Source: Natrinema salinisoli (lineage in GTDB: Archaea; Halobacteriota; Halobacteria; Halobacteriales; Natrialbaceae). From it: DNA of 64,000 nt. Position numbers and translations under genes: made by a program. This document shows, piece after piece, positions 1 through 64,000 of this stretch (the first letter of the stretch is position 1; every line of letters begins with the position of its first letter). Where the stretch lies: the NCBI RefSeq assembly GCF_020405205.1, contig NZ_CP084469.1:1860001-1924000 (forward strand), in the 5' to 3' direction. The notes beneath the pieces are model-generated. The model was not told where the DNA came from. It saw nothing but the letters and a program-made list of their open reading frames with translations, and made no database searches.

Positions 1-467
1 CGACCGTCTCCGACACCGATAACGCGACGGTCGCGGCGACGGTCGAGCTCGAGACCGATTCGGGTCGGACGTTCAACTACACCCAGCGGTCCAACGTCTC
101 GGAGGACGGGAGCTACGAGCTAACGGTCCCGTACGCGACGAACGACGATCTCGGTGTCGACGACGGGTACACGAACAGCAGCGTCGAGGCGACCGGAGAG
201 TACGACGTCACCGTCTTCGCACCCGGTCAGCAGGGCTTCCCCGTCGCACAGTACAGCGGACAGACGGCCGTCAGCGAAACGGCGGTCGTCGAGGGAGAAA
301 CGGTCGACGACGTTCCGCTCGAGGAAGTCGAGGAGCCGACGGCCAACGAGACCGCCGGCAACGAGAGCGGCACGGAGTCGGGCGACTCCGGATCGACGGA
401 CGACGGAACGACCGACAACGAAACCACGGAATCGGTCGCGCCAGTCGCGGTCGAGCCGGCTCACTGA
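1..467 (+). CDS. aglB: Oligosaccharyltransferase AglB, C-terminal tail (5' end outside window)
   Basis: Only the last 154 codons are visible (codons start at position 3, stop TGA 465-467). The visible part is a beta-rich extracellular domain with strands such as 'GSYELTVPY' and 'GEYDVTVFAPG', followed by a Thr/Ser/Glu/Asn-rich low-complexity tail of about 45 residues. This matches the C-terminal domain of haloarchaeal AglB, the STT3-family membrane enzyme that moves lipid-linked glycans to Asn of exported glycoproteins such as the S-layer protein. The catalytic WWDYG region would lie upstream, so the call rests on the tail alone. The tail itself carries several N-x-S/T sequons. A glycan-assembly cluster lies 18 kb to the right and could feed this enzyme (inference). 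Confidence 0.62.
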   Translation, partial: TVSDTDNATVAATVELETDSGRTFNYTQRSNVSEDGSYELTVPYATNDDLGVDDGYTNSSVEATGEYDVTVFAPGQQGFPVAQYSGQTAVSETAVVEGETVDDVPLEEVEEPTANETAGNESGTESGDSGSTDDGTTDNETTESVAPVAVEPAH

Positions 468-565
468 GGCCAGAGCCGTCTATCGTCGCTCGGGCGTGTT
501 TCGATCACCGCGACACTCAGGATGTAGCGAAGGCTTTTGATAGTATCCGGACGACGCTGTTAGCA

Positions 566-1507
566 ATGCGGGAGTTTCTCGCCGTCTATCTGAAGGGGTT
601 CTCGATGGGATCGGCCGACGTCGTCCCCGGGGTCTCCGGGGCGACGATCGCACTGATCGTGGGTGTCTACGATCGATTAGTTCGCGCGATCACGGCGATC
701 GATCCGCGCGCGTTCCGACCGGCAGTCCGTATTCACGAACCGGAAAGCAGAGCGGCGGTCCGGGCAGAGCTCGATCGGATCGACGCGACGTTTCTGCTGG
801 CGCTCGGACTGGGAATCGGGACCGCTATCGTCGCGCTGTCGTCCGTGATGCACACTGCGGTGAGCGAGTATCCGGTTCCGACCTACGGCTTCTTTTTCGG
901 GCTGATCGGTGCATCGGCGATCGTACTGTACGGCGACATCGAACGGTGGAGCGTGCGACGAATCGCCGTCTCGATCGTCGGAATCGTCCTCGCTGCCGCA
1001 GTAACGGGCGTGACGCAAGCCGGGACGTCGCACGGACCGGCGATGATCGTTCTGGCGGGGGGAGTGGCGGTCTGTGCGATGATACTCCCTGGCGTCTCGG
1101 GCGCGTTCTTTCTGTTGATCCTCGGTCAGTACGAGTACATGACGGGGACGGTCAGCGCGTTCGTCGACGCCTTGGTCGGGGCGCTCCGCGGCGACGGGCT
1201 CGCTCCGCTTCTCGAGCCCGGAACGACAGTTGCACTCTTCGCGGTCGGCGCGACCGTCGGACTGTTCACGATGGCACACACCGTCAGACGTGCCCTCGAG
1301 CGCTATCGGGCCACGACGCTTGCCTTTCTGGTGAGTTTGATGGTCGGTGCGCTTCGCCTCCCCGTGGTCGAGGTGACGAGCAATCTCGGGTCGTCACCGG
1401 CAGGACGCCCAGCGGTTGCCGTCGGGACCGGACTCGTCGGTGCCGGTGCCGTCTTGCTAGTCGATCGGTACACTGCTGACCTCGAGTACGAATCGTCGGA
1501 CCAGTGA
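566..1507 (+). CDS. DUF368 family polytopic membrane protein
   Basis: A 313-residue protein with about eight hydrophobic segments. It carries the two family-defining motifs, 'DVVPGVSGAT' near residues 18-27 and 'ILPGVSGAFF' near 173-182, which mark the two halves of DUF368 proteins. Members are widespread in bacteria and archaea; recent work links the family to undecaprenyl-phosphate or other polyprenyl-phosphate recycling, which would suit its place next to aglB, a user of dolichyl-phosphate-type carriers (inference). A TATA-like stretch near 532-541 places a transcription start close to the ATG. Length is normal for the family. Confidence 0.85.
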   Translation: MREFLAVYLKGFSMGSADVVPGVSGATIALIVGVYDRLVRAITAIDPRAFRPAVRIHEPESRAAVRAELDRIDATFLLALGLGIGTAIVALSSVMHTAVSEYPVPTYGFFFGLIGASAIVLYGDIERWSVRRIAVSIVGIVLAAAVTGVTQAGTSHGPAMIVLAGGVAVCAMILPGVSGAFFLLILGQYEYMTGTVSAFVDALVGALRGDGLAPLLEPGTTVALFAVGATVGLFTMAHTVRRALERYRATTLAFLVSLMVGALRLPVVEVTSNLGSSPAGRPAVAVGTGLVGAGAVLLVDRYTADLEYESSDQ

Positions 1508-1589
1508 TCGTGGTATCACTCCGAGCGAGTTCAGGACCGGTTTGAATCTTCGTTAAGCCATAATAATTCCTATACGTAAGTATAAGATA

Positions 1590-1598
1590 GATTTATTA
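1590..1598 (+). promoter_or_regulatory. TATA box of the 44-residue protein gene
   Basis: An AT-rich 'GATTTATTA' in otherwise GC-rich DNA, about 30 nt before the ATG at 1625, the spacing expected for a leaderless or nearly leaderless archaeal transcript. Confidence 0.5.
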
Positions 1599-1624
1599 CC
1601 ATCGGAGCCATCCATTGGAATGTA

Positions 1625-1759
1625 ATGTCCGCGAAAGACAGCATGAAGGACTACCTCGCACAGCATCCTCGAATGATCGGCGCCCTGTTCACCCTGTTCG
1701 TCCTGCTCAGTCAGGCCGGATCAGTCGCAGCGGGGAGTTCGTCACAGATCGGCCCCTGA
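1625..1759 (+). CDS. Small single-helix membrane protein (44 aa)
   Basis: This short frame encodes 44 residues: a charged N-terminus (MSAKDSMKDYLAQHPR), one hydrophobic segment at about residues 17-35 (MIGALFTLFVLLSQAG) and a short Gly/Ser-rich end. Short proteins with this 'MIGALFT..LLLSQAG' pattern are common in haloarchaea (DUF7503-like, from memory). Function unknown. A good TATA box lies 30 nt upstream, which supports real expression. It is convergent with the CHAT gene. Confidence 0.75.
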   Translation: MSAKDSMKDYLAQHPRMIGALFTLFVLLSQAGSVAAGSSSQIGP

Positions 1760-1965
1760 GTCAGATACGGAGACGCGACCGCTCTTTTATTCACGACAAA
1801 GCTGGTATACTACTCGGTGAGAATTGACTGCCGTCGGATATCCGTTACTGAAGCAGCCCGAAACGCAGGCCATCGTCTACCGTGACGACGAATCTGCGAC
1901 CCTCTCCGTACCCATAGGTTCAACCCCCAGTGGGGGAACCCCACGGCGTTCGCCGCGGGAGGCTG
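1760..1965. other. Convergent intergenic region with a double hairpin
   Basis: No gene is assigned to these 206 bases between the small membrane protein (plus strand) and the end of the CHAT gene (minus strand). The last third is occupied by two consecutive hairpins, listed separately. Confidence 0.5.
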
Positions 1966-1968
1966 TCA
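1917..1968 (+). repeat. Two adjacent hairpins resembling an IS200/IS605-type right end
   Basis: Hairpin 1 pairs GGTT-CCCCC (1917-1928, with a CAA bulge) with GGGGG-AACC (1932-1940). Hairpin 2 pairs CCCACGGC (1940-1947) with GCCGCGGG (1952-1959), one mismatch, tetraloop GTTC. It is followed by GGAGGCTGTCA. A 'GAAcCCC..stem..GGGAGGATGTCA'-like signature is what I recall for right ends of haloarchaeal IS200/IS605 or TnpB-only elements. No transposase remnant is recognisable beside it. It could instead be a terminator for the two convergent genes, although no T-tract is present. Confidence 0.4.
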
Positions 1969-4038
1969 GTCGAGTAACTGCGTCCCGATCCCGTCGTTCC
2001 AGTGGAGCGTTCCTTCGGACAGTACCGGCAACTCGGTCCACGTGAAATACTGCCGAAGCGGCTCCTCCATCACCCGAGAAACTGGAGTCCGACCCGGTGT
2101 GAGATGTCGATCCGCAACAGCATCGAGAGTCGAAGTAGTTGCCGTCCCTAATTTGAACTCCTTGGTTGAGTACGACTGGACCGAAAAGTCGAACTGCTCT
2201 CCGGTACGGGACTCGAACTCCACGAGCATCGGCGCACCTCCGTCGGACTGAGCGATGTCCGCCGATCCATCGCCGACGATGAGATACTGATCACCGAGCC
2301 CCGCGTTCGTTCTCGCGATCTCGAGTGCCCCCCGGAGCGGGAAGCCGCGGTTGAGCAGGCGAGCCATCGTCTCACCGGCTTCGACGGCGTTTTCGTTGAT
2401 CACGTCGGCGTACGTGCTGACGCCGCCGAACGCTCCCTGTCGGGTGAGCGCGAGGCCCTGCTCGTAGGAGCGACAGGCGTTCAGGAAGAAGACGCCGACG
2501 TCGACCGACTCGAGGGTTCGAACGTCGAGATCGCCGTCGGAACAGCGGATACCGTCCTCGACCGCGTGGCCGATGTAGTGGAAGAAATCGTAGCCACCGT
2601 CGGTGAGCAGTTCGGCGAGCCGATCGCAGTCGACGCCGAACTCCGAGTGGATCTCGAACGGGAGGTCTTCCCGGTTGCCGTAGGCCCCGTCGAGGAGATC
2701 GTGCTCGTCGATCATGCGGACGTCGTTACAGACGAGCAGGATCTCGATCGATTCGCTCCGTTCGTCGTGGTCGAGCTGATTTCGATACGCCTCGATGGTC
2801 GCCTTCGACGCCTGCTGTGGAATACCGTCGCCGAACCAGGCGTGTTCGACGGCCTCGTCCGTGACCGACGGAACGACGAACGGCGCGCTTTCCGCAACCG
2901 GAGACGAAGAGCGGTAGGTCGTCGCGGAACGGACGAGCCCCGAACTCGGGTCCGGTTGCGGAACCGACTCGGGCGTCCGCCCGTGAGATTCGCGGACGAT
3001 TCCGAGTTCGTTGACGACGAACGGCAACAACGTGGCGCTCTCCGGATCGGACGGAACGTGTGCGGTCAGCGGCCACCGCGGGACGTGTGGCTCGATCAGT
3101 TCGAACGGAACCTCGAGATACCGTTCCAGACGCTGGGGAAGCGGGCAGTCGTACGTGTCGGCGAGGTCGAACGGGAGGTCGTCCTCGAGTGCCGATCGTT
3201 CGAGGAGGTCGTACTGGAAGACCCCCTCCGTTCGAGTCAGGCAGTCGAGGAAGAAAAACCGCTTCAGGAGGGTTGCGATTTCGTCCTCGAGCGCGCGCTC
3301 GGTCCCCAGCGGATGCTCGAATCGCGGCGTCTCGAGCATCGGTCTGTCGCCCGGTCGAATCGTGGCTCCCAGAAAGAACGCGAGCGGAGCGGCCTGATAC
3401 AGCGACGCGTAGTCCGGCGGCACGGTGAGCGTGCTGTCGCTCTCCGGTTCGTCGACGGCGTCGGGAACCTCGAGACGATCGCCGAGTTCGATCAGCGGCG
3501 GATGGCCGCGCAAGGTCGGCCACGTCCGCTCGGGTGAGGTCGTCTGCAGTGCGGACGGGAACGCGGAGACGGCACGCATCATCGATTCGACGTCGGGCGG
3601 CGTCGTAATCGTTCCAACGGGTCGGTCGTGTGGTGATCGCGCGCCGAGTTCGATTCTCGTCTCCCGATCGGTCGTTATCGTAATCGAGGTGACGCCGATG
3701 TCGATCGTTCCGGGCGCATCGATCCGACAGTAGAGTTTGATCGGCCCGCTCAATCCGACGAACTGGGTCCGATCCTCGAGTCGAGCCGTTTCACCGGCGT
3801 CGAACTTTCCTTCGGTTCGCCCGGTCTCGTCGTGGACGGTCACGGAGTACGGTTGCGTGACGGTGACCGTATCGGTCTCGAGTCGACAGGTCGAATCGAC
3901 CGGAAAGCCGAAACTCTCCGCCCCGCTGGCGTCGAAGGAGAACGTCCCAGGTGTTTCGATCTGGAGGCGACGGTGTTCGATCGAGTCGTATACCTCGAGA
4001 CCCGCCGCGTCCGCCATTGCTGTGAACTCGATCGTCAT
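1966..4038 (-). CDS. CHAT domain protein (caspase-like protease fold)
   Basis: 690 residues. A C-terminal CHAT domain spans roughly residues 385-595, with the His-Cys pair of the caspase-like fold: H491 in 'HYIGHAVEDG' and C522 in 'VFFLNACRSYEQG', followed by 'GAFGGVSTYADV', also typical. Residues 1-150 are beta-strand rich without a known motif, and 150-380 are mixed and unassigned. CHAT domains are peptidases in separase-like, TPR-CHAT (craspase) and gasdermin-cleaving systems; in archaea their targets are unknown. The gene starts 65 nt after the Orc-like gene and is probably the last gene of the glp transcript. The TGA stop sits inside the IS-like hairpin element, so the C-terminal residues may be altered. 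Confidence 0.85.
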   Translation of the reverse strand: MTIEFTAMADAAGLEVYDSIEHRRLQIETPGTFSFDASGAESFGFPVDSTCRLETDTVTVTQPYSVTVHDETGRTEGKFDAGETARLEDRTQFVGLSGPIKLYCRIDAPGTIDIGVTSITITTDRETRIELGARSPHDRPVGTITTPPDVESMMRAVSAFPSALQTTSPERTWPTLRGHPPLIELGDRLEVPDAVDEPESDSTLTVPPDYASLYQAAPLAFFLGATIRPGDRPMLETPRFEHPLGTERALEDEIATLLKRFFFLDCLTRTEGVFQYDLLERSALEDDLPFDLADTYDCPLPQRLERYLEVPFELIEPHVPRWPLTAHVPSDPESATLLPFVVNELGIVRESHGRTPESVPQPDPSSGLVRSATTYRSSSPVAESAPFVVPSVTDEAVEHAWFGDGIPQQASKATIEAYRNQLDHDERSESIEILLVCNDVRMIDEHDLLDGAYGNREDLPFEIHSEFGVDCDRLAELLTDGGYDFFHYIGHAVEDGIRCSDGDLDVRTLESVDVGVFFLNACRSYEQGLALTRQGAFGGVSTYADVINENAVEAGETMARLLNRGFPLRGALEIARTNAGLGDQYLIVGDGSADIAQSDGGAPMLVEFESRTGEQFDFSVQSYSTKEFKLGTATTSTLDAVADRHLTPGRTPVSRVMEEPLRQYFTWTELPVLSEGTLHWNDGIGTQLLD

Positions 4039-4103
4039 ACCGGGTTAGACTACCGTAGGCCGGGGCCGACAAAATAGATTGCCCATCCGGGAACTGCCCG
4101 TGA

Positions 4104-5270
4104 TCACAGCGACTGCGTTCCGGTCGACGTCAGCGATCGAAACGCGATCGTCGGGAATCGCGGTTCGACCGTACTCGGTTGGCGACCGCTGCCGGTATCG
4201 GTGGTCGGCAGCGGGACCCGTTCGATGATCCCTCGATCGGCGATTTCGTACAGGAACCGCTTGACGGTTCCGGCGGTCAACGACGACCGTTCGGCGATAG
4301 CGGCCGCGATCTCTCGAATCGGTCGATCGCCAGCACCGATCTCGACGAGTGCCAGAAGCACTCGTTGGCGGGTTTCTGACAGTGCCAGCGCGCGGCTCAC
4401 GTGAACACCGTCGTCGGGGACGTCGTCCCGTGCGGTCTCGAGGTGGCGGGGCTCGATCCGATCGGCGTCGTCCTCCGTCGCGAGGACGGCCGCACCGAAC
4501 AGGGCTGCGAGCGCGTCGTGTGCGTTCCCGTCCGCCCAATCGGCCAGGTCGCGAACGAGGCCGTGGTCGAGCACGCCCGCTGCCAGTCCCGTCGAGGCGC
4601 GGTCGGTCACGACGTCGACGAGTTCGTGATCGCGGTAGGCCGGAACGGTGACCGTGGGGCCCTCGTGGCCGTCGGGTTCTCGCTGGCCGACCGCGACGGT
4701 AGCGATGCGGTCCCCGACCGGTTCGAGCAAGTCACGGACCCGGGCGACGTCGAGCGTTTCGGGCTCGTCGTGATGGTCGATCGCGACGATCGCGCGTCGA
4801 TCGGGCCGACCGAGCTGCTCGGTCAGACGGCTGCGCAAGTCGTCGGTGCCGACGCCGCTTTCCGGCACTCGGTCGGTCGAGATACTCGACAGGAGTGCCC
4901 GATAGAGGGAGAACGGACTCTCGACCTGTCGGCCGTCGACGGCCACGAACCACGTTACCGGGTCAGTGCTCCCGCCCCGCGTCGTCGTGGCGATAGTCCG
5001 ATTCGAGCCGCCGAACTGCTCGTTCAACGCATCGAACAGCGCGGTCACGACGGCGGACGTCCCCGATCCGGCCGGTCCCACGACCGCGACCGGTGGCGGC
5101 AACTCGCCGCCGAAGACCGGTTCGAGCGTGTCGAGGAGTTGTTCCAGTACGGGGCCGCGACCGACCGGTTCCGGTCGGTGAACGACCGGACTGAGATGGT
5201 CGCGGTCGACGACGACGGTCCGACCTTGCCGCGCCGATCGGCGGCGAGCGATGCGCTCCTGTAAGTCCAT
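4104..5270 (-). CDS. Orc1/Cdc6-like AAA protein with degenerate Walker motifs
   Basis: 388 residues. The layout is that of archaeal Orc1/Cdc6 proteins: an N-terminal segment containing 'HRPEPVGRGPVLEQLLDTLEPVF', a P-loop region at 65-72, a Walker-B-like strand at 161-169, a lid-like helical region and a C-terminal winged helix (about 295-385). The P-loop reads GPAGSGTS, with Thr where the nucleotide-binding Lys should be, and Walker B reads IVAIDHHDE with His after the first Asp. ATP hydrolysis is therefore doubtful. The ATG overlaps the glpC stop (TAATG), indicating translational coupling. It may be a DNA-binding regulator or scaffold rather than an origin protein. In-frame ATGs further upstream would lie inside glpC and are rejected. 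Confidence 0.72.
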   Translation of the reverse strand: MDLQERIARRRSARQGRTVVVDRDHLSPVVHRPEPVGRGPVLEQLLDTLEPVFGGELPPPVAVVGPAGSGTSAVVTALFDALNEQFGGSNRTIATTTRGGSTDPVTWFVAVDGRQVESPFSLYRALLSSISTDRVPESGVGTDDLRSRLTEQLGRPDRRAIVAIDHHDEPETLDVARVRDLLEPVGDRIATVAVGQREPDGHEGPTVTVPAYRDHELVDVVTDRASTGLAAGVLDHGLVRDLADWADGNAHDALAALFGAAVLATEDDADRIEPRHLETARDDVPDDGVHVSRALALSETRQRVLLALVEIGAGDRPIREIAAAIAERSSLTAGTVKRFLYEIADRGIIERVPLPTTDTGSGRQPSTVEPRFPTIAFRSLTSTGTQSL

Positions 5271-6601
5271 TACTGGGAGTCTGCCTCCGTCGACCCGACG
5301 AGTGCCGCCTCGAGCACCTCGAGGGTGTGGGTGATCTCGTAGCCGGTGCCGTGTTCCATCTGCATCGAGCAGGTCGGACACTCCGTGAGACCCGTTTCGG
5401 CGTCCGCTTCCTCCATGTGGTCGAACATTTCGTCTCCGATTTTCATGGACGTCTCGTAGTTCTCCGCTTTCCAGCCATACGTGCCGGAAATCCCCGAACA
5501 GGAGTCGCCGACGTCCCGAGCTTCGACCCCGTCGATGGGAGCCAGCACTTCCATCGTCTGGCCGTCGAGCCCCTGATTCCGCGCGTGACACGGCGCGTGG
5601 TACGCGAAGTTCTCGAACTCGTCCCCGACGGAGGTCCCCTCGAGTTCGCCCTCGAGGTCCTCGTGGACGCGCAGGTACTCGACGGCGTCCCAGGTGTTCG
5701 CGGCGACCGCCTCGGTCCCCTCGAAGTCGAACAGTTCGGGGTACTCCTGGCGGAGCGACATCGAACAGGAGCTACAGGAGGCGACGATGTCCGCGCCGTC
5801 CTCGATGGCCGCACCGAGTTCTCGGACGTTCGTCTCTGCCGACCGGCGCGCGTCCTCGAGCATGCCGTTGGCGAACATCGGCGTCCCCGAGCAGTGCTGG
5901 TCGGGGACCATGATCTCGTAGCCGAGCTCCTCGTAGACGCGGACCAGTGCTTTCCCCACCTCGGGCGTGTTGTAGTTCGAGTAACAGCCGTGGAAGTAGG
6001 CGATGCGCTTGTCCTCGTTTTGGACTTGCGCGCCACCTCGCTTCGTCCACCACTCACGGAACGTCTCCGTCGCAAATTCGGGAAACTCCCGCTCCCCCGT
6101 AATGCCGAGGACCTTCTCGCCGAGCCACTGCGTCGCGGAGAGCCCCATCACGAAGTTCGTCGTCCGCGGGAACATCGATCCCAGCGGCGCGAGTCGGCGG
6201 TAGTTCGCGAGGATCCGGTTGCGAACGTACTCCCGCGAGAACTTGTCCATCTGCTCCTCGACGTACTCTCCTCGAGCCGTGTTGTGCATCTGTGAGAGGG
6301 GCACGTCGGAGGGGCAGGCGCTGTCACAGCGCATGCAGTTCGAGCACTTCATCACCGAGTCGTCGATGTCCTGATCGTCCTGGCGCTTGAGCCGCCACTG
6401 CTCCGGCCCCTGGAACTTCGGGCCGGGGAACTCGTCGTCGACCTCGGCGACGGGACAGTTGGTGTCGCAGGTCGAGCACTTGTAGCAGTCGTCCGCGCCC
6501 GGCCGGAGGTCCATGTCTTCGGCCTCCGGAAAGACCTGAATCGGCTCGAATTCGTCGTCGCCCGGTACCCCATCGTCGGTCGGCTGTTCTGCATCACTCA
6601 T
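5270..6601 (-). CDS. glpC: Anaerobic glycerol-3-phosphate dehydrogenase subunit C
   Basis: 443 residues from the ATG at 6601 (MSDAEQ); a second ATG 33 nt upstream is possible but adds a non-conserved stretch. Two 4Fe-4S clusters are seen at C39-C42-C45-C49 and C86-C89-C92-C96, followed by two CCG-type domains ('HGCYSNYN ... HCSGTP' and 'HAPCHARNQG ... CSGISGTYG'). This is the membrane-associated iron-sulphur subunit that passes electrons from GlpAB to the quinone pool. It is the third gene of glpABC, about 100 nt after glpB, and its TAA overlaps the next start by one base. Confidence 0.93.
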   Translation of the reverse strand: MSDAEQPTDDGVPGDDEFEPIQVFPEAEDMDLRPGADDCYKCSTCDTNCPVAEVDDEFPGPKFQGPEQWRLKRQDDQDIDDSVMKCSNCMRCDSACPSDVPLSQMHNTARGEYVEEQMDKFSREYVRNRILANYRRLAPLGSMFPRTTNFVMGLSATQWLGEKVLGITGEREFPEFATETFREWWTKRGGAQVQNEDKRIAYFHGCYSNYNTPEVGKALVRVYEELGYEIMVPDQHCSGTPMFANGMLEDARRSAETNVRELGAAIEDGADIVASCSSCSMSLRQEYPELFDFEGTEAVAANTWDAVEYLRVHEDLEGELEGTSVGDEFENFAYHAPCHARNQGLDGQTMEVLAPIDGVEARDVGDSCSGISGTYGWKAENYETSMKIGDEMFDHMEEADAETGLTECPTCSMQMEHGTGYEITHTLEVLEAALVGSTEADSQ

Positions 6602-6703
6602 TGAAATAGTTCGGTCGGTCGCTGGTGGTTGCATCGCCCGTTCGACGTCGTTCCCGCGGCTGAAACTGATCGGTTCGGCCGCTCGAGTCGCTGCCGTCGT
6701 CTC

Positions 6704-7993
6704 TCATTCGCCGCCCTCCGCGCCGGCGCGCCGGCCGGCGACGTAGCCCGTCGCGAGCGAGACGCCGCTCCCGGACTTCTCCGCGGCGAAGTCGTAGCCG
6801 CCCAGCACCGCGCCCGCCGCGCGAAGGTTCGAGAATTCGGGCTCGTCGCCGGCGTCGAGGGGTCTGAGCTCCCGGTCGACCGGCAGCCCGAACCGGGCGT
6901 ACGGTTGGTCGCCGAAGACGTCGTCGACGAACCACTCGTAGCGGTCGGAGGCGTGAGGGACGTGGCAGTCGAAGATCGGTTCGAACACCCGTTCGCGCTC
7001 GGACTCGACGCCCTTGCCGACCAGCCCGCCCGTCGCGAGCACGTACTGATCGGCTCGGTGGGGGACCTCGGCTCCGTGGCGGTCGACGACGACGCGGTCG
7101 ATCCGAGTAGCGTCACCGTCGGTCTCGTAGTCGACTACGGGGACCCCCGTCGTCACCCGCACACCCGCCTCCTGGAGCGCGTCGTAGAGCAGGTCCTCGA
7201 GTCGCATCCCGGGCAGGCTCGGCGGCCCCATCGGGACCTCGAAGACGTCGACGCCGAGTCGATCACCGAGGTCGGCCCTGACCTCGGCTGCGTGGTCGTC
7301 GCCGAGGATCGCGGGGAACCCGACGCGGGTCTCGTCCTCGAGGTGGCCCCTCACAGTTTCAGCCAAAGCGTCGCGAGCCGTCGTCTCGCCCGCGGCCGTC
7401 GTCACGGCTTCGTCGTGGTCGAGCAGGTGTGCGTACCGCGTCACCTTCGCGTCGTCCCGGACGAGCCCGGGGAAGCGGACCGTGACCCCGCGAGCCGCGA
7501 AGGGTGCGCCCGCCGCCTCGAGGTGGGCCGCTGCCAGCGGCGCCTCGAAGTCCGGGAGCGTCTCGAAGCCGACCAGCAGCGTGTCGCGGTCGTCGCTCGC
7601 GAGTCCCTCGGCCGTCGAGGCGGGATACCGCGCGGTCGGCTTGACGGTGCCGCCGTGGGTCGGGACGAGCGCGTTCGCGTCGGTGTGTGCCCCGTCGTAG
7701 GCGTCACCCGCGATGTCGTCGAAGAACTCGAGCGCTTCGCGGACCGCCTCGCTTCCCACCCGCTCGTAGGGGTGGCCGTCGGGGAGCCCCTCGAGCGCGT
7801 CGAACGGATCGACGAGCGGTCCCTCGCCCGCCGGCGTGTATCCGAGGACGTCGATCAATCCGCTCGCGTGCCGGAGCGTGCTCTGCTTGTAGGAAACCAG
7901 CCGGACCTGTGCGCCTTCCTCCGCCGCGGCGAGCGCGGCGGTCGCGCCGGCGAGTCCGCCGCCGATGACGAGGACGTCGTCCTCGATGGCCAT
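6704..7993 (-). CDS. glpB: Anaerobic glycerol-3-phosphate dehydrogenase subunit B
   Basis: 429 residues. An N-terminal dinucleotide-binding fold is visible ('DVLVIGGGLAGATAALAAAEEG', residues 6-27), and the C-terminus carries 'VLGGYDFAAEKSGSGVSLATG', the flavoprotein motif that closes the FAD site. GlpB links the GlpA flavin subunit to GlpC. The ATG follows the glpA TAG with no intervening base, so translation is probably coupled. Length is typical for haloarchaeal GlpB. Confidence 0.93.
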   Translation of the reverse strand: MAIEDDVLVIGGGLAGATAALAAAEEGAQVRLVSYKQSTLRHASGLIDVLGYTPAGEGPLVDPFDALEGLPDGHPYERVGSEAVREALEFFDDIAGDAYDGAHTDANALVPTHGGTVKPTARYPASTAEGLASDDRDTLLVGFETLPDFEAPLAAAHLEAAGAPFAARGVTVRFPGLVRDDAKVTRYAHLLDHDEAVTTAAGETTARDALAETVRGHLEDETRVGFPAILGDDHAAEVRADLGDRLGVDVFEVPMGPPSLPGMRLEDLLYDALQEAGVRVTTGVPVVDYETDGDATRIDRVVVDRHGAEVPHRADQYVLATGGLVGKGVESERERVFEPIFDCHVPHASDRYEWFVDDVFGDQPYARFGLPVDRELRPLDAGDEPEFSNLRAAGAVLGGYDFAAEKSGSGVSLATGYVAGRRAGAEGGE

Positions 7994-9667
7994 CTACCGC
8001 CCCCCTCCGTCGAAGGCCGCGAAATCGACCGCCGCCTCCGTACTCGCGGGATCTCGATCGCGGTTCATCGTCGTCGCGTGCAGCGCGTAGTTGAGCATCG
8101 CCTGCGAGAGCTGTTCGCCCCACAGGGCGTGGCGCTCGCCCTTCCAGCGCTCCTGAAAGAGTTCGTCGAGGGACGCACGGACCGTCTCCTCGTCGTAGGT
8201 CGGATGCAGCTCGTTGGCCATGTTCTGGCAACAGAAGCCGCCCTGACAGTTTCCCATCGACGCCCGCGTCCGGATCCGGACCGCATTCAGGTCCGATCCG
8301 GACTGGGAGACGGCGTCTCGAATCTCCGCCCGCGTTACGCCCTCGCACTGGCAGATCACGGGGTTCGCCTCGTCCGTCTCGAGCACCTCGCTCGCTCGGC
8401 TTCCCAGCCGTTGCTTGCTCCGGCGCGCCACCGGTGAGCGAAGCCCGAAGTCGTCCATCCCTTCCTCGAGCGTCTCCATATTCTCGCTCCCGGGCAGGGG
8501 TTCGTCCGCGGTCGCACAGGCGGCGTTTACGCCCAGCTTCTCGCAGACATGATCCGAAATTTCCTCGGCCATCGCGCGGTAGGTAGTGAACTTGCCGCCG
8601 ACGATGCTGGACATGCCGGACACACCGTCGCGGTCGGCGTGATCGAGCAGGAAGAAGTCCCGCGTGATGTCGGTCGGATCCTGCGTCCCCGTCCCCGGCG
8701 GCTCGTAGAGGGGACGGACGCCCCAGAACGACCGGATCGTCCGGGCCTCCTCGAGGATCGGCACCAGTTCCGAGAGGGTGTCGATCATCTGGTCGACCTC
8801 CCACCCTTCCTCGGGGTAGTCGTCCGGATCCGACACTTCCTCGTCGGTCGTCCCGAGGATGGCGGTCGTCTCGTGGGGGACGACGATGTCGGCGTCGCCT
8901 TTCGGCCGGCAGCGGTTGATCACGGTGTCGACCTGCCGGACGTTCATGATCGTCATCACGCCCTTCGAGGGTCGGACCTCCACCTCGAGGTCGGCCATCG
9001 CACCGATCCGGCCGGCCCACGCGCCGGTCGCGTTGACGACGTACTCGGCGGTGATCTCCTCCGTCGTGCCCGGCGTCGCGTGGGTGCGCTTTCCCGGGCC
9101 GGACTCGTGGCGGACCTCGACCCCGTAGATGTCGTCGCCGTCGCGCAAGAGGTCGATCACTTCGGCGTGGGTTTCGACCCGCGCACCGTGGTTCTCGGCG
9201 TCGAGCGCGTTCGCGACGCAGAGCCGGAACGGGTCGACCGCGCCGTCGGGCACCTCGATCGCTCGCTTCACGTCCTCCGCGAGGTACGGTTCGACCTCGC
9301 GCGCTTCCGCCCCCGAGAGCACGCGGGCGGGGATCCCACACTCCCGACAGCCCTCGAGTTTCTCCCGAAAGTACTCGTCCGAGTCCTCGGGTCGCTGGAC
9401 GAACAGCCCGCCGGTCTCCTCGACGCAGTGACCGGCGATATCCCGAAGGACCTCGTTTTCCTCGATACACTCCGTCGCGCTGGCCTGGTCGGAGACGGCG
9501 TATCGCCCGCCGCTGTGCAACAGGCCGTGCATCCGACCGGTCGTTCCGTCCGTGAGGTTCCCTCGTTCGACGAGCGTGACCTCGAGGCCGCGCATCGCCA
9601 GATCCCGGGCGATGCCACAGCCGGTCGAGCCGCCGCCGAGAACGAGGACCTCGGTATCGCGTACCAT
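7994..9667 (-). CDS. glpA: Anaerobic glycerol-3-phosphate dehydrogenase subunit A
   Basis: 557 residues from the ATG at 9667 ([13 protein letters not shown]). The longer in-frame start at 9718 is rejected because the TATA box near 9698-9707 would lie inside it. FAD Rossmann motif [13 protein letters not shown] at residues 11-23; '[17 protein letters not shown]' is the GlpA/GlpD signature; a C-terminal BFD-like [2Fe-2S] region has C439-x-C441 and C474-x4-C479. The enzyme oxidises sn-glycerol 3-phosphate to dihydroxyacetone phosphate. It is the first gene of glpABC and is divergent from glpK. Confidence 0.95.
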
Positions 9668-9697
9668 TCTGTCGTTGGACCCTACGGACAGCCCCAC

Positions 9698-9707
9698 CTT
9701 TATTTTA
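9698..9707 (-). promoter_or_regulatory. TATA box of glpABC
   Basis: Read on the minus strand this is ATAAAATAAA, centred about 36 nt before the glpA ATG at 9667. It predicts a leader of only about 10 nt. Confidence 0.55.
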
Positions 9708-9880
9708 TCGGCGGTCAAACAACGGCCATAACAATCGACGGATTCGGAGAACTGTACTGGCGGTTCGCACTGTAATCGCCGGATGGCGTTCCAGTTCTAT
9801 GGCGATATCGTCGGCTACAGCGCCCGAAATGCCACGTGCTCTGTCTTTCTTATGAAATCCGAATTATGGTTTTGAAAACA

Positions 9881-9888
9881 TTTATAAT
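9881..9888 (+). promoter_or_regulatory. Candidate TATA box of glpK
   Basis: TTTATAAT located 74-81 nt before the glpK ATG, giving a leader of about 45-50 nt, longer than for most genes here. An 11-base palindrome ends one base upstream, where a repressor could block TBP/TFB binding (inference). Confidence 0.45.
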
Positions 9889-9961
9889 GATCGTAGGTAT
9901 TGTTTACCAGTAGCACGCTGCCGGCGGTAAAGACGGCGCGTGGGAGTACGGGTGACCACCT

Positions 9962-11503
9962 ATGACAGACAATACCTACGTCGGTGCGGTCGACCAGGGA
10001 ACGACGGGGACCCGCTTCATCGTGTTCGATCACGAGGGGCAGGTCGTCGCGAACGCCTACGAGAAACACGAACAGATCTACCCGGAACCGGGCTGGGTCG
10101 AGCACGACCCGATGGAGATCTGGGAGAACACCAAAGACGTCATTCAGCAGGCGCTCGGACAGGCGGGCGTTAGCCCCGACCAGCTCGAGGCCATCGGCGT
10201 AACCAACCAGCGAGAGACTACGCTGCTCTGGGACGCCGATTCGGGCCGCCCGGTCCACAACGCCATCGTCTGGCAGGACCGGCGGACGACAGACCGCGTC
10301 GAGCAACTCGAGGCGGACGATCTCGTCGAGACGATTCGCGACAAGACCGGGCTCGAGGCCGACGCCTACTTCTCGGCGACGAAAGCGGAATGGCTGCTCG
10401 ACAACGCCGACCCGATCAAGCTGGAACGCTCCCGGCCCGAGGACATCCGCGACCGCGCGGAGAAGGGCGAAGTCCTCTTCGGCACCATCGACACGTGGCT
10501 GATCTACAACCTCACGGGCAACCACATCACCGAGGTCACGAACGCCTCGCGGACGATGCTGTACAACATCCACGACCTCGCATGGGACGACGAGCTCCTC
10601 GCGGAGTTCGACATCCCCAGGGAGATGTTGCCCGAGGTTCGCCCGTCCAGCGACGACGCGACGTACGGCTCGACCGATCCCGACGGCTTCCTCGAGAGCG
10701 AAGTTCCGGTCGCAGGCGCGCTGGGCGACCAGCAGGCGGCCCTGTTCGGCCAGACCTGTTTCGACGCCGGCGACGCGAAGAACACCTACGGCACCGGCTC
10801 CTTCTTCCTGATGAACACCGGGAACGAGGCCGTCGAGAGCGACCACGGGCTGCTGACGACGATCGGCTTCCAGCGCTCGGGCGAAGACGTGCAGTACGCG
10901 CTCGAGGGGTCGATCTTCATCACCGGCGCGGCGATCGAGTGGCTCGAGGACATGACGCTGATCGACGATCCCGCCCAGACGGCGGAACTGGCCCGCAGCG
11001 TCGACTCGACGGACGGCGTCTACGTCGTCCCCGCCTTCACCGGACTGGGTGCGCCCCACTGGGATCAGCGCGCACGCGGGACCATCGTCGGGATGACTCG
11101 CGGCACGCGGAAGGAACACGTTGTTCGCGCGACCCTCGAGTCGATCGCCTACCAGACGCGCGACGTCGCGGAGGCGATGGAGGCGGACTCGGGAATCGAG
11201 ATGCGATCGCTGAAGGTCGACGGCGGGGCGGTCAAGAACAACTTCCTCTGTCAGCTCCAGTCCGACATCATCGGGTCGGACATCGTCCGCCCGGTCGTCG
11301 ACGAGACGACGGCGCTGGGATCGGCCTACGCGGCCGGCCTCGCCGTCGGCTACTGGAGCAACCCAGACGAGCTGCGGAGCAACTGGCAGGTCGACGCGGA
11401 GTTCGAGCCGAAGATGGATCCCGGGAAGGCCGACCGGCGCTACGACCGCTGGAGCGACGCCGTCGAGCGATCGCGCGACTGGGCGCAGGACACGGAGGAA
11501 TAA
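9962..11503 (+). CDS. glpK: Glycerol kinase
   Basis: 513 residues, normal length. FGGY-family features: N-terminal phosphate-binding 'AVDQGTTGTRFIVFDHEG' (residues 9-26), 'PGWVEHDPMEIW' (glycerol kinase signature), and the C-terminal ATPase region 'LKVDGGAVKNNFLCQLQSDI'. It phosphorylates glycerol to sn-glycerol 3-phosphate, the substrate of the divergent glpABC. The stop is 3 nt before the next gene, so the two are almost certainly co-transcribed. Confidence 0.97.
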   Translation: MTDNTYVGAVDQGTTGTRFIVFDHEGQVVANAYEKHEQIYPEPGWVEHDPMEIWENTKDVIQQALGQAGVSPDQLEAIGVTNQRETTLLWDADSGRPVHNAIVWQDRRTTDRVEQLEADDLVETIRDKTGLEADAYFSATKAEWLLDNADPIKLERSRPEDIRDRAEKGEVLFGTIDTWLIYNLTGNHITEVTNASRTMLYNIHDLAWDDELLAEFDIPREMLPEVRPSSDDATYGSTDPDGFLESEVPVAGALGDQQAALFGQTCFDAGDAKNTYGTGSFFLMNTGNEAVESDHGLLTTIGFQRSGEDVQYALEGSIFITGAAIEWLEDMTLIDDPAQTAELARSVDSTDGVYVVPAFTGLGAPHWDQRARGTIVGMTRGTRKEHVVRATLESIAYQTRDVAEAMEADSGIEMRSLKVDGGAVKNNFLCQLQSDIIGSDIVRPVVDETTALGSAYAAGLAVGYWSNPDELRSNWQVDAEFEPKMDPGKADRRYDRWSDAVERSRDWAQDTEE

Positions 11504-11506
11504 TCC

Positions 11507-12583
11507 ATGGTGCAGGTACTCCTCCAGGTTCCGGTCATCGGTATGGAGTTCGAGGCGTTCGCCGTCCTGTTCATCGCCGCGCTCGCCGGCGGCGCGTTCG
11601 GTGCAGCGCTCGGCGCGCTGCCCTCGTTCGTCTTCACGGGCTTCGTCGTCTTCCTCGGCGAAGGGATCGCGATCCTCCAGAACGAGATCGGGAGCGAGCT
11701 CGGCTCGATCGGGCCGGGAGATATCGCGACCGGTGTCACCGGCACGATCGGTTTCGGCGCGGTCACCGGTCCGCACATCGCCTTCGCCGGCGGCGTCGCC
11801 GCGACGGCCTACGCCGGCCGGAAGTATCCCGAAATGGAGCCCGACGACTGGGACTACCACTTCGGGAAGAACATCCTGTACGCGTTCGGGACCAAACCCG
11901 ACATCCTCGCGGTCGGTGCGATCTTCGGCGTCGTCGGGATGCTCATCACTCGGATCATGGGTGGCATCGGCTTCCCGACGGACAACATCGCGCTCTCGGT
12001 CGTCGCGACGGCCTTCCTGGCCCGAATCGTCTTCGGCTACCCGCTCGTCGGCAAGGTCGGCGGCTCGAGCATCCTCGACATGACGCCCTTCGAGCGCGAG
12101 GAGAAACGCGTCGCAGCCGACGGCGGCACCGAGACCGGCCGGCTGGCGACCGAACCGTGGCTCCCCCACCAGTACAAGTGGTCCGGCGTGACCGCGATCG
12201 GCATCGTGGGCGGCATCCTCGGCGGCTTCATCTGGCTCGAGACGGGGAGCATCTTCCTGGGCTACGCGATTTCCGCGATGAGCCTGCTGTTCCTCAATCT
12301 CGGCGTCGAGAAGATCCCGGTCACGCACCACATCACACTCCTGGGTGCTGTGGGTGCGGTGATCGCGATGCCCGCCATCGGAAGCGAACCGGCCGCACTG
12401 CTCGTCGCCGGCGCGTTCGGCGCGATCAGCGGCCTCTTCGGTGAGGTGACCCAGCGGCTGTTCTACTCCCACTCCGGGACGCACGTGGACCCGCCGGCGA
12501 TGGCGATCGCGCTGTTCATGTTCATCCTCGGTCTCCTCTATCTGGCCGGACTCCTGCCGAACGCCGGCTACCTCGGACTCTGA
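11507..12583 (+). CDS. Polytopic membrane protein, putative glycerol facilitator (haloarchaeal GlpX type)
   Basis: 358 residues with about eight hydrophobic, Gly/Ala-rich helices; it lacks the NPA motifs of the aquaporin/GlpF family. In Haloferax the gene next to glpK was proposed to encode a glycerol facilitator and named glpX (not the fructose bisphosphatase GlpX). The position 3 nt after glpK supports the same role here. An alternative start is Met13 (11543). Transport has not been shown by anything visible in the sequence. Confidence 0.65.
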   Translation: MVQVLLQVPVIGMEFEAFAVLFIAALAGGAFGAALGALPSFVFTGFVVFLGEGIAILQNEIGSELGSIGPGDIATGVTGTIGFGAVTGPHIAFAGGVAATAYAGRKYPEMEPDDWDYHFGKNILYAFGTKPDILAVGAIFGVVGMLITRIMGGIGFPTDNIALSVVATAFLARIVFGYPLVGKVGGSSILDMTPFEREEKRVAADGGTETGRLATEPWLPHQYKWSGVTAIGIVGGILGGFIWLETGSIFLGYAISAMSLLFLNLGVEKIPVTHHITLLGAVGAVIAMPAIGSEPAALLVAGAFGAISGLFGEVTQRLFYSHSGTHVDPPAMAIALFMFILGLLYLAGLLPNAGYLGL

Positions 12584-12831
12584 GAGGGAACCCGATTCAG
12601 TTCGGCTATTGTTTCACCGGATATACTTTTTCTCGACGAATACGATCCTGAGATCGTGTACGACAGTGCGAGCCTGCTCGATCGAGTAACCGGCATCACT
12701 GACGGTTCTGTCGGCCGTTATCGACGAACTCGAGTATGAGACCGATAAAAACGCACGGTAGCAATTCATCTCGTGAAACTGATGGGACCGTTTATCCCCC
12801 ACTACTCAAACTAGTGTTATCGTATCACACG
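12584..12831. other. Intergenic region between the glpK operon and the cyclase gene
   Basis: 248 bases. Short open frames on both strands look protein-like in composition but match nothing recognised. A weak TATA-like 'TAGTGTTAT' lies near 12811-12819, just before the next gene. Confidence 0.3.
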
Positions 12832-14070
12832 ATGTCTGGACACGACCACGATCACGGGACCGATCCGAGCGACGAGTCGAGCGCCGACCGACGAAACTTC
12901 ATGCGAGGTTGCGGAGCGGCCGCGGCGATGGCCGTGGCCGGACTGGGCGTCGACTCCGTCGCTGCGACGGAGGCGGATCTCGACGCGCTCCTCGACGATC
13001 TGCCGGACAACTGGGATCGATGGGGCGAGGACGACGAACTCGGCGCGCTCAACCTGCTGGGCAGCGAGGAGGCGTTCGCGGGAATGAAAGCGGCGATGCA
13101 GCGCGGTCCGACGGGGATCGAGCGGTTTACCCTCCAGACCCCGATGACCGGCGAGGCGATCGACGCCCTCGTGGGGGAGGGCGACGCGCCGACGACGGAC
13201 ACCGGCGATCCGATGTTCCCGGGCCGGACGCCGGCCCGTCGCGACAACGCTGCGGACGCGCGGACCGCCGAACCGTATCCGGGCGGCATGCAGTTCTCCG
13301 ACGACCGGTTCGTCACGGAGTTCTTCCTCCACGGGACGACCCACATGGACGCCCTCGGTCACGGCTGGTACGGCGACGAGGTGTACAACGGCCGCGACGA
13401 GTCGGTCACGGCGGCCTCGAAGGAGTTCGACCACGCGGTCCCCGGCTGCGTAGACGGGGAAGCCGGCGAGGTGAACGAGACCCACGGCCACTCGGCCATC
13501 GACATCTCCCCGCTGGCCGACGCCGGCGTCGCGGGTCGCGGCGTGTTGCTCGACGTCGGCCGCGCGCGCGGCGACGACTGCGACCGGCTCCCGCTCGGCG
13601 CGGAAGTGACGCTCGAGGATCTCAGAGCAACGGCGAAGGCCCAGGGAGTCGAACTCCGGGAGCGAGATATCATCCTCCTCCGGACCGGATCGATCGAACG
13701 TGTCACCGACCCCGACACGGAGTGGGATCCGCTGAACGAGCCCGGACTGGTCTTCAGCGAGGACCTGATCCGCTGGGTCCACGACATGGAGATCCCGATG
13801 ATCGGCGCGGACAACGTCGCCGTCGAGAAGGTGACCCAGTCCGTCGGCGACCACACGTTCGTACTCCCGCTGCACGGCGCGCTCCTGCGGGATCTGGGTG
13901 TGTCGCTCAACGAGATCCTGTGGCTCGAGGAGCTCGCGACACAGTGTGCCGACGACGGGATCTACGACTTCCTCCTGACCTCGGCACCGCTGCACGTCGA
14001 GCGGGCCACGGGCGGGCCGGTCAATCCCGTCGTGCTCAAGGCGACGAAACCGAAGAAGAAGCGGTCCTGA
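12832..14070 (+). CDS. Exported cyclase-family (kynurenine-formamidase-like) protein
   Basis: 412 residues from the ATG at 12832. A His/Asp-rich start (HDHDHG) is followed by a twin-arginine signal, 'DRRNFMRGCGAAAAMAVAG' at about residues 20-38, so export by Tat is expected. The mature part has the cyclase-family metal motif as 'HGTTHMDALGHGW' near residue 170 and a second 'HGALL' region. The family (PF04199) hydrolyses amides such as N-formylkynurenine using metal ions; the substrate of this exported, longer version is unknown. The frame extends 32 codons further upstream, but that part is not conserved-looking. Confidence 0.8.
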   Translation: MSGHDHDHGTDPSDESSADRRNFMRGCGAAAAMAVAGLGVDSVAATEADLDALLDDLPDNWDRWGEDDELGALNLLGSEEAFAGMKAAMQRGPTGIERFTLQTPMTGEAIDALVGEGDAPTTDTGDPMFPGRTPARRDNAADARTAEPYPGGMQFSDDRFVTEFFLHGTTHMDALGHGWYGDEVYNGRDESVTAASKEFDHAVPGCVDGEAGEVNETHGHSAIDISPLADAGVAGRGVLLDVGRARGDDCDRLPLGAEVTLEDLRATAKAQGVELRERDIILLRTGSIERVTDPDTEWDPLNEPGLVFSEDLIRWVHDMEIPMIGADNVAVEKVTQSVGDHTFVLPLHGALLRDLGVSLNEILWLEELATQCADDGIYDFLLTSAPLHVERATGGPVNPVVLKATKPKKKRS

Positions 14071-14153
14071 TTGACGAAACCCAGTCAGTCGTACCGACGG
14101 GCGTCGGTCGGGCGATCCAACCGTTTTAGGTCACGGACCACCCACCTGCGGCT

Positions 14154-14840
14154 ATGACCGCCGATCCGCCGCTCGTCCTCGACATCGACGGCACGCTGAC
14201 CCGCCCGCAGGGCTGGGGTATCGATCCCCGCGTCTTCGACCCCCTCCGCGAGTGGGAGGCACCCGTCGTGGTCGCCACTGGGAAGGCGTTCCCCTATCCG
14301 GTCGCCCTCTGTCACTTCGTCGGGATTCCCGAACTCGTCGTCGCCGAAAACGGCGGCGTCGTCTACACCGGCGACGACGTCTTCTTCACCGCCGATCGGG
14401 AGGCCGCTCGGGCCGTCACCGAGGAGTACCGCGCCGCCGGCTACGACCTCGGTTGGGGCCCCGAGGACACGGTCAATCGCTGGCGCGAAACCGAGATCGC
14501 CGTCAACCTCGAGCAACCGATCGATCCGCTGCGCGAGATCGCAGCGACCCACGGCCTCGAGGTGATCGACACCGGCTACGCCTACCACGTCAAAGACGCG
14601 GACCCGAACAAGGGCGAGGGAATCGAGACGATCGCCGACCACGTCGACGTCGACCTCGCGGACTGCGTCGCCGTCGGCGACTCGATCAACGACGTCTCGA
14701 CGTTCGAGGCCGTCGGTCGGAGCTTCGCCGTCGCCAACGCCGACGAGGCCGCGAAAGCGGCCGCCGACGAAGTGCTCGAGGAGGTCCACGCCGACGGGAC
14801 GCTCGCCGTGCTCGAGCGGGTCCGAAACGGTGGGGCGTAA
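14154..14840 (+). CDS. Phosphoglycolate phosphatase (archaeal HAD type)
   Basis: 228 residues. HAD motif I is 'LDIDGTLTRP' with D10 and D12; motif III/IV is 'KGEGIETIADH ... VAVGDSINDVSTFEAVG', typical of Cof/SPP-type archaeal phosphoglycolate phosphatases (TA0175 group). It removes phosphate from 2-phosphoglycolate or related small phosphosugars. It lies 83 nt after the cyclase gene and is probably independent. Confidence 0.87.
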   Translation: MTADPPLVLDIDGTLTRPQGWGIDPRVFDPLREWEAPVVVATGKAFPYPVALCHFVGIPELVVAENGGVVYTGDDVFFTADREAARAVTEEYRAAGYDLGWGPEDTVNRWRETEIAVNLEQPIDPLREIAATHGLEVIDTGYAYHVKDADPNKGEGIETIADHVDVDLADCVAVGDSINDVSTFEAVGRSFAVANADEAAKAAADEVLEEVHADGTLAVLERVRNGGA

Positions 14841-14858
14841 CTGGACGACACTGTCTCG

Positions 14859-15815
14859 CTACTCGCCGCTCTCGAGGACGTCGTCGGCCCATTGCTCGGG
14901 GACCAGTCGCACCTGTCCGTCCGCCTGCAGCGAGTCCGACGTGACGAACACGATGTCGTCGCCGCCGGCGACCGCCATCCCGCCTCCGGCGACGATATCC
15001 CAGTGGTCCAACACGGCGTCGGGGATGGTCAGCGTTCGATCGCCGTCGATCTCGCTGCTGGCGACGTATTGCATTTCGTCGCCATCCCGCATCAGATCGA
15101 ATTCCTGCGAGGCGAAGACGGCGTCGTCACCGTCGCGAATCCCCCAGAACGCCTCCGAATTGAGCGACAGGATATTCCGATTGAAGGCACGCTGTGGGAC
15201 CGGGACTTCGCTGCTGTGTTCGTCGAACGCCGCCGCCCCCAGCCGCTCGTAGGGTTCGGGTTCGGGTTCGGCCTCCTCGGGCTCGCTCGAAGCGCCGAGG
15301 GACTCCTCGTCGAGGCCGCTCGCCACGACGTCCGACGGGTCGATCGCCGTCGCATCGACGTCGCTGTCGGGTTCGGGACTCGAGCCGGCGTCCTCGATGT
15401 CGATCGAGCGTCCGGCGACCCGCTGTGCCTCCTCACCGCTCGCGCCCTGACTGCGGCTGTCTCGCTCCTCGATGTCGTCGAGGTCCGGGCCGGTACTGAC
15501 GACGTCCGTCTGGTCGACGGCAGTCCGATCATCCCCGCGGGTCCCTGACGACCGCCGCTGGGCGAGTGCGATCGCAACGAGTACACCGCCCAGTGAAACG
15601 TGCCCGAAGGCACGCTCGGGATCGCCCCGGCGGAACGCTCGGACGCCCTGGAAGAAGCTCACACCGCCGACGGTGCCGGCCGGGATACCGGATTCGACGA
15701 CGCCGCGGACGTATCGTATCGTCCGCGAGACGTACTCGGGTCCGGTCCTCGGTTCATGTTGTTCGGTCCCGACACCGGCCGCAGCATCAGTTTCAGTCGT
15801 CTCTTTTTGAGTCAT
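14859..15815 (-). CDS. Haloarchaeal protein of unknown function with one N-terminal membrane region
   Basis: 318 residues. Residues 30-85 hold a Gly-rich, weakly hydrophobic stretch ('GIPAGTVGGVSFFQG', 'HVSLGGVLVAIALAQ') that may enter the membrane. Residues 95-200 are a long acidic, Ser/Glu/Pro linker (EPEEAEPEPEPYE). Residues 205-318 form a compact region ('AFWGIRDGDDAVFASQEFDLMRD') of mixed strands. No known family recognised. It follows the 129-residue gene by 36 nt, so the two probably form an operon. Confidence 0.6.
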   Translation of the reverse strand: MTQKETTETDAAAGVGTEQHEPRTGPEYVSRTIRYVRGVVESGIPAGTVGGVSFFQGVRAFRRGDPERAFGHVSLGGVLVAIALAQRRSSGTRGDDRTAVDQTDVVSTGPDLDDIEERDSRSQGASGEEAQRVAGRSIDIEDAGSSPEPDSDVDATAIDPSDVVASGLDEESLGASSEPEEAEPEPEPYERLGAAAFDEHSSEVPVPQRAFNRNILSLNSEAFWGIRDGDDAVFASQEFDLMRDGDEMQYVASSEIDGDRTLTIPDAVLDHWDIVAGGGMAVAGGDDIVFVTSDSLQADGQVRLVPEQWADDVLESGE

Positions 15816-15851
15816 ACGAGTAGTGGTTGGACGGTCGAATAGACGGTGCGA

Positions 15852-16241
15852 TTAGTTCCCGGCGCTCGAGTCGCCCTCGCCCGTACTGTCGGTGAACTCG
15901 TCTGTTTCCTCCTCGGCCGACGACTGGACGTCGTCCATGTCGAAGGCGGAGCCGACTTCCTCCTCGTCGATCGCTCGATCGAGGGTTCCCTTGTCGGTCA
16001 CCGCGCCCAGCCCCTTCTCCTCGACTGCGGACTGGATTTCGCCGGCGTTGATGGCCGAATCGACCGTCCCGTCGTTCGCCGACGACTTGAGGGCTCGCCG
16101 GACGATCAGGTACCCCGCCAGCGCCGCTCCGCCGGAGGCGACCGCACCCGGAACGCCGTAGCGTTTGTAGCCGAACGTGACCGCTTTCTTGCCGATGGTG
16201 TAGGCTCCGATCATACCCGACGGTTGGACGGGAACGGGCAT
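15852..16241 (-). CDS. Small haloarchaeal protein with an N-terminal Gly-rich helix
   Basis: 129 residues. A basic, Gly-rich amphipathic or membrane segment covers residues 10-50 ('GYKRYGVPGAVASGGAALAG'), then an acidic tail with short repeats (DGTVDSAINAGEIQSAVEEKG, then DKGTLDRAIDEEEVGSAFD) in which 'a-[ST]-h-D-x-A-I' recurs about every 27 residues. An alternative start is Met10 (16214). Function unknown; probably co-transcribed with the following gene, which also begins with a Gly-rich region. Confidence 0.6.
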   Translation of the reverse strand: MPVPVQPSGMIGAYTIGKKAVTFGYKRYGVPGAVASGGAALAGYLIVRRALKSSANDGTVDSAINAGEIQSAVEEKGLGAVTDKGTLDRAIDEEEVGSAFDMDDVQSSAEEETDEFTDSTGEGDSSAGN

Positions 16242-16472
16242 GAGGGCGAGGCTTTCGTAGGGAAGTGAGCGGCCGAGAGAAGACGAGACGGCTCGAGGGC
16301 ACCGCCGCGTTCGATCCGCGTCGAACCGGGGCCGCGCTCGTCGAAACCGGTCCCGAACGCGGTTCCGCCGTTCTGCCGTTCCGTATCGGTCGGCGGTCGC
16401 CGGTCGTGTGAGTCGCCGCGACCGACACGGGAACCGCTACACTGACTTGGGGCCGGCAGTATACTTCGATAC

Positions 16473-16808
16473 ATGGTTTCGCTGCAGGTGATCGCCGTCG
16501 CCGTCGTCGGGTTCGCGATCGTCCTCGGGGGTGCCGTCGCCGTCTATCGGGACGCGACTCGCGTCGGAGTCTCGAGGCCGGCGCTGTGGGCCGGGTTCGT
16601 GATCGTCACTTCCGGAAGCGGGCTCGCCACGTATCTGGGCCCCCCGGACGTGCCGATCCCCGGCTTACTCGTGATCGTGATCGCGGGCCCGGCCCTCTAC
16701 CTCTTCGAACGCGACGACGTGAAACACGGCGACGAACCCGCCGATCCCCACGCGCTCCCTGACGGCCCCGGTGGCGAGTCCTCGAGCGAGGGGCGACCCG
16801 ACGAGTAG
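16473..16808 (+). CDS. Small membrane protein, three hydrophobic segments
   Basis: 111 residues: hydrophobic segments at about 5-24, 38-55 and 62-78, then an acidic, Pro/Gly-rich cytoplasmic tail ending in GRPDE. The pattern of two or three helices plus a short acidic tail is common among uncharacterised haloarchaeal proteins. No domain recognised. It ends 76 nt before taw1. Confidence 0.6.
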   Translation: MVSLQVIAVAVVGFAIVLGGAVAVYRDATRVGVSRPALWAGFVIVTSGSGLATYLGPPDVPIPGLLVIVIAGPALYLFERDDVKHGDEPADPHALPDGPGGESSSEGRPDE

Positions 16809-16884
16809 CCGGTCCGGACACCACACGAGTGACCGGTCGGGACACCGCACACCTTTTGACTGCGCCCGTGCAACGACTGGCAAC

Positions 16885-17913
16885 ATGAGCGACTCCGCGA
16901 ATCCCGGGCGCGACGGAGCGAGCGGCGACGCCGCCGATGACGACGGCGGCGGGCCGGCACAGGTCTCGAGTCCGGACTACCACAGCGAGAACCACACGGC
17001 CGCCCAGACCTGCGGCTGGACGGCCAACGCCATGCGCGGCGAGGGGAAGTGTTACAAGAACATTTTCTACGGGATCGAGTCCCACCGCTGCATCCAGATG
17101 ACGCCGGTCGTCCGCTGTAACGAGCGCTGTGTCTTCTGCTGGCGCGATCACAAGGGCCACTCCTACGAGATGGACGACGTCCAGTGGGACGACCCCGAAG
17201 CGGTCGTCGACGCCTCCATCAAACTCCAGAAGAAGCTCCTCTCGGGCTTCGGCGGCAACGAGGAGGTTCCCCGGGAGGTGTTCGAACAGGCCATGGAACC
17301 CCGCCACGTCGCCATCTCGCTGGACGGCGAGCCGACGCTGTACCCCTACCTTCCCGAACTCATCGAGGCCTTCCACGACCGCGACATCACTACCTTCCTC
17401 GTCTCGAACGGCACCCGCCCGGAGATGCTCCGGGACTGCGACCCGACCCAGCTCTACGTCAGCGTCGACGCCCCCGAGCGCCACACCTTCGACGAGGTCG
17501 TCGGCGCGATGGAGGACGACGCCTGGGAGAACCTCCTCGAGACGATGCACGTCCTCGCCGAGAAAGAGGACACTCGCACCGTGCTTCGCACCACGCTCGT
17601 CAAGGGCGAGAACATGCGGAATCCCGACTGGTACGCCGGGTTCTACCAGCAGGCGGATCCGGACTTCATCGAACTGAAGGCGTACATGCACGTCGGCCAC
17701 TCGCGGGGCCGCCTCGATCGGACCGCGATGCCCGACCACGAGGAGGTCGTTGAGTTCGCCGAGGACGTTCGGGAACACATGCCCGAGTTCGAGGAAGTGA
17801 TGGGCGTGCCGGCCTCCCGCGTAGCCCTCATCTCGAAGACCAGCGACACGTGGGTTCCGAAGCTGCAGAAGGGGAGCGAGTTCTGGGAGCGCGATCCGGT
17901 CACGGGCGACTGA
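16885..17913 (+). CDS. taw1: tRNA 4-demethylwyosine synthase (TYW1-like radical SAM)
   Basis: 342 residues from the ATG at 16885. The radical SAM cluster is C78-x3-C82-x2-C85 ('CNERCVFCW'); three further cysteines, C43, C56 and C69, match those that bind the second 4Fe-4S cluster of archaeal TYW1. 'ISLDGEPTLYPYLPEL' and 'ELKAYMHVGHSRGRL' are family signatures. It makes the tricyclic base of wyosine at G37 of tRNA-Phe from m1G and pyruvate. A 30-residue acidic/Gly-rich N-terminal extension is haloarchaeal in style. Confidence 0.95.
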   Translation: MSDSANPGRDGASGDAADDDGGGPAQVSSPDYHSENHTAAQTCGWTANAMRGEGKCYKNIFYGIESHRCIQMTPVVRCNERCVFCWRDHKGHSYEMDDVQWDDPEAVVDASIKLQKKLLSGFGGNEEVPREVFEQAMEPRHVAISLDGEPTLYPYLPELIEAFHDRDITTFLVSNGTRPEMLRDCDPTQLYVSVDAPERHTFDEVVGAMEDDAWENLLETMHVLAEKEDTRTVLRTTLVKGENMRNPDWYAGFYQQADPDFIELKAYMHVGHSRGRLDRTAMPDHEEVVEFAEDVREHMPEFEEVMGVPASRVALISKTSDTWVPKLQKGSEFWERDPVTGD

Positions 17914-17971
17914 GTACTCGAGCCGTGAGTCGGCGAGAACATTTACGTGCCGAACCGAAGAACCTCTTCAG

Positions 17972-18787
17972 GTGACCCTCCGATCGTTCATCGACGACGT
18001 CGGCTCGCACGACCGGCGGATCGCCGTGGTCAACGACGATACGACGGGGCCCCTCGAGCAGATGCTCGTCGATACCTTCGAGAACCAGCCGATCGACGTC
18101 GAGTCGGGCGTGACGATCCCGTCCGGTTCGGATCTGGATCCCGAAATCGACGCCGCGCTCGAGTCGGAGGGGGATACCGCTCTCCTCTTCGAGGGCGGCA
18201 CACCGGTCGCCGCCTCGCCGATGCTCGAGTTGTACGACTCCATCCTCGCGATCAACTCCGATCTGTTCGTCACCGGCGCACGCGGCGTCGGCGAGATCGA
18301 ACTCCCGGACGTCCTCGCGAACCTCGACGAGACGCGACTGCAACTCTGTGGCTATCCGCTATCGGATAAGGAGAAACTCCTCCTGATACTCGTCTCGCGG
18401 TACATCGAACAACGCGCCTGGACGGCCGGGAGCGGGACGCTCAGATCGGCGTTCCAGCGGCTCTCGCGCATCGGCGACGAGATCGGGACTCGAGAGGTCT
18501 ACGCCGAAATAGCGGAGACAGACGTCGATACGCACGTCTACGGGATCGACGACGGCACGACGGTAGATCTCGACGTCACGATCCACACTGGAACGAGCGA
18601 GGAGTACCGCGACGGCTGGTTCGTCGTCTACCAACCGGACGACGCCGCGACATCCGCCGAGGACCCGATCAGCGACCCCATCGCGCTTGTCTGCCTCGAG
18701 ACCGAACCGCGCATCTGGGACGGCTTCTGGACGTACGATCCCGACCGCGTCGCCGCGATCGGGGACTATATCGACCGAGAGCTGTAG
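17972..18787 (+). CDS. DICT sensory domain protein
   Basis: 271 residues from a GTG start; a TATA-like 'CATTTACG' about 27-30 nt upstream supports it. The N-terminus 'MTLRSFIDDVGSHDRRIAVVNDD' and the central 'YIEQRAWTAGSGTLRSAFQRLSRI' are the style of haloarchaeal DICT-domain proteins; DICT domains occur with GGDEF and two-component proteins and are thought to sense or relay signals. No output domain is attached. It is alone between taw1 and the convergent flippase gene, which ends 5 nt away. Confidence 0.7.
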   Translation: MTLRSFIDDVGSHDRRIAVVNDDTTGPLEQMLVDTFENQPIDVESGVTIPSGSDLDPEIDAALESEGDTALLFEGGTPVAASPMLELYDSILAINSDLFVTGARGVGEIELPDVLANLDETRLQLCGYPLSDKEKLLLILVSRYIEQRAWTAGSGTLRSAFQRLSRIGDEIGTREVYAEIAETDVDTHVYGIDDGTTVDLDVTIHTGTSEEYRDGWFVVYQPDDAATSAEDPISDPIALVCLETEPRIWDGFWTYDPDRVAAIGDYIDREL

Positions 18788-18792
18788 CCCGC

Positions 18793-20238
18793 TCACCACA
18801 GCTCGAGTCGCGAACTGCGGACGACGCCCCTGATCGTGACGCGGAGTTTTCGGCTGATAGCCGCCAGCGTGAGGCCGTACACCGCCGCACCCAGCGCGAC
18901 GATCGCGAGGAGCTGATACCAGTGGTCGATGGTGGCAGCGCGCTCCAGCGGGACGATGACCGCGAACATCACGAGCCCGGCCGCGAGCTGTTCGCCGAGC
19001 GTCCGCGGGAACAGGACGACCGTCGACAGCTCGCGTTTGACAACGACGGCGGAGAGAGCGTAGCGGAGGGTTTCCGCGACGACCGTCGCGACGACGACGC
19101 CGATCGCGCCGTAGGCGAGCGTCAGCGCGACGCCGAGGGCGACGTTGATCGCTAGCGTGAGCGCCGAGATCCGCGTGTTGATGTCCGGCCGGTCGATCCC
19201 GTAGAGCACGCTCGTGAGCACGCCGGCCTGGGTCTTCGCGATCTGGTACGCCGCGAGTCCGACGAGGAGCGTCGCGGCGGCGGCGTACTCCGACCCGAAG
19301 AGCGTCACGACGAGTCGTTCCGGCATCGCGACGGCCCCGAAGAACATCGGGATCGCGATGATGCTCGTAAACGAGAGTGTGTTCGAGACGTCGGTCCCGA
19401 GCGTCTCGCCCTCGCTGTGACGGCGGCTCACGCGAGCCATCAGCCCGCTCGAGGCGGCCATCGTCACGAACGTCGCCGGGACCGTGAGTTTGAGCGCGAC
19501 TTCGTAATGGCCGGCGGCGGCGGGTGCAAGCAGGTAGCCGAGCAGGATGATGTCGAAGCGGTCGTAGGCCTGCCCGAGAAACGAGTTCGGAATGCTGTAT
19601 CTGGCGTACGACCAGAGGTTCGCGACGGTCTCCCGGGTCGGAGCGACCGGCCGCGTTCGAATGAAGTACCAGAGGACCGGAACCGTCAGGAACGTCGCGG
19701 CGGCGAGGCCGTACGCCATTCCCGCCGCGCCGAACCCGAGCACGATCAGGCCCAGCTGGATCGGGAAGGTGAGCACCGATCGAAGCGTGTCGGTCCACAT
19801 CGAGGCCCCGACGCGGCCGCGCGCCTGGACGATCAGATCGAGCGGTTCGAAGAGCGTGACCGCGAACAGCAAGAGGACGAACAGTATCGGCGCTTCGGGG
19901 AGCCCCGTGTAGGAGACGAGCCGGCTCGACGCGACGACAGCCGCGGCGACGGCGAGTGCCATCCACACCAGCGTGAACAGGCCCTGGCTGCCGATCAGCT
20001 CTCCCGACGGGGCGTCGGCTTCCGAGTAGCGTTTTTTGACCGCCGTTCCCCACCCGTTGACCGCCCGGTCCGCGATCTTCACCAGCGAGAAGAGGAGGTA
20101 GTAGCCGCCGAACCCGGTCGGCCCGAGCGCCCGCGCGAAGACGATCGTTCCGAGGAACCCGATCGCGGCCATCGTGAACTTCGCGGCCGTCGCCTTGACC
20201 GTCTCGCCGCCGAGACTGACCGACGTCGCATCACTCAT
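18793..20238 (-). CDS. Oligosaccharide flippase (MATE/Wzx-like, AglR type)
   Basis: 481 residues with about 12-14 hydrophobic helices. The start 'GGETVKATAAKFTMAAIGFLGTIVFARALG' and 'GYYLLFSLVKIADRAVNGWGTAVKKRYSE' are typical of the polysaccharide biosynthesis (PST) branch of the MOP superfamily. It is expected to flip lipid-linked oligosaccharide across the membrane. It is the last gene of the glycan cluster and starts 99 nt after the sulfatase-like gene. Confidence 0.87.
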   Translation of the reverse strand: MSDATSVSLGGETVKATAAKFTMAAIGFLGTIVFARALGPTGFGGYYLLFSLVKIADRAVNGWGTAVKKRYSEADAPSGELIGSQGLFTLVWMALAVAAAVVASSRLVSYTGLPEAPILFVLLLFAVTLFEPLDLIVQARGRVGASMWTDTLRSVLTFPIQLGLIVLGFGAAGMAYGLAAATFLTVPVLWYFIRTRPVAPTRETVANLWSYARYSIPNSFLGQAYDRFDIILLGYLLAPAAAGHYEVALKLTVPATFVTMAASSGLMARVSRRHSEGETLGTDVSNTLSFTSIIAIPMFFGAVAMPERLVVTLFGSEYAAAATLLVGLAAYQIAKTQAGVLTSVLYGIDRPDINTRISALTLAINVALGVALTLAYGAIGVVVATVVAETLRYALSAVVVKRELSTVVLFPRTLGEQLAAGLVMFAVIVPLERAATIDHWYQLLAIVALGAAVYGLTLAAISRKLRVTIRGVVRSSRLELW

Positions 20239-20337
20239 CGCTGCCGGGGATCCGTTCGAACTCGTTCAGCCCGCCGCACCGACGATGGTCGGCCAGACCC
20301 GTCGCCGGCCGGTCGATCGCTCGGGTCGATACCACCG

Positions 20338-21747
20338 TCACAGATACCCCAGCTCCTCGAGCTGAGATTCGAGCCCGGAGAGATCCGCCTCTGAGAGCCC
20401 CTCGCGCCGCTCGAGGTCGGCGACCTGTCGATCCAGCTCCGACTCGAGGGCCGCCGGATCGCAGTCGCCGATCGTCCGGTTCTCGGTCAGATCTTCGAAG
20501 TAGTAACAGTCGGCCGTCGCGAGCCCGTGCCGTTCGGTATCGACCGGGGCGACCTCGTAGCCGTCCTCCTCGAGCGAGAGCCGCCGCCGTCTGGAGATCC
20601 CGTGAAACTCCGCGAGCGCGTTCGATCGCGGCCCCAGCGCGGGCGGGTCCCTCGAGAGTAGCGGTCGGAACGATTCGCCGCGACGACGGTCCGTCTCGAT
20701 ACCGGCGAGGTCGAGCAGCGTCGCGTAGACGTCGAGGTGGTTCACGAGGGCGTCCCGCGTCGCTCGCTCCCCGTTCGCATCGGGCGTCCGATGGTCGGCG
20801 CGCGGTCCGGGTGCGGAGACGACGAGCGGGACCCTCATGACGGGCGGGTAGAGCCCGCTGCCGTGTTCCCACGCGCCGTACTCGCCGAGGGCTTCGCCGT
20901 GATCGGCCAGCGTGACGACGTAGTCGAACTCGGCGGCGAGTTCCCCGTAGATGTCGCGGTAGATGTCCGACAGATACCGCACGGCGTCGTCGTACGCGGT
21001 CGCGATCCGCGCCGGATCGTACGGCGGCTCCTCGAGCGTGGCTTTCACGCCGTCGAAATGCGGGGGGTCCTCGTCTGGATAGGTGCGGTACTCGTCCGGC
21101 GGGTCGTACGGCCGGTGGGCCTCCATGAGGTTCGCAAAGAGGAACTCGCGCTCGCGGTTCCACGACCGGTCGCGGACGTACTCGAGCAGTTCCGCCGCGC
21201 CGTCGTCGCGGTGGCGTCCCTTGAGCCCCATATCTCGGAGCTTCATCAGGGCCCCCTGTTTCAGCGATTGGGTCGTGTCGCAGTCGCCGTCGACACACCG
21301 CCAGACGGCCCGGAGGTACCGCTCCGGCCCCGCGGACTGCTGGTCGGCGATGAAGGCGTCCCAGTCGAAGACGTTCTCGCCGAGGCCGCGGAGCCGCCAG
21401 CCGCCGTCGAACTCGTCGAACCCGTGGTGCCAGCCCAGCCGCTCCGAGATGTTAACGTTACAGCTGAACGCGCGCGTCCGATAGCCGCGGTCGCGGAGGA
21501 GTTCGGGGAGGCGAGTCGTGTGTCGGTCGAAGTCCTGCGATTTGATCGTCACGCCGGCTTCGCTCGCGTAGCGGCCGGTGAACAAGGAAGCGTGAGCCGG
21601 TGCCGTCCAGTGGCTCGTGCTCCACGCGTTCGTGAACTGCACGCCCGGTAGCCAGTCGAAGTGCTCGTCAAACGAATCCGCTCGCAGCGTATCGAGCACG
21701 ACGAGGGCGATGGATGGGTCGTCTCCCATGATCGCGGTTCCGCTCAT
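20338..21747 (-). CDS. Sulfatase-like hydrolase/transferase 1
   Basis: 469 residues from the ATG at 21747. Alkaline-phosphatase-superfamily features: metal-ligand D19 in 'LVVLDTLRADSF', the nucleophile region 'HWTAPAHASLFTG' with T48 where formylglycine Cys/Ser stands in true sulfatases, and 'LADHGEALGEYG' with the second metal site. The protein ends in 'LEELGYL'. Without Cys or Ser in C/S-x-P-x-R it may be a phosphotransferase or phosphodiesterase rather than a sulfatase. A longer in-frame start would run into the pyruvyl transferase gene. Confidence 0.82.
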   Translation of the reverse strand: MSGTAIMGDDPSIALVVLDTLRADSFDEHFDWLPGVQFTNAWSTSHWTAPAHASLFTGRYASEAGVTIKSQDFDRHTTRLPELLRDRGYRTRAFSCNVNISERLGWHHGFDEFDGGWRLRGLGENVFDWDAFIADQQSAGPERYLRAVWRCVDGDCDTTQSLKQGALMKLRDMGLKGRHRDDGAAELLEYVRDRSWNREREFLFANLMEAHRPYDPPDEYRTYPDEDPPHFDGVKATLEEPPYDPARIATAYDDAVRYLSDIYRDIYGELAAEFDYVVTLADHGEALGEYGAWEHGSGLYPPVMRVPLVVSAPGPRADHRTPDANGERATRDALVNHLDVYATLLDLAGIETDRRRGESFRPLLSRDPPALGPRSNALAEFHGISRRRRLSLEEDGYEVAPVDTERHGLATADCYYFEDLTENRTIGDCDPAALESELDRQVADLERREGLSEADLSGLESQLEELGYL

Positions 21748-21886
21748 CCTACCAGACCCCTCACAAAGAACCTGCCCCCGGCAGTAGAACGGATAGCGGT
21801 ACCGTCGGTCGGTTCCGGCCGCGAGGGTACCGTTTCGACTCGGAGCGTCACCGAGGCCGATATCGACCGCCGGTTCCCGATCATCC

Positions 21887-22897
21887 TTACAGCACCGTTG
21901 CGATCCCTTCTTCGAGCGCCTCGACCTGTGCGTCCTTCTCGCGCTCGAGGGCGTCCATATCGAACCGGACCGGCTCGCTCGTGACGTCGCCGTCGATCGG
22001 AACACGGTCGAACAGGTTCGCTCGCGGCGTCTCGAAGTAGAACTGCGCCCTGTTGCCGTAGGTCAGGGCCGGGAGACAGGCGTGGATCCGGTCTGACCGC
22101 ACCACCTCCGCGTTGGCGTAGAGGAAGAGGTAATCGGTCACGAGATCGGAGACGAAGGCGTTTTCGGCCTCGAACAGCGGCGTCTCGAGGCCCACCAGTT
22201 CCCGCGCCCGTTCGCCGACCGGGAAGTGGAACGGTTCGTCGAAGGGGGCGTGATCGGGTCGGATGACCGTCCGCGAGCTCCCGATGTCGGGCTCCTCTCC
22301 TTTGTCGAACGTGTGGACGTCGAACGGCCGATTCGCCTCGGGCGGCTGGTGGCGGTCGCCCAGAAACAGCGAGCAGTCGATGCCGTCGTACAGGTATTCG
22401 ACGAGGTCGCCATACTCCTCGTAGGCGGTTCGATCTCGCGTGAGCAGGACGTCGATGTCGAGCGCGTCGAACACGGCCTCGACGTACCGGCGCTCGTCCT
22501 CGTCGTACTTCTCGCCGCCCCCGCCGACGACGACGATCGGAACGTCCCGCTCCCTGAGTTGACGGAGCGTGTCGAAGTACTTCCGGAACGTCGGTCTGGA
22601 GAGGACACAGCCCGGGAGGACGGCCAGATCGGCGTCGATCAGCTCGCTTATATTCACCGTGTTCCGTCGAAGCGGGTGCGTCGGCGATTCGTAGGTGGAT
22701 CGATCGTAGCCCGTCATCCGCGCGAGCTTCCGGGTGCCGCCCCACAGCGCCGCGGTGTCCGACGCGTGGTTGGGATAGCCGCCCGTTTCGACGATCTCCG
22801 CGTCGGGGAAGGCTTTCTCGAGCATCGCCCTCGCCCCGTAGTCGATGAAGCCGTTCCCGATGTTCGTCGTCCACGTCCGCAGAAGCAGGATTCGCAT
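21887..22897 (-). CDS. Polysaccharide pyruvyl transferase family protein
   Basis: 336 residues from the ATG at 22897 (MRILLLRTWTTNIGN). Features of the CsaB/WcaK family: N-terminal 'NIGNGFIDYGARAMLEKAFP', 'DADLAVLPGCVL', 'VVVGGGGEKY' and C-terminal 'SDRIHACLPALTYGN', the conserved (S/T)xRxH motif. It would add a pyruvate ketal from PEP to a sugar, giving the glycan a negative charge. It has its own promoter and heads the second unit of the glycan cluster. Confidence 0.83.
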   Translation of the reverse strand: MRILLLRTWTTNIGNGFIDYGARAMLEKAFPDAEIVETGGYPNHASDTAALWGGTRKLARMTGYDRSTYESPTHPLRRNTVNISELIDADLAVLPGCVLSRPTFRKYFDTLRQLRERDVPIVVVGGGGEKYDEDERRYVEAVFDALDIDVLLTRDRTAYEEYGDLVEYLYDGIDCSLFLGDRHQPPEANRPFDVHTFDKGEEPDIGSSRTVIRPDHAPFDEPFHFPVGERARELVGLETPLFEAENAFVSDLVTDYLFLYANAEVVRSDRIHACLPALTYGNRAQFYFETPRANLFDRVPIDGDVTSEPVRFDMDALEREKDAQVEALEEGIATVL

Positions 22898-22922
22898 TGC
22901 GGACCCCTCCACCGGAACCGGT

Positions 22923-22931
22923 GATAATTAT
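22923..22931 (-). promoter_or_regulatory. TATA box of the pyruvyl transferase gene
   Basis: Minus-strand ATAATTATC, about 26-34 nt before the ATG at 22897, predicts a leaderless transcript. It splits the glycan cluster into two transcription units. Confidence 0.5.
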
Positions 22932-23045
22932 GGAGGGGCTACACCCCGCTATCGTCCCGTTTCGACGCCTGAGACGAGTTCGAACGGGACGCTAAGGCAT
23001 CGATATCGACCCGAGAAACCTTCGAATCGAGGGGCGATCCCTCTG

Positions 23046-23963
23046 TCAGTCGAGATAGCCGAGTTCGCGCAACCGTTCGGTCGGCATGTCGATATCCTCG
23101 TCGGGGCCGGTCGCGCCCGTGTCCGAGTCCACCGCGCGTTCTTCCACCCATTGTCGCACGTCGTAGACCGAGTCCGGACAGGTGTCGGCCGTCGAACTCG
23201 CGTACGCGCGCCAGGAGTGGCTCGCCGGCTTCTCGCCCGCGTCGGGCGGGTAGAACGCGGCGCGCATGCCGTGATCGCTGACGACGAGGAGATCGTCGTC
23301 CTCGCCGAGGGCGGCGACGATCTCCTCGACGAACTCGCCGACGCGGGCGTAGGCGCGACCCAGTGCGGCCTCGTCGTCGGCGTAGGCGTGGCCCGCCGCG
23401 TCCAGCGTGTGGACGTGAACGCCGGCGATCGAGACCGGGTGGGCGAGCATCTCGCGAGCCCAGCCGAACTGCTGGGCGCAGAGCCCGAACAGTTCGCGCT
23501 CGAACTCGTGGCGGGGCATCCCCTCCGCCACGGCGTTCATCAGGTCCCAGGCGCGCTGGAGCGGCCGGCCGTCGTGGACGCCCGGCCAGTTGTGGACGAC
23601 CGCGTCGTCGGCGTCGAACATCGACTCGCGGTCCGTCTCACCGATGCGCTCGCGCGTGCCGGTCCGCGATCGAACGAGTTTCCCGAGCGTCCCGCGGGTG
23701 GATTCGTCGAGGCGACCGGTGACAACCGACGCGAGGTCGAGCGCGGGGTTCGCCCACTCGCTGGTGCCGCCGCCGGTGATCCCGTGTTCGGCCGGCTCGA
23801 GCCCGGTCGCGACGGTCGCCCAGACTTCCGGCGTGTACGGGACGGCCTGCGTGTTCGCGAACGTCTCGATCTCGCCGCCCGACTCGAGACGGACGGCGTC
23901 GAGGTCGAAGTGATCGACCAACCCGGCATCGAGCGCGTCGAGCGCGAGGACGACGACCGTCAT
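23046..23963 (-). CDS. Type I phosphodiesterase / nucleotide pyrophosphatase-like enzyme
   Basis: 305 residues. Alkaline-phosphatase-superfamily features: D9 in 'VLALDALDAG', nucleophile T44 in 'PYTPEVWATVATG' (the NPP-like T-x-x-x-W-A pattern), 'HTLDAAGHAY' and 'LLVVSDHGM' metal ligands, and a C-terminal 'LRELGYLD'. Likely a phosphodiesterase or phosphotransferase acting on glycan or lipid head groups. The start overlaps the previous gene by 4 nt (ATGA). It is the last gene of the six-gene coupled unit. Confidence 0.83.
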   Translation of the reverse strand: MTVVVLALDALDAGLVDHFDLDAVRLESGGEIETFANTQAVPYTPEVWATVATGLEPAEHGITGGGTSEWANPALDLASVVTGRLDESTRGTLGKLVRSRTGTRERIGETDRESMFDADDAVVHNWPGVHDGRPLQRAWDLMNAVAEGMPRHEFERELFGLCAQQFGWAREMLAHPVSIAGVHVHTLDAAGHAYADDEAALGRAYARVGEFVEEIVAALGEDDDLLVVSDHGMRAAFYPPDAGEKPASHSWRAYASSTADTCPDSVYDVRQWVEERAVDSDTGATGPDEDIDMPTERLRELGYLD

Positions 23964-25081
23964 GCGTACCCGAGATCCTCCAGATCCTCCTGCAGGGCGT
24001 CTTCCTTGACGACGTAGACGGGATCGAACCGCTCGAGTTCCCGCTCGAGGGAGGGGTCGTCCACTGGCTCGCCGTCCTCGAGTCGATACGTGCCGTCGTC
24101 CGTCGCGATGCGATCGGCGGTCATCGCGGCCTTTCGGTCCCCGTAGGCCGCGAAGGCGATTTCCCGATCGAGCGTGCCGACCCCGTGTTCAGTTCCCGTC
24201 AGGATCGTCGGGACGTCGACCAGCGAGACGACCTCGCCGAGGTCGGGGGCGTTCCGCGTCCCGAACGGGACGTTCAGCAGTTCGGCGCGCATCTCGCCGG
24301 GGTGGCCCCACAGTCCGTCCTCGCCGAGTAGTTCCCCGTGATCGCCACAGAAGACGACGCGCGTCCCGTCGGGAATCGCGGCCCACAGGCGCTCGAGGCG
24401 GTCGTCGAGGTCGACGATCTCCTGTCGGTAGAGCTCGCGGACGGCGGCCTCGTCCTCGTCGGACCCGCGACCCGAGAGCACGCGCCGAGTGAGTCGCTGT
24501 GCCGTCGCCCGGTCGACGTCCGCACCGTCCGGATCGTAGGGATGGTGCGGTTCCATGAAATGCAGCCACCCGAACCACTCGTCGCGGTCGTCGATCTCGG
24601 TCAGGAACTGGTCGACGACCTCGTCCGCGGGTCGGAACGATTTGTTCGTCTCCTCGACGTAGCTCCGAAGCTGCTGGTAGCGATTGTAGCCCCAGCTGGC
24701 GATTTTGTAGGGAAGCGAGCCGCGCTCGAGCAGGATTGCACCCTTGTCCTTCAGCGACTCGCCGCCGCCTTTCGGCGACGTGAACGAGTCGAAGCCGGCC
24801 GCGTAGCCGTACTCCGCGGACAGCAGGTGGTTGGTCGTGATCCCGACGCAGCGGGCGTCGAACTCGTGGGCGACGCTCGCCGCCGACTCGAGGCCGTTGC
24901 CGGCCGGATACTCTCCGCCGATGATCGCCGGGAAGCTGCCGGGCGTCGCCGTGCTCGTGGCGAAGGCGGCGTCGTGGGTGTCGTCCAGGAAGTCTCGAGT
25001 GTGTGGCATGTACTGGACGTGATCGGTTCTGAGCGAGTCGACCGTGACTAACAGGGTCGTGTCCGTCGTGTGTTCGGTCAT
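23960..25081 (-). CDS. Sulfatase-like hydrolase/transferase 2
   Basis: 373 residues. 'LLVTVDSLRTDH' with D15, a nucleophile region 'TPGSFPAIIGGEYP' (S49 as candidate), 'WLHFMEPHHPY', and 'VVFCGDHGELLGEDGLWGH' metal site identify the sulfatase branch of the alkaline-phosphatase superfamily. The protein ends 'LEDLGYA'. Both ends overlap neighbours by 4 nt. Soluble and cytoplasmic by sequence (no signal peptide seen), so it would act on precursors or on lipid-linked glycans on the inner face (inference). Confidence 0.83.
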   Translation of the reverse strand: MTEHTTDTTLLVTVDSLRTDHVQYMPHTRDFLDDTHDAAFATSTATPGSFPAIIGGEYPAGNGLESAASVAHEFDARCVGITTNHLLSAEYGYAAGFDSFTSPKGGGESLKDKGAILLERGSLPYKIASWGYNRYQQLRSYVEETNKSFRPADEVVDQFLTEIDDRDEWFGWLHFMEPHHPYDPDGADVDRATAQRLTRRVLSGRGSDEDEAAVRELYRQEIVDLDDRLERLWAAIPDGTRVVFCGDHGELLGEDGLWGHPGEMRAELLNVPFGTRNAPDLGEVVSLVDVPTILTGTEHGVGTLDREIAFAAYGDRKAAMTADRIATDDGTYRLEDGEPVDDPSLERELERFDPVYVVKEDALQEDLEDLGYA

Positions 25082-26523
25082 AGGTATCCCAGATCCTCCA
25101 GTCGGGCGCGGCTCGCCGCGTCGACGTCCTCGGCGAACGCCCGTTCGTCGTGGTCGCCGTCAGTGACCCAATCGCCGAAGGCGGACTCGAAGAGCCCCTC
25201 CGGGACGGTCTCCTCGGGGCGTTCGATCTGCTTCGACGGCGGACCGGAGACGTCGTACACCGCCTCGGTGCCGAGCTGGTCGCGGTAGTACTTCCGGTCG
25301 CCCCGATAGACGACGCGCTGTCCCCGGTTCCAGTAGGATTCGTCGCCGCCCTCCGGGATGCCGGAGCCCGAGCCGACGATTTCGGCGCGCGCATCCTCCC
25401 GCTCGAAGGCGAACGGGTCGAACGGGTCCTCGCCCGCGAGCGACCGGATCACGCCCCCGAGATCGGCGTGGGAACTGAGCCCGTCCACATCGACGGGACC
25501 TTCGGTCCCCGACTCGAGGACGCCGCCACCGGTCGCGATGACGTCGAACGGGACGTGTAACAGCCCCTCCGAGAGACTGCTCATGTGGTTCATGAGGTAG
25601 CCGTCCGATTCGTAGCCGAGGTTCTCGCCGTGATCCGCCGTTACGATCAGGATCGACTCGCGGTCGTCACCGGTCGCCAGTGCGGTCACGAGGTCTGCGA
25701 TGACCCGGTCGAGGTAGTCGACCGTCGCCGCGTACAGCCCGCGAACGCGCTCGACGTCCGATTCGAACTCGCCGAGGCCGTCCGCGGCGTTCACGTCCGA
25801 ATCACGAAACGAACTCGAGTGGAAGTCGGCGGAGACGCCGTGAATCGAGTCGTCTAATCCACGAAACGGCGTGTGCGGACCGTGTGCGTCCATGACGTTG
25901 GCGAAGGCGAGCACCGGCCCGTCGGGTTCGGTGACCTCGCGCTCGAGCGTTCGAGCGATCGCACGGCCGCCGAAATCGGTCGGCTTCTCGATCGGGAGCT
26001 TCCGGCTCACGTCGTCCAGTTTGAGGAGGACGCCGTTGCACAGCGACCGAAGGGGATGGTCGTGTGCGAGGGCCTGACGGACGAAATCGGCGTAGGCTTC
26101 CAGGCCGGTGGTCGAGCGGTCTGAGATGTGCTGCTGGACGTCCATCCCCGCGGGAAGCCGGCGACTCGGCGAGATGGGAACCGTGCGATCGAAGAAGCGG
26201 TCGAACCCGAAGACGGGGCTGGCGTAGATGTTCGACGTAACGCAGACCGACTCGTACCCCGCCCTCGAGACGGGCGCGATCCAGGTGTCGTCGACGTCGA
26301 TCGGATCGAACTGGCGCTGGTGCGCGTGGACGCCCGTTTCCGACGGGACCGATCCCGTCAGCATCCCGGCGTGGCTCGGGACGCTCCAGCCGGCTAGCGC
26401 CCGCATTCCGTCGAATCGGACGGCCGCCAGCTCTCGGAGACGGGGCGCATACCGGTCGTAGACGTCTTTCCTGACGGTATCCAGACAGAGGACGACGACG
26501 TTCGGTCGGTCTCCATCGGTCAT
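25078..26523 (-). CDS. Sulfatase-like hydrolase/transferase 3
   Basis: 481 residues from the ATG at 26523, which overlaps the upstream glycosyltransferase stop by 4 nt; a much longer in-frame extension is rejected for that reason. 'VVVLCLDTVRKD' (D15), 'GWSVPSHAGMLTGSVPSETG' (S47 in S-x-P-S-H), 'NVMDAHGPHTPF' and 'LIVTADHGENLGYE' are sulfatase-family motifs. C-terminus 'LEDLGYL'. A true type I sulfatase would have Arg after S-x-P-S; here it is His, so phosphotransferase chemistry is equally possible. Confidence 0.83.
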   Translation of the reverse strand: MTDGDRPNVVVLCLDTVRKDVYDRYAPRLRELAAVRFDGMRALAGWSVPSHAGMLTGSVPSETGVHAHQRQFDPIDVDDTWIAPVSRAGYESVCVTSNIYASPVFGFDRFFDRTVPISPSRRLPAGMDVQQHISDRSTTGLEAYADFVRQALAHDHPLRSLCNGVLLKLDDVSRKLPIEKPTDFGGRAIARTLEREVTEPDGPVLAFANVMDAHGPHTPFRGLDDSIHGVSADFHSSSFRDSDVNAADGLGEFESDVERVRGLYAATVDYLDRVIADLVTALATGDDRESILIVTADHGENLGYESDGYLMNHMSSLSEGLLHVPFDVIATGGGVLESGTEGPVDVDGLSSHADLGGVIRSLAGEDPFDPFAFEREDARAEIVGSGSGIPEGGDESYWNRGQRVVYRGDRKYYRDQLGTEAVYDVSGPPSKQIERPEETVPEGLFESAFGDWVTDGDHDERAFAEDVDAASRARLEDLGYL

Positions 26524-27611
26524 GTGAATTCGTCGAGTGCGGCGCTGAAGCGTTCTCGCTGGTTCGATTCGGTCAGGTCGGTGACGAGGCTCCGCTGATC
26601 GCTCCCGAGGGATCGTCGCTCCGCCGGCGACAGGTCCGAGAGAGTTACAAGTCCGTCGAACAGCCCCGCCTCGGTCGGCGGGACGACCTGCCGAGCCGGG
26701 AGGAGCTCCCGGACGCCGGTTGCTTCGGTGACGATCGTCGGCGTTCCCGACAGAATCCCCTCGAGCGCGGCGACGGGAAACGCGTCGCCCCGGGACGACT
26801 GGACGTAGACGCTCGCGCGGTCGAACCAGTCGGCGAACGCGTCCAGATCGACGAACCCGGGCGTGACGACGTGGGGCATGGCCGCGTACGGCTGCTCGTC
26901 GTGGCCGTCCCCGAGGACGACTAATCGGACGTCGGCCTCGACAATCCCGGCGAATCGCTCGACTGCCGACGCGAGCCGCTCGTAGCCGTTCGCGGGTTTG
27001 GCCTCGCCGGCCGAGAGGATCGTAAACGGGTCCGATGGCGATCCGGGGGAGAGCGACGCGAGCCGCTCGTACTTCTCGTCGGCGATCGGCGGCCGGACGA
27101 CCGCGACCGGAACGTCGCCGATGTACGGTCGCGCCCAGCGGGAGGCGTCGCGGCCGACCGCGATCACGCCGTCGAGTAACCGGCTCGAGAGCGGCTCGAG
27201 CGCGCGCCAGAGGTATCGCGTCGGCCGCTCGGAGAGGGTGTAAAACGTCTCGTCCGCGGCGAGATAGACGAGGGTCGTTCCCGGCCGACGCAGTTTGTAC
27301 GCGAGCCCGGTCTGGAGCGGCGCGCTCCCCTCCGCGATGACGGTTTCGTACGCCGGCAGCGTCCCGGCAGTTCGGAGTCGATCGACGGTCCGCTCGGTGT
27401 TGCCGCCCGGTTCGGGCGGTCGTTCCCCGGTCTCGAAGTGACGTCGATCGGCGCCCACGGCGTCGGCGAAGACTCGATGTGCGGGGTGTGCGTCGCTGTT
27501 TTGATAGAGCAGACACCGGTCGCTCGTCGTCGGTCCTCGCGGCTGCGACGGTTCGGTCTCGGTCCGGCTGTCAGCGTCCGCCGGATCGTGCGTAGTCGTT
27601 CCCGCTGTCAT
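26520..27611 (-). CDS. Glycosyltransferase, GT4 type
   Basis: 363 residues. The C-terminal GT-B half has 'FTILSAGEAKPANGYERL', 'VVLGDGHDEQPY', and the donor-binding stretch 'SSRGDAFPVAALEGILSGTP' with the E-x7-E-like pattern of GT4 enzymes. The N-terminal half is weakly conserved, with a polar 30-residue start. It presumably adds a sugar to the lipid-linked glycan. It overlaps by 4 nt with genes on both sides. Confidence 0.82.
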   Translation of the reverse strand: MTAGTTTHDPADADSRTETEPSQPRGPTTSDRCLLYQNSDAHPAHRVFADAVGADRRHFETGERPPEPGGNTERTVDRLRTAGTLPAYETVIAEGSAPLQTGLAYKLRRPGTTLVYLAADETFYTLSERPTRYLWRALEPLSSRLLDGVIAVGRDASRWARPYIGDVPVAVVRPPIADEKYERLASLSPGSPSDPFTILSAGEAKPANGYERLASAVERFAGIVEADVRLVVLGDGHDEQPYAAMPHVVTPGFVDLDAFADWFDRASVYVQSSRGDAFPVAALEGILSGTPTIVTEATGVRELLPARQVVPPTEAGLFDGLVTLSDLSPAERRSLGSDQRSLVTDLTESNQRERFSAALDEFT

Positions 27612-28864
27612 TGATCACTCGCCTCCTCGAGCCCGTGGCCGTCGTCGGCGTCGTCACCCAGCCGTGAGACCACCTCGGCACGCTGTCGTCCCTCGAATCG
27701 GGTTCCGTCGCTCGGGCACGCCGATCGCCGATCTCGTTCCGATTCCGGGACGTCGCCGTCGCCGACTGCTGTCCGCTCGACAATCTCGCGGAGCCCGTCG
27801 GCGAAGCGGTCGTACTCGTAGCGCCTCGCTTCGGCCCGGATCTCTTTCGGATCGAAGGCTGCGGGATCGAATTGCCGAACCGCCTCGCGAAGGGACTCGA
27901 TGGTCGGCTCGAAGAGCAGTCCGGTCCGTCCGCTCTGCACCTGGTACCGCGTAAACCCCTCGTTGACACCGAGGAGAGGTTTGCCAGCCATCATGGTCTC
28001 GGCCCCGACGAGGCCGAAGTCCTCCTGTTTGGGCGCGTAGACGACTGCAGTGGCCCGCGCGACGAGCGACTCGATGTCCGAGACGTACCCCCGCACCTCG
28101 ATGTTGTCGTAGTTCGCGGCAAAGGCCTCGAGCTGCTCACGCTGTTGTCCGTCACCGGCGATCACGAGCCGTTCGTCGAGTCCGGCGAACGCTTTCGCGA
28201 TCAGGTCGATGCGCTTCTCGGGAGCGAGTCGGGACCAGGTGAGGAAGTAGCCGTCGTCGCCGTCGTTTCGCCAGTCGCCAGTCACCGGCGGATAGACGAC
28301 CGCAGCGTCGCGCCCGTAGAATCGCCGGATCCGATCGCGAACCAGTTCGCTGTTCGCGACGAAGCAGTCGACGTAGTCGTTGGCCTCCTTGTCCAGCGCC
28401 CGCCACGCTTTCGCGTACGCCTTGAGACCCGTTTCGACGAACGGGAGATCGAACGACGAGAGTCGATCCCGATAGAGGTCGTACAGCCACCGCGGCGGGC
28501 TGTGGGGGTAGTGGACGATCCGCTGACCGACCTCGGGGACGTAGTACTTCGACAGCGGCGCGCTCTCGAGGACCACGTCGTACGCCGCGAGGTCCTCGTG
28601 GGCGTCGGTCATGTCGAGTGCCACGTTCAGGGTCTCGAGAGGGTTCATGCCCTCGTTTTTCCACTCGAGGAAGGGCCGCCACGGGAGCGACGTGTACTTC
28701 GACTGCTGGAACGGGATCACCTCGACGTCGTCGGGGATCGATGTTCCCTCGGCGACGTAGGCCGTGTAGATCGGTGCGTCGAGCACGCGCGCGGCCTCGA
28801 TAGCGAACTCCTCGCCGCCGCCGATTCCGGGGAACCGATCGTGCAGGATCGCCACGTCGGTCAC
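27608..28864 (-). CDS. Glycosyltransferase, GT4 type
   Basis: 418 residues from a GTG at 28864, chosen because it overlaps the upstream stop as GTGA and begins 'TDVAILHDRFPGIGGGEEF', the acceptor-site start of GT4 enzymes. 'YFLTWSRLAPEKRIDLIAKA', 'LVIAGDGQQREQL' and 'EDFGLVGAETMMAGKPLLG' form the donor-binding half. The last 45 residues are a polar tail rich in Arg/Asp without family likeness. Similar enzymes transfer mannose or other hexoses in surface-glycan pathways. Confidence 0.86.
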   Translation of the reverse strand: MTDVAILHDRFPGIGGGEEFAIEAARVLDAPIYTAYVAEGTSIPDDVEVIPFQQSKYTSLPWRPFLEWKNEGMNPLETLNVALDMTDAHEDLAAYDVVLESAPLSKYYVPEVGQRIVHYPHSPPRWLYDLYRDRLSSFDLPFVETGLKAYAKAWRALDKEANDYVDCFVANSELVRDRIRRFYGRDAAVVYPPVTGDWRNDGDDGYFLTWSRLAPEKRIDLIAKAFAGLDERLVIAGDGQQREQLEAFAANYDNIEVRGYVSDIESLVARATAVVYAPKQEDFGLVGAETMMAGKPLLGVNEGFTRYQVQSGRTGLLFEPTIESLREAVRQFDPAAFDPKEIRAEARRYEYDRFADGLREIVERTAVGDGDVPESERDRRSACPSDGTRFEGRQRAEVVSRLGDDADDGHGLEEASDQ

Positions 28865-30024
28865 TGTAACACCTCCCGGAGTTCCCGATCGGGCGACCAC
28901 GTGCCGTCGTGGGTGTCGTCGTCCTCGGCGGCTCGAGCGCGGAGCAGCGAGACACTTGCACGGAACAGCGATATCTGGGTATCGAACAGCGAGTACAACG
29001 GCTGGACGGGTCCGAGCGCATCACGGGAGCCGAGGGCAGTGAAGGCGAGGATGCCGGCTGGCGTCGCCAGTCCGAGGGGGCCGAGTAGGGCCAGCGAGCC
29101 GACCGTCGCCACGGCGATTCCCGTCGCGACGAGCCACGGCGAAACGACCATGAACCACCAGTTGAACGGTAAGACGACGCGGCCGTAGGCCCCGTGACGG
29201 CCGAGCGCGTCGCGCTGTCGCCACAGCAGTCGCAGGAGCCCCATCGCCCGCCGATCCTTCTGCCGGCGGCGCTTGTCGAACGCGGAGTGGGCCGCCTCCT
29301 TGTAGTGGATCTCGGGATCGAAGACGACTCGACCCCCGTTGCGTCGAATCTTCAGCGCGAGTTCGGTGTCGTCGGCGATCGAGTCCTCGTCGATCGGGAC
29401 GATGGCGTCGCGCTCGAACGCCGAGAACGGCCCGTGGAAGATCAGCGTCGAGTCGATGTGTGACTCGAGGATCTGAATCATCGTCTGGATGTCCCGATAC
29501 CCTCGCTCGACCTCGCTGTCACCGAGAACCTCGGCGTTGCGGCCGGTGACCGCCGCCACGTCGGGATCGGCGAGGTTCGCGGCCGCTCGCCGGACCGCGT
29601 CCGACGCGAGCCGCGAGTCGCAGTCGGTTTTGACGACGACCTCGTTCGACGCGACGGCGTAAGCCTCGTTCAGCGCCGGCGCGAGCCCCTCACGGTCGTC
29701 CGTCCGGATGAGCGTCAGGTCCGGTTCCGGTCGGCCGGCGAAGAAGGTCTCGACCAGGTCCGCCGTTCCGTCGTCGCTCGAGTCGACGACGACGATCTCG
29801 ACCCGGTCCATCGGATACTCGAGTTCGACCAGCTCCTCGAGCTTCGACTCGACGATCGCCGCCTCGTTATACGTCGGCAGGACGATACTCACCGACGGCT
29901 CTCGGGGCCACGTGTGGGCGGGCGTTCCCGAAGGGCGGCTGACGTAGTAGACGCCGAGGTAGATCAAATACGGAAGGCCGGTCAGTGCAACCAGTCCGAA
30001 CAGAGCCTCGAGGAGGCGCTTCAT
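28861..30024 (-). CDS. Membrane glycosyltransferase, GT2 type
   Basis: 387 residues from the ATG at 30024. One N-terminal membrane helix (about residues 4-28), a GT-A domain with 'SIVLPTYNEAAIVESKLEEL', D-x-D-like 'KTDCDSRL', 'FSAFERDAIVPIDEDSIADDTELALKIRR' (acceptor E/D and Q/R-like regions), and two or three C-terminal helices. This is the layout of processive or dolichyl-linked GT2 enzymes. It is the first gene of the coupled unit GT2-GT4-GT4-sulfatase-sulfatase-phosphodiesterase. Confidence 0.87.
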   Translation of the reverse strand: MKRLLEALFGLVALTGLPYLIYLGVYYVSRPSGTPAHTWPREPSVSIVLPTYNEAAIVESKLEELVELEYPMDRVEIVVVDSSDDGTADLVETFFAGRPEPDLTLIRTDDREGLAPALNEAYAVASNEVVVKTDCDSRLASDAVRRAAANLADPDVAAVTGRNAEVLGDSEVERGYRDIQTMIQILESHIDSTLIFHGPFSAFERDAIVPIDEDSIADDTELALKIRRNGGRVVFDPEIHYKEAAHSAFDKRRRQKDRRAMGLLRLLWRQRDALGRHGAYGRVVLPFNWWFMVVSPWLVATGIAVATVGSLALLGPLGLATPAGILAFTALGSRDALGPVQPLYSLFDTQISLFRASVSLLRARAAEDDDTHDGTWSPDRELREVLQ

Positions 30025-30581
30025 GCGAGTATGCCTCAACGCTCAACGGTTCGCTGCAAAGCCAGATGGCTTGCATTGTGCAAGTAGTGGTCGTCTCCGG
30101 CCTCGAGCCCAAGACGAACCACGCGGCAATGAAACGGCGACCGACCACCGCTGCTGTCGATCCGAGAACGCTGCGGTGGCGCGTGCGGTGCGACGACGAG
30201 CCATCGGCGAGTCGTCGCTCGAATGCACGCGAGGGATGAGCGAGGGAAGAATGACCGAGCGAATCGGTTGGGGAGGACGTGGCGATTCCCCGTTGCCACG
30301 ATAGCAGGACGCTCGTCGCCCGGTTCACACTGACTTCCGACTCTCTCCGTCTCACCGTGTCTCTACCTCACCACTTTGCCTCGTCGAATCCGATCTCTTC
30401 CGGGCAGAATCGCCGTCGAAACGACGACCCGGCTCACTCGAGCAAAACCCATTAATCGGTGGCTTTTTGCACGCCCTCACCGACCTCCGAACACGCGACA
30501 AACGCTCGTGAACGCCGTCACAGTTTCGTGACGCATGCCACATTCGATATGCTTTTACCGGGGTAGCGTATAGATGCGTGT
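30025..30581. other. Intergenic region between the glycan cluster and ribK
   Basis: 557 bases with no convincing gene. A short palindrome CTTGCA-TTG-TGCAAG lies at 30070-30084, 46-60 nt before the GT2 start, and could be an operator. A TATA-like CTTTTACC for ribK is at 30552-30559. Short open frames here read as low-complexity Arg/Ser peptides and are not supported. Confidence 0.4.
30552..30559 (+). promoter_or_regulatory. TATA-like element of ribK
   Basis: CTTTTACC 23-30 nt before the ATG at 30582, consistent with a leaderless ribK-ribB transcript. No FMN-riboswitch-like structure was noticed. Confidence 0.4.
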
Positions 30582-31289
30582 ATGTCTGTAATAGCCGAGT
30601 CCGCCGTCGGGCACGACGAACTCGCCGTGCTCAAACTCCTCGCACTCGAGGGCGGGCTCGAGGGCGACGTCAAAATCTCCTGTTCTCACCTCGCGGACCG
30701 CCTCGACGCGTCGAACCAGACCGCTTCGCGCCGGCTCCAGCGCCTCGAGGGTGCCGATTTACTCGAGCGCGACACGGTCAGCGACGGCCAATGGGTCGCG
30801 ATCACCGAAACGGGCGAGCGGACCCTTCACGCCGAGTACGAGGACTACCGTCGCATCTTCGAGACGGACTCCCAGATCGAACTCGAGGGGACCATCACCA
30901 GCGGCATGGGCGAGGGTCGCCACTACATCTCGCTGTCGGGATACAAACGCCAGTTCGAGGAGCGACTCGGCTACGAGCCCTTCCCCGGCACGCTCAACGT
31001 CGATCTCCGCGAGGACAGCGTCCGCCGGCGCAGCGCCATGGCCTCGCTCGAGCCGGTCCCCATCGACGGCTGGGAGTCCGACGAGCGGACCTACGGCCCC
31101 GCGGTTTGTTACCCCGCGACAATCGAGACGACCGATGGAGACGTCTACGAGGACGCCTACACCATCGCCCCCGAACGCACCCACCACGACGACGACCAGC
31201 TCGAGGTCATCGCCCCCGACAAGCTCCGCGAGGAACTCGCCCTCGAGGACGGCGATCACGTCACCGTCTCGGTGGGTGATCGCGAATGA
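30582..31289 (+). CDS. ribK: CTP-dependent riboflavin kinase with N-terminal winged helix
   Basis: 235 residues. Residues 1-90 form a winged helix-turn-helix ('[24 protein letters not shown]'); residues 100-235 are the DUF120 kinase domain ('[19 protein letters not shown]', '[12 protein letters not shown]', '[17 protein letters not shown]'). Archaeal RibK makes FMN from riboflavin with CTP. The fused DNA-binding domain (RbkR type) is known to regulate riboflavin genes in archaea, so the protein may control its own operon. It overlaps ribB by 4 nt (ATGA). Confidence 0.94.
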
Positions 31290-32008
31290 CGGGCCACCAC
31301 GCCGGGCCGCAGTCAAACGCGGACGGCACGACGACGGGATCGAACTCGAACGCCACAGCCGCCGCGAATTCGTTCGAGCGCGCCCTCGAGTCGCTTCGCG
31401 CGGGCGAACCGATCCTCGTCCACGACGCGGCCGACCGCGAGGGCGAGACTGACCTGATCTACCACGCCGACGCCGTGACGCCCGAGGCCGTCGCCCGCCT
31501 GCGCAACGACGCCGGCGGACTGGTCTGCGTCGCGCTCGGCCACGAGATCGCGGAGGCGTTCGACCTCCCCTTCTACTCGGACGCGATCGATCACCCCGCG
31601 ACGGACGACCACGAACTGGGCTACGACGAGCGGTCGTCGTTCTCGCTGACGGTCAACCACCGAGACACCTACACCGGGATCACCGACGACGACCGCTCGA
31701 GGACGGTTCGGGCGCTCGGCGCTGCCGCTGGGACGCCCGAAGAAACCGACTTCGCCGCGGAGTTCCGCGTTCCCGGCCACGTCCACCTGCTGAAAGGCGC
31801 ACCCGACCTGCTCGCCCAGCGTGAAGGCCACACCGAACTCGGCCTCGCCCTCGCCAACGCGGCCGACCTCTCGCCGGCCGTCGTCGTCTGCGAGATGCTC
31901 GACGACGAAACCGGCGCGGCGCTCTCCCCGACGGACGCTCGTGCCTACGCCGACCGCCACGGGTTCGCCTATCTCGAGGGGAGCGAGGTCCTCGAGCGCT
32001 GTCGATAA
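31286..32008 (+). CDS. ribB: 3,4-dihydroxy-2-butanone-4-phosphate synthase
   Basis: 240 residues. Conserved '[20 protein letters not shown]' near residues 38-57 (catalytic acidic loop), '[18 protein letters not shown]', '[10 protein letters not shown]' and '[25 protein letters not shown]' identify RibB. It turns ribulose 5-phosphate into the four-carbon unit for riboflavin. Translationally coupled to ribK. The first 25 residues are a polar extension. Confidence 0.95.
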
Positions 32009-32152
32009 TTCTCTTCTTTTCTCGACGTTCCCGTAAGACAACGAGCAACCGCTAAACGCCGAGAAATCGGCGGTGGCAGCGGCATCGTCGATGGGACCGC
32101 GCTCGGGTCGAACCGCGAACACTTAGTACGGTGGCTTGCAACAATCACGATC

Positions 32153-33088
32153 ATGGGATTCGACGAGATGGACGTCGACACGATCTGGATGGACGGCGAG
32201 TTCGTCGACTGGGACGACGCGGAAATCCACGTTCTCACGCACGGCCTCCACTACGGGTCGGGCGTCTTCGAGGGCGCGCGCTGTTACGATACCGAAAACG
32301 GGCCGGCGCTCTTCCGCTGGGAAGAACACCTCGATCGGCTCTATCAGTCCGCAAAGCCCTACGAGATGGACATCGACTTCACGAAGGCGGAGCTCACCGA
32401 GGCGACGAAAGAGCTCATCAAGCGCCAGGAACTTCCCTCCTGTTACGTCCGACCGATCGCCTACTACGGCTACAACTCGCTCGGCGTCAGCCCGAAGGAC
32501 TGTCCCACGCGCACCGCCATCGCGGTCTGGCCGTGGGGCGCCTACCTCGGCGAGGACGCCCTCGAGAACGGGATCGACGTGATGATCTCCTCGTGGCGGA
32601 AACACGCCTCGAGCCAGATTCCGACGAACGCCAAGACGACCGGCCTCTACGTCAACAGCATGCTCGCGGGTGAGGAAGCCCGCCGGAACGGCTACGCGGA
32701 AGCGATCGTCCTCAACAAGGAGGGCAACGTCGCCGAAGGCCCCGGCGAGAACATCTTCCTCGTGCGCGACGACGAGATATTCACGCCCGGGCTCTCGGAG
32801 TCGATCCTCGACGGCATCACCCGCGATTCCGTCATTCAGATCGCGGAGGAACTGGGCTACACCGTCCACGACGACGTCTCCATCTCGCGGGGCGAACTCA
32901 ACACCGCCGACGAGCTGTTCTTCACCGGCTCTGCGGCCGAAGTCACCCCGATCCGAAAAGTCGACAACGTCGTCATCGGCGACGGCTCCCGCGGCCCCGT
33001 CACCGAAGAGATCCAGCAGCAGTTCTTCGACATCGTCGAACAGGCCCCCGCGGAGTACGACGAGTGGTTCGAATACGTCGACGTCTGA
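32153..33088 (+). CDS. ilvE: Branched-chain amino acid aminotransferase
   Basis: 311 residues, normal length. PLP-binding K161 in 'IPTNAKTTGLYVNSMLA'; 'VLTHGLHYGSGVFEGARCYDT', 'EGPGENIF'-type sequence ('AEGPGENIFLVRDDE') and 'LFFTGSAAEVTPIRKVD' are class IV transaminase signatures. It exchanges amino groups between Leu/Ile/Val and 2-oxoglutarate. A TATA-like 'ACTTAGTA' lies about 25 nt upstream of the ATG. Confidence 0.95.
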   Translation: MGFDEMDVDTIWMDGEFVDWDDAEIHVLTHGLHYGSGVFEGARCYDTENGPALFRWEEHLDRLYQSAKPYEMDIDFTKAELTEATKELIKRQELPSCYVRPIAYYGYNSLGVSPKDCPTRTAIAVWPWGAYLGEDALENGIDVMISSWRKHASSQIPTNAKTTGLYVNSMLAGEEARRNGYAEAIVLNKEGNVAEGPGENIFLVRDDEIFTPGLSESILDGITRDSVIQIAEELGYTVHDDVSISRGELNTADELFFTGSAAEVTPIRKVDNVVIGDGSRGPVTEEIQQQFFDIVEQAPAEYDEWFEYVDV

Positions 33089-33330
33089 GAACCGAATTCG
33101 ACACCAAACGCGCCTGATCGCTCTCGAAACAGGCGAATTGATTGTCTTTCCGTTCTCTTCTCTCGAAACCGATTGTCGTGGCCGGGAGCGCGCCTCGAGC
33201 ACCGCGAGAGGCGTGCGACTCGGGGGAGGGCAGGCGCTTTACCGAGTACTGCCGCGAGCGAACGAAGTGAGCGAGCGGGCCGACGACTGACCCGAAACGA
33301 AGTGGAGGGGAAGGAGGAGTGCTTTTGATC

Positions 33331-33379
33331 GAAATTTTACCGAGGGCGAGCCGTAGGCGAGCCCGCAGAGTAAAATTTC
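33331..33379. terminator. Inverted repeat after ilvE, possible bidirectional terminator
   Basis: GAAATTTTAC (33331-33340) is perfectly complementary to GTAAAATTTC (33370-33379), with a GC-rich 29-base loop that contains the direct repeat GGCGAGCC. It sits between the convergent ilvE and DUF502 genes and ends 4 nt before the DUF502 stop. Similar AT-stem/GC-loop elements recur in haloarchaeal intergenic DNA. Confidence 0.4.
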
Positions 33380-33383
33380 GGTT

Positions 33384-34091
33384 CTAGTCGTCGTCAGCTC
33401 GCTTCTGCTGGTCGGTCCGATCGGTACCGTCGGTCGTGGCCTCGTCGATCACGTCGATCGAGACGCCGGCGTCCATGCCGCGGTGATTTGCGTCGCCGAA
33501 TCCGGCACTCAGCACGCGCGTCAGGGCGTCTTCGACGTCCTCGTCGAGTTCGGTGATCCGCTCGGACTCGACCTCGATAACGTAGCCGGTCGTAATGTTC
33601 GGCGACGTCGGCAAGAAGAGCACCTCGCGGCCGTCGTCGGCCACCTTTCCCGTTTTGAACGCCGTCATTCGCAACCCGTCCCAGGTCTCGATTTTGACCG
33701 GTTTCTGCAGCGATTCCTGCTCCCCGAAGGCCGTCTCGGCGGCCATCTTCGAGGCGTTGTAGACGACGCGGATCACCGGCACCCGGTTGGCGACGTTGTC
33801 GACGAGCCGTTCGACCAGGCCGCCGACGGTCGTCCGCATGAGATAGCCGACCGAGAACGTGAGGACGATAAAAACGGTGAGCGCGACGATGACCCGGAAG
33901 AACTGGGCGAGTTGTTGGCGCGTCTGCTGACCCGCACCCGGGAAGAGCGGCTCGAGCGTCGACTCGTCGAGAATCAGGCCGGGTGTCAGTCCGGCGACGA
34001 GTCCGTAGAGCCAGTAGACGGCATAGAGCGTGATGAGAATCGGGACCAGGACGATCAGCCCGCTCGCGAAATCCCGCTTCCACGAAGCCAT
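33384..34091 (-). CDS. DUF502 family membrane protein
   Basis: 235 residues with two membrane helices (about 10-34 and 65-88) and a C-terminal soluble beta domain. 'DFASGLIVLVPILITLYAVYWLYG', 'RVPVIRVVYNASKM' and 'VLFLPTSPNITTGYVIEV' are the conserved DUF502 blocks. Members are found beside membrane transport and stress genes, with plant homologues (LCV/COV); function unsettled. A polar tail of about 30 residues closes the protein. Confidence 0.88.
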   Translation of the reverse strand: MASWKRDFASGLIVLVPILITLYAVYWLYGLVAGLTPGLILDESTLEPLFPGAGQQTRQQLAQFFRVIVALTVFIVLTFSVGYLMRTTVGGLVERLVDNVANRVPVIRVVYNASKMAAETAFGEQESLQKPVKIETWDGLRMTAFKTGKVADDGREVLFLPTSPNITTGYVIEVESERITELDEDVEDALTRVLSAGFGDANHRGMDAGVSIDVIDEATTDGTDRTDQQKRADDD

Positions 34092-34295
34092 GTTCCGGAA
34101 CTCACACTACTGGCTAATGAGCGCTTCCCTTTGTCGTATCCAGCGATGAGAGAAGTGTCGTTCTGGGTAGCGATGATCCGGGCAGACGCCCGGTTGAGGG
34201 CCCATATCCTGAGTCTCGACACGATTCGATCTTCGACTCGAGACGCGGTCACCCGAGGACCAAATTTCAAGCCCGTCCGATACGCACCGATAGCT

Positions 34296-35672
34296 ATGAG
34301 CCTCGAGCAGGCTGAATCGGACGAGGCGGCCGATCCGCTCGACCCGGTGCGGCAGTTCGTGGCGCTCGAGCGCGACGTGCTCGTCCTGTCGGCGGCGATG
34401 TTCGCCTTCAGTCTCGGGTTCCAGATGACCAACCGATACATGGCGGAGTATCTGTCGGCTCTGGGCGCGTCGGCGGTTGTCATCGGCCTGTTCGGCTCGT
34501 TCGGGAACGTCATCAGCGCAGTCTACCCCTATCCCGGCGGGGCGATCTCGGACCGGATCGGCTCGCGGTACGCGCTGACCGCGTTCGGTCTCTGTTCGAC
34601 GGTCGGCTTCGGGATCTGGCTGGTTGCCCCCGCGTTCAGGGACGTCGCGGTCGGCCCGATCTCGCTGGCCGTCGTCGCGGTCTTCGTCGGCCTGATTCTC
34701 GCACAGGCCTGGAAGTCGTTCGGACTCGGGGCCACCTTCGCCATCGTCAAGCAAGCGGTGCCGCCCTCGCAACTGGCCGCCGGCTTCGCGAGCACCGAGA
34801 CGTTCCGCCGGACGGCGTTTCTCGTCGGCCCGCTGCTCGCCGCCGCGCTCTTCTACCCGTTCGGCTCGAGCGACGGCGCGATCGTCACCGCGTTTCAGCT
34901 GATCTTGCTCGTCGCGATCGCCTTCGGCGTCCTCGGAACGATCGTCCAGCACGTTCTCTACAGGGCGGACGAGGACAGCGTCGGAAAGGAGTTCGAAGGC
35001 ATCACGCAGCTGTTCGCCGAGCTCCGGGCGATGCCCGCGGAACTCCGGCCGCTGCTGGTCGGCGACACGCTCGTTCGGTTCGCCAACGGCATGGTCTACG
35101 TCTTTTTCGTCATCGTCGTCACCCGGTTTCTCGAGGTTGGGCTCACCCTTTCGGTTCCAGGAATCGGTACCGTCTCCCTCTCCCCGCAGTCGTACTTCGG
35201 GATCCTGCTGGGGATCGAAATGCTGGTTGCGCTGGTGACGATGATTCCAGCTGCCAGAGTCGCCGAACGGATCGGTCTCAAGCCGATCGTCGCACTGGGC
35301 TTTGCAGTCTATGCGGTCTTTCCGGTTCTGTTGATCAACGCACCCGAGGATGCCGCCGTCCTCGCGGGTCTCTTTGCATTTTCGGGGCTGCGGTTCGCGG
35401 GATTGCCCGCGCACAAAGCGCTGATCGTCGGCCCCGCCGAGCTGGGTGCCGGTGGCCGGGTGACGGGGGCGTACTACCTCCTGCGGAACGTGATCGTCAT
35501 CCCGAGCGCCGCGCTCGGCGGGCTCCTGTGGGGTGGCTTTTCGAACCCGGTGACCGGTACCGAACTGTTCGCCGGCGATCCGACCGCGGCGTTCACCGTT
35601 GCGACCGTCATCGGCCTGGTCGGGACGGCCTACTTCCTGCTGTTCGGGACGGAGTTCGAGGCCTATCAGTAG
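34296..35672 (+). CDS. Major facilitator superfamily transporter
   Basis: 458 residues from the ATG at 34296; TATA-like 'AAATTTC' about 30 nt upstream. Around 12 hydrophobic helices. The loop 2-3 motif appears as 'YPYPGGAISDRIGSRYAL', an MFS motif A variant, and a central cytoplasmic loop holds 'KEFEGITQLFAELRAMP'. Substrate cannot be told from the sequence. A long upstream extension in the same frame overlaps DUF502 antisense and is rejected. Confidence 0.85.
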   Translation: MSLEQAESDEAADPLDPVRQFVALERDVLVLSAAMFAFSLGFQMTNRYMAEYLSALGASAVVIGLFGSFGNVISAVYPYPGGAISDRIGSRYALTAFGLCSTVGFGIWLVAPAFRDVAVGPISLAVVAVFVGLILAQAWKSFGLGATFAIVKQAVPPSQLAAGFASTETFRRTAFLVGPLLAAALFYPFGSSDGAIVTAFQLILLVAIAFGVLGTIVQHVLYRADEDSVGKEFEGITQLFAELRAMPAELRPLLVGDTLVRFANGMVYVFFVIVVTRFLEVGLTLSVPGIGTVSLSPQSYFGILLGIEMLVALVTMIPAARVAERIGLKPIVALGFAVYAVFPVLLINAPEDAAVLAGLFAFSGLRFAGLPAHKALIVGPAELGAGGRVTGAYYLLRNVIVIPSAALGGLLWGGFSNPVTGTELFAGDPTAAFTVATVIGLVGTAYFLLFGTEFEAYQ

Positions 35673-35773
35673 CGGCTGGCTGTCGGCATCCGTCAAAACG
35701 TATCGATCGTCGGTCCACTCACGGGCGGTTTGTACCGTCTACAGCCCGAATTCCGGTTGCATCCTACTGAGGG

Positions 35774-37303
35774 TCACAGGAACAGCCGGTAGTAGTACGG
35801 ACTGACGAACCCCTCGATGAGCGCCGCGATCGCGAGCAGCATGCCGACCCCGACGAGCACCCAGAAGGCCCGCTCGAGCGCGTCCGCGAGATCCGTTCGT
35901 CTGGCACGGCCATCCCACGTCCGCCAGGCGGTCACGCCGACGGAGATGCCGAGCGCGCTGGCGATCAGGATCGCCGGAATCTCGATGATACCGTGGGGAA
36001 CGACGAAGGCGACGAGTTCGACGGGATCGACCTCGAGACGGGCGGTCGCACCCAGGAAGACGCCGTTGAATAGCAACGAGACGATCGCCGGGAGGACGAG
36101 TGCGATCCCGGCGTACGCCGTCAGGAGTGCGACCAGCCAGTTGTTGCCGAACAGTTCGAGGGCCATCGCCGGCGGGAGCCAGCCCTCGAGTCGGCTCGCG
36201 ATCGACGCGTCGACGGCACCGACGAGGGGACCGGTGGCTACCCATCCAATCCAGAATCCGAGGAGGAGGAAGCCGACCGCGAGCGCGTGTAACCCCAGAT
36301 TCGAGCGGACGAACGCGCTCATCTCCGTCCAGCCGCGCCGGAGGCCGGCCCGGAACTGATCACGAAGCGACAGCGCCGGCGGTTCCGGCGGTGCCAGTCG
36401 ATCCCTGTAGCCGCAGTAGACGGCCGTCTTCAGTAGATCCAGGGCGGGAAGCACGACCAGTATCGAAAGCAGTGAGCCGATGGTAACGACATCGACGAGC
36501 GAGAGCAGACCGGTTATGCCGGCCACCGCACCCACCCCCACGAACGCGGCGATATAGTAGAAGAGGGCTTCGACCGGCTGTGAGCGGAGGAGTCCGGCGG
36601 CGTTCCGTACCGCTCCGAAGACGCCGGCATCGTCGACGACGATTGCGGCCGGTGCGAACGCGAACACCGCTCGAACGATGACGAGCAGAACGAACAGGAC
36701 GAGCGCTCCCAGGAGGGCGACCGGAAGCGTCAATACCGCCGTTACGGGTGCAAACGAGATCGAGCCGGCGAACAGTGCCGCACCGGAAACGACCAGCAGT
36801 AGTGTGCCGCTCCAGATCACCAATTCGAGAACGAACAGGCCGAGAAACCGGAGCCAATAGCGGCGGGCCCCCTCGAGACCGGCCACGAGCCCGCGGTTGT
36901 TTCGCAACCGACTGTAACAGGCTGCGAGCTGCCCCGCAGCGACGGCGGCGGACAGGACTGCGAAGAGCAGGACGCTCACGACGGCCGTCACGCCGAGGAG
37001 GGCGACGATTTCCGTCGTCAGTATCTGGTCGAAAATCGGCTCGACGTCGCTCAGGAATCGGTCGTACGCCTCGGGATCGGCGTTCGGATCCGTCGGTGGT
37101 GGGTCTAGTTCGGCGAGCTGTGCTCGAATCGAGTCCAGGCGGCCGCTCGTCGCGAGAAGCACGTAGGCGATCGCAATCGCGACGAACGGAACGACGCGGA
37201 CGATCGCGGTGATCGCAGCACCGAGAACGTACATCGGCAGGATGTCAGCCGGCCGACGACGAAGGACGGCGACGACGGCACTGACGTAATCTGACAGACT
37301 CAT
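35774..37303 (-). CDS. Stage II sporulation protein M-like membrane protein fused to an N-terminal membrane domain
   Basis: 509 residues. The C-terminal 190 residues carry the SpoIIM family pattern: 'SNLGLHALAVGFLLLG', 'PHGIIEIPAILIASALGISVG' and a final helix. The N-terminal 300 residues add about six helices, with 'SLSDYVSAVVAVLRRRPADILPMYVLG' at the start, resembling glycerophosphoryl-diester-phosphodiesterase-type membrane domains. SpoIIM-like proteins in non-sporulating archaea are of unknown role, possibly membrane remodelling. The fused form is longer than the usual 200-330 residues. Confidence 0.8.
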   Translation of the reverse strand: MSLSDYVSAVVAVLRRRPADILPMYVLGAAITAIVRVVPFVAIAIAYVLLATSGRLDSIRAQLAELDPPPTDPNADPEAYDRFLSDVEPIFDQILTTEIVALLGVTAVVSVLLFAVLSAAVAAGQLAACYSRLRNNRGLVAGLEGARRYWLRFLGLFVLELVIWSGTLLLVVSGAALFAGSISFAPVTAVLTLPVALLGALVLFVLLVIVRAVFAFAPAAIVVDDAGVFGAVRNAAGLLRSQPVEALFYYIAAFVGVGAVAGITGLLSLVDVVTIGSLLSILVVLPALDLLKTAVYCGYRDRLAPPEPPALSLRDQFRAGLRRGWTEMSAFVRSNLGLHALAVGFLLLGFWIGWVATGPLVGAVDASIASRLEGWLPPAMALELFGNNWLVALLTAYAGIALVLPAIVSLLFNGVFLGATARLEVDPVELVAFVVPHGIIEIPAILIASALGISVGVTAWRTWDGRARRTDLADALERAFWVLVGVGMLLAIAALIEGFVSPYYYRLFL

Positions 37304-37413
37304 ATTGGCCCCTAGAGTTCTTATTAGTTAAATCAACCCTCTTGGACTGAGCAACGTTCGTTCGATTACTGATCGGCCGACGGGTCCCGACTCACGTCAA
37401 TCGCGGTAGGCAG

Positions 37414-37584
37414 TTACGCTTTCGCGCCGGCGACGCCGCTGCCGATAGCCGCGCCACAGTCGTTGCACGCGACCAGATAGAACCGCTTCGAGGCCGCGAA
37501 GAAGCCGGTCGTTGCGTCCATCTCGACGAATTCGACGTCCGATTTCTCCGACAGCGTCGCCTCGCACTCGGGACAGTGAACCAT
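37414..37584 (-). CDS. Small zinc-ribbon-type protein, copy A (56 aa)
   Basis: 56 residues beginning MVHCPECEATLSEKSD. CPEC (4-7) and CNDC (41-44) form a rubredoxin-like knuckle pair. The region between, 'TTGFFAASKRFYLVAC', is shared with the neighbour copy B, with about 70% identity overall by eye. The last ten residues 'AIGSGVAGAKA' are Gly/Ala rich. Likely a metal-binding small protein; function unknown. Confidence 0.75.
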   Translation of the reverse strand: MVHCPECEATLSEKSDVEFVEMDATTGFFAASKRFYLVACNDCGAAIGSGVAGAKA

Positions 37585-37623
37585 ACGCCTCGTTATGATG
37601 AGGATATTATATTTCTTTTCCTC

Positions 37624-37809
37624 TCACACGGCACCGCCGCCTGCTTTCGCGCCTGCCACGCCGCTACCGATCGTCGCCCCGCAGGTGGCACAGGTGGCGA
37701 CGTAGAACCGTTTGGAGGCCGCGATGAATCCGGTCGTCGCCTCGGTTTCTACGAAGTCGATATCCGATTCCGCAGAGAGCGTCGCGTCGCACTCAGGACA
37801 ATGTACCAT
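37624..37809 (-). CDS. Small zinc-ribbon-type protein, copy B (61 aa)
   Basis: 61 residues from the ATG at 37809 (MVHCPECDATLSAESD), with CPEC and CATC knuckles, 'TTGFIAASKRFYVATC' and tail 'GSGVAGAKAGGGAV'. It lies 39 nt upstream of copy A in the same orientation, so the pair is a tandem duplication. A longer in-frame start upstream is not supported because similarity to copy A starts at this ATG. Confidence 0.75.
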   Translation of the reverse strand: MVHCPECDATLSAESDIDFVETEATTGFIAASKRFYVATCATCGATIGSGVAGAKAGGGAV

Positions 37810-37936
37810 ATCTCCAAACCGGTCGTTCATCCTGAAATTTCTTCCGCCGATCGCTTGCTCCGCGATACCAAATCGTGACCAACAATCGATCCAGCTCCTG
37901 CGCGAGACGATGACCATCGATACGGGACGCACCCAA

Positions 37937-38296
37937 TCACCGCGAATACGTCTCGAGGCGGCGAATTTTCCCGCCTTCGAGTTCGAAGAAGTCCGCGAAT
38001 TCGAAGAGGGTCCGCTCACCTTCGACGACGCGCCCGCGAACCGCGATCCGATTCCCGTCGGCGACCGTCGACTCCAGTTCGTGACTGGTATCGGGACTCG
38101 GGCGGTCCTCGGCCATGAATCGGACGAACGCCTCGCGGTTCTCGAACGTTCGATCCGGCCGGCGTTGGACGAACTCGGGGCGGAGGAGGGCCTCGAGTGC
38201 GTCGTAGTCGTGCTCGTCGAGCGCGTCGTAGTAGCGGCGGACGGAGGCGACCCCGTCGCTCCCCGACTCGTCGGCGGCGTTCGGCTCTGACTCCAT
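37937..38296 (-). CDS. NTF2/SnoaL-like protein
   Basis: 119 residues from the ATG at 38296 (MESEPN). After a 17-residue acidic start, '[31 protein letters not shown]' and '[19 protein letters not shown]' show the alpha-beta cone fold of nuclear transport factor 2/SnoaL-like proteins, commonly small-molecule isomerases, hydrolases or binding proteins. No context for substrate. Two further in-frame codons upstream could extend it by nine residues. Confidence 0.78.
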
Positions 38297-38551
38297 ACGA
38301 GTGTCGTTCGTCGCCACGATCAAAAGTGTCCGACTTCGTCTCAGTCGTCGAGTGTTCCGTGTCGTCGGTTCCGCGGGGAGTCGTCCGGAGCAGACGGCGC
38401 TTCCCGATCGGCAGCACTGACGGCAACGCGTTCGGGGTCCGCTCGTGATTCGAACCCGCTGCTCGATCAGTGGCCGCCACGAGAGACGGTCCGTCCAGGC
38501 CCCGGCTCCGCGTTCCGCGTCCTTTTTGCTTGGCCGCTCTTAGGTCCCTTC

Positions 38552-39061
38552 GTGGAGTGTCACGTCTACTACGAGGGCGACGACGACCCCGAGAAGTGTA
38601 CCGCGCGTCGCCTCGAGAAGTTCGATAAGGCCACCCTCTACCGGTCGATGGGGCAGGTACCCTACGGGGTCGTTCTCAATCCGCACGCCGAGCAGGCGCT
38701 CTCCCCGGCCGACCTCGAGGAGGGGCTGGGAACGCTGGTCGCCCTCGATTGCTCGTGGGAATCCGCCGAGGAAGCGTCGTTCCAGATGCGCGGAATCCAC
38801 CGGGCGCTGCCGTTTCTCGTCGCCGCGAACCCCATCAACTACGGCCGTCCATTCCGGCTGACAACCGTCGAAGCCCTCGCCGGCGCGTGCTGCATCTCCG
38901 ACGAGTGGGACCGGGCCGAGGATCTCCTCGAACCGTTCCGCTGGGGCGAGACGTTTCTGACGCTCAACGAGGAGCCGCTGCGCCGGTACAGCGAGTGTGC
39001 GGACTCGAGCGACGTCGTCGCCGTCCAAGAGGATTACCTGGCCGACGAGGAAGACGAATAG
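38552..39061 (+). CDS. Tsr3-like rRNA aminocarboxypropyltransferase (DUF367)
   Basis: 169 residues from a GTG. Family motifs: '[16 protein letters not shown]', '[16 protein letters not shown]', '[14 protein letters not shown]', '[17 protein letters not shown]' and '[20 protein letters not shown]'. Tsr3 transfers the aminocarboxypropyl group from SAM to a pseudouridine of small-subunit rRNA. A TTTTTGCTT element about 30 nt upstream fits a leaderless start at this GTG. The ribosomal protein gene L40e follows in the same direction. Confidence 0.92.
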
Positions 39062-39105
39062 CGGCGGCGGGCAACCGCATCTGATCCCGCCGCTCGGATC
39101 ACAGC

Positions 39106-39114
39106 GATTATATG
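39106..39114 (+). promoter_or_regulatory. TATA box of the L40e gene
   Basis: GATTATATG, 22-30 nt before the ATG at 39136; predicts a leaderless mRNA. Confidence 0.5.
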
Positions 39115-39135
39115 CACCACGGGCAAAGGCGGGGT

Positions 39136-39285
39136 ATGGCCAAGTTCGACGCCGCTGAGAAACGGATGCTCGAGAAGATGATCTGCATGCGCTGTAACGC
39201 CCGCAACTCCAAGCGATCCAAGCGCTGCCGGAAGTGCGGCTACAAGAACCTTCGTCCCAAGGCGAAGGAACCCCGCGCCGCATAA
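39136..39285 (+). CDS. rpl40e: 50S ribosomal protein L40e
   Basis: 49 residues. Four-cysteine zinc motif 'CMRCNARN ... CRKCGYKN' and the basic sequence typical of archaeal L40e (free, not fused to ubiquitin as in eukaryotes). Begins [16 protein letters not shown]. Its own TATA box is 22-30 nt upstream. Length and composition are normal. Confidence 0.95.
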
Positions 39286-39401
39286 TCGACCGCTCGGTCG
39301 ACTTCTTTTCGACGTGGTGTTTGCGTCGTTGCACAACTATCAGTCGATCTGCTCGTCGAGAGCACCAGCAAGGAAGTCGGAGCCGACCGCGTCAGCCGAA
39401 A

Positions 39402-40013
39402 TCAGTCGTCAGGGTACTTCGGCTCTCGGTTCTCCGCCCGCTCGAGCGCCGTCGTGACGACGTCGCGGACGTCGCCGTGGAAGACGTCGCCGTGACCGGC
39501 GTACATGTGCTCGACGCTCTCGGGCATGCGCTCGAGGAGGTCTCGGATGCTCTCGATCAGTCGCTCACGCGACTGGCCGGCCATGTCGGTGCGGCCGAAG
39601 CTGCCGTAGTCGAAGGCCCCGTCGTCGTGGACGACCACGTCGCCGGAGAACAGCGTGGTCTCGGAGACGAGGGAGACGTGATCGTCGGCGTGGCCGGGCG
39701 TGTAGACGACGTCGAACGCCTCGTCACCGATCTCGACTGTGTCACCGTCGTCGAGTTCGTCCGTCCGCCTCGGGTGATCCGCGTACGCGTAGACATCGGG
39801 ATCGAACGCGTCGCAGACCGCCTCGAGCTGTGCGACGTGGTCACCGTGTTGGTGCGTCATGACGACGGCATCGAGTTCGTCGGTGTGGTCGCGTATTTCG
39901 TCGACGACGCCGTCCATTGCACCGGCGTCGACGAGCGTCGTCCGATCGCCGACGGCCAGATAGGCGTTGCAGGTGAACGTTTCCGCAGCCGCCGTGACGT
40001 GATGGACGTCCAT
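39402..40013 (-). CDS. MBL-fold metallo-hydrolase
   Basis: 203 residues from the ATG at 40013 (MDVHHVTA). Zinc ligands are visible in 'TLVDAG', 'VVMTHQHGDHVAQL' (H-x-H-x-D-H), 'VVYTPGHADDHVSLV', 'LFSGDVVVHDDGAF' and 'MYAGHGD'. This is the glyoxalase II-like layout of hydrolases of thioesters such as S-lactoyl conjugates, but no substrate can be fixed. An in-frame ATG 39 nt upstream exists. Confidence 0.87.
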   Translation of the reverse strand: MDVHHVTAAAETFTCNAYLAVGDRTTLVDAGAMDGVVDEIRDHTDELDAVVMTHQHGDHVAQLEAVCDAFDPDVYAYADHPRRTDELDDGDTVEIGDEAFDVVYTPGHADDHVSLVSETTLFSGDVVVHDDGAFDYGSFGRTDMAGQSRERLIESIRDLLERMPESVEHMYAGHGDVFHGDVRDVVTTALERAENREPKYPDD

Positions 40014-40231
40014 AGACGGACACTCGTCGGCCGGCGGCAAAAACGGTGCCATCGATATCGAGCGGGCGACCGGTCTCGGTGATGTCGCTCATCATCATAT
40101 AGCGGATTTCTTATATTCGAGGGGTGAAACACCTTCACTGAACCGTCTAGCCAACGTGATGGCTGTTTGGGAAACCCTAATAAACTGGTAACCATGGAAT
40201 TTTTCAACCGGAATCCCGTAGGGAACACCGT

Positions 40232-40408
40232 ATGGGTTTCGGGAGCTACGACGAATCCGAGCAACAGGAAGTCGACGCTGATTTTGACGACGACGATGCG
40301 GTCAAGTCGGGAGAGAACAGTCACGACGGAAGCATCGAGTTCGAAAACGGAGCGTCCAGCGACGAGTTGCTCGATCGGCTCAAGGAAATCAAAGACGAGA
40401 GCGACTGA
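40232..40408 (+). CDS. Small acidic haloarchaeal protein (DUF5786-like, 58 aa)
   Basis: 58 residues, very acidic: MGFGSYDESEQQ at the start and 'NGASSDELLDRLKEIKDE' at the end, the pattern of a conserved short haloarchaeal family (DUF5786). Probably a partly disordered protein with a short C-terminal helix. A TATA-like 'CTAATAAAC' lies about 50 nt upstream. Function unknown. The stop is 3 nt before the DUF99 gene, so the two are co-transcribed. Confidence 0.8.
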   Translation: MGFGSYDESEQQEVDADFDDDDAVKSGENSHDGSIEFENGASSDELLDRLKEIKDESD

Positions 40409-40411
40409 CGG

Positions 40412-41008
40412 ATGAAGTCCGGGGCGCGAGCGCTGGGTATCGCCGAATCGTACCGCGACGATCGTGACGATTACGGCGACCGTGACGACGATCGAAGGCG
40501 AAGCACGCTCGCGGGTGCCGTCGTTCGCGCCGACCGCGTCTGTGACGGACTCGCGTACGACTCCTGTCGCGTCGGCGGCACCGACGGGACTGCTACCGTT
40601 ATCGACCTGATCGACGGACTCGACCGTCCGGACGTCCGGTACGTCCTGCTCGGCGCTGTCGCTCCGGCGTGGTACAACTTCCTCGAGCTCTCGCGAATTC
40701 ACGAGGCGGTCGACCGACCGGTACTCGCCGTGACGTTCGAGGCGAGCGACGGCCTCGAAACCGGTCTCCGAGATGCGTTTTCGGGAGCCGAACTCGAAGA
40801 GCGCCTCGCGACCTATCGGGCGCTGCCCGAGCGCCGGGAACTGTCGATCGACGACGATACCGTTTACGTCAGGGCCGTCGGTCTCGAGCCCGCCGAGGCG
40901 GACGACGTCGTCCGCTCGTTCACGCTCGAAGGCGGTCGACCGGAGCCGATCCGGGTCGCGCGAATGGCTGCTCGAGCGGCGGATTCCTACGCGCGATCGT
41001 TCGAGTGA
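40412..41008 (+). CDS. DUF99 family protein (endonuclease V-like fold)
   Basis: 198 residues. 'KSGARALGIAES', 'LAGAVVRADRVCDGLAY', 'RYVLLGAVAPAWYNFLELSRIHEAVDRPVLAVTFEAS' and 'GLEPAEADDVVRSFT' are DUF99 blocks. The family is related to endonuclease V and is suspected to act on deaminated nucleic acid; the next gene is a uracil-DNA glycosylase, which fits a repair context. The N-terminus carries an unusual Asp/Arg-rich insert (DDRDDYGDRDDDRRR, about residues 16-30). Confidence 0.85.
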   Translation: MKSGARALGIAESYRDDRDDYGDRDDDRRRSTLAGAVVRADRVCDGLAYDSCRVGGTDGTATVIDLIDGLDRPDVRYVLLGAVAPAWYNFLELSRIHEAVDRPVLAVTFEASDGLETGLRDAFSGAELEERLATYRALPERRELSIDDDTVYVRAVGLEPAEADDVVRSFTLEGGRPEPIRVARMAARAADSYARSFE

Positions 41009-41102
41009 GCGCGGCTTGACGGAGCAGATGTCCTGCTGTTCGTGTAACGGCCGGCATCCGCATCCCGAAAGACGTAGGAGGCGACCGCCTGAGCCAACCA
41101 GT

Positions 41103-41699
41103 ATGGGAGAGATGGAAGACCTCTGTGTCACGGAGTGTACGCGCTGTCCGGCACTCGTCGACTCTCGCAGTCGGATCGTCAACGGAGCCGGACCCGAGGA
41201 CGCCGACCTCCTCTTCGTCGGCGAAGGGCCGGGTGCCAAGGAAGACGAACAGGGCGAGCCGTTCGTCGGCCGCAGCGGGACCGTCCTGAACGACGGGCTC
41301 CGCGACGTCGGCCTCGCGCGGGGCGACGTTCGCATCAGCAACTGCGTCCGCTGTCGCCCCCCGGAGAACCGCGATCCGAAAAAGGACGAGCTCGCGAACT
41401 GTCGGGGCTACCTCGAGCAGGAGATCGACCGGCTCGATCCGGAAGTGATCGTGACGCTGGGAAAGGTGCCGAGCGAGCACCTCCTCGAGCGATCGGTCGC
41501 GGTGACCAAGGAGGCGGGCACCCTCGAGGAGGTGCGGATCGACGGCACGCCGCGGCGACTGCTGATCTGCGTCCACCCGGCCGCGACGCTGTACGACCGC
41601 AGTCAGGAGGAGACGTTCGAAAACGCGCTCCAGCGGGCGGCCGATCTCGCGGGCGTCGACGACAGCGAGGGCGGACAGTCGCGGCTCGATGGCTTTTAA
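41103..41699 (+). CDS. Uracil-DNA glycosylase, type IV (iron-sulphur)
   Basis: 198 residues from the ATG at 41103. 'CTRCPAL' (C12, C15) and the later 'NCVRCRPPENRDP' and 'ELANCRGYL' supply the 4Fe-4S cysteines; 'LFVGEGPGAKEDEQGEPFVGRSG' is the uracil-binding motif and 'CVHPAATLYD' the C-terminal His motif. It removes uracil from DNA arising by cytosine deamination. About 94 nt after the DUF99 gene. Confidence 0.95.
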   Translation: MGEMEDLCVTECTRCPALVDSRSRIVNGAGPEDADLLFVGEGPGAKEDEQGEPFVGRSGTVLNDGLRDVGLARGDVRISNCVRCRPPENRDPKKDELANCRGYLEQEIDRLDPEVIVTLGKVPSEHLLERSVAVTKEAGTLEEVRIDGTPRRLLICVHPAATLYDRSQEETFENALQRAADLAGVDDSEGGQSRLDGF

Positions 41700-41780
41700 G
41701 CCGGACGCCGTGAACTCGCCGGGATGGTCCGGACAACCGTAGCACAAATGTTATGCTGTACTTGTCTGTATGGAATTATT

Positions 41781-42245
41781 ATGTCCCCGTCCGACGGTTC
41801 CCACGAGCCCCGCGATCCAGCATGGCGATACGGCATCTACACGTTCCCGATCGGACCGTTCTCGTTGGTAGCCTCCTACACTGGATTAAGCCTCTTCGTA
41901 CTGGCTGCTGACAGCGAGTCGCTCGGTATGGGACTGGCCTCCTTCGCCGTGGTCTTCCTCGGCGGCTGGCTCTCCTACCTGTTCGCCGCTATCGCCGCGG
42001 TGGCGCTACTCATGGACGCGCTCACGCTTCGAGACCATCCGGCGTGGACGCCGAACCCGTGGTTCGCCGGCGGACTCGCGCTCGTTCACTTCGCCGGGGC
42101 CGTGCTGGCGGTCCCGTATCTACTCTCGGTCCCGGCGATCGGGTACTACGTGTACCGGCGGCGACAGCACATCGGCAGCGGCGACGGCGGTAGCGGGCCC
42201 GGTCCGGTCGAACCCTCGGGCGATCGACCCCTACTCGAGTCGTAG
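41781..42245 (+). CDS. Membrane protein of unknown function, three to four helices
   Basis: 154 residues from the ATG at 41781; a TATA-like 'AATGTTATG' about 30 nt upstream supports this start over an earlier in-frame ATG. Hydrophobic segments at about 22-42, 50-85 and 98-122, then a Gly/Pro-rich tail of 30 residues. No family recognised; the 'Y.FP.GPFSLVASYTGL' start suggests a haloarchaeal orphan group. Confidence 0.6.
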   Translation: MSPSDGSHEPRDPAWRYGIYTFPIGPFSLVASYTGLSLFVLAADSESLGMGLASFAVVFLGGWLSYLFAAIAAVALLMDALTLRDHPAWTPNPWFAGGLALVHFAGAVLAVPYLLSVPAIGYYVYRRRQHIGSGDGGSGPGPVEPSGDRPLLES

Positions 42246-42295
42246 ACGATTGCCCGAATGGCAATTCACTTCAACTCGCCGCACCGAGTACGTGT

Positions 42296-42958
42296 ATGAG
42301 CACTGTTTCGTCCCCACAGGAGGAGTCCCTCGCGTCCGTCGTCATCGTCGACTACGGACTGGGGAACCTCCGCAGCGCCACCCGCGGTCTCGAGCGTGCG
42401 GGTGCCGACGTCGAGATCACCGACGATCCCGACGCCTTCGCCGCGGCCGACGGCGTCGTCCTGCCCGGCGTCGGCGCGTTTCGGGAAGGCGTCGAGAACG
42501 CCGATCCGCTTCGCGAGGACCTCCTCGAGGTGGCCGACAGCGGCACGCCCCTCTTCGGCATCTGCCTCGGGATGCAGATGCTGCTCACGACGAGCGAGGA
42601 AGGCGAAACCGACGGCGAGTCGGCCGTGCAGGGACTGGATCTGATCCCCGGAACCAACGTCCGGTTCGCCGAGGGCCAGAAGGTTCCGCACATGGGCTGG
42701 AACGAACTCGAGGTGCAGCGCGATCACCCGCTCGTCGAGGGTGTCGACGGGGACTACGCCTACTTCGTTCACTCCTACTACGCCGCCCCGGACGACGAGA
42801 CCGCGACGGTCGCGACGACCGACTACGAACGCGAGTTCCCCTCGATCGTCGCGAACGAGGAGGGCACCGTCTTCGGCACGCAATTCCACCCGGAGAAGAG
42901 CGGGGAGACGGGGCTACAGATCCTGCGGAACTTCGTCGAGATCTGCGCCGAGGAGTAG
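42296..42958 (+). CDS. hisH: Imidazole glycerol phosphate synthase, glutamine amidotransferase subunit
   Basis: 220 residues. Class I amidotransferase triad: C90 in 'LFGICLGMQMLL', H198 and E200 in 'GTQFHPEKSG'. 'VIVDYGLGNLRSATRGLERAG' is the HisH start. It supplies ammonia to HisF for histidine biosynthesis; hisF is not in the window, so the his genes are scattered here as in other haloarchaea. Confidence 0.96.
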   Translation: MSTVSSPQEESLASVVIVDYGLGNLRSATRGLERAGADVEITDDPDAFAAADGVVLPGVGAFREGVENADPLREDLLEVADSGTPLFGICLGMQMLLTTSEEGETDGESAVQGLDLIPGTNVRFAEGQKVPHMGWNELEVQRDHPLVEGVDGDYAYFVHSYYAAPDDETATVATTDYEREFPSIVANEEGTVFGTQFHPEKSGETGLQILRNFVEICAEE

Positions 42959-43020
42959 CACGACCGCGAACGGCCGACGAGAGTGAGCGGAGATGGACAT
43001 TCGACGGAACAACGGGTCCG

Positions 43021-43677
43021 TTATTCTATCGCGATCGACCACGGACCCGCAGCCTCGACCGTTACGAAGCCGATCCCGTCGACATTGAACGTCGTCTCCC
43101 CGTCGAACTGATCGAGTTCGTTGAAGACGAGTTCCGAAAAGAGACCATCTTGGGGAAGGATTTCGACGATAAAGTTCCCCCGGCCCTCGTGAGTTCCATG
43201 GGATCGTCCGAGCCCATCGAATAGATACGGACCGTCCCACGCTGATCCCTCTCCCTCGATTTCGACCGGCAGCGTCTCTGCTTCGTCCTCCGTCGCACGC
43301 GGTTGTAGTATCTCGAGTTCCCAGCTTCCGTCCGCATCGATATCCAGTACGTGAGTTCCCCGTTCTGCAAGCGCACCCGTCGCGCCGTCGTATTCACCGA
43401 TTGCGTTAACGAGCAGCGTCTCGAGATCACCGTCGGTCGGTACGAGTTCGACGATGAAATTCTCATCTCCATCGTGCAGGGCTTCGACGATCGTTACACC
43501 GCCTTCGAGTTCGAATTCGTTAGTTACGGTCGCACCCGTTCCGTCGACCGTGAGCGGGTCCGGTTCCGTTTCCTGTTCGGAACTGTTCTGCTGGCTGGTA
43601 CCAGCGACCGTTCCCGCGGAACCGACGATCGGAGCCACCAATCCGAGACTGGCGGCGAGATAGCGTCGTCGTCTCAT
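43021..43677 (-). CDS. Tat-exported protein with two internal repeats
   Basis: 218 residues. The start MRRRRYLAASLGLVAPIVG is a twin-arginine signal without lipobox Cys. The mature part has a polar linker (residues 27-45) and two similar halves of about 70 residues, each with 'NFIVE(L/I)xPxDG' (near residues 73 and 170) and each ending in a Gly-containing 'G.WE.EI/GPWSIAIE' strand. This suggests a duplicated beta-sandwich, perhaps a surface adhesion or binding module. No family recognised. A TATA-like element at about 43703-43711 fits the start. Confidence 0.65.
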   Translation of the reverse strand: MRRRRYLAASLGLVAPIVGSAGTVAGTSQQNSSEQETEPDPLTVDGTGATVTNEFELEGGVTIVEALHDGDENFIVELVPTDGDLETLLVNAIGEYDGATGALAERGTHVLDIDADGSWELEILQPRATEDEAETLPVEIEGEGSAWDGPYLFDGLGRSHGTHEGRGNFIVEILPQDGLFSELVFNELDQFDGETTFNVDGIGFVTVEAAGPWSIAIE

Positions 43678-43776
43678 GTGCTACCACCCACCAAGGAAGT
43701 ACTTCAAATACCATCCGCCTTCTCGGTGAGACTCAGCCTCACTGAAGCTACGAGCGTAGGGTCGTATCGTCTCATC

Positions 43777-44133
43777 TCACAGCAACTCGCGCACGTCCGA
43801 GTACCACATGTCGTGGTAATCGACGTGGCCGATCCGGCGAGCGATCGCAACGGCCAGCGAGTGCCAGCAGCGCTCGGTCGGGTCGTCCGCGTCGAGGTTG
43901 TACTCGCTGTCCTTGCAGGTACAGCCGCCGTCTTCGACGATGTACTCGTCCTCGTAGCCGACGACGATCGTGAAATCCCGGTAGGACTTCACGCGGTTTT
44001 CGCCGACGGCTTCGATGGCGCGAACCCCGCGGTCGCCGTGGATCCTCGAGATGTCGCCGACGATCTCGGGCGTGAGTTCGCCGGCTTCCTCGAGGGCAGC
44101 CTGCCATCGCTCGACGGGGTTGGCCTCCGACAC
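43777..44133 (-). CDS. SWIM zinc-finger protein
   Basis: 118 residues. The SWIM signature C-x-C-xn-C-x-H is complete: C71, C73, C89, H91 in 'GGCTCKDSEYNLDADDPTERCWH'. The N-terminal part is helical ('VERWQAALEEAGEL') and the centre is a beta hairpin. SWIM fingers bind DNA or proteins and often accompany SNF2 helicases or recombination mediators; here the finger is free-standing. A minus-strand 'GATTTTAC' about 25 nt upstream fits a leaderless start. Confidence 0.78.
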   Translation of the reverse strand: MSEANPVERWQAALEEAGELTPEIVGDISRIHGDRGVRAIEAVGENRVKSYRDFTIVVGYEDEYIVEDGGCTCKDSEYNLDADDPTERCWHSLAVAIARRIGHVDYHDMWYSDVRELL

Positions 44134-44318
44134 ACCTGCAACTGTGTAGCGAACTGTAAAATCGGTTTGGTTGTCCGTCGCTCCGATACCGACAGTCCGC
44201 GGTGATTCACGGAATCCCGTACTCCCCGACGGCTCTCGAGAGCCGCTACCCCGTTCGTCCCGTCCACTGAGCCGCGCGAGACCACACCGTTTTTCGCCCG
44301 CTACCGACGAGAGGTGGT

Positions 44319-45437
44319 ATGCGCGTCACCGAGGGCGGAGTCGAACTCGAGGTGCCCGGCGAACAGACGGAGGGCATCGAGGAGGCGGTCTTCTACAACC
44401 CGCGACAGGAGTTGAACCGGGACCTGACGATCGCGACGCTGCGGGCCTATCGCGAGCGCGAGGAACGGGCCACGTCGTATCTCGACGCGATGACTGCAAG
44501 CGGCGTCCGGGGCGTCCGAGCCGCCGCCGACGGCTGGGACGTCACCTGCTGTGACGTCGACGAGGAAGCGGTCGACCTCGCGCGATCGAACCTCGAGCGA
44601 AACGACTGCGACGACGCGCGGGTCGAACACCGCAACGTCAATTCCCTCATGCACGAGGAGCCGTTCGACGTGATCGATCTCGATCCCTACGGGACGCCGA
44701 TGCCCTTCGCAGACGCCGCGTTCGCGAACTGTCGCGACCTCGTCTGCGTCACCGCGACCGACACCGCGCCGCTGTGCGGCGCACACTTCAACAGCGGCGT
44801 CCGGTCGTACTCGGCGGTCCCGCGAAATACGGACTACCACGCCGAGATGGGCGTTCGGGTCCTCGTCTCCGCGCTCGCCCGAAGCGCCGCCCGCTTCGAC
44901 GTCGGCATCGAGCCGATCCTGACCCACGCCACCAGCCACTACGTCCGGACCTACCTCGAGCTCGAGCGCAAGCCGACCGCTTCCGACGCTTCGATCGAAG
45001 AATTAGGCCAGCTCTACCACTGCGAAGACTGTCTCTACCGGGAGGCCGACGGCGGTCTGATCGCGGAGCCGCTCGAGCGGTGCCCGCGCTGTGAGGGCAA
45101 TCGGATGCTCACCGCCGGCCCGGTCTGGCTCGGCCCCGTTCGGGACCCGGCGTTCGTCGACGCGGTTCGCGACGAGATCCCCTATACGTTCGATACCGCG
45201 CCGGAGGCTCGAGAGCTCTGCGACACGCTCGCGGCGGAACTCGACGAGCCGACCCACTACGACCAGCACAAGCTCTGCCGGAACTGGGGGCTGCCCGCGA
45301 ACGCGATGGACGAATTTCTGGCAGATCTTCGCGACGCGGGCTATGCGGCCTCGCGTGCTCACTACGGAGGGACGACGTTCAAGACGGACGCGAGCGTCGG
45401 GGAGATTCGGGCGGCGACCGAAGATAACCTCGATTGA
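44319..45437 (+). CDS. trm1: tRNA (guanine(26)-N2)-dimethyltransferase
   Basis: 372 residues, normal length. SAM-binding fold with '[16 protein letters not shown]', '[15 protein letters not shown]' (D-P-Y-G catalytic motif), '[13 protein letters not shown]' and a zinc knuckle pair 'CEDCLYRE ... CPRCEGN'. It makes m2,2-G26 in tRNA. Conserved in archaea as Trm1. A polar C-terminus closes at 'TEDNLD'. Confidence 0.96.
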
Positions 45438-45442
45438 TCGAC

Positions 45443-45643
45443 TCAGTCGAGATCGGCGTGCAGGCGGACGAGGCCGCATTCGGGACAGCAGACTCCGTCG
45501 ACGCTCGCCGTCTCGCTGAGACCGAGTTTCCCGAGCATCCCGTCACGTTTCCCGGTATCGATCACGAGGCCGAATCCGTCGTTGGACCGGAGCGATGTCG
45601 GTTCCATCGATACGCCGCAGTCGGGACAGCGTCGCTGCTCCAT
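45443..45643 (-). CDS. Small zinc-ribbon protein (66 aa)
   Basis: 66 residues. CPDC at 6-9 and CPEC at 53-56 form a two-knuckle zinc ribbon; between them lies 'EPTSLRSNDGFGLVIDTGKRDGMLGKLG', the pattern of haloarchaeal short nucleic-acid-binding or metal-site proteins ('DUF-like' ribbon). Convergent with trm1, five nt apart. Function unknown. Confidence 0.7.
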   Translation of the reverse strand: MEQRRCPDCGVSMEPTSLRSNDGFGLVIDTGKRDGMLGKLGLSETASVDGVCCPECGLVRLHADLD

Positions 45644-45855
45644 GCGATGCAGTCAACGAGTTAACAGAAAAGGCCACTGATTCGAGTCGCGACTCGCGGC
45701 GGCCGTCGGTCGGGTTCCCTGTTACTATCTGCCACAAAAGAAGGCCACCGACCGAAACGAGCGACTACAGCGACGAAGGGGGTTCCCAGCCGTATCGGTC
45801 GGGGATATTGGGTTCGCGTAACGACCTGTTGCGTTTTTGTTAGGCGAAACTACAT

Positions 45856-47181
45856 ATGCCGGACCGCGTCGAAGGACCACGCGTGATCGATTATACACGA
45901 GGACTCGAGGTTACCGGGCGGGCCTTTCGACTCGCCAGGGAGCAACAGCTGACGCTCCTCTCTGCCGGGGTCGCGTACTACGGATTCCTCTCGCTCGTCC
46001 CGCTGATGTTGCTGGCGCTCGCGCTCGCCGCATCGATCGGCGGCGAGGTCCTCGCCGACCGGCTCACCGCGGCCGCGAGCGACGTTCTCACGTTACAGGC
46101 CCAGCAACTACTCACGGAGGCGGTCAACGACCAGACCGGTCGACGGGGAGCCACCGTCGTCGGTATTCTCGGCCTGCTCTGGGGTTCGAGCCGCGTCCTT
46201 CGCGGCCTCGATCGGGCCTTCTCACAGGTTTACGGCACCGTGGGGGAGAAGTCGCTCCTCGATACGATCTGGGACGCGACGATCGTCTCGATCGTCATCG
46301 CGCTGGGACTGACGCTGGTGGGAGTCCTCGAGCTCGCGTTCCGGCTCCTCCCCTGGCTCGAGGTGACGGTCGTAGCCCAGTTGTTCGTCCTGTTGGGACT
46401 GGTCGTGACGTTCCTGCCCCTATATGTCGTCTTCCCCGATGCGGACGTCGGGCTCCGCGAGGCCGCACCGGGAACCGTCATCGCGGCGGTCGGCTGGTAC
46501 GCGCTGAGCCAGACGTTTTCGCTATACGCGGGTCTGCTCACGGAATACGCGGTATACGGCGCGCTCGGAGCCGTCTTCCTCGTGCTCATCTGGCTGTACG
46601 CCGGCGCGATCATCCTCATCTTCGCGGCGGTGATCAATGCCGTCCTCGCCAACCGTGAAGTGGATCGGCAGCTACAAAGTCCCGGACATCGACAGATTCC
46701 GACAGAAGCGATGACCGACGACGCAACGGGTGCCGACGAGGGAGCCGCGGAGGACCGCGCGAGCGACCGTTCGACCGCGAGAAGCGCCAGCGCCCGGACG
46801 CGCGACCGCTCGAGCGACGCCGCAGCCCTCCGCGAGGAGATCGAGCGGCTGCGCGACCGCGTGGACGCGTTCGAAGACAACGTCGAGGACCGCACGGTCA
46901 GGAAAGAGTCCCTCGAGAGCGAGCTCAAGCGCTACGTTCGACGACGGGTTCGGCGCGGCCACGCACACGACTGGGGACCGTACCTCGTCTTGCTGTACGG
47001 GACGGCGATGTCGATCGCCGCATTCTACTTCCTCGAGGGGATCTACGCGATCCTCTCGATGCTGGTCGTCTGGACCTCGACGCTGGGCGTCTACGTCCTG
47101 ATGGTCCTGTTCGGCTTCGGGATCTCCCTGCTCGGGCTCCCCGGCCGCGTCCGGAACGTGATCGGCGACCGCCGTTCCTGA
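45856..47181 (+). CDS. YihY/BrkB family membrane protein with C-terminal coiled coil and extra helices
   Basis: 441 residues. Residues 10-280 are the YihY/BrkB domain ('LLSAGVAYYGFLSLVPLMLLALAL', 'GLLWGSSRVLRGLDRAF', 'GAVFLVLIWLYAGAIILIFAAVINA'). Residues 285-320 are an acidic/Ser/Arg linker, 320-360 a short coiled coil ('LREEIERLRDRVDAFEDNVED'), and 375-435 two more helices. YihY proteins were once called RNase BN in error; their role is unknown. The extra C-terminal module is absent from bacterial members. Confidence 0.85.
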   Translation: MPDRVEGPRVIDYTRGLEVTGRAFRLAREQQLTLLSAGVAYYGFLSLVPLMLLALALAASIGGEVLADRLTAAASDVLTLQAQQLLTEAVNDQTGRRGATVVGILGLLWGSSRVLRGLDRAFSQVYGTVGEKSLLDTIWDATIVSIVIALGLTLVGVLELAFRLLPWLEVTVVAQLFVLLGLVVTFLPLYVVFPDADVGLREAAPGTVIAAVGWYALSQTFSLYAGLLTEYAVYGALGAVFLVLIWLYAGAIILIFAAVINAVLANREVDRQLQSPGHRQIPTEAMTDDATGADEGAAEDRASDRSTARSASARTRDRSSDAAALREEIERLRDRVDAFEDNVEDRTVRKESLESELKRYVRRRVRRGHAHDWGPYLVLLYGTAMSIAAFYFLEGIYAILSMLVVWTSTLGVYVLMVLFGFGISLLGLPGRVRNVIGDRRS

Positions 47182-47361
47182 GAACGCGTCGACTGCGGTT
47201 CGTCGGATCAGTCCGTCGGCTCTCGACCCTTTTCGTCGACTCCCGAACGCGTCCCCGGATCACACTCCGACGATCGATGCCAGCAGTGTCGCTCAAGCGG
47301 GACGGCGTCGCCGAGAAATCGATCCCGATCGGCGGCTCGGCGGGCCGCGGGAGCGGTGGAC

Positions 47362-48159
47362 CTACGGTTGTGATGGAACCGCCCGACGGACGAACCGCCG
47401 TACCCGGTCCGTGTACGTCGCCGGCCGGTGGAGGTTACAGATGTGGCCGACGCCGGCGAGTACCTCGACGCGACCGTCCTGCGCCGCGGCGGCGTGGGCC
47501 TGCTCTCCGCGGCGCATGAGTTTGTCGTTCTCCCCGTTGAGGATCAGCGTCGAGCCCGGATAGGTCGAGAGCTTCGCCCGGAAGTCGACGCCCGCGATGT
47601 CCGGTGCCGCGTCGCCGAACTGCTTGGGGTAGAACCCCGAGTCGATGATTTCCCGCTCGATGTCCGGCGGGAGCTCCCGGTTTCGCACCCAGCGGGTCGC
47701 GAGCTTCTCGCCGGCGCGTTTCCCGAGATCCGGTTTGGTCAGGAGCCGCGTCAGTCCGCCGGTCAGCCGCGTGCCGAGTTGCAGCGTATTCACCGGGTTC
47801 ACGCTGCTCCCCGACAGCACCAGCGCATCGACCTGCTCGGGATGACGGTAGGCGTACTCCGTCGCCGCGTAGCCGCCGAGCGAGAGCCCGACGAGTACCG
47901 CCGATCCGTCGGTGTGCGTCTCGAAAACCTCCTCGAGGACGTCGATGGCCGGCTCCATCCGGAACGGCTTGCCGGCGCGGGTCCCGTGGCCCGGCAAGTC
48001 GGGAGCGATGGTGTGATACTCCTCCGCAAGCTCGCGCTGTTGGGGGAGCCACATCGTCCGCGTGAACATCGCACCGTGTACGAACACGATCGACTGTGCG
48101 TCCGAAGGGCCGGTAACGTGGACGCCCTCGGTGCCGCCACTCTCGTCCGTCCAGTTCAT
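47362..48159 (-). CDS. Alpha/beta-fold hydrolase
   Basis: 265 residues. Oxyanion 'VFVHGAMFTRTMW', nucleophile elbow 'VGLSLGGYAATEYA' with S93, acid near 'LILNGENDKLM' and His in 'LAGVGHICNLHRP'. An esterase, lactonase or related hydrolase; the substrate is unknown. Convergent with the BrkB-like gene. Typical length. Confidence 0.88.
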   Translation of the reverse strand: MNWTDESGGTEGVHVTGPSDAQSIVFVHGAMFTRTMWLPQQRELAEEYHTIAPDLPGHGTRAGKPFRMEPAIDVLEEVFETHTDGSAVLVGLSLGGYAATEYAYRHPEQVDALVLSGSSVNPVNTLQLGTRLTGGLTRLLTKPDLGKRAGEKLATRWVRNRELPPDIEREIIDSGFYPKQFGDAAPDIAGVDFRAKLSTYPGSTLILNGENDKLMRRGEQAHAAAAQDGRVEVLAGVGHICNLHRPATYTDRVRRFVRRAVPSQP

Positions 48160-48475
48160 AGCAGGTGGTGTATCACGAGCACGGTCTTAGAAGTCTGCCC
48201 GGCGTCTCACGGCTCGGAGTCGACACGAACAGTTTCCAACGTGAATCGGTCGGCACCAGTACTCGGGTTCGGCTCGCAAGCCGAACTCGAGGAGCTGCGA
48301 ACGGAAGCGGCTACGAACGGAACGGGGAGGGCGAGGGGCAACAGGAACAGCGGCCGTCTCGCTCTCGAGAGATCCGCGTTCGGGTGTACGATCACCGCTC
48401 CTCGCCGTCGGTATCGGCCACGTCCCCGGCGTTCCTCGTCCCGCCGACCCCGCCGGCGAGCTCACCTTCCAACCC
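48160..48475. other. Intergenic region between the hydrolase and a PRC-like gene
   Basis: 316 bases. The right end (48392-48475) continues the frame of the gene to the right past its TGA with protein-like, acidic codons, ending at a second TGA; the rest contains nothing assignable. Confidence 0.35.
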
Positions 48476-48775
48476 TCAGTCTACGAACTCGTCGCGTTCG
48501 GAACTCGTATCGGCCGTCGAATCGGTCCGATCCGGAAGCGTCCCGTCGAGTCGGATCGCGCCGTCGGTGATCTCTCTAACGGACGCTCGGTCGAGCGTTC
48601 GGGTCTCCTCGGCAGCCTTGTCCCAGCCGAGCGACGACTTGATCGACCCCACGACCGCCGGATCCGGTCGCACGTGGGCGACGGCTCCCTCGACTGCGAC
48701 CACGACGCCGACGTCCTCGCCGAGATCGTTCTCGACGGGCTTGCCGACGTCGTCGTCCGAAAACGTGGCGCACAT
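48476..48775 (-). CDS. Haloarchaeal PRC-barrel-like small protein (99 aa)
   Basis: 99 residues from the ATG at 48775 (MCATFSDDDVGKPVEN). 'DVGKPVENDLGEDVGVVVAVEGAVAHVRPDP' has the strand pattern of PRC-barrel-like proteins, followed by 'SIKSSLGWDKAAEETRTLDRASVREITDGAIRL', a signature seen in a common haloarchaeal short family. It may be an adaptor or RNA-linked module as in other PRC barrels. Function unknown. Confidence 0.7.
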   Translation of the reverse strand: MCATFSDDDVGKPVENDLGEDVGVVVAVEGAVAHVRPDPAVVGSIKSSLGWDKAAEETRTLDRASVREITDGAIRLDGTLPDRTDSTADTSSERDEFVD

Positions 48776-48999
48776 ACTCGGGGGTACCGCGACTCGAGAC
48801 AAGCCGGTGGTGCCTGCAACGGCCGGTCGATGATCGGATAGCGAGTCCGTCGCGATCCGCCACCGCTCTTACGTTCGATCGAGTCGCTCGTGGGGTTCGC
48901 AGGGTGCGAGAGACGTGGGTGTGACGAGAATTACGAGTCCGGGCGGTCGGGTGATGAACTGCGCGCCGGCATGATCACCTATCCCCTCGACCAGCGGGC

Positions 49000-49602
49000 T
49001 CAATCGTCGCGCTCGAGCTGGTCGCCGCCGAACTCGTCGTCGCTCTGGATTCGGGAGGCCTGTGGACCGTCCTGATCTTGATACTTCGAGCCGCGTTCGC
49101 TGCCGTAAGGGCGCTCCGCCGGCGTCTTGAGTTCGGTAAAGGTGAGCTGCGAGATCCGCATGCCGGGCGTGAGCGCGACCGGTGCGGAGCCGAGGTTCGA
49201 GAGCTCGAGGGTGATCTGGCCCCGATAGCCGGGGTCGCAGAGGCCGGCCGTCGCGTGGACGACGACGGCGAGCCGACCCAGCGAAGACCGACCCTCGACG
49301 TGAGCGATCAGGTCGTCCGGAATCTCGACGCGTTCGTGAGTCGTTCCCAGCACGAAGTCGCCGGGGTGGAGAATGAAGTCGTCGCCCTCTTCGACGATCG
49401 TTTCGGTGACGTAGTCGTCGACTTCGTCCTCGGAGTTGGGGTGGATGCAGGGGATGTTCGTCCGCTGGAACTCGAGGAACTCCCGACCAAGCCGGAGGTC
49501 GACGCTCGCGGGTTGGATCTGCAGCTCCGGGTCGTCGAGGGGATCGACGACGAGGTCGCCGGCCTCGAGGCGCTCGAGGATGTCCGCATCGGACAGGATC
49601 AT
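49000..49602 (-). CDS. dcd: dCTP deaminase
   Basis: 200 residues. '[20 protein letters not shown]', '[14 protein letters not shown]', catalytic '[36 protein letters not shown]' and '[18 protein letters not shown]' are the Dcd blocks (R/S-rich nucleotide loop and catalytic Glu). It makes dUTP from dCTP for dTMP synthesis. A minus-strand TATA-like 'AATTTAGG' near 49628-49635 predicts a leaderless start. The tail after residue 180 is polar. Confidence 0.95.
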
Positions 49603-49790
49603 ATCGAGTAGGAGCGAGCACGGGGCCCTAAATTCCTCGGTCCGCGTTCGCCGGGACGACCGCGGACGGATGCCGGGGCTCGAGCGCCACCACCCATCAT
49701 CGAACCGATGGTTTCGGAGCGACTCCCCGATTCGTCCCGGTAGCAGCGTGATGTCTCCCGTTTGAAATTCTATCTTCGATGGCCTAATCC

Positions 49791-49797
49791 ATTATAA
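49791..49797 (+). promoter_or_regulatory. TATA box that fixes the start of the next gene
   Basis: ATTATAA overlaps an in-frame ATG at 49797. Because the transcript should start about 25 nt later, the true translation start is most likely the ATG at 49821. Confidence 0.5.
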
Positions 49798-49820
49798 TGC
49801 CCTATAACGAAGGCCGATGC

Positions 49821-50633
49821 ATGAACGGAACGCAGGACCGGTTTACCGGTGACACGAAGGTTCTGCATCAACGAGCGGTACGAATCCCGCTCCCGGATAT
49901 GGAAGCCGAGCGGGTCTTCCACGAGAACATGATGACCATCGCGGCCGCTCGAGAGCGGAAGGCCGACCTGCTCGCCGATCCCGGGGTTTCGGTGCTCGAC
50001 GCGTACGAGGCGGAACGGGAACACATCGGCGAGAGTTACGAGCGGCGGCTCCGACGAATCGTCGGAGACGATTACGAAGCGGTCGCGATGGCGTACAACC
50101 GCGGCGATCGCAACGACAGGCTCGGCGCGCTTGCCGCGTACTACCACGAGGGGGCGTGGCGGATTCAGCAGCAGACGACGATCACCGATATGATGTTCTT
50201 TCCGCTCTTCCTGCGCTATCCCAACAGTTTCACGATGAACATCCGGTTTACCAGCGGCTACACGACCTCGAAGTCGGTCCGCTACGAGTCGCCGGCGCAC
50301 TCCTCCGAGGAGCTAGACGAGTACGCGGAAACGTACTTCGACGATTGTCTCTACTCCCAACAGCAGGCGGCGGAGTACATCCGAGAGACCGCCCAGATCA
50401 TCCGCGACGAGTTCCCCAACCCCGACGAAACCTCCTTCGAGGACCGCAAGTACGGCGGTGTCGTCTCGGCCGGCGGCCGTCGCGGATCGGTGTTCTCGGC
50501 GATGCTCGAGTCCGTCGACCCGGACCCCGATCGGTTTTCCGAGCCGGTGGCGAAGCCGACGCTCGTCGAAGCGGGCCCCGAAGCGAGACGGACGGAACGG
50601 GAGTTGCTCTCCGGTGACGAAATCGTCCACTGA
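49821..50633 (+). CDS. Haloarchaeal protein of unknown function (270 aa)
   Basis: 270 residues from the ATG at 49821 (MNGTQDRF). Visible parts: 'HQRAVRIPLPDMEAERVFHENMMTIAAARERKADLLADP' (long helix), a 'YHEGAWRIQQQTTITDMMFFPLFLRYPNSFTMNIRF' region, and 'YGGVVSAGGRRGSVFSAMLES'. No signal peptide or membrane helix. No family recognised. The alternative ATG at 49797 overlaps the TATA box. It stands alone, divergent from dcd. Confidence 0.65.
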   Translation: MNGTQDRFTGDTKVLHQRAVRIPLPDMEAERVFHENMMTIAAARERKADLLADPGVSVLDAYEAEREHIGESYERRLRRIVGDDYEAVAMAYNRGDRNDRLGALAAYYHEGAWRIQQQTTITDMMFFPLFLRYPNSFTMNIRFTSGYTTSKSVRYESPAHSSEELDEYAETYFDDCLYSQQQAAEYIRETAQIIRDEFPNPDETSFEDRKYGGVVSAGGRRGSVFSAMLESVDPDPDRFSEPVAKPTLVEAGPEARRTERELLSGDEIVH

Positions 50634-50771
50634 CGGAGCCGACGATCCCAGTCGTTCGGTGAACAGCCGTCGGACGATTCTCGTCGACCGACAGAACTGG
50701 ATTCGGATCGGTGGATGGTTGCTTTCAGATCAGCGGAAAAAACGGGTCGCGAGTAGCGGTCGCCGTCGATT

Positions 50772-51479
50772 CTAGTCGACGATGAATCCGCTCGCCAACT
50801 CCAATACCTCCGAACGGGATCGGGGCTGGTCGAAGGCCGCCGGGAACCCGATGTCGCCGTTCAGTTCCCGCAGGAAGGACGCGTGGCGCGCTTCGACGCT
50901 GTGGATGCTGAGCGCCGGCGCGACGAGTTCGAACGTATCGATGTACGGCGCTGCACCGGCGTACGCCGAGACGCCGACGTCCTCGAGAGTTGCAGCAGTG
51001 GCGATGAACTCCGACGGGTCCTCAACCGCCGTCCCGAAGTCGAACTCTGGACTGGCGACCGGGTCGCCACCCAACGTCTCTATCGTGTCTCTGAGGACTT
51101 CCACGTGGGTTATTTCGTGATCCCGGACGACGCGGAGTCGGTTGAGGACCCGGTCCTGAACCGGCCCCATCCCTTCGAAGTGCTGCTCGAGCGCCGCTTC
51201 GTCGATATTGCGGATACCGCGGGTGTAGAACGTCGCTTCGAGGTACTCGAGCGTGAGGGCGTAGTTCAGTATATCGATGTCGGTTCCGAACTCGTCGGCG
51301 ACGGCCTCGGGTGGCGTGTCACCCGATACCTCCTGGTCCGTCTCGTGGTGGTCACCGTTCGTCCCTTCGCCGCCGGCTGCCGCTGCAGTCCCGACCGCGC
51401 CGGTCGCCAGTGCTCCGGCGAGTCCGCCGAGGACTGGTCGCCGACCGAGGTCGTTGTCTGTCGAATTGTTATCAGTCAT
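50772..51479 (-). CDS. Exported ferritin-like protein
   Basis: 235 residues from the ATG at 51479. A twin-arginine signal (GRRPVLGGLAGALATGAVG, about residues 11-29) precedes an acidic, His-containing linker. The mature part is ferritin-like: 'DIDILNYALTLEYLEATFYTRG', 'DHEITHVEVLRDTIETLGGDP' and 'VGVSAYAGAAPYID ... ALSIHSVEARHASFLREL', with E/H residues where a di-iron or related centre would sit. Related to desiccation-linked PCC13-62-like proteins. Probably cell-surface. An earlier ATG at 51548 would destroy the signal position. Confidence 0.83.
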   Translation of the reverse strand: MTDNNSTDNDLGRRPVLGGLAGALATGAVGTAAAAGGEGTNGDHHETDQEVSGDTPPEAVADEFGTDIDILNYALTLEYLEATFYTRGIRNIDEAALEQHFEGMGPVQDRVLNRLRVVRDHEITHVEVLRDTIETLGGDPVASPEFDFGTAVEDPSEFIATAATLEDVGVSAYAGAAPYIDTFELVAPALSIHSVEARHASFLRELNGDIGFPAAFDQPRSRSEVLELASGFIVD

Positions 51480-51899
51480 ATGTGGGCTGTACCCGGGTCG
51501 AACAAGCGAGAACTGGCGCAAAAGACGGCGTAATCGTTTTTGGGACAACGTGTCCTTTTGGATGAAGATTTCAGTACCCCTTACTGACAGTTCTGCGAGG
51601 GGGACGCGAGTCGATAGAATCCGACCGCTAGCGCCGACAAAACCGACACCTACTCGAGTATTTTCAGCGTACTATCCAGTCCGTCACGGGTTGCAATCGA
51701 TCGGTTTCCCTCCGTTCCTCTCACTCTCTCGTACCGATCGAAACACACCCGTCGCTAGGGATTCTCCGACGGACGTCCCGGAGTCGTGCGGGTCACACCC
51801 GATCGGTGAATTAATGATGCCCTTGTCAGTGTACACCACGTAAGAGCGCCTCGCGAGGGAGGAGGCGGTGACGGCCGACAACCAATTGATATCAAATCC
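51480..51899. other. Divergent intergenic region upstream of the ferritin-like and ZIP genes
   Basis: 420 bases. A minus-strand AT-rich element near 51531-51540 may serve the ferritin-like gene. On the plus strand 'GAATTAATGATG' (about 51810-51821) is a possible TATA box for the ZIP gene, giving a leader of about 55 nt that contains a hairpin CGCCTC-GAGGCG (51847-51867). Short open frames here are not supported. Confidence 0.4.
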
Positions 51900-52733
51900 A
51901 TGGTTTCAGTAGTCGACCTATTCGTTCGGATCGCCGGCGAGGACCCGGTGGTTCAGGGGCTCGTCGGCGGCATCGTCATCGCGGGGTTGAACCTGCTCGG
52001 TGCGTCGCTGATATTCGTCTGGCGGGATCCGTCCGAGCGCGCGCTCGACGGCGCGCTCGGATTCGCGGCCGGTGTGATGCTCGCCGCGGCCTTCACGAGT
52101 CTCATCATCCCGGGGATCGAACAGTACTCGGGCGGGGATCCGATTCCCACCCTCGTGGGCGTCGCGCTCGGTGCGCTCTTTCTCGATCGAGCCGACGGAC
52201 TCGTCCCGCACGCGCACTATCTGTTGACCGGACAACGACGACCGGACCAGGCTAACCCGAGTACATCTCTCTCCCTCGATAACGAGCGTGTGACACCGGT
52301 CGTCCTGTTTATCCTGGCGATCACGCTCCACAATATGCCCGAGGGGCTGGCCGTGGGCGTCGGCTTCGGCTCCGGAAACGTCGAGAACGCGATCCCGCTG
52401 ATGCTCGCGATCGGCATCCAGAACATCCCCGAAGGGTTCGCCGTCTCCGTCGCCGCGGTCAACGCGGGGCTGGACCGGCGCTTCTACGCGGTCTTCGCCG
52501 GCTTGCGTTCGGGGATCGTCGAAATCCCGCTCGCGGTACTGGGCGCGCTGGCAGTGAGCGTCGTCGAGCCGTTACTCCCCTACGCGATGGGCTTCGCCGC
52601 GGGAGCCATGCTTTTCGTCATCTCCGACGAGATCATTCCCGAAACCCACACCCGCGGCTACGAGCGGGTCGCGACGCTCGGCGTGATGGCCGGCGTGATC
52701 GTGATGCTGTACCTCGACATCAGCCTGGCGTGA
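51900..52733 (+). CDS. ZIP family divalent metal transporter
   Basis: 277 residues, eight helices. The metal path motifs are 'HNMPEG' at 144-149 and 'QNIPEG' at 174-179, giving the H-N-x-P-E-G and N-I-P-E-G pair of GufA/ZupT-type ZIPs. A loop with 'SLDNERV' separates helices 3 and 4. Expected to import zinc, or iron and manganese, down a gradient. Confidence 0.92.
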   Translation: MVSVVDLFVRIAGEDPVVQGLVGGIVIAGLNLLGASLIFVWRDPSERALDGALGFAAGVMLAAAFTSLIIPGIEQYSGGDPIPTLVGVALGALFLDRADGLVPHAHYLLTGQRRPDQANPSTSLSLDNERVTPVVLFILAITLHNMPEGLAVGVGFGSGNVENAIPLMLAIGIQNIPEGFAVSVAAVNAGLDRRFYAVFAGLRSGIVEIPLAVLGALAVSVVEPLLPYAMGFAAGAMLFVISDEIIPETHTRGYERVATLGVMAGVIVMLYLDISLA

Positions 52734-52828
52734 GAGCGCACGTAATTACTACCGACACGGACGTGACATGGGCGACGCTCGTCGGATAGATGGATACGGC
52801 TAAACGTATCCCGATCATCGCTTCGGGC

Positions 52829-53167
52829 ATGAAACAGGCCATCGTCGCTCGGACGGACATCGGCATGGGACAGGGAAAGCTCGCCGCACAGGTCGCCCAC
52901 GCATCGCTGTCCGCCTACGAGAAGGCGGACAGCCAGTTACAAGACCAGTGGAAACAGGGCGGACAGAAGAAGGTCGTTCTGAAAGGCGAAAGCGAGCGTC
53001 AGCTCCACGAACTCTCCGAGATCGCGGAGCGGGACGGGATTCCCAACGCCGTCATCCGGGACGCCGGACACACGCAACTCGAGCCCGGAACTGTCACCGC
53101 ACTCGCCGTCGGACCGGCCGCGGACGACCGAGTCGATAGTGTGACCGGCGAGCTGTCGCTGTTCTAG
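52829..53167 (+). CDS. pth2: Peptidyl-tRNA hydrolase, Pth2 type
   Basis: 112 residues from the ATG at 52829 ([25 protein letters not shown], the Pth2 start). '[24 protein letters not shown]' and '[27 protein letters not shown]' are further signatures. It frees tRNA from stalled peptidyl-tRNA. An earlier in-frame ATG at 52790 overlaps a perfect 7-bp inverted repeat (GGATACG, 52792-52798; CGTATCC, 52805-52811), so the later start is preferred. Confidence 0.95.
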
Positions 53168-53215
53168 GCGGGTCGAACGTCGAAGCGCTGGTTGACTCGA
53201 AGATCAAGAGGACTC

Positions 53216-54196
53216 CTAGTCGGAGCGGTAGCCGCGCGGTTCGTCCCTGACGACCGACTCGTCGTCGGAGACCGGCGGGGTCGTCGGGAGGGACGGGAGC
53301 CGCGAGCGAACGTCGATCGATTCGCTGCCGAGCACCGCGAAGCCGGCGAAGATCGTCAGGAAGCCGGCGATCGCGAGGGCGTCGATCGTCTCCCCGAGCA
53401 GCGCCCAGCCGCCCAGCGTCGAAACGACCGGGACGACGTAGAAGATCAGGTTCGCGTGGATCGCGCCGGCCGCGTCGATGAGGCCGAAGTAGGCGATGTA
53501 CGCGACGACGCCCGCGAAGATGCTGACGTAGACCAGCGCGAGGACGGCTTCAGTCGTCCACGAGATCGCGGCCATCGACTCGCCGCCGGACCAGGACAGC
53601 AGGTGAGAGAGCGCCGCGGCGAAGGGCAGCCCCCAGGCGACGCGGACCGTACTCGAGAGGTCGCTGTCGGCCCGTCGGATCAGCACTGCGCCGAGCGCGG
53701 CGGCGACCGCGCCGACGAAGAGGATCCCCTTGCCGACGGCACCGCCCAGCAGGTTCGCGGGATCGGGACTGACGACGAGTCCGACGCCGAGCAGGCCGAG
53801 CCCCATGCCGGCCGCACCGCGGGGGGAGAGGCGCTCGTCGGAGAGTATCGCTGCGGCGAACACCGGCGTCATGATCGGGTTGAGGCTGTAGATGATCGAC
53901 GCGACGGCGCTGGTGACGTACTGCTGGCCGACGAACAACAGGGCGTTCGTCAGGCCGATCGCGAGCACGCCGGTCGCGAGGATGGCCCCGACGTCGCCGC
54001 GCGTCCGCGGGAGGAGTTCCGATCGCGAGGACGTCAGGCCGACGTACGCCAGCATGACGACGGCGGCGACGTCGAACCGGAAGGCGACGAAGAGCAGGGG
54101 CGGGAAGTACGCGAGCCCGGCCTTCGCGGCGACGAAGGTGCCGCCGAAGAGCAGACTCGAGAGGGCGAAGAAAACGGCGATACGGCTGGAGACCAT
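53216..54196 (-). CDS. DMT/EamA family transporter
   Basis: 326 residues, ten helices in two EamA halves: 'FALSSLLFGGTFVAAKAGLAYFPPLLFVAFRFD' at the start of half one and 'GILFVGAVAAALGAVLIRRADSD' at the start of half two, with 'YVTSAVASIIYSLNPIMTPVFAAAILSDERLSPRGAAGMGLGL' typical of EamA. Exports small organic molecules; substrate unknown. A cytoplasmic tail of about 45 polar residues follows the last helix. Confidence 0.9.
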   Translation of the reverse strand: MVSSRIAVFFALSSLLFGGTFVAAKAGLAYFPPLLFVAFRFDVAAVVMLAYVGLTSSRSELLPRTRGDVGAILATGVLAIGLTNALLFVGQQYVTSAVASIIYSLNPIMTPVFAAAILSDERLSPRGAAGMGLGLLGVGLVVSPDPANLLGGAVGKGILFVGAVAAALGAVLIRRADSDLSSTVRVAWGLPFAAALSHLLSWSGGESMAAISWTTEAVLALVYVSIFAGVVAYIAYFGLIDAAGAIHANLIFYVVPVVSTLGGWALLGETIDALAIAGFLTIFAGFAVLGSESIDVRSRLPSLPTTPPVSDDESVVRDEPRGYRSD

Positions 54197-54307
54197 CTAC
54201 GCCGTCACCCCCGTCGAAATCGTTCGCGTCGAACCGAAACCGGCCGACGCCTGAATAGCGAGAATCATCGTACTACACCGTAGGAACTGCGGGTATATAG
54301 TTTCGTT

Positions 54308-54322
54308 CAGAAAATATTTCAC
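54308..54322 (+). promoter_or_regulatory. Half-site related to the downstream palindrome
   Basis: CAGAAAATATTTCAC contains the right arm ATTTCAC of the palindrome at 54380-54394; the left arm is degenerate. It is 58 nt from the perfect copy and between the divergent transporter and regulator genes. Confidence 0.35.
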
Positions 54323-54379
54323 GGTAAGAAAAGGCGTCGGAGCGGGAAAGAACCCGAGACCGCGACACCCCTGCAAGCC

Positions 54380-54394
54380 GTGAAATTATTTCAC
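54380..54394. promoter_or_regulatory. Palindromic operator candidate GTGAAAT-T-ATTTCAC
   Basis: A perfect 7+1+7 palindrome 41-55 nt before the regulator ATG at 54435 and just upstream of a TATA-like TGTTTACC (54406-54413). A dimeric winged-helix protein such as the adjacent FilR1-type regulator could bind here and control itself and the divergent transporter. Confidence 0.5.
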
Positions 54395-54434
54395 ACTGCG
54401 AAAGCTGTTTACCGGGGCGGCGACGAGATGTCGT

Positions 54435-55229
54435 ATGGAATCGGCGCTCGAGGAGATCGAGTTCCTCGCACTCTCGTCGAATCGGGTCGAAGTGCTAGGA
54501 CTGCTCGCGGAGGGGCGACACACGCGGACCGAGTTGGCGGCCGCGACGGGAGCCTCGCAGGCGACCCTGGGACGGATTCTCGGAGACTTCGAGGACAGGT
54601 CGTGGATCAGACACGACGGAAGCGAGTACGTCGCGACGGCGACGGGACGACTCGTCGCGGAGGGCTTTACCGACCTCACGGAGATCCTCGAAACCGAAGC
54701 CAAACTTCGGGACATCGTCGACTACCTGCCGACCCACGCGATGGACTTCGACCTGCGGCGGCTCTCGGACGCGAGGATCACCGTTCCCAGCGCCACGCGG
54801 CCCAACGCGCCGCTCGGGCGGTTGCTCGACTTTCTCCGAGACGGCGACGAGGTCAGGACGTTCTCGCACACGTTCAACGAGCAGACGCTGCGCGTCGTCC
54901 GGGAGCGCGTGACCGCCGGCGAACAGCGGTTTCGAGGGGTCTTCGGTCGCAGCGCGATCGACGCGCTCGCCGACGACTCGTCGCTCCGGGAGCAACTCGA
55001 GGCCCTGCTCGCCGCCGACGACGCCGAGATCAGGGTCCGCGAAGAGGGCGTCCCGATCGCGATCATGATCGTCGACGACCTCGTCTATCTGCTCTTGCGA
55101 GACGAGAGCGGCATCCTGCAGGCGTCCGTCGACACCGAGGACGACGCCGTCCGGTCGTGGGCCGAGGACTCGCTCGATCACTACTGGCGGACCGCGACGC
55201 CGCTCGAGTCCGACGCGTTTTCGGAGTGA
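54435..55229 (+). CDS. Winged-helix transcriptional regulator with FilR1-type effector domain
   Basis: 264 residues. Residues 1-75 are a MarR/ArsR-like winged helix ('HTRTELAAATGASQATLGRILGDFEDRSWI'); residues 110-255 resemble the FilR1 (DUF1724) effector domain ('VRTFSHTFNEQTLRVVRERVTAGEQRFRGVFGRSAIDALADD', 'AEIRVREEGVPIAIMIVDDLVYLLL'). Such proteins are common in haloarchaea and methanogens; ligands are mostly unknown. It is divergent from the EamA transporter and has a palindrome in its promoter. Confidence 0.85.
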   Translation: MESALEEIEFLALSSNRVEVLGLLAEGRHTRTELAAATGASQATLGRILGDFEDRSWIRHDGSEYVATATGRLVAEGFTDLTEILETEAKLRDIVDYLPTHAMDFDLRRLSDARITVPSATRPNAPLGRLLDFLRDGDEVRTFSHTFNEQTLRVVRERVTAGEQRFRGVFGRSAIDALADDSSLREQLEALLAADDAEIRVREEGVPIAIMIVDDLVYLLLRDESGILQASVDTEDDAVRSWAEDSLDHYWRTATPLESDAFSE

Positions 55230-55257
55230 GGGCGGGAGAAGCCGTTGGTTCGGGACG

Positions 55258-56922
55258 TTACGCGAGTCCCGGCTCCGGTGCTATCGGATCGGTCGACGCG
55301 GACCCGTGGTCTGCGGGCCGTGCGATATCGGGGAATTCCGGCCCGACCGTGATCGACGCGGGTTCGGGTTCCGTCTCCTCCTCGCCGGTCTGTTCGATGA
55401 CGTACTCCTGGCCGATCGTCGACGACTGGAGGCTGTCGACGGGTGCGTGATCTTCGGTCAGCACCGGGACGTCGTCGGTCCTGGGCACTGGCAGCGTGGC
55501 GTTGACCTCGCTGCTCAGGTCGATGCCGAGATCGCGGTTCGCGTTTCGCTCGGCGAGTTCGGCCTCCGTGAAGTCCGTGTCGGCTTTCGTCGCGACGATT
55601 TCGATGTTCTGTACCGAGTCCCACTCCGACGTCCGGTAGCTGTACGTCGACGGGAAGGCCCGGTCGATCGTCTTGTACTGCGCGCGGTAGAAGTCCGAGC
55701 CCGCGCCGCTCGGCGCGGAGATGACGTTCGCCATGAACACGCCGTCGTCGGTCAGGCGATCCTCGGCCAGTTCCATGAACCCGAGCTGGGTCAGGTGGAT
55801 CGGGACCTGATCCTTCTGGTAGGCGTCGAGAACGATCACGTCGTAAGTCCGATCAGTGTTCCGGAGGAACCGTCGGCCGTCTTCCGTATGGACCGTCAGG
55901 TTCTCGCTCTCCTCGAGCCGGAAGTAGTCTTTGGCGGCCTGGGAGACTTCGGGATCGAGTTCGGCGACGTCGACGTTGACGTCGTACTTCCGTTCGAAAT
56001 CCTTCGGCCCGGTGTAGCCGCCCCCGCCGATGAACAGGACGTTGTCGACCTCCTCGGGATCGTCGACCATCAGCATCGGAATGTGGAAGTACCGCGTGTA
56101 CTCGAAGACGTGTCGATCGGGGTCCTCGAGGTCCATCGCGCTGTGGCGTGCCCCGTCCAGATACAGGGTCCGTTCGTCCCCGCTGTCGACGACCTCGAGC
56201 TCCTGGTAGGCCGTCTGCGTCTGGTAGACGACGTCGCCGCGGTGGTCGAACGCCACCGGACCCACTCCGGCCGCGACGACGAGCAACAGTGCGATCCCGA
56301 CGCTCGCGGCCGCCGGCTTCGGCGTCAGCGACGGAAGCGTGAGCGCGAACGCGGTCCCGACGAGGATGAACCCGAAGAGGAGCCCGATCGCGTCGATACC
56401 CAGCGCCGGGATCAGGACGAAGGTCGTCGCGCCCGCACCGACGATGCTGCCGATCGTGCCGAGCGCGTAGACGTGGCCCGACGCCTCGCCGATCCCCTCC
56501 TTCCGGGAGAGTTCCGCCGAGTAGGGGCTGATGAACCCGAGCAGATAGGTCGGCGGTCCGAAGAGGATGAGGACGGCCGGGAGCGAGGCGTACCGGGCGG
56601 GCAACGGCATCGCGGAGGCCGAGAGTAACAGCTGGTCGCTCGCGTAGACGACGATCGCGACGTAGCCCGCGGTCCCCAGCATGATCCAGCTCATTCGACG
56701 GTTCGACGCAGTTCCAGCCTGTTTCCCGCCCTGCCAATACCCGAGGCTCAGCGCCGCGAGGAAGACGGTGATGATGCTCCCCCACGTGTAGATGCTGCTT
56801 CCGAACTGGGGGGCGATGATCCGGCCGGCGAGGATCTCCAGGCCCATACTGGTCACGCCGGAGACGAACACCGCGACGTCGGGTTTCGTCGGCCGGTAGT
56901 CGGACAGCTGCCGCATGCTCAT
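55258..56922 (-). CDS. Membrane-anchored spermidine-synthase-like protein
   Basis: 554 residues. Residues 15-215 hold about six helices ('SGVTSMGLEILAGRIIAPQFGSSIYTWGSIITVFLAALSLGYWQG'); residues 225-450 form a SAM-type aminopropyltransferase fold ('FIGGGGYTGPKDFERKYDVNVDVAELDPEVSQAAKDYF', 'HTEDGRRFLRN', 'DVIVLDAYQKDQVPIHLTQLGFMELAED'). The family is annotated as fused MFS/spermidine synthase. Substrate uncertain; a lipid or surface methyl or aminopropyl transfer is possible. The C-terminal 110 residues are polar and variable. Confidence 0.83.
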   Translation of the reverse strand: MSMRQLSDYRPTKPDVAVFVSGVTSMGLEILAGRIIAPQFGSSIYTWGSIITVFLAALSLGYWQGGKQAGTASNRRMSWIMLGTAGYVAIVVYASDQLLLSASAMPLPARYASLPAVLILFGPPTYLLGFISPYSAELSRKEGIGEASGHVYALGTIGSIVGAGATTFVLIPALGIDAIGLLFGFILVGTAFALTLPSLTPKPAAASVGIALLLVVAAGVGPVAFDHRGDVVYQTQTAYQELEVVDSGDERTLYLDGARHSAMDLEDPDRHVFEYTRYFHIPMLMVDDPEEVDNVLFIGGGGYTGPKDFERKYDVNVDVAELDPEVSQAAKDYFRLEESENLTVHTEDGRRFLRNTDRTYDVIVLDAYQKDQVPIHLTQLGFMELAEDRLTDDGVFMANVISAPSGAGSDFYRAQYKTIDRAFPSTYSYRTSEWDSVQNIEIVATKADTDFTEAELAERNANRDLGIDLSSEVNATLPVPRTDDVPVLTEDHAPVDSLQSSTIGQEYVIEQTGEEETEPEPASITVGPEFPDIARPADHGSASTDPIAPEPGLA

Positions 56923-57034
56923 TATCGGACAGTAGTGGGCCCGCGACGAGAAGGTGTCGCCTCACGACGGGGACCGGCGCACGCGAGCGGCGTCGCCGGG
57001 TGACCGAAGAGGCAAGGGAACGAGTGGAAGGCGG

Positions 57035-57043
57035 TTTTTATAC
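57035..57043 (+). promoter_or_regulatory. TATA box of the SRPBCC gene
   Basis: TTTTTATAC, 23-31 nt before the ATG at 57066; fixes that start over an earlier in-frame one. Confidence 0.5.
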
Positions 57044-57065
57044 CTGTTCGAACGAACGGAACGGT

Positions 57066-57476
57066 ATGCGCGAAGTGAGCGTCTCTCGAGTCGTCGGCGT
57101 CTCCCCGGCCGAACTGTCGTCGTGGCTCGGGCCCGCGAGAATCGTCGAAGCCGAGGGCAGCTTCGCGGTCGAATCCGTCTACGACGGGGACGACGCAACG
57201 GTCGTCGTGGCCAGCGGTCCCGGACTCCAGCTGCCGTTGCGATTCGAGGACCGCGACGGGACGATCTACTACACGCAGGAGAGCGAGGGCGGCCCGTTCG
57301 CGGAGATGGAAACGTGGCTCGAGTCCGAGCCGGTCGACGACGAGCGAACGCGAGTCACGGTCCGGTCGGCGGTCGAACTCGCCGCGCCGCTCCCGTTGGG
57401 TGACCGGATCGCCGGCTGGAAGCGCCGCGGCGAGCTTCGGAACCTCCTCGACGCGATCGATGCCGAATTCGATTGA
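57066..57476 (+). CDS. SRPBCC (START-like) superfamily protein
   Basis: 136 residues from the ATG at 57066. Pattern of the SRPBCC helix-grip fold: 'EVSVSRVVGVSPAELSSWLGP', a central beta sheet ('DDATVVVASGPGLQLPLRFED') and a long C-terminal helix ('LGDRIAGWKRRGELRNLLDAID'). Binds a hydrophobic ligand or lipid in other members. Ligand here unknown. Single gene with its own promoter. Confidence 0.78.
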   Translation: MREVSVSRVVGVSPAELSSWLGPARIVEAEGSFAVESVYDGDDATVVVASGPGLQLPLRFEDRDGTIYYTQESEGGPFAEMETWLESEPVDDERTRVTVRSAVELAAPLPLGDRIAGWKRRGELRNLLDAIDAEFD

Positions 57477-57555
57477 CTGGGGCTCTCGTTTTAGGGGAAG
57501 ACGGCGGCTTCGTCGGAGCTACGAGACCGTCAGCTGCTCCGGGGCGTCGAGACCG

Positions 57556-58755
57556 TCAGTTGGTCGTGATCACTTCGATCACGTCGCGGGACTCGACCTC
57601 GTAGTCGGTTCCCAGTTGCCGGTTCGTCCGGCAGTCGATCGCGTGCAAGAAGCCGTCGCCGATATCTGAGTGGAGACTATAAGCGAAATCCTCCGCGGTC
57701 GAGTTCGGCGGGATCAGGTAGCAATCGGGCAACACCTCGCCGCGCTCGTTGCCCAGTCCGTTCGCACCGCCGGGGAAGACGGGCGTGACGCCGAGGACGT
57801 CGAAGAGCGCCGTCTCGAGGGCCGCCTGCACGCCCGTCGCGCCGAACTCGTCGAGGAAGCCCCGGATCTGCTCGAGTCCCTGTTCCTGGTCTCCGGAGAC
57901 GTCGCCGACGATCTCGAAGTCCCCGTCGCCGGGTCGGTAGTCGACGACGCCGGCCTTGTCGGCCGACTTCAGCGCCTTCTCGGCGTGGGCGCTGCAGGGA
58001 ACGATCGTCAGGTGGTCGTACTCGGGGTCGTTCGCGATCTCCTCGTAGTTTGCCTGCGCCTCGGGGGTGTCCATCTTGTTCGCCGCGATGACCATCGGCT
58101 TGGTCTCCTTGCGGATCTCGCGGGCGAGCCTGAGTTCATCGTCGGCCTCCCAAGCCGCAGGGTCGAAGCCGACGTCCGTCCGGCGGATGAGCCGCTTGAT
58201 CTCGTCCTCGCTGGTCTTGAACGCGCTCATCTGCTCGGCCAGCTCCTCCTCGATGGCGTCGTCCTCGGTCGTATACCCCGTCTCGTAGCGTTCGATTCCC
58301 TTCTCGAGGACGCCCAGATACCACTGATCGAGTTCCTCCTCGAGGAAGGCGATGTCGTCGCGGGGGTCGTGGCCCTCGGTAGCTTCGCCCTCGGCGTCCG
58401 TTTTGCCGGAGAAGTCCACGACGTGGACGAGCACGTCGGTCTCGTTGAGATCCGAGAGGAACTGGTTGCCGAGCCCGTTGCCCTCGTGTGCGCCGGGGAT
58501 CAGCCCGGCCACGTCGACGAGTTTCGTCGGGACGAACCGCGTCCCGTCGGCGCAGTAGCCGACGTTCGGCGTACATTCCTCGTCGAACTCCGGTGCCGCG
58601 CAGTCGACGCGGACGTAGGCCTCGCCGACGCTGGGATCGATCGTCGTGAACGGGTAGGCCCCTTCGGGCACGTCGTTCATGGTCGCTGCGTTGAAGAAAG
58701 AGGACTTGCCGACAGATGGTTTGCCGACGAGTCCGATCCGGTAACTCGTACTCAT
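57556..58755 (-). CDS. ychF: YchF/OLA1-type P-loop ATPase
   Basis: 399 residues from the ATG at 58755. P-loop GKPSVGKS at 11-18, 'AGLIPGAHEGNGLGNQFLSDL' (G3 region), 'VIAANKMDTPEA' (NKMD, G4), and a C-terminal TGS-like ubiquitin-fold domain ('YSLHSDIGDGFLHAIDCR'). Haloarchaeal YchF is an OBG-family ATPase that binds ribosomes and redox or stress factors. Normal length for archaea. Confidence 0.95.
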   Translation of the reverse strand: MSTSYRIGLVGKPSVGKSSFFNAATMNDVPEGAYPFTTIDPSVGEAYVRVDCAAPEFDEECTPNVGYCADGTRFVPTKLVDVAGLIPGAHEGNGLGNQFLSDLNETDVLVHVVDFSGKTDAEGEATEGHDPRDDIAFLEEELDQWYLGVLEKGIERYETGYTTEDDAIEEELAEQMSAFKTSEDEIKRLIRRTDVGFDPAAWEADDELRLAREIRKETKPMVIAANKMDTPEAQANYEEIANDPEYDHLTIVPCSAHAEKALKSADKAGVVDYRPGDGDFEIVGDVSGDQEQGLEQIRGFLDEFGATGVQAALETALFDVLGVTPVFPGGANGLGNERGEVLPDCYLIPPNSTAEDFAYSLHSDIGDGFLHAIDCRTNRQLGTDYEVESRDVIEVITTN

Positions 58756-58997
58756 TATCCGTCCGTAGCGCGGGCCGCCTAAACGGGTTTCTGTCCGACA
58801 GCGCAGTGGTATGTGTCGCCCTGGCAAATTCGGCCGATCGCTGGGAACGGGCTCGCTCGGCTCGCCGGGACGCATTCGAGTTCGAAAAATCCGATCGGCT
58901 CGAATCCGCCGCGGCTATAGTAGTCGTTGAAACGATTTACTCACCGCTCGAGTGCGAGCCGGGAGTGCAATGACGTTCAACGACTACGATACCGAAA

Positions 58998-59975
58998 TCA
59001 GGAGACGTGGGTCGGCGGCTCGGCGGCCGTTTCGATGTCGAGTTCGGCGGCGACGTCCGACAGGAGGTCGCCCTTGACTTCCGAGCTCCGCCAGCCGATC
59101 TCGGCGACGAGGGGCGGCTCGAACTCGGAGCGGACCGTCTCGAGGCGCTCCGCTTCCGTTTCGACGCGCTCGCGGAGGTACCGCCCGCCGCGGCCGTTCT
59201 CGTCGGGGTCCGGCGAGGGCGTGAGTTTGTTGGCGACGAGGCCCCGGACCGTGAGGTCCTTCTCCTGCAGATTCGCGATCGCGCGCTCGGTCTCGTTCAA
59301 CGACAGTTCGTCGGGGTTCAGGACGAGGAAGAACGCGGCGTCGTCCTGGAGCGCCGACCCGGCGAAGTCGAAGAACTCCTTGCGATCCTGCAACCGCGCG
59401 AGGACGGGGTCGCCCTCCATGACGCGGCGCGGTTCGTTGCTCCCGACGGCGGCCTTCTCGAAGAGGTCGATGCTCGTCCGTCGCTTGTGCATCAGTCGGT
59501 CGATCCACCCTTCCAGCAGGTCGGGGAGTCCGAGGAGCCGGAGCGTGCTCCCCGTCGGCGAGGTGTCGAAGACGACGCGATCGTACTCCGCCGCGTTCCG
59601 CATCACGTCGACGAACCGATCGAACAGCGCCGATTCGTAGGCGCCGGGGGTTCCGTGGGCCATCTCGAGTTGTCGGTTGATCTCGTTGACCATCGAGGCC
59701 GACACCTGTTCGGAGAGGTCCTGTCGGATCTCGTCGAGGTGGCGGGTCACCTCGTCCTCGGGGTCGATCTCCATCGCGTCGAGGCCGTCGATCCCCTCCA
59801 CCGATTGCGGCGAGTCGTCGAACGGCTGGTCGAACACGTCGGTGACGGAGTGGGCCGGGTCGGTCGAGACGACGAGCGTCCGCTGGCCGTCGCGCGCACA
59901 GCGGAGCGCGTACGCACAGGAGACGGTCGTTTTGCCGACGCCGCCCTTGCCGCCGAAGAAGACGAATGGCTCCAT
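58998..59975 (-). CDS. ArsA/Get3-type ATPase
   Basis: 325 residues. P-loop GGKGGVGKTT at 8-17 (deviant Walker A with the signature Lys), 'STDPAHSVTDVFDQP' (A-loop/switch I), 'VVFDTSPTGSTLRLLGLPDLLEGWIDRLM' (switch II, D-T-x-P-T-G), and a nucleotide-sensing 'NKLTPSPDPDENG'. Only one ATPase half, as in Get3. It may deliver tail-anchored proteins to the membrane or act in metal handling. The start overlaps the 98-residue gene by one nt (TGATG). Confidence 0.88.
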   Translation of the reverse strand: MEPFVFFGGKGGVGKTTVSCAYALRCARDGQRTLVVSTDPAHSVTDVFDQPFDDSPQSVEGIDGLDAMEIDPEDEVTRHLDEIRQDLSEQVSASMVNEINRQLEMAHGTPGAYESALFDRFVDVMRNAAEYDRVVFDTSPTGSTLRLLGLPDLLEGWIDRLMHKRRTSIDLFEKAAVGSNEPRRVMEGDPVLARLQDRKEFFDFAGSALQDDAAFFLVLNPDELSLNETERAIANLQEKDLTVRGLVANKLTPSPDPDENGRGGRYLRERVETEAERLETVRSEFEPPLVAEIGWRSSEVKGDLLSDVAAELDIETAAEPPTHVS

Positions 59976-60271
59976 CAGAAGTGGTACTGCTGTCCTTTGC
60001 GTTCGAGATACGTGCTACGATCCCACAGCCGCCGCTCCCACGATTCGAACTCGTCCTCGAGGTACGGGAGCAGTTCCGCGGTGTAGTAGGAAACCGGCGA
60101 CGGAATCCCGAACGCGTCCGGGAAACACGCCAGAATGAACGCGTCCTCGGCGTCCTCGGCTTCCTTCTCGATCTTCTCGTACGACGGGTGTGTGATCATT
60201 CCGTGATAGAGCCCCCGTAACCACTCGTCGAGCGTCTCGCGAAACGCTTCGATCCGGTCGGCCAGATCCAT
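59975..60271 (-). CDS. Small protein coupled to the ArsA/Get3 gene (98 aa)
   Basis: 98 residues, helical and charged ('RIEAFRETLDEWLRGLYHGMITHPSYEKIEKEAEDAEDAFILACFPDAFGIP', then 'YYTAELLPYLEDEFESWERRLWDRSTYLERKG'). No known domain. It overlaps the ATPase start by one nt, so the two proteins are made together and may interact. A TATA-like 'TTTTTAG' near 60294-60300 (minus) suggests a leaderless start. Candidate adaptor of the ATPase. Confidence 0.7.
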   Translation of the reverse strand: MDLADRIEAFRETLDEWLRGLYHGMITHPSYEKIEKEAEDAEDAFILACFPDAFGIPSPVSYYTAELLPYLEDEFESWERRLWDRSTYLERKGQQYHF

Positions 60272-60345
60272 GCCAGTATCTGTGTATCGAACGCTAAAAA
60301 CCCTCGTGGATCGCTTTCAAGAGGCTCCGATCCCAGTGTCCGGAC

Positions 60346-61566
60346 ATGGAGACGAACACGGACGACGACATCCCGGTCACGATCCTCTCTGGGAATTTGG
60401 GTGCCGGGAAGACGACGCTTCTCAATCACCTGCTCTCGAACGCCGGCGATCGGACGCTAGCGGTCCTCGTCAACGACATGGGCGAGGTCAACGTCGACGC
60501 CGAACTCGTCGCCGAAGGCTCGGAACTCGAGCTCGACGACGGCGTGACGGAGCTCTCGAACGGCTGTATCTGCTGTGAACTCCAGGACGATCTCGAGACG
60601 GCCGTCGTCAGGCTGGCCCGCGACCGCTCGTTCGACCACCTCGTCGTCGAATCGTCGGGCATCTCCGAGCCCGCACCCGTCGCGCGGCTGTTCACGACCG
60701 AGTCCCGCGTCGCCGCGCTCTACGACGTCGACACGCTCGTGACCGTCCTCGACACGCCCGCGTTCCTCGAGGCCTTCGCGGGGGAGGAACGACCCGAGCG
60801 TCGGGGGAGCGAGGACGACCGGCCGCTCTCGGACCTGCTCGTCGAACAGGTCGAGGTCTCGAACCTCGTCCTGCTCAACAAGGCCGATCTGTGCTCCGAG
60901 GGGGAACTCGCCGAGGCCGAGGAACTCGTCGGTGCGCTCCAGCCCGACGCGGAGACGATCCGCACGGAGTTCTCGGCGGTCGATCCGGACCGACTACTCG
61001 GCGCCGGCCTGTTCGACGCCGGCCGAGTGAACGACCTGCCGGGCTGGAAACGCGCGCTCGAGTCGGACGACGGGCACGAGCACGATCACGGACACGACGG
61101 GGACGACCACGGCGGCCATCACCACCCCGACGAGGTATACGGCGTCTCGTCGTTCGTCTATCGGTCGCGACGGCCGTTCCACCCCGAGCGGTTCGACGAG
61201 TTCCTCCGGGAGCTCCCGCGATCGATCGTCCGTGCGAAGGGGACCGCGTGGCTCGCCGACAACGAGATGCGCGTGACGATCGCCCAGGCCGGCCCGTCGA
61301 TCAGAGCGACCGCGCAGGGACCCTGGATCGCCAGCCTCCCCGAGGTCGAACGCGACATGTATCGATCGAACCGACCGAACCTCGAGTGGCACGACGAGCA
61401 CGGCGACCGCCGGACCGAACTCGTCTTCATCGGGACCGACTACGACGAAGGAGCGCTTCGGACGGCGCTCGAGGACGCGCTCGTCACTGACGACGAGTGG
61501 GAGACGGATTTCGACGGGCCGTTCCCGGACGAACAGGGCGAGGAAACGGTCGTTCGAGAGCCGTAA
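60346..61566 (+). CDS. CobW/COG0523-type GTP-dependent metallochaperone
   Basis: 406 residues. P-loop GNLGAGKT at 17-24, the C-x-C-C metal motif at C74-C76-C77 ('NGCICCELQDDL'), 'LLNKADLCSE' (N-K-x-D), and a His-rich loop around residues 243-262 ('HEHDHGHDGDDHGGHHH'), then a C-terminal CobW_C domain ('YGVSSFVYRSRRPFHPERFDEFL'). His-rich loops are typical of zinc-handling members. It probably transfers zinc to client enzymes. Confidence 0.93.
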   Translation: METNTDDDIPVTILSGNLGAGKTTLLNHLLSNAGDRTLAVLVNDMGEVNVDAELVAEGSELELDDGVTELSNGCICCELQDDLETAVVRLARDRSFDHLVVESSGISEPAPVARLFTTESRVAALYDVDTLVTVLDTPAFLEAFAGEERPERRGSEDDRPLSDLLVEQVEVSNLVLLNKADLCSEGELAEAEELVGALQPDAETIRTEFSAVDPDRLLGAGLFDAGRVNDLPGWKRALESDDGHEHDHGHDGDDHGGHHHPDEVYGVSSFVYRSRRPFHPERFDEFLRELPRSIVRAKGTAWLADNEMRVTIAQAGPSIRATAQGPWIASLPEVERDMYRSNRPNLEWHDEHGDRRTELVFIGTDYDEGALRTALEDALVTDDEWETDFDGPFPDEQGEETVVREP

Positions 61567-61637
61567 CGACGGGTCGAGTTCGAGCGACAGGCGGGGAGCT
61601 CGATTTCTGGGGATGAGGGGGAGAAAACGGAGACCGA

Positions 61638-61841
61638 TCAGCAGGCGCAGTCGCGACCGCTCGAGCGTTCGAAGCGCATCTCGTCTCCGCAATCCGGACA
61701 GACCGGATCGCCCTCGAGGTCGACGTCCCTGATCCGAACGGCGCAGTCGTCACACCAGTAGGCGCCTTCGGAGCCGTCGTCGGGGCGGCCCTTCGGCGAG
61801 GGCGACGCGAGCGCCGATTTCATCGATTCGATGAGTCCCAT
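61638..61841 (-). CDS. Small zinc-ribbon protein (67 aa)
   Basis: 67 residues. Helical N-terminus 'MGLIESMKSALASPSPKG', then C30-x2-C33 and C48-x2-C51 forming a zinc ribbon, and a terminal 'GRDCAC' with C65 and C67. Pattern and length fit an uncharacterised haloarchaeal family. It is convergent with the CobW gene, which may be coincidence. No own function known. Confidence 0.68.
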   Translation of the reverse strand: MGLIESMKSALASPSPKGRPDDGSEGAYWCDDCAVRIRDVDLEGDPVCPDCGDEMRFERSSGRDCAC

Positions 61842-61949
61842 AGTCGACGGTTCACCTGTGGCGGAAATAACGTTGTGCTACTGTGTGTCAGAGACACACG
61901 ACCGCGTACTTGCAACCAGTTCGGAATCGGTTCGCCGTGACGGAGTCGG

Positions 61950-62270
61950 TCATCCAACGACGAGCGGCACTGCGAGCGCGATCAGGATCACCGTGAGGAT
62001 CGGAATCAGGTAGAACAGTCGCTCGGCGCGGACCGCCGACGGCACGCAACCGGCCGTCTCCGGACAAAACGTCCACACCTGTCGATAGAAGGCACCGATC
62101 GCGACGACGGCGAACAGCGCCGCGGAGAGTCCGATCGCGATCTCGAGTGACAAACCGAGCGCCTGACCGTACAGCGGACCGAACGACAGCAGGACCATGA
62201 AGGCGAGCCCGACAACCACGAAGAAGGGCACGGGATCGACGTGAGAGCCCTGACGGTTTCGCAGGTGCAT
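61950..62270 (-). CDS. Small membrane protein (106 aa), three helices
   Basis: 106 residues. After MHLRNRQGSHVDP come helices at about 14-34, 41-60 and 84-104, with a Cys-containing loop 'FYRQVWTFCPETAGCVPS' between the second and third. Two Cys (C69, C75) on one side might form a disulfide. Haloarchaeal orphan in style; function unknown. Confidence 0.65.
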   Translation of the reverse strand: MHLRNRQGSHVDPVPFFVVVGLAFMVLLSFGPLYGQALGLSLEIAIGLSAALFAVVAIGAFYRQVWTFCPETAGCVPSAVRAERLFYLIPILTVILIALAVPLVVG

Positions 62271-62369
62271 ACTGGTCGTTGTCCGCCGAAGGACAAAGAG
62301 CTATAGCATGTTTTGATCGCCCGAATTCAGCGCCCCGGTTCACGGAACGGACGGGGAGAACAGCGAACA

Positions 62370-62376
62370 GTATAAG
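62370..62376 (+). promoter_or_regulatory. TATA box of the 76-residue membrane protein
   Basis: GTATAAG, 24-30 nt before the ATG at 62400. Confidence 0.5.
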
Positions 62377-62399
62377 TGGCGGTGACGACCTCTCCCTGT

Positions 62400-62630
62400 A
62401 TGAGCGATGGTGACACCGAGCGAGATGATGACGGGTTCGAGGCCGGCGTGTCGTCTTCGCAGGGTGACCCCCGCGTCCTGATCGCGATGAACGTCGTGCT
62501 TTCCACGCTATTCGCGTGGTCGATCGTCTGGGGGCTGTCGTTCATCGGAGCCGTCGAGTTCGGGCTCATCAACGTCGCAACGGCCGCGATACTCCTGTTC
62601 GCGATGACGTATCTCGTGACGATGTCGTAG
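62400..62630 (+). CDS. Small membrane protein (76 aa), two helices
   Basis: 76 residues from the ATG at 62400: an acidic 25-residue N-terminus (MSDGDTERDDDGFEAG) and two hydrophobic helices ('VVLSTLFAWSIVWGLSFIG' and 'INVATAAILLFAMTYLVTM'). Same build as a widespread short haloarchaeal membrane family. The upstream TATA box supports this start over one 24 nt earlier. Confidence 0.7.
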   Translation: MSDGDTERDDDGFEAGVSSSQGDPRVLIAMNVVLSTLFAWSIVWGLSFIGAVEFGLINVATAAILLFAMTYLVTMS

Positions 62631-62651
62631 GCGGTGTCGGCCGGAATCGGA

Positions 62652-62888
62652 CTACCGCCCGTAAATCAGTCGTCGACCGAAGTCGTCGAGTCGCTCGCTG
62701 ACGCGCCCGGCCCAGGCACCCGGCGATATCCGTCGAAGCTCGTCGTCCTCCACCTCGATGGCGGACTCGCCGAACGGGTCGCGGGTTCCTTCGCCGTCAC
62801 CATCGCCGTCGTCCTCGCCGGACGACGCGACGTCGACGACCGTCGACATCGAACACCGGCCGCAGCTTTCGGTCTTTTTGCCTCCCAT
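62652..62888 (-). CDS. Small acidic haloarchaeal protein with a CxxC start (78 aa)
   Basis: 78 residues from the ATG at 62888: MGGKKTESCGRCSMSTVV, then an Asp/Glu/Gly-rich stretch and a C-terminal helix 'VEDDELRRISPGAWAGRVSERLDDFG'. The 'CGRC' pair (C9, C12) could bind a metal. A minus-strand TATA-like element near 62918-62926 fits this start; Met14 (62849) is an alternative. Function unknown. Confidence 0.6.
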   Translation of the reverse strand: MGGKKTESCGRCSMSTVVDVASSGEDDGDGDGEGTRDPFGESAIEVEDDELRRISPGAWAGRVSERLDDFGRRLIYGR

Positions 62889-63103
62889 GTGAATCCCTTG
62901 CACGAGAATACGTCTCCGGCGGCTAAAATCTACCGACCGGTCGACGGGGACGACAAATGGCCGACCGTATCGGGAACGGACCCACCGACGAATATTTGAT
63001 ACCCCGACGGTAACCGGTGGTATGAGAGATTGGGTCATGGTATCGAAGCGAACGGAACGGCTGCTAAGCCCCGAACGAACGCCGTCACGGCCGCAAGCAC
63101 GCG

Positions 63104-63712
63104 ATGAATGACGAGGCGACGCCGGCGGAACTCCCGGCCGAGATCCGCGAGGCGGTCCCCGACTGGGAGGACGAGTATCTCGACCGGGTCTCCGACCGGC
63201 TGATGTACAACTACGACCTCGAGAAGGACCGTCGCGTCGCCGGCGAGCGGTGGGATCTCTACGGAGAGATGCGCGTACTCAGCCAGAAGCAGTTCTTCCA
63301 CCCGTCGCTGAGTTACGGCGATCACGAGGCCGAAGAGTACCTCTTCGCCCGGCGCGAGTCGCGGCCGACGGTCGCGGAACTCGAGCGACTCGTCGAGCTC
63401 GGCCACGACCTCGCCGACGAGCACGTCGTGGCCGACGAGGAACATTTCGGGACGGACTTCACGTTCGTCCTCGTCGCCGACGAGATAGCCGACGACGTCC
63501 GCGAGTTCGTCGCGGACTTCCGCGACCGCACGTTGCTGAAGTTCGGCTACCACGGCCACTACGAGATCAATCTCGTCGTCGTCGCCCCGAAATCCGACGA
63601 CCACGTCGGCAGCGAGGCCGCCGACGTTCTGGAAGCGTTTACCCTCTGGGAGGACGTGAGCACCCCCGACGAAGGGATACTGTCGCGGTTCGCGAAACGG
63701 TTCTGGCAGTAG
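63104..63712 (+). CDS. Haloarchaeal protein of unknown function (202 aa)
   Basis: 202 residues, no membrane helix. 'WEDEYLDRVSDRLMYNYDLEKDRRVAGERWDLYGEMRVLSQKQFFHPSLSYGDHEAEEYLFARR', 'DEIADDVREFVADFRDRTLLKFGYHGHYEINLVVVAPKSDDHV' and a polar end. The pattern 'GERWDLYGEM' and 'FGYHGHYEINLVVV' suggests a conserved haloarchaeal family with an alpha/beta fold; not recognised further. Confidence 0.68.
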   Translation: MNDEATPAELPAEIREAVPDWEDEYLDRVSDRLMYNYDLEKDRRVAGERWDLYGEMRVLSQKQFFHPSLSYGDHEAEEYLFARRESRPTVAELERLVELGHDLADEHVVADEEHFGTDFTFVLVADEIADDVREFVADFRDRTLLKFGYHGHYEINLVVVAPKSDDHVGSEAADVLEAFTLWEDVSTPDEGILSRFAKRFWQ

Positions 63713-64000
63713 GGCTGCTCCGACCGCCTGCGGAGAGCGACTCACGAGGATGTCGGCGACGAACTCGGCTATGTTCTCCAGATCGCGGGGCCCCTTCCAG
63801 GAACCGAGGCGGAACTCGTCGACGGCATACCGGAAGCGTTCGAACCGGCCATCAGAACGCGGTCGATTTCCCTCCCGTTGCTGTTCGGTACTGCCGTCTG
63901 TCAGCCAGGTGCGCAAAGAAAACGAACGGCGATCGATCGATGTTAGTCGTCGCTCGGTTCGGCTGCGGGGGTCTCGGGTCCGCGACGGACTGACTGAATG
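63713..64000. other. Unassigned right end of the window
   Basis: 288 bases. Two short frames, one on each strand (about 63717-63916), have protein-like composition, such as 'FRLGSWKGPRDLENIAEFVADIL' on the minus strand, but neither has a good start and they match nothing recognised. Could be the decayed edge of a gene or non-coding. Confidence 0.3.

Follow-up and report, generated by a model that had tools for sequence, protein, structure and literature searches.

Known clusters with sulfatase-like proteins

The sulfation of surface sugars in archaea is only beginning to be understood, and the enzymes responsible have turned out to resemble sulfatases. The aglB cluster of Halobacterium salinarum encodes three enzymes of the alkaline phosphatase (AP) fold, two of which, Agl30 (VNG1056C) and Agl31 (VNG1057C), were shown in 2025 by deletion and expression in Haloferax to be glycan sulfotransferases of the AP superfamily, one of them cytosolic (PMC11980604). 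A 'sulfatase' is also among the genes given for a Halorubrum cluster (PMC6137143). Both cases speak against the first-pass annotation of the present locus, which took AP-fold enzymes to be foreign to described agl clusters, and the Agl30/Agl31 finding removes much of the novelty of its idea that such enzymes are transferases. AepG of Haloarcula hispanica, encoded in an aglB cluster (HAH_1202-1214), synthesises DolP-glucuronic acid for an exopolysaccharide that is acidic and sulfated, N-glycans being unaffected; no sulfatase-like or pyruvyl transferase gene is named there (PMC9943897). A review of the known polysaccharide pyruvyl transferases mentions archaea once.

The locus described here resembles the Agl30/Agl31 cluster in having several AP-superfamily genes, with a soluble AP-fold product, among glycosyltransferase genes and a flippase gene. 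It differs in encoding a pyruvyl transferase and a phosphodiesterase (PDE), neither of which is reported in the papers on that cluster. With HAH_1202-1214 it shares linkage to aglB and a membrane GT2; the product there is acidic and sulfated, but is an exopolysaccharide. What is newly found is that the cluster is an exchangeable cassette with allele classes.

Gene content of the locus

The window, a stretch of 64,000 nucleotides from Natrinema salinisoli, contains nine genes at 18793-30024, all on the minus strand, and Pfam searches and gene positions bore out the families, order and placement first assigned to them. The gene gt2 (28861..30024; PF00535/PF13641) encodes a membrane GT2 glycosyltransferase with three TM-like segments, the first N-terminal and the other two C-terminal (hydropathy windows at 4, 290 and 310). 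It is followed by two GT4 glycosyltransferase genes, gt4a at the conserved cassette edge (27608..28867; PF00534) and gt4b in the interior (26520..27611; PF13692), and by genes for the AP-fold sulfatase-like proteins sulfA (25078..26523) and sulfB (23960..25081), both PF00884, and for a PDE of the type I phosphodiesterase/nucleotide pyrophosphatase family (23046..23963; PF01663). The remaining genes encode a polysaccharide pyruvyl transferase family protein, pyr (21887..22897; PF04230), a third AP-fold sulfatase-like protein, sulfC, in the interior (20338..21747; PF00884), and a MOP-type flippase, flip (18793..20238; PF13440/PF01943), with about nine TM-like windows. Consecutive genes overlap by 4-7 bp from gt2 through PDE, while gaps of 148, 139 and 99 bp precede pyr, sulfC and flip, respectively. 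Three of the ten PF00884 matches in the 4.7-Mb genome fall within 6 kb here. An Rfam search of the window gave no match. No polymerase of the many-TM, Wzy-like kind is apparent among the nine gene products, of which the flippase alone has many TM segments; this favours an oligosaccharide product.

Both flanks lie on the plus strand and were delimited by synteny and identity profile. On the left (16771..18787) are a radical-SAM-like gene, named from sequence and conserved in the genus, and a variable gene with a DICT domain (Pfam); on the right (30582..33088) are rfk, ribB and ilvE, conserved in the genus and labelled from sequence without a Pfam test.

Exchange of the cassette among relatives

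Close orthologues of gt2 are present in 23 of 29 congeners, and the gene set, either complete or altered in its interior, lies between the same flanking genes at 21 congener loci and at one from a neighbouring genus. Because the gt2 orthologues and this flanked placement recur across congeners, the gene set is not a chance assembly. Three divergent allele classes (A, B and C) were distinguished for sulfB, PDE and flip. At the edge, gt4a retains 80-86% mean identity across all three, whereas gt4b is 84% identical within class A, 39% in class C and without a match in class B, and sulfC is 86% identical in class A and 45% in class B. Between classes A and C, five of the seven interior genes are divergent homologues (gt4b 39, sulfA 41, sulfB 72, PDE 76 and flip 71%); between A and B the corresponding values are 45 (sulfC), 73 (sulfB), 75 (PDE) and 73% (flip). 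The pyruvyl transferase together with sulfC marks class A, and a methyltransferase marks another class. In trees of the flanking genes, class A as a clade was rejected (p-AU 2e-7). The cluster is therefore an exchangeable cassette, in which gt2 and gt4a match the flanks and the interior has been swapped.

The core genes on either side are shared, and half or more of the genes in the island are diverged homologues of one another, as the definition of a homeocassette requires; that term was coined within one species and is applied here across a genus. The homeocassettes of Halorubrum ezzemoulense and the variable glycosylation clusters of Haloferax are likewise mutually exclusive, divergent islands of similar function with the same conserved borders. 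In contrast to those cases, the exchange seen here is between species of one genus and concerns a glycan cluster with AP-fold enzymes; the papers on those earlier cases name no sulfatase. The middle of the cassette appears to be swapped much as serotype genes are in bacteria. Its architecture comprises a core pair, sulfB and PDE, both found in every allele class, and swappable modifiers, namely sulfA, sulfC and the pyruvyl transferase or methyltransferase, so that many natural variants of sulfatase-like proteins are available at one exchangeable locus and serotype-like exchange of archaeal surface-sugar cassettes becomes testable.

Position relative to aglB and proposed function

The oligosaccharyltransferase gene, aglB, reaches into the window with its C-terminal end at 1..467 (plus strand; open frame 3-467). 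The gene starts upstream, its TIGR04154 match (882 bits) lying at 1857636-1860296 of a contig on which the window begins at 1860001. The cassette lies at a distance of 18.5 kb from aglB and lacks an AglJ of its own, unlike the aglB-anchored cluster of H. salinarum. In four other genomes (G049, G002, G206 and G193; loci L050, L053, L083 and L089), a set comprising gt2, sulfB, flip and, in most cases, gt4a directly adjoins aglB. Two of these, G206 and G193, are from the genus Halobacterium; the G206 locus also carries homologues of sulfA (40%) and gt4b (51%), and that of G193 has no gt4a match. An AglJ-like gene, named from sequence, lies beside the set in G049, G206 and G193. As the combination of GT2, GT4, sulfatase-like protein and flippase is found beside aglB in other haloarchaea, an agl-type cluster is most likely.

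On balance, we lean towards a cassette of agl type for an anionic oligosaccharide on dolichol, decorated with sulfate and pyruvate and passed on by AglB. The first-pass proposal of a decorated, anionic surface glycan is supported. In the model that we infer as regards lipid carrier, order of steps, transferred groups and AglB as acceptor, the three glycosyltransferases would lengthen a short glycan at the cytoplasmic face of the membrane, with dolichol phosphate as its probable carrier. Anionic groups (sulfate, by precedent) would most likely be added to the chain by the soluble proteins sulfA, sulfB and sulfC, and a pyruvate ketal by pyr. The flippase would turn the lipid-linked chain outward, and AglB would most likely then pass it to the S-layer and other surface proteins.

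Proximity to aglB alone does not prove N-glycosylation, as the case of AepG shows. We regard as rather unlikely, though tentatively worth retaining, that the cassette serves a product with no relation to AglB, either an exopolysaccharide of acidic character or a different dolichol-linked glycan, which the AP-fold enzymes would sulfate. The AepG precedent (PMC9943897), the distance from aglB, the missing AglJ and a separate, fuller agl cluster (L059) on the other, left side of aglB in the same genome are consistent with such a product, but the lack of a polymerase-like gene among the nine, the similar sets adjoining aglB in four genomes and their AglJ-like neighbour in three argue against it.

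AP-fold proteins sulfA, sulfB and sulfC

As first annotated, none of the three proteins has the canonical C/S-x-P-x-R signature. In its place are S-V-P-S-H in sulfA, which aligns with C54-x-P-x-R58 of choline sulfatase, T-A-P-A-H in sulfC and T-P-G-S-F-P (T-x-x-S-F-P) in sulfB. A D, H, DxH, DH, H set is invariant in sulfA orthologues, as are D15, T46, H174, H179, H180, D247, H248 and H260 in 26 sulfB sequences. A gene for the formylglycine-generating enzyme (FGE; PF03781) was absent from all eight genomes searched, and the same profile matched in four controls. Since both motif and FGE gene are missing, sulfA, sulfB and sulfC are not formylglycine (S1-type) sulfatases.

Membership of the AP fold is indicated by PF00884 and PF01663 matches above cut-off and by Z scores of 19-27 against AP-fold structures for the AF2 models of sulfA (pLDDT 61.5, pTM 0.70; Z 24.7-27.2) and sulfB (pLDDT 63.9, pTM 0.68; Z about 19-21). 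No TM segment or signal was detected by hydropathy in sulfA, sulfB, sulfC, PDE or pyr, and the three AP-fold proteins are predicted to be cytoplasmic. By analogy with Agl30/Agl31, they are more likely to be transferases, and sulfA is a candidate cytoplasmic glycan sulfotransferase. It is not obvious how Ser or Thr, standing where formylglycine would be, could catalyse the transfer of sulfate, and this counts against the agl-type reading with sulfate.

Phosphoethanolamine and glycerol-phosphate transferases (EptA- or LtaS-like) act outside the membrane with phospholipid donors. A phosphate-decorated glycan, made by EptA- or LtaS-like transfer of phospho-groups such as glycerol phosphate, seems improbable here. 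The T-x-x-S-F-P of sulfB, which resembles the nucleophile region of phosphoethanolamine transferases, speaks for such transfer. Structure comparison gave Z scores of 25-26 for the catalytic domains of EptA, EptC and MCR-1 on sulfA, but sulfatases score equally high, and the predicted structures of sulfA and sulfB fail to separate hydrolases from transferases. Moreover, sulfA, sulfB and sulfC lack the external catalytic domain and TM anchor of EptA and LtaS, and the nearest experimental haloarchaeal precedent is sulfate (PMC11980604), so the earlier transferase proposal gains support for sulfate, and nothing points specifically towards phospho-groups. Least probable of all is a hydrolytic role for the AP-fold proteins, in trimming or recycling nucleotides or glycans that carry sulfate or phosphate; PF00884 and PF01663 consist mostly of hydrolases and PDE has a complete NPP-type site, but the missing C/S-x-P-x-R motif and FGE gene, the operon-like grouping with genes for glycosyltransferases and a flippase, and two biosynthetic AP-superfamily proteins in a comparable cluster (PMC11980604) point the other way.

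In H. salinarum DSM 3754, three AP-fold genes lie in one glycosyltransferase cluster, one product being 36% identical to sulfA. Published NRC-1 primers for Agl30/Agl31, mapped on the Halobacterium loci, gave no match with fewer than three mismatches. A C-terminal LxxLGY tail is common to the cassette AP-fold proteins and Agl30/Agl31 (the latter read from the cloning primers); it was dropped as a specific link, as other AP-fold proteins of the genome also carry it.

Sulfate donor, PDE and pyruvyl transferase

In eight genomes, H. salinarum included, no canonical gene for sulfate activation was recognised: ATP-sulfurylase (PF01747) gave no match, CysD scored far below cut-off, and APS kinase matches were weak and partial and were read as P-loop cross-matches. 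The source of sulfate under these circumstances becomes testable with the cassette. It is conceivable, though doubtful, that sulfB and PDE are two halves of a cytoplasmic sulfation or phosphorylation route for lipid-linked glycans that bypasses ATP-sulfurylase and APS kinase, and that the Ser/Thr AP-fold enzymes form a new class of glycan sulfotransferases.

In 14 PDE sequences, D9, T44, D188-x3-H192, D230-H231 and H249 are invariant, which by sequence alone is a complete two-metal-type set (D, T, DxxxH, DH, H). The closest solved relative is ENPP4, a weak match. With its full nucleotide-pyrophosphatase-type site PDE may act as a hydrolase, probably on a by-product such as a nucleotide or another phosphodiester, or may be an editing enzyme.

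Assignment of pyr to the pyruvyl transferase family, as first annotated, is supported by a marginal PF04230 match (26.6 bits, cut-off 25.3) and by R270-I-H272, which by eye resembles the PEP contacts R337-L338-H339 of Pvg1p. The protein shares PF04230 with CsaB, Pvg1p and WcfO; a sequence search yielded no solved relative. The gene is present in 13 of the 101 genomes of the family sample. In relatives, PDE and pyr are separated by a long gap, in which a search for a lost gene turned up no convincing reading frame; in seven relatives a tRNA-Met gene lies inside it.

Organisation of the cassette

The nine-gene cluster claimed by the first-pass annotation was confirmed, both in its order and in its Pfam families. 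The minus strand carries, between 30024 and 18793 and in this order, gt2, gt4a and gt4b (glycosyltransferases), sulfA and sulfB (sulfatase-like proteins of the alkaline phosphatase (AP) fold), PDE (type I phosphodiesterase/nucleotide pyrophosphatase (NPP) family), pyr (pyruvyl transferase), sulfC (AP-fold) and flip (flippase). The six genes from gt2 to PDE overlap by 4-7 bp and short gaps precede each of pyr, sulfC and flip. Pfam backs the assignment of all nine genes, that of pyr just barely. Based on hydropathy, gt2 and flip encode membrane proteins, and gt4a, gt4b, sulfA, sulfB, sulfC, PDE and pyr soluble ones. PDE retains the complete NPP-type residue set.

AP-fold proteins and probable sulfate transfer

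The position of the sulfatase motif C/S-x-P-x-R is occupied by S-V-P-S-H in sulfA, T-A-P-A-H in sulfC and T-P-G-S-F-P in sulfB; other AP-fold positions are mostly invariant, and FGE (PF03781) was absent from all eight genomes searched. The AlphaFold models of sulfB (pLDDT 63.9, pTM 0.68) and sulfA (pLDDT 61.5, pTM 0.70), both of middling confidence, matched AP-fold structures with Z scores of about 19-21 and 25-27, respectively. The fold leaves the chemistry of sulfA undecided, since structures of sulfatases, phosphonate hydrolases and phosphoethanolamine transferases match it equally well.

In the aglB cluster of Halobacterium salinarum, the AP-superfamily proteins VNG1057C (cytosolic) and VNG1056C (membrane-bound) are sulfotransferases for the N-linked tetrasaccharide, based on deletion and on expression in Haloferax volcanii, while the role of a third, VNG1063H, is not known (PMC11980604). 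Because of this precedent, sulfate transfer would be the likeliest function of sulfA, sulfB and sulfC. That AP-fold genes are new to agl clusters, as had been proposed, does not stand, as they were already described in H. salinarum (PMC11980604); the accompanying reading of an anionic glycan is supported. Contig C17 of H. salinarum DSM 3754 carries one glycosyltransferase cluster with three AP-fold genes.

Sulfate-activation profiles were searched in eight haloarchaeal genomes (G000, that of the window; G179, H. salinarum DSM 3754; G206, of the genus Halobacterium; G122, of a neighbouring genus; G049, G027, G006 and G028). None of them yielded a recognisable canonical ATP-sulfurylase, APS kinase or CysD: PF01747 had zero matches, PF01583 only weak ones, mostly of ~50 positions, and CysD scored ~35 bits, the cut-off being 397, with a divergent CysD relative found in all eight. 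Laboratory H. salinarum has documented sulfated glycans, and these profiles suggest a donor pathway that has diverged or is non-classical.

Almost every haloarchaeal AP-fold protein examined ends in LxxLGY (window 18793-26523; loci L087, L111, L112, L114, L116), as do VNG1056C and VNG1057C, deduced from published cloning primers.

Location relative to aglB and likely product

The oligosaccharyltransferase gene aglB has its 3' end at window position 467, and other genes occupy the 18.5 kb that separate it from the cluster. Although apart from aglB here, the cluster is most likely of the agl kind, because a gt2, (gt4a), sulfB, flip set adjoins aglB directly in four other genomes (G049, G002 and the Halobacterium-genus G206 and G193); that of G206 additionally has sulfA (40%) and gt4b (51%). 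The cassette most likely assembles a short, lipid-linked anionic glycan bearing sulfate and pyruvate. The main rival product is an exopolysaccharide, because AepG of Haloarcula hispanica is encoded by an aglB-linked gene serving one (PMC9943897).

Another agl-type cluster lies on the far side of aglB (L059, G000:C1:1840001-1860000). It holds genes resembling AglJ, AglM and AglF, so named on the basis of sequence, alongside three short AP-like genes that carry an LD[AT]CR motif and that Pfam barely recognises. In the region of loci L055, L086 and L116, a second, weaker STT3-like gene (G000:C1:1676713-1678767) lies ~13 kb from a further glycan cluster (G000:C1:1658517-1664140), which contains a pair of sulfatase-like genes together with a flippase relative.

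Allele classes and cassette exchange

Twenty-two loci from the genus, including the window, and one from a neighbouring genus were assigned to three classes, named before the trees were built. Class A (n=13) has the order gt2-gt4a-gt4b-sulfA-sulfB-PDE-pyr-sulfC-flip. In class B (n=7), gt2-gt4a are followed by a GT2, a relative of sulfC at 45% identity, an AP-like gene assigned to no Pfam family, a further glycosyltransferase, sulfB, PDE and flip; a PDE paralogue lies on the opposite strand. In class C (n=3) they are followed by a GT2, relatives of gt4b and sulfA (~40%), a methyltransferase (Pfam-tested in locus L046), sulfB, PDE and flip. Identity of gt2 and gt4a is 80-89% across all classes; that of sulfB, PDE and flip is ~90% inside class A, compared with 71-76% between classes. 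The sulfB, PDE and flip tree recovers each class as a clade with full support. By contrast, the tree of the flanking genes rejects class A as a clade (p-AU 2e-7) and places the window nearest locus L031, then class B loci. The simplest reading is that the interior was replaced via recombination in the flanks, in which the cassette resembles the Haloferax glycosylation clusters and Halorubrum homeocassettes, where replacement of the same kind is described (PMC5867893, PMC11078007).

The window has just 148 bp and no tRNA between PDE and pyr (22898-23045). In seven class A loci this gap is ~0.6-1.1 kb and holds an opposite-strand tRNA-Met gene (L032:7706-7781, L033:12139-12215, L037:7910-7984, L038:11461-11535, L040:11889-11964, L041:5744-5818 and L088:11577-11651). 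PDE is apparently frame-shifted or truncated, possibly by sequencing error, in two class A congeners (L032:8517-9433, L038:10607-11116). The second PDE of class B loci (L042:7518-8471 and equivalents), ~38% identical and located next to the first one in opposite orientation, keeps its catalytic residues in all three checked.
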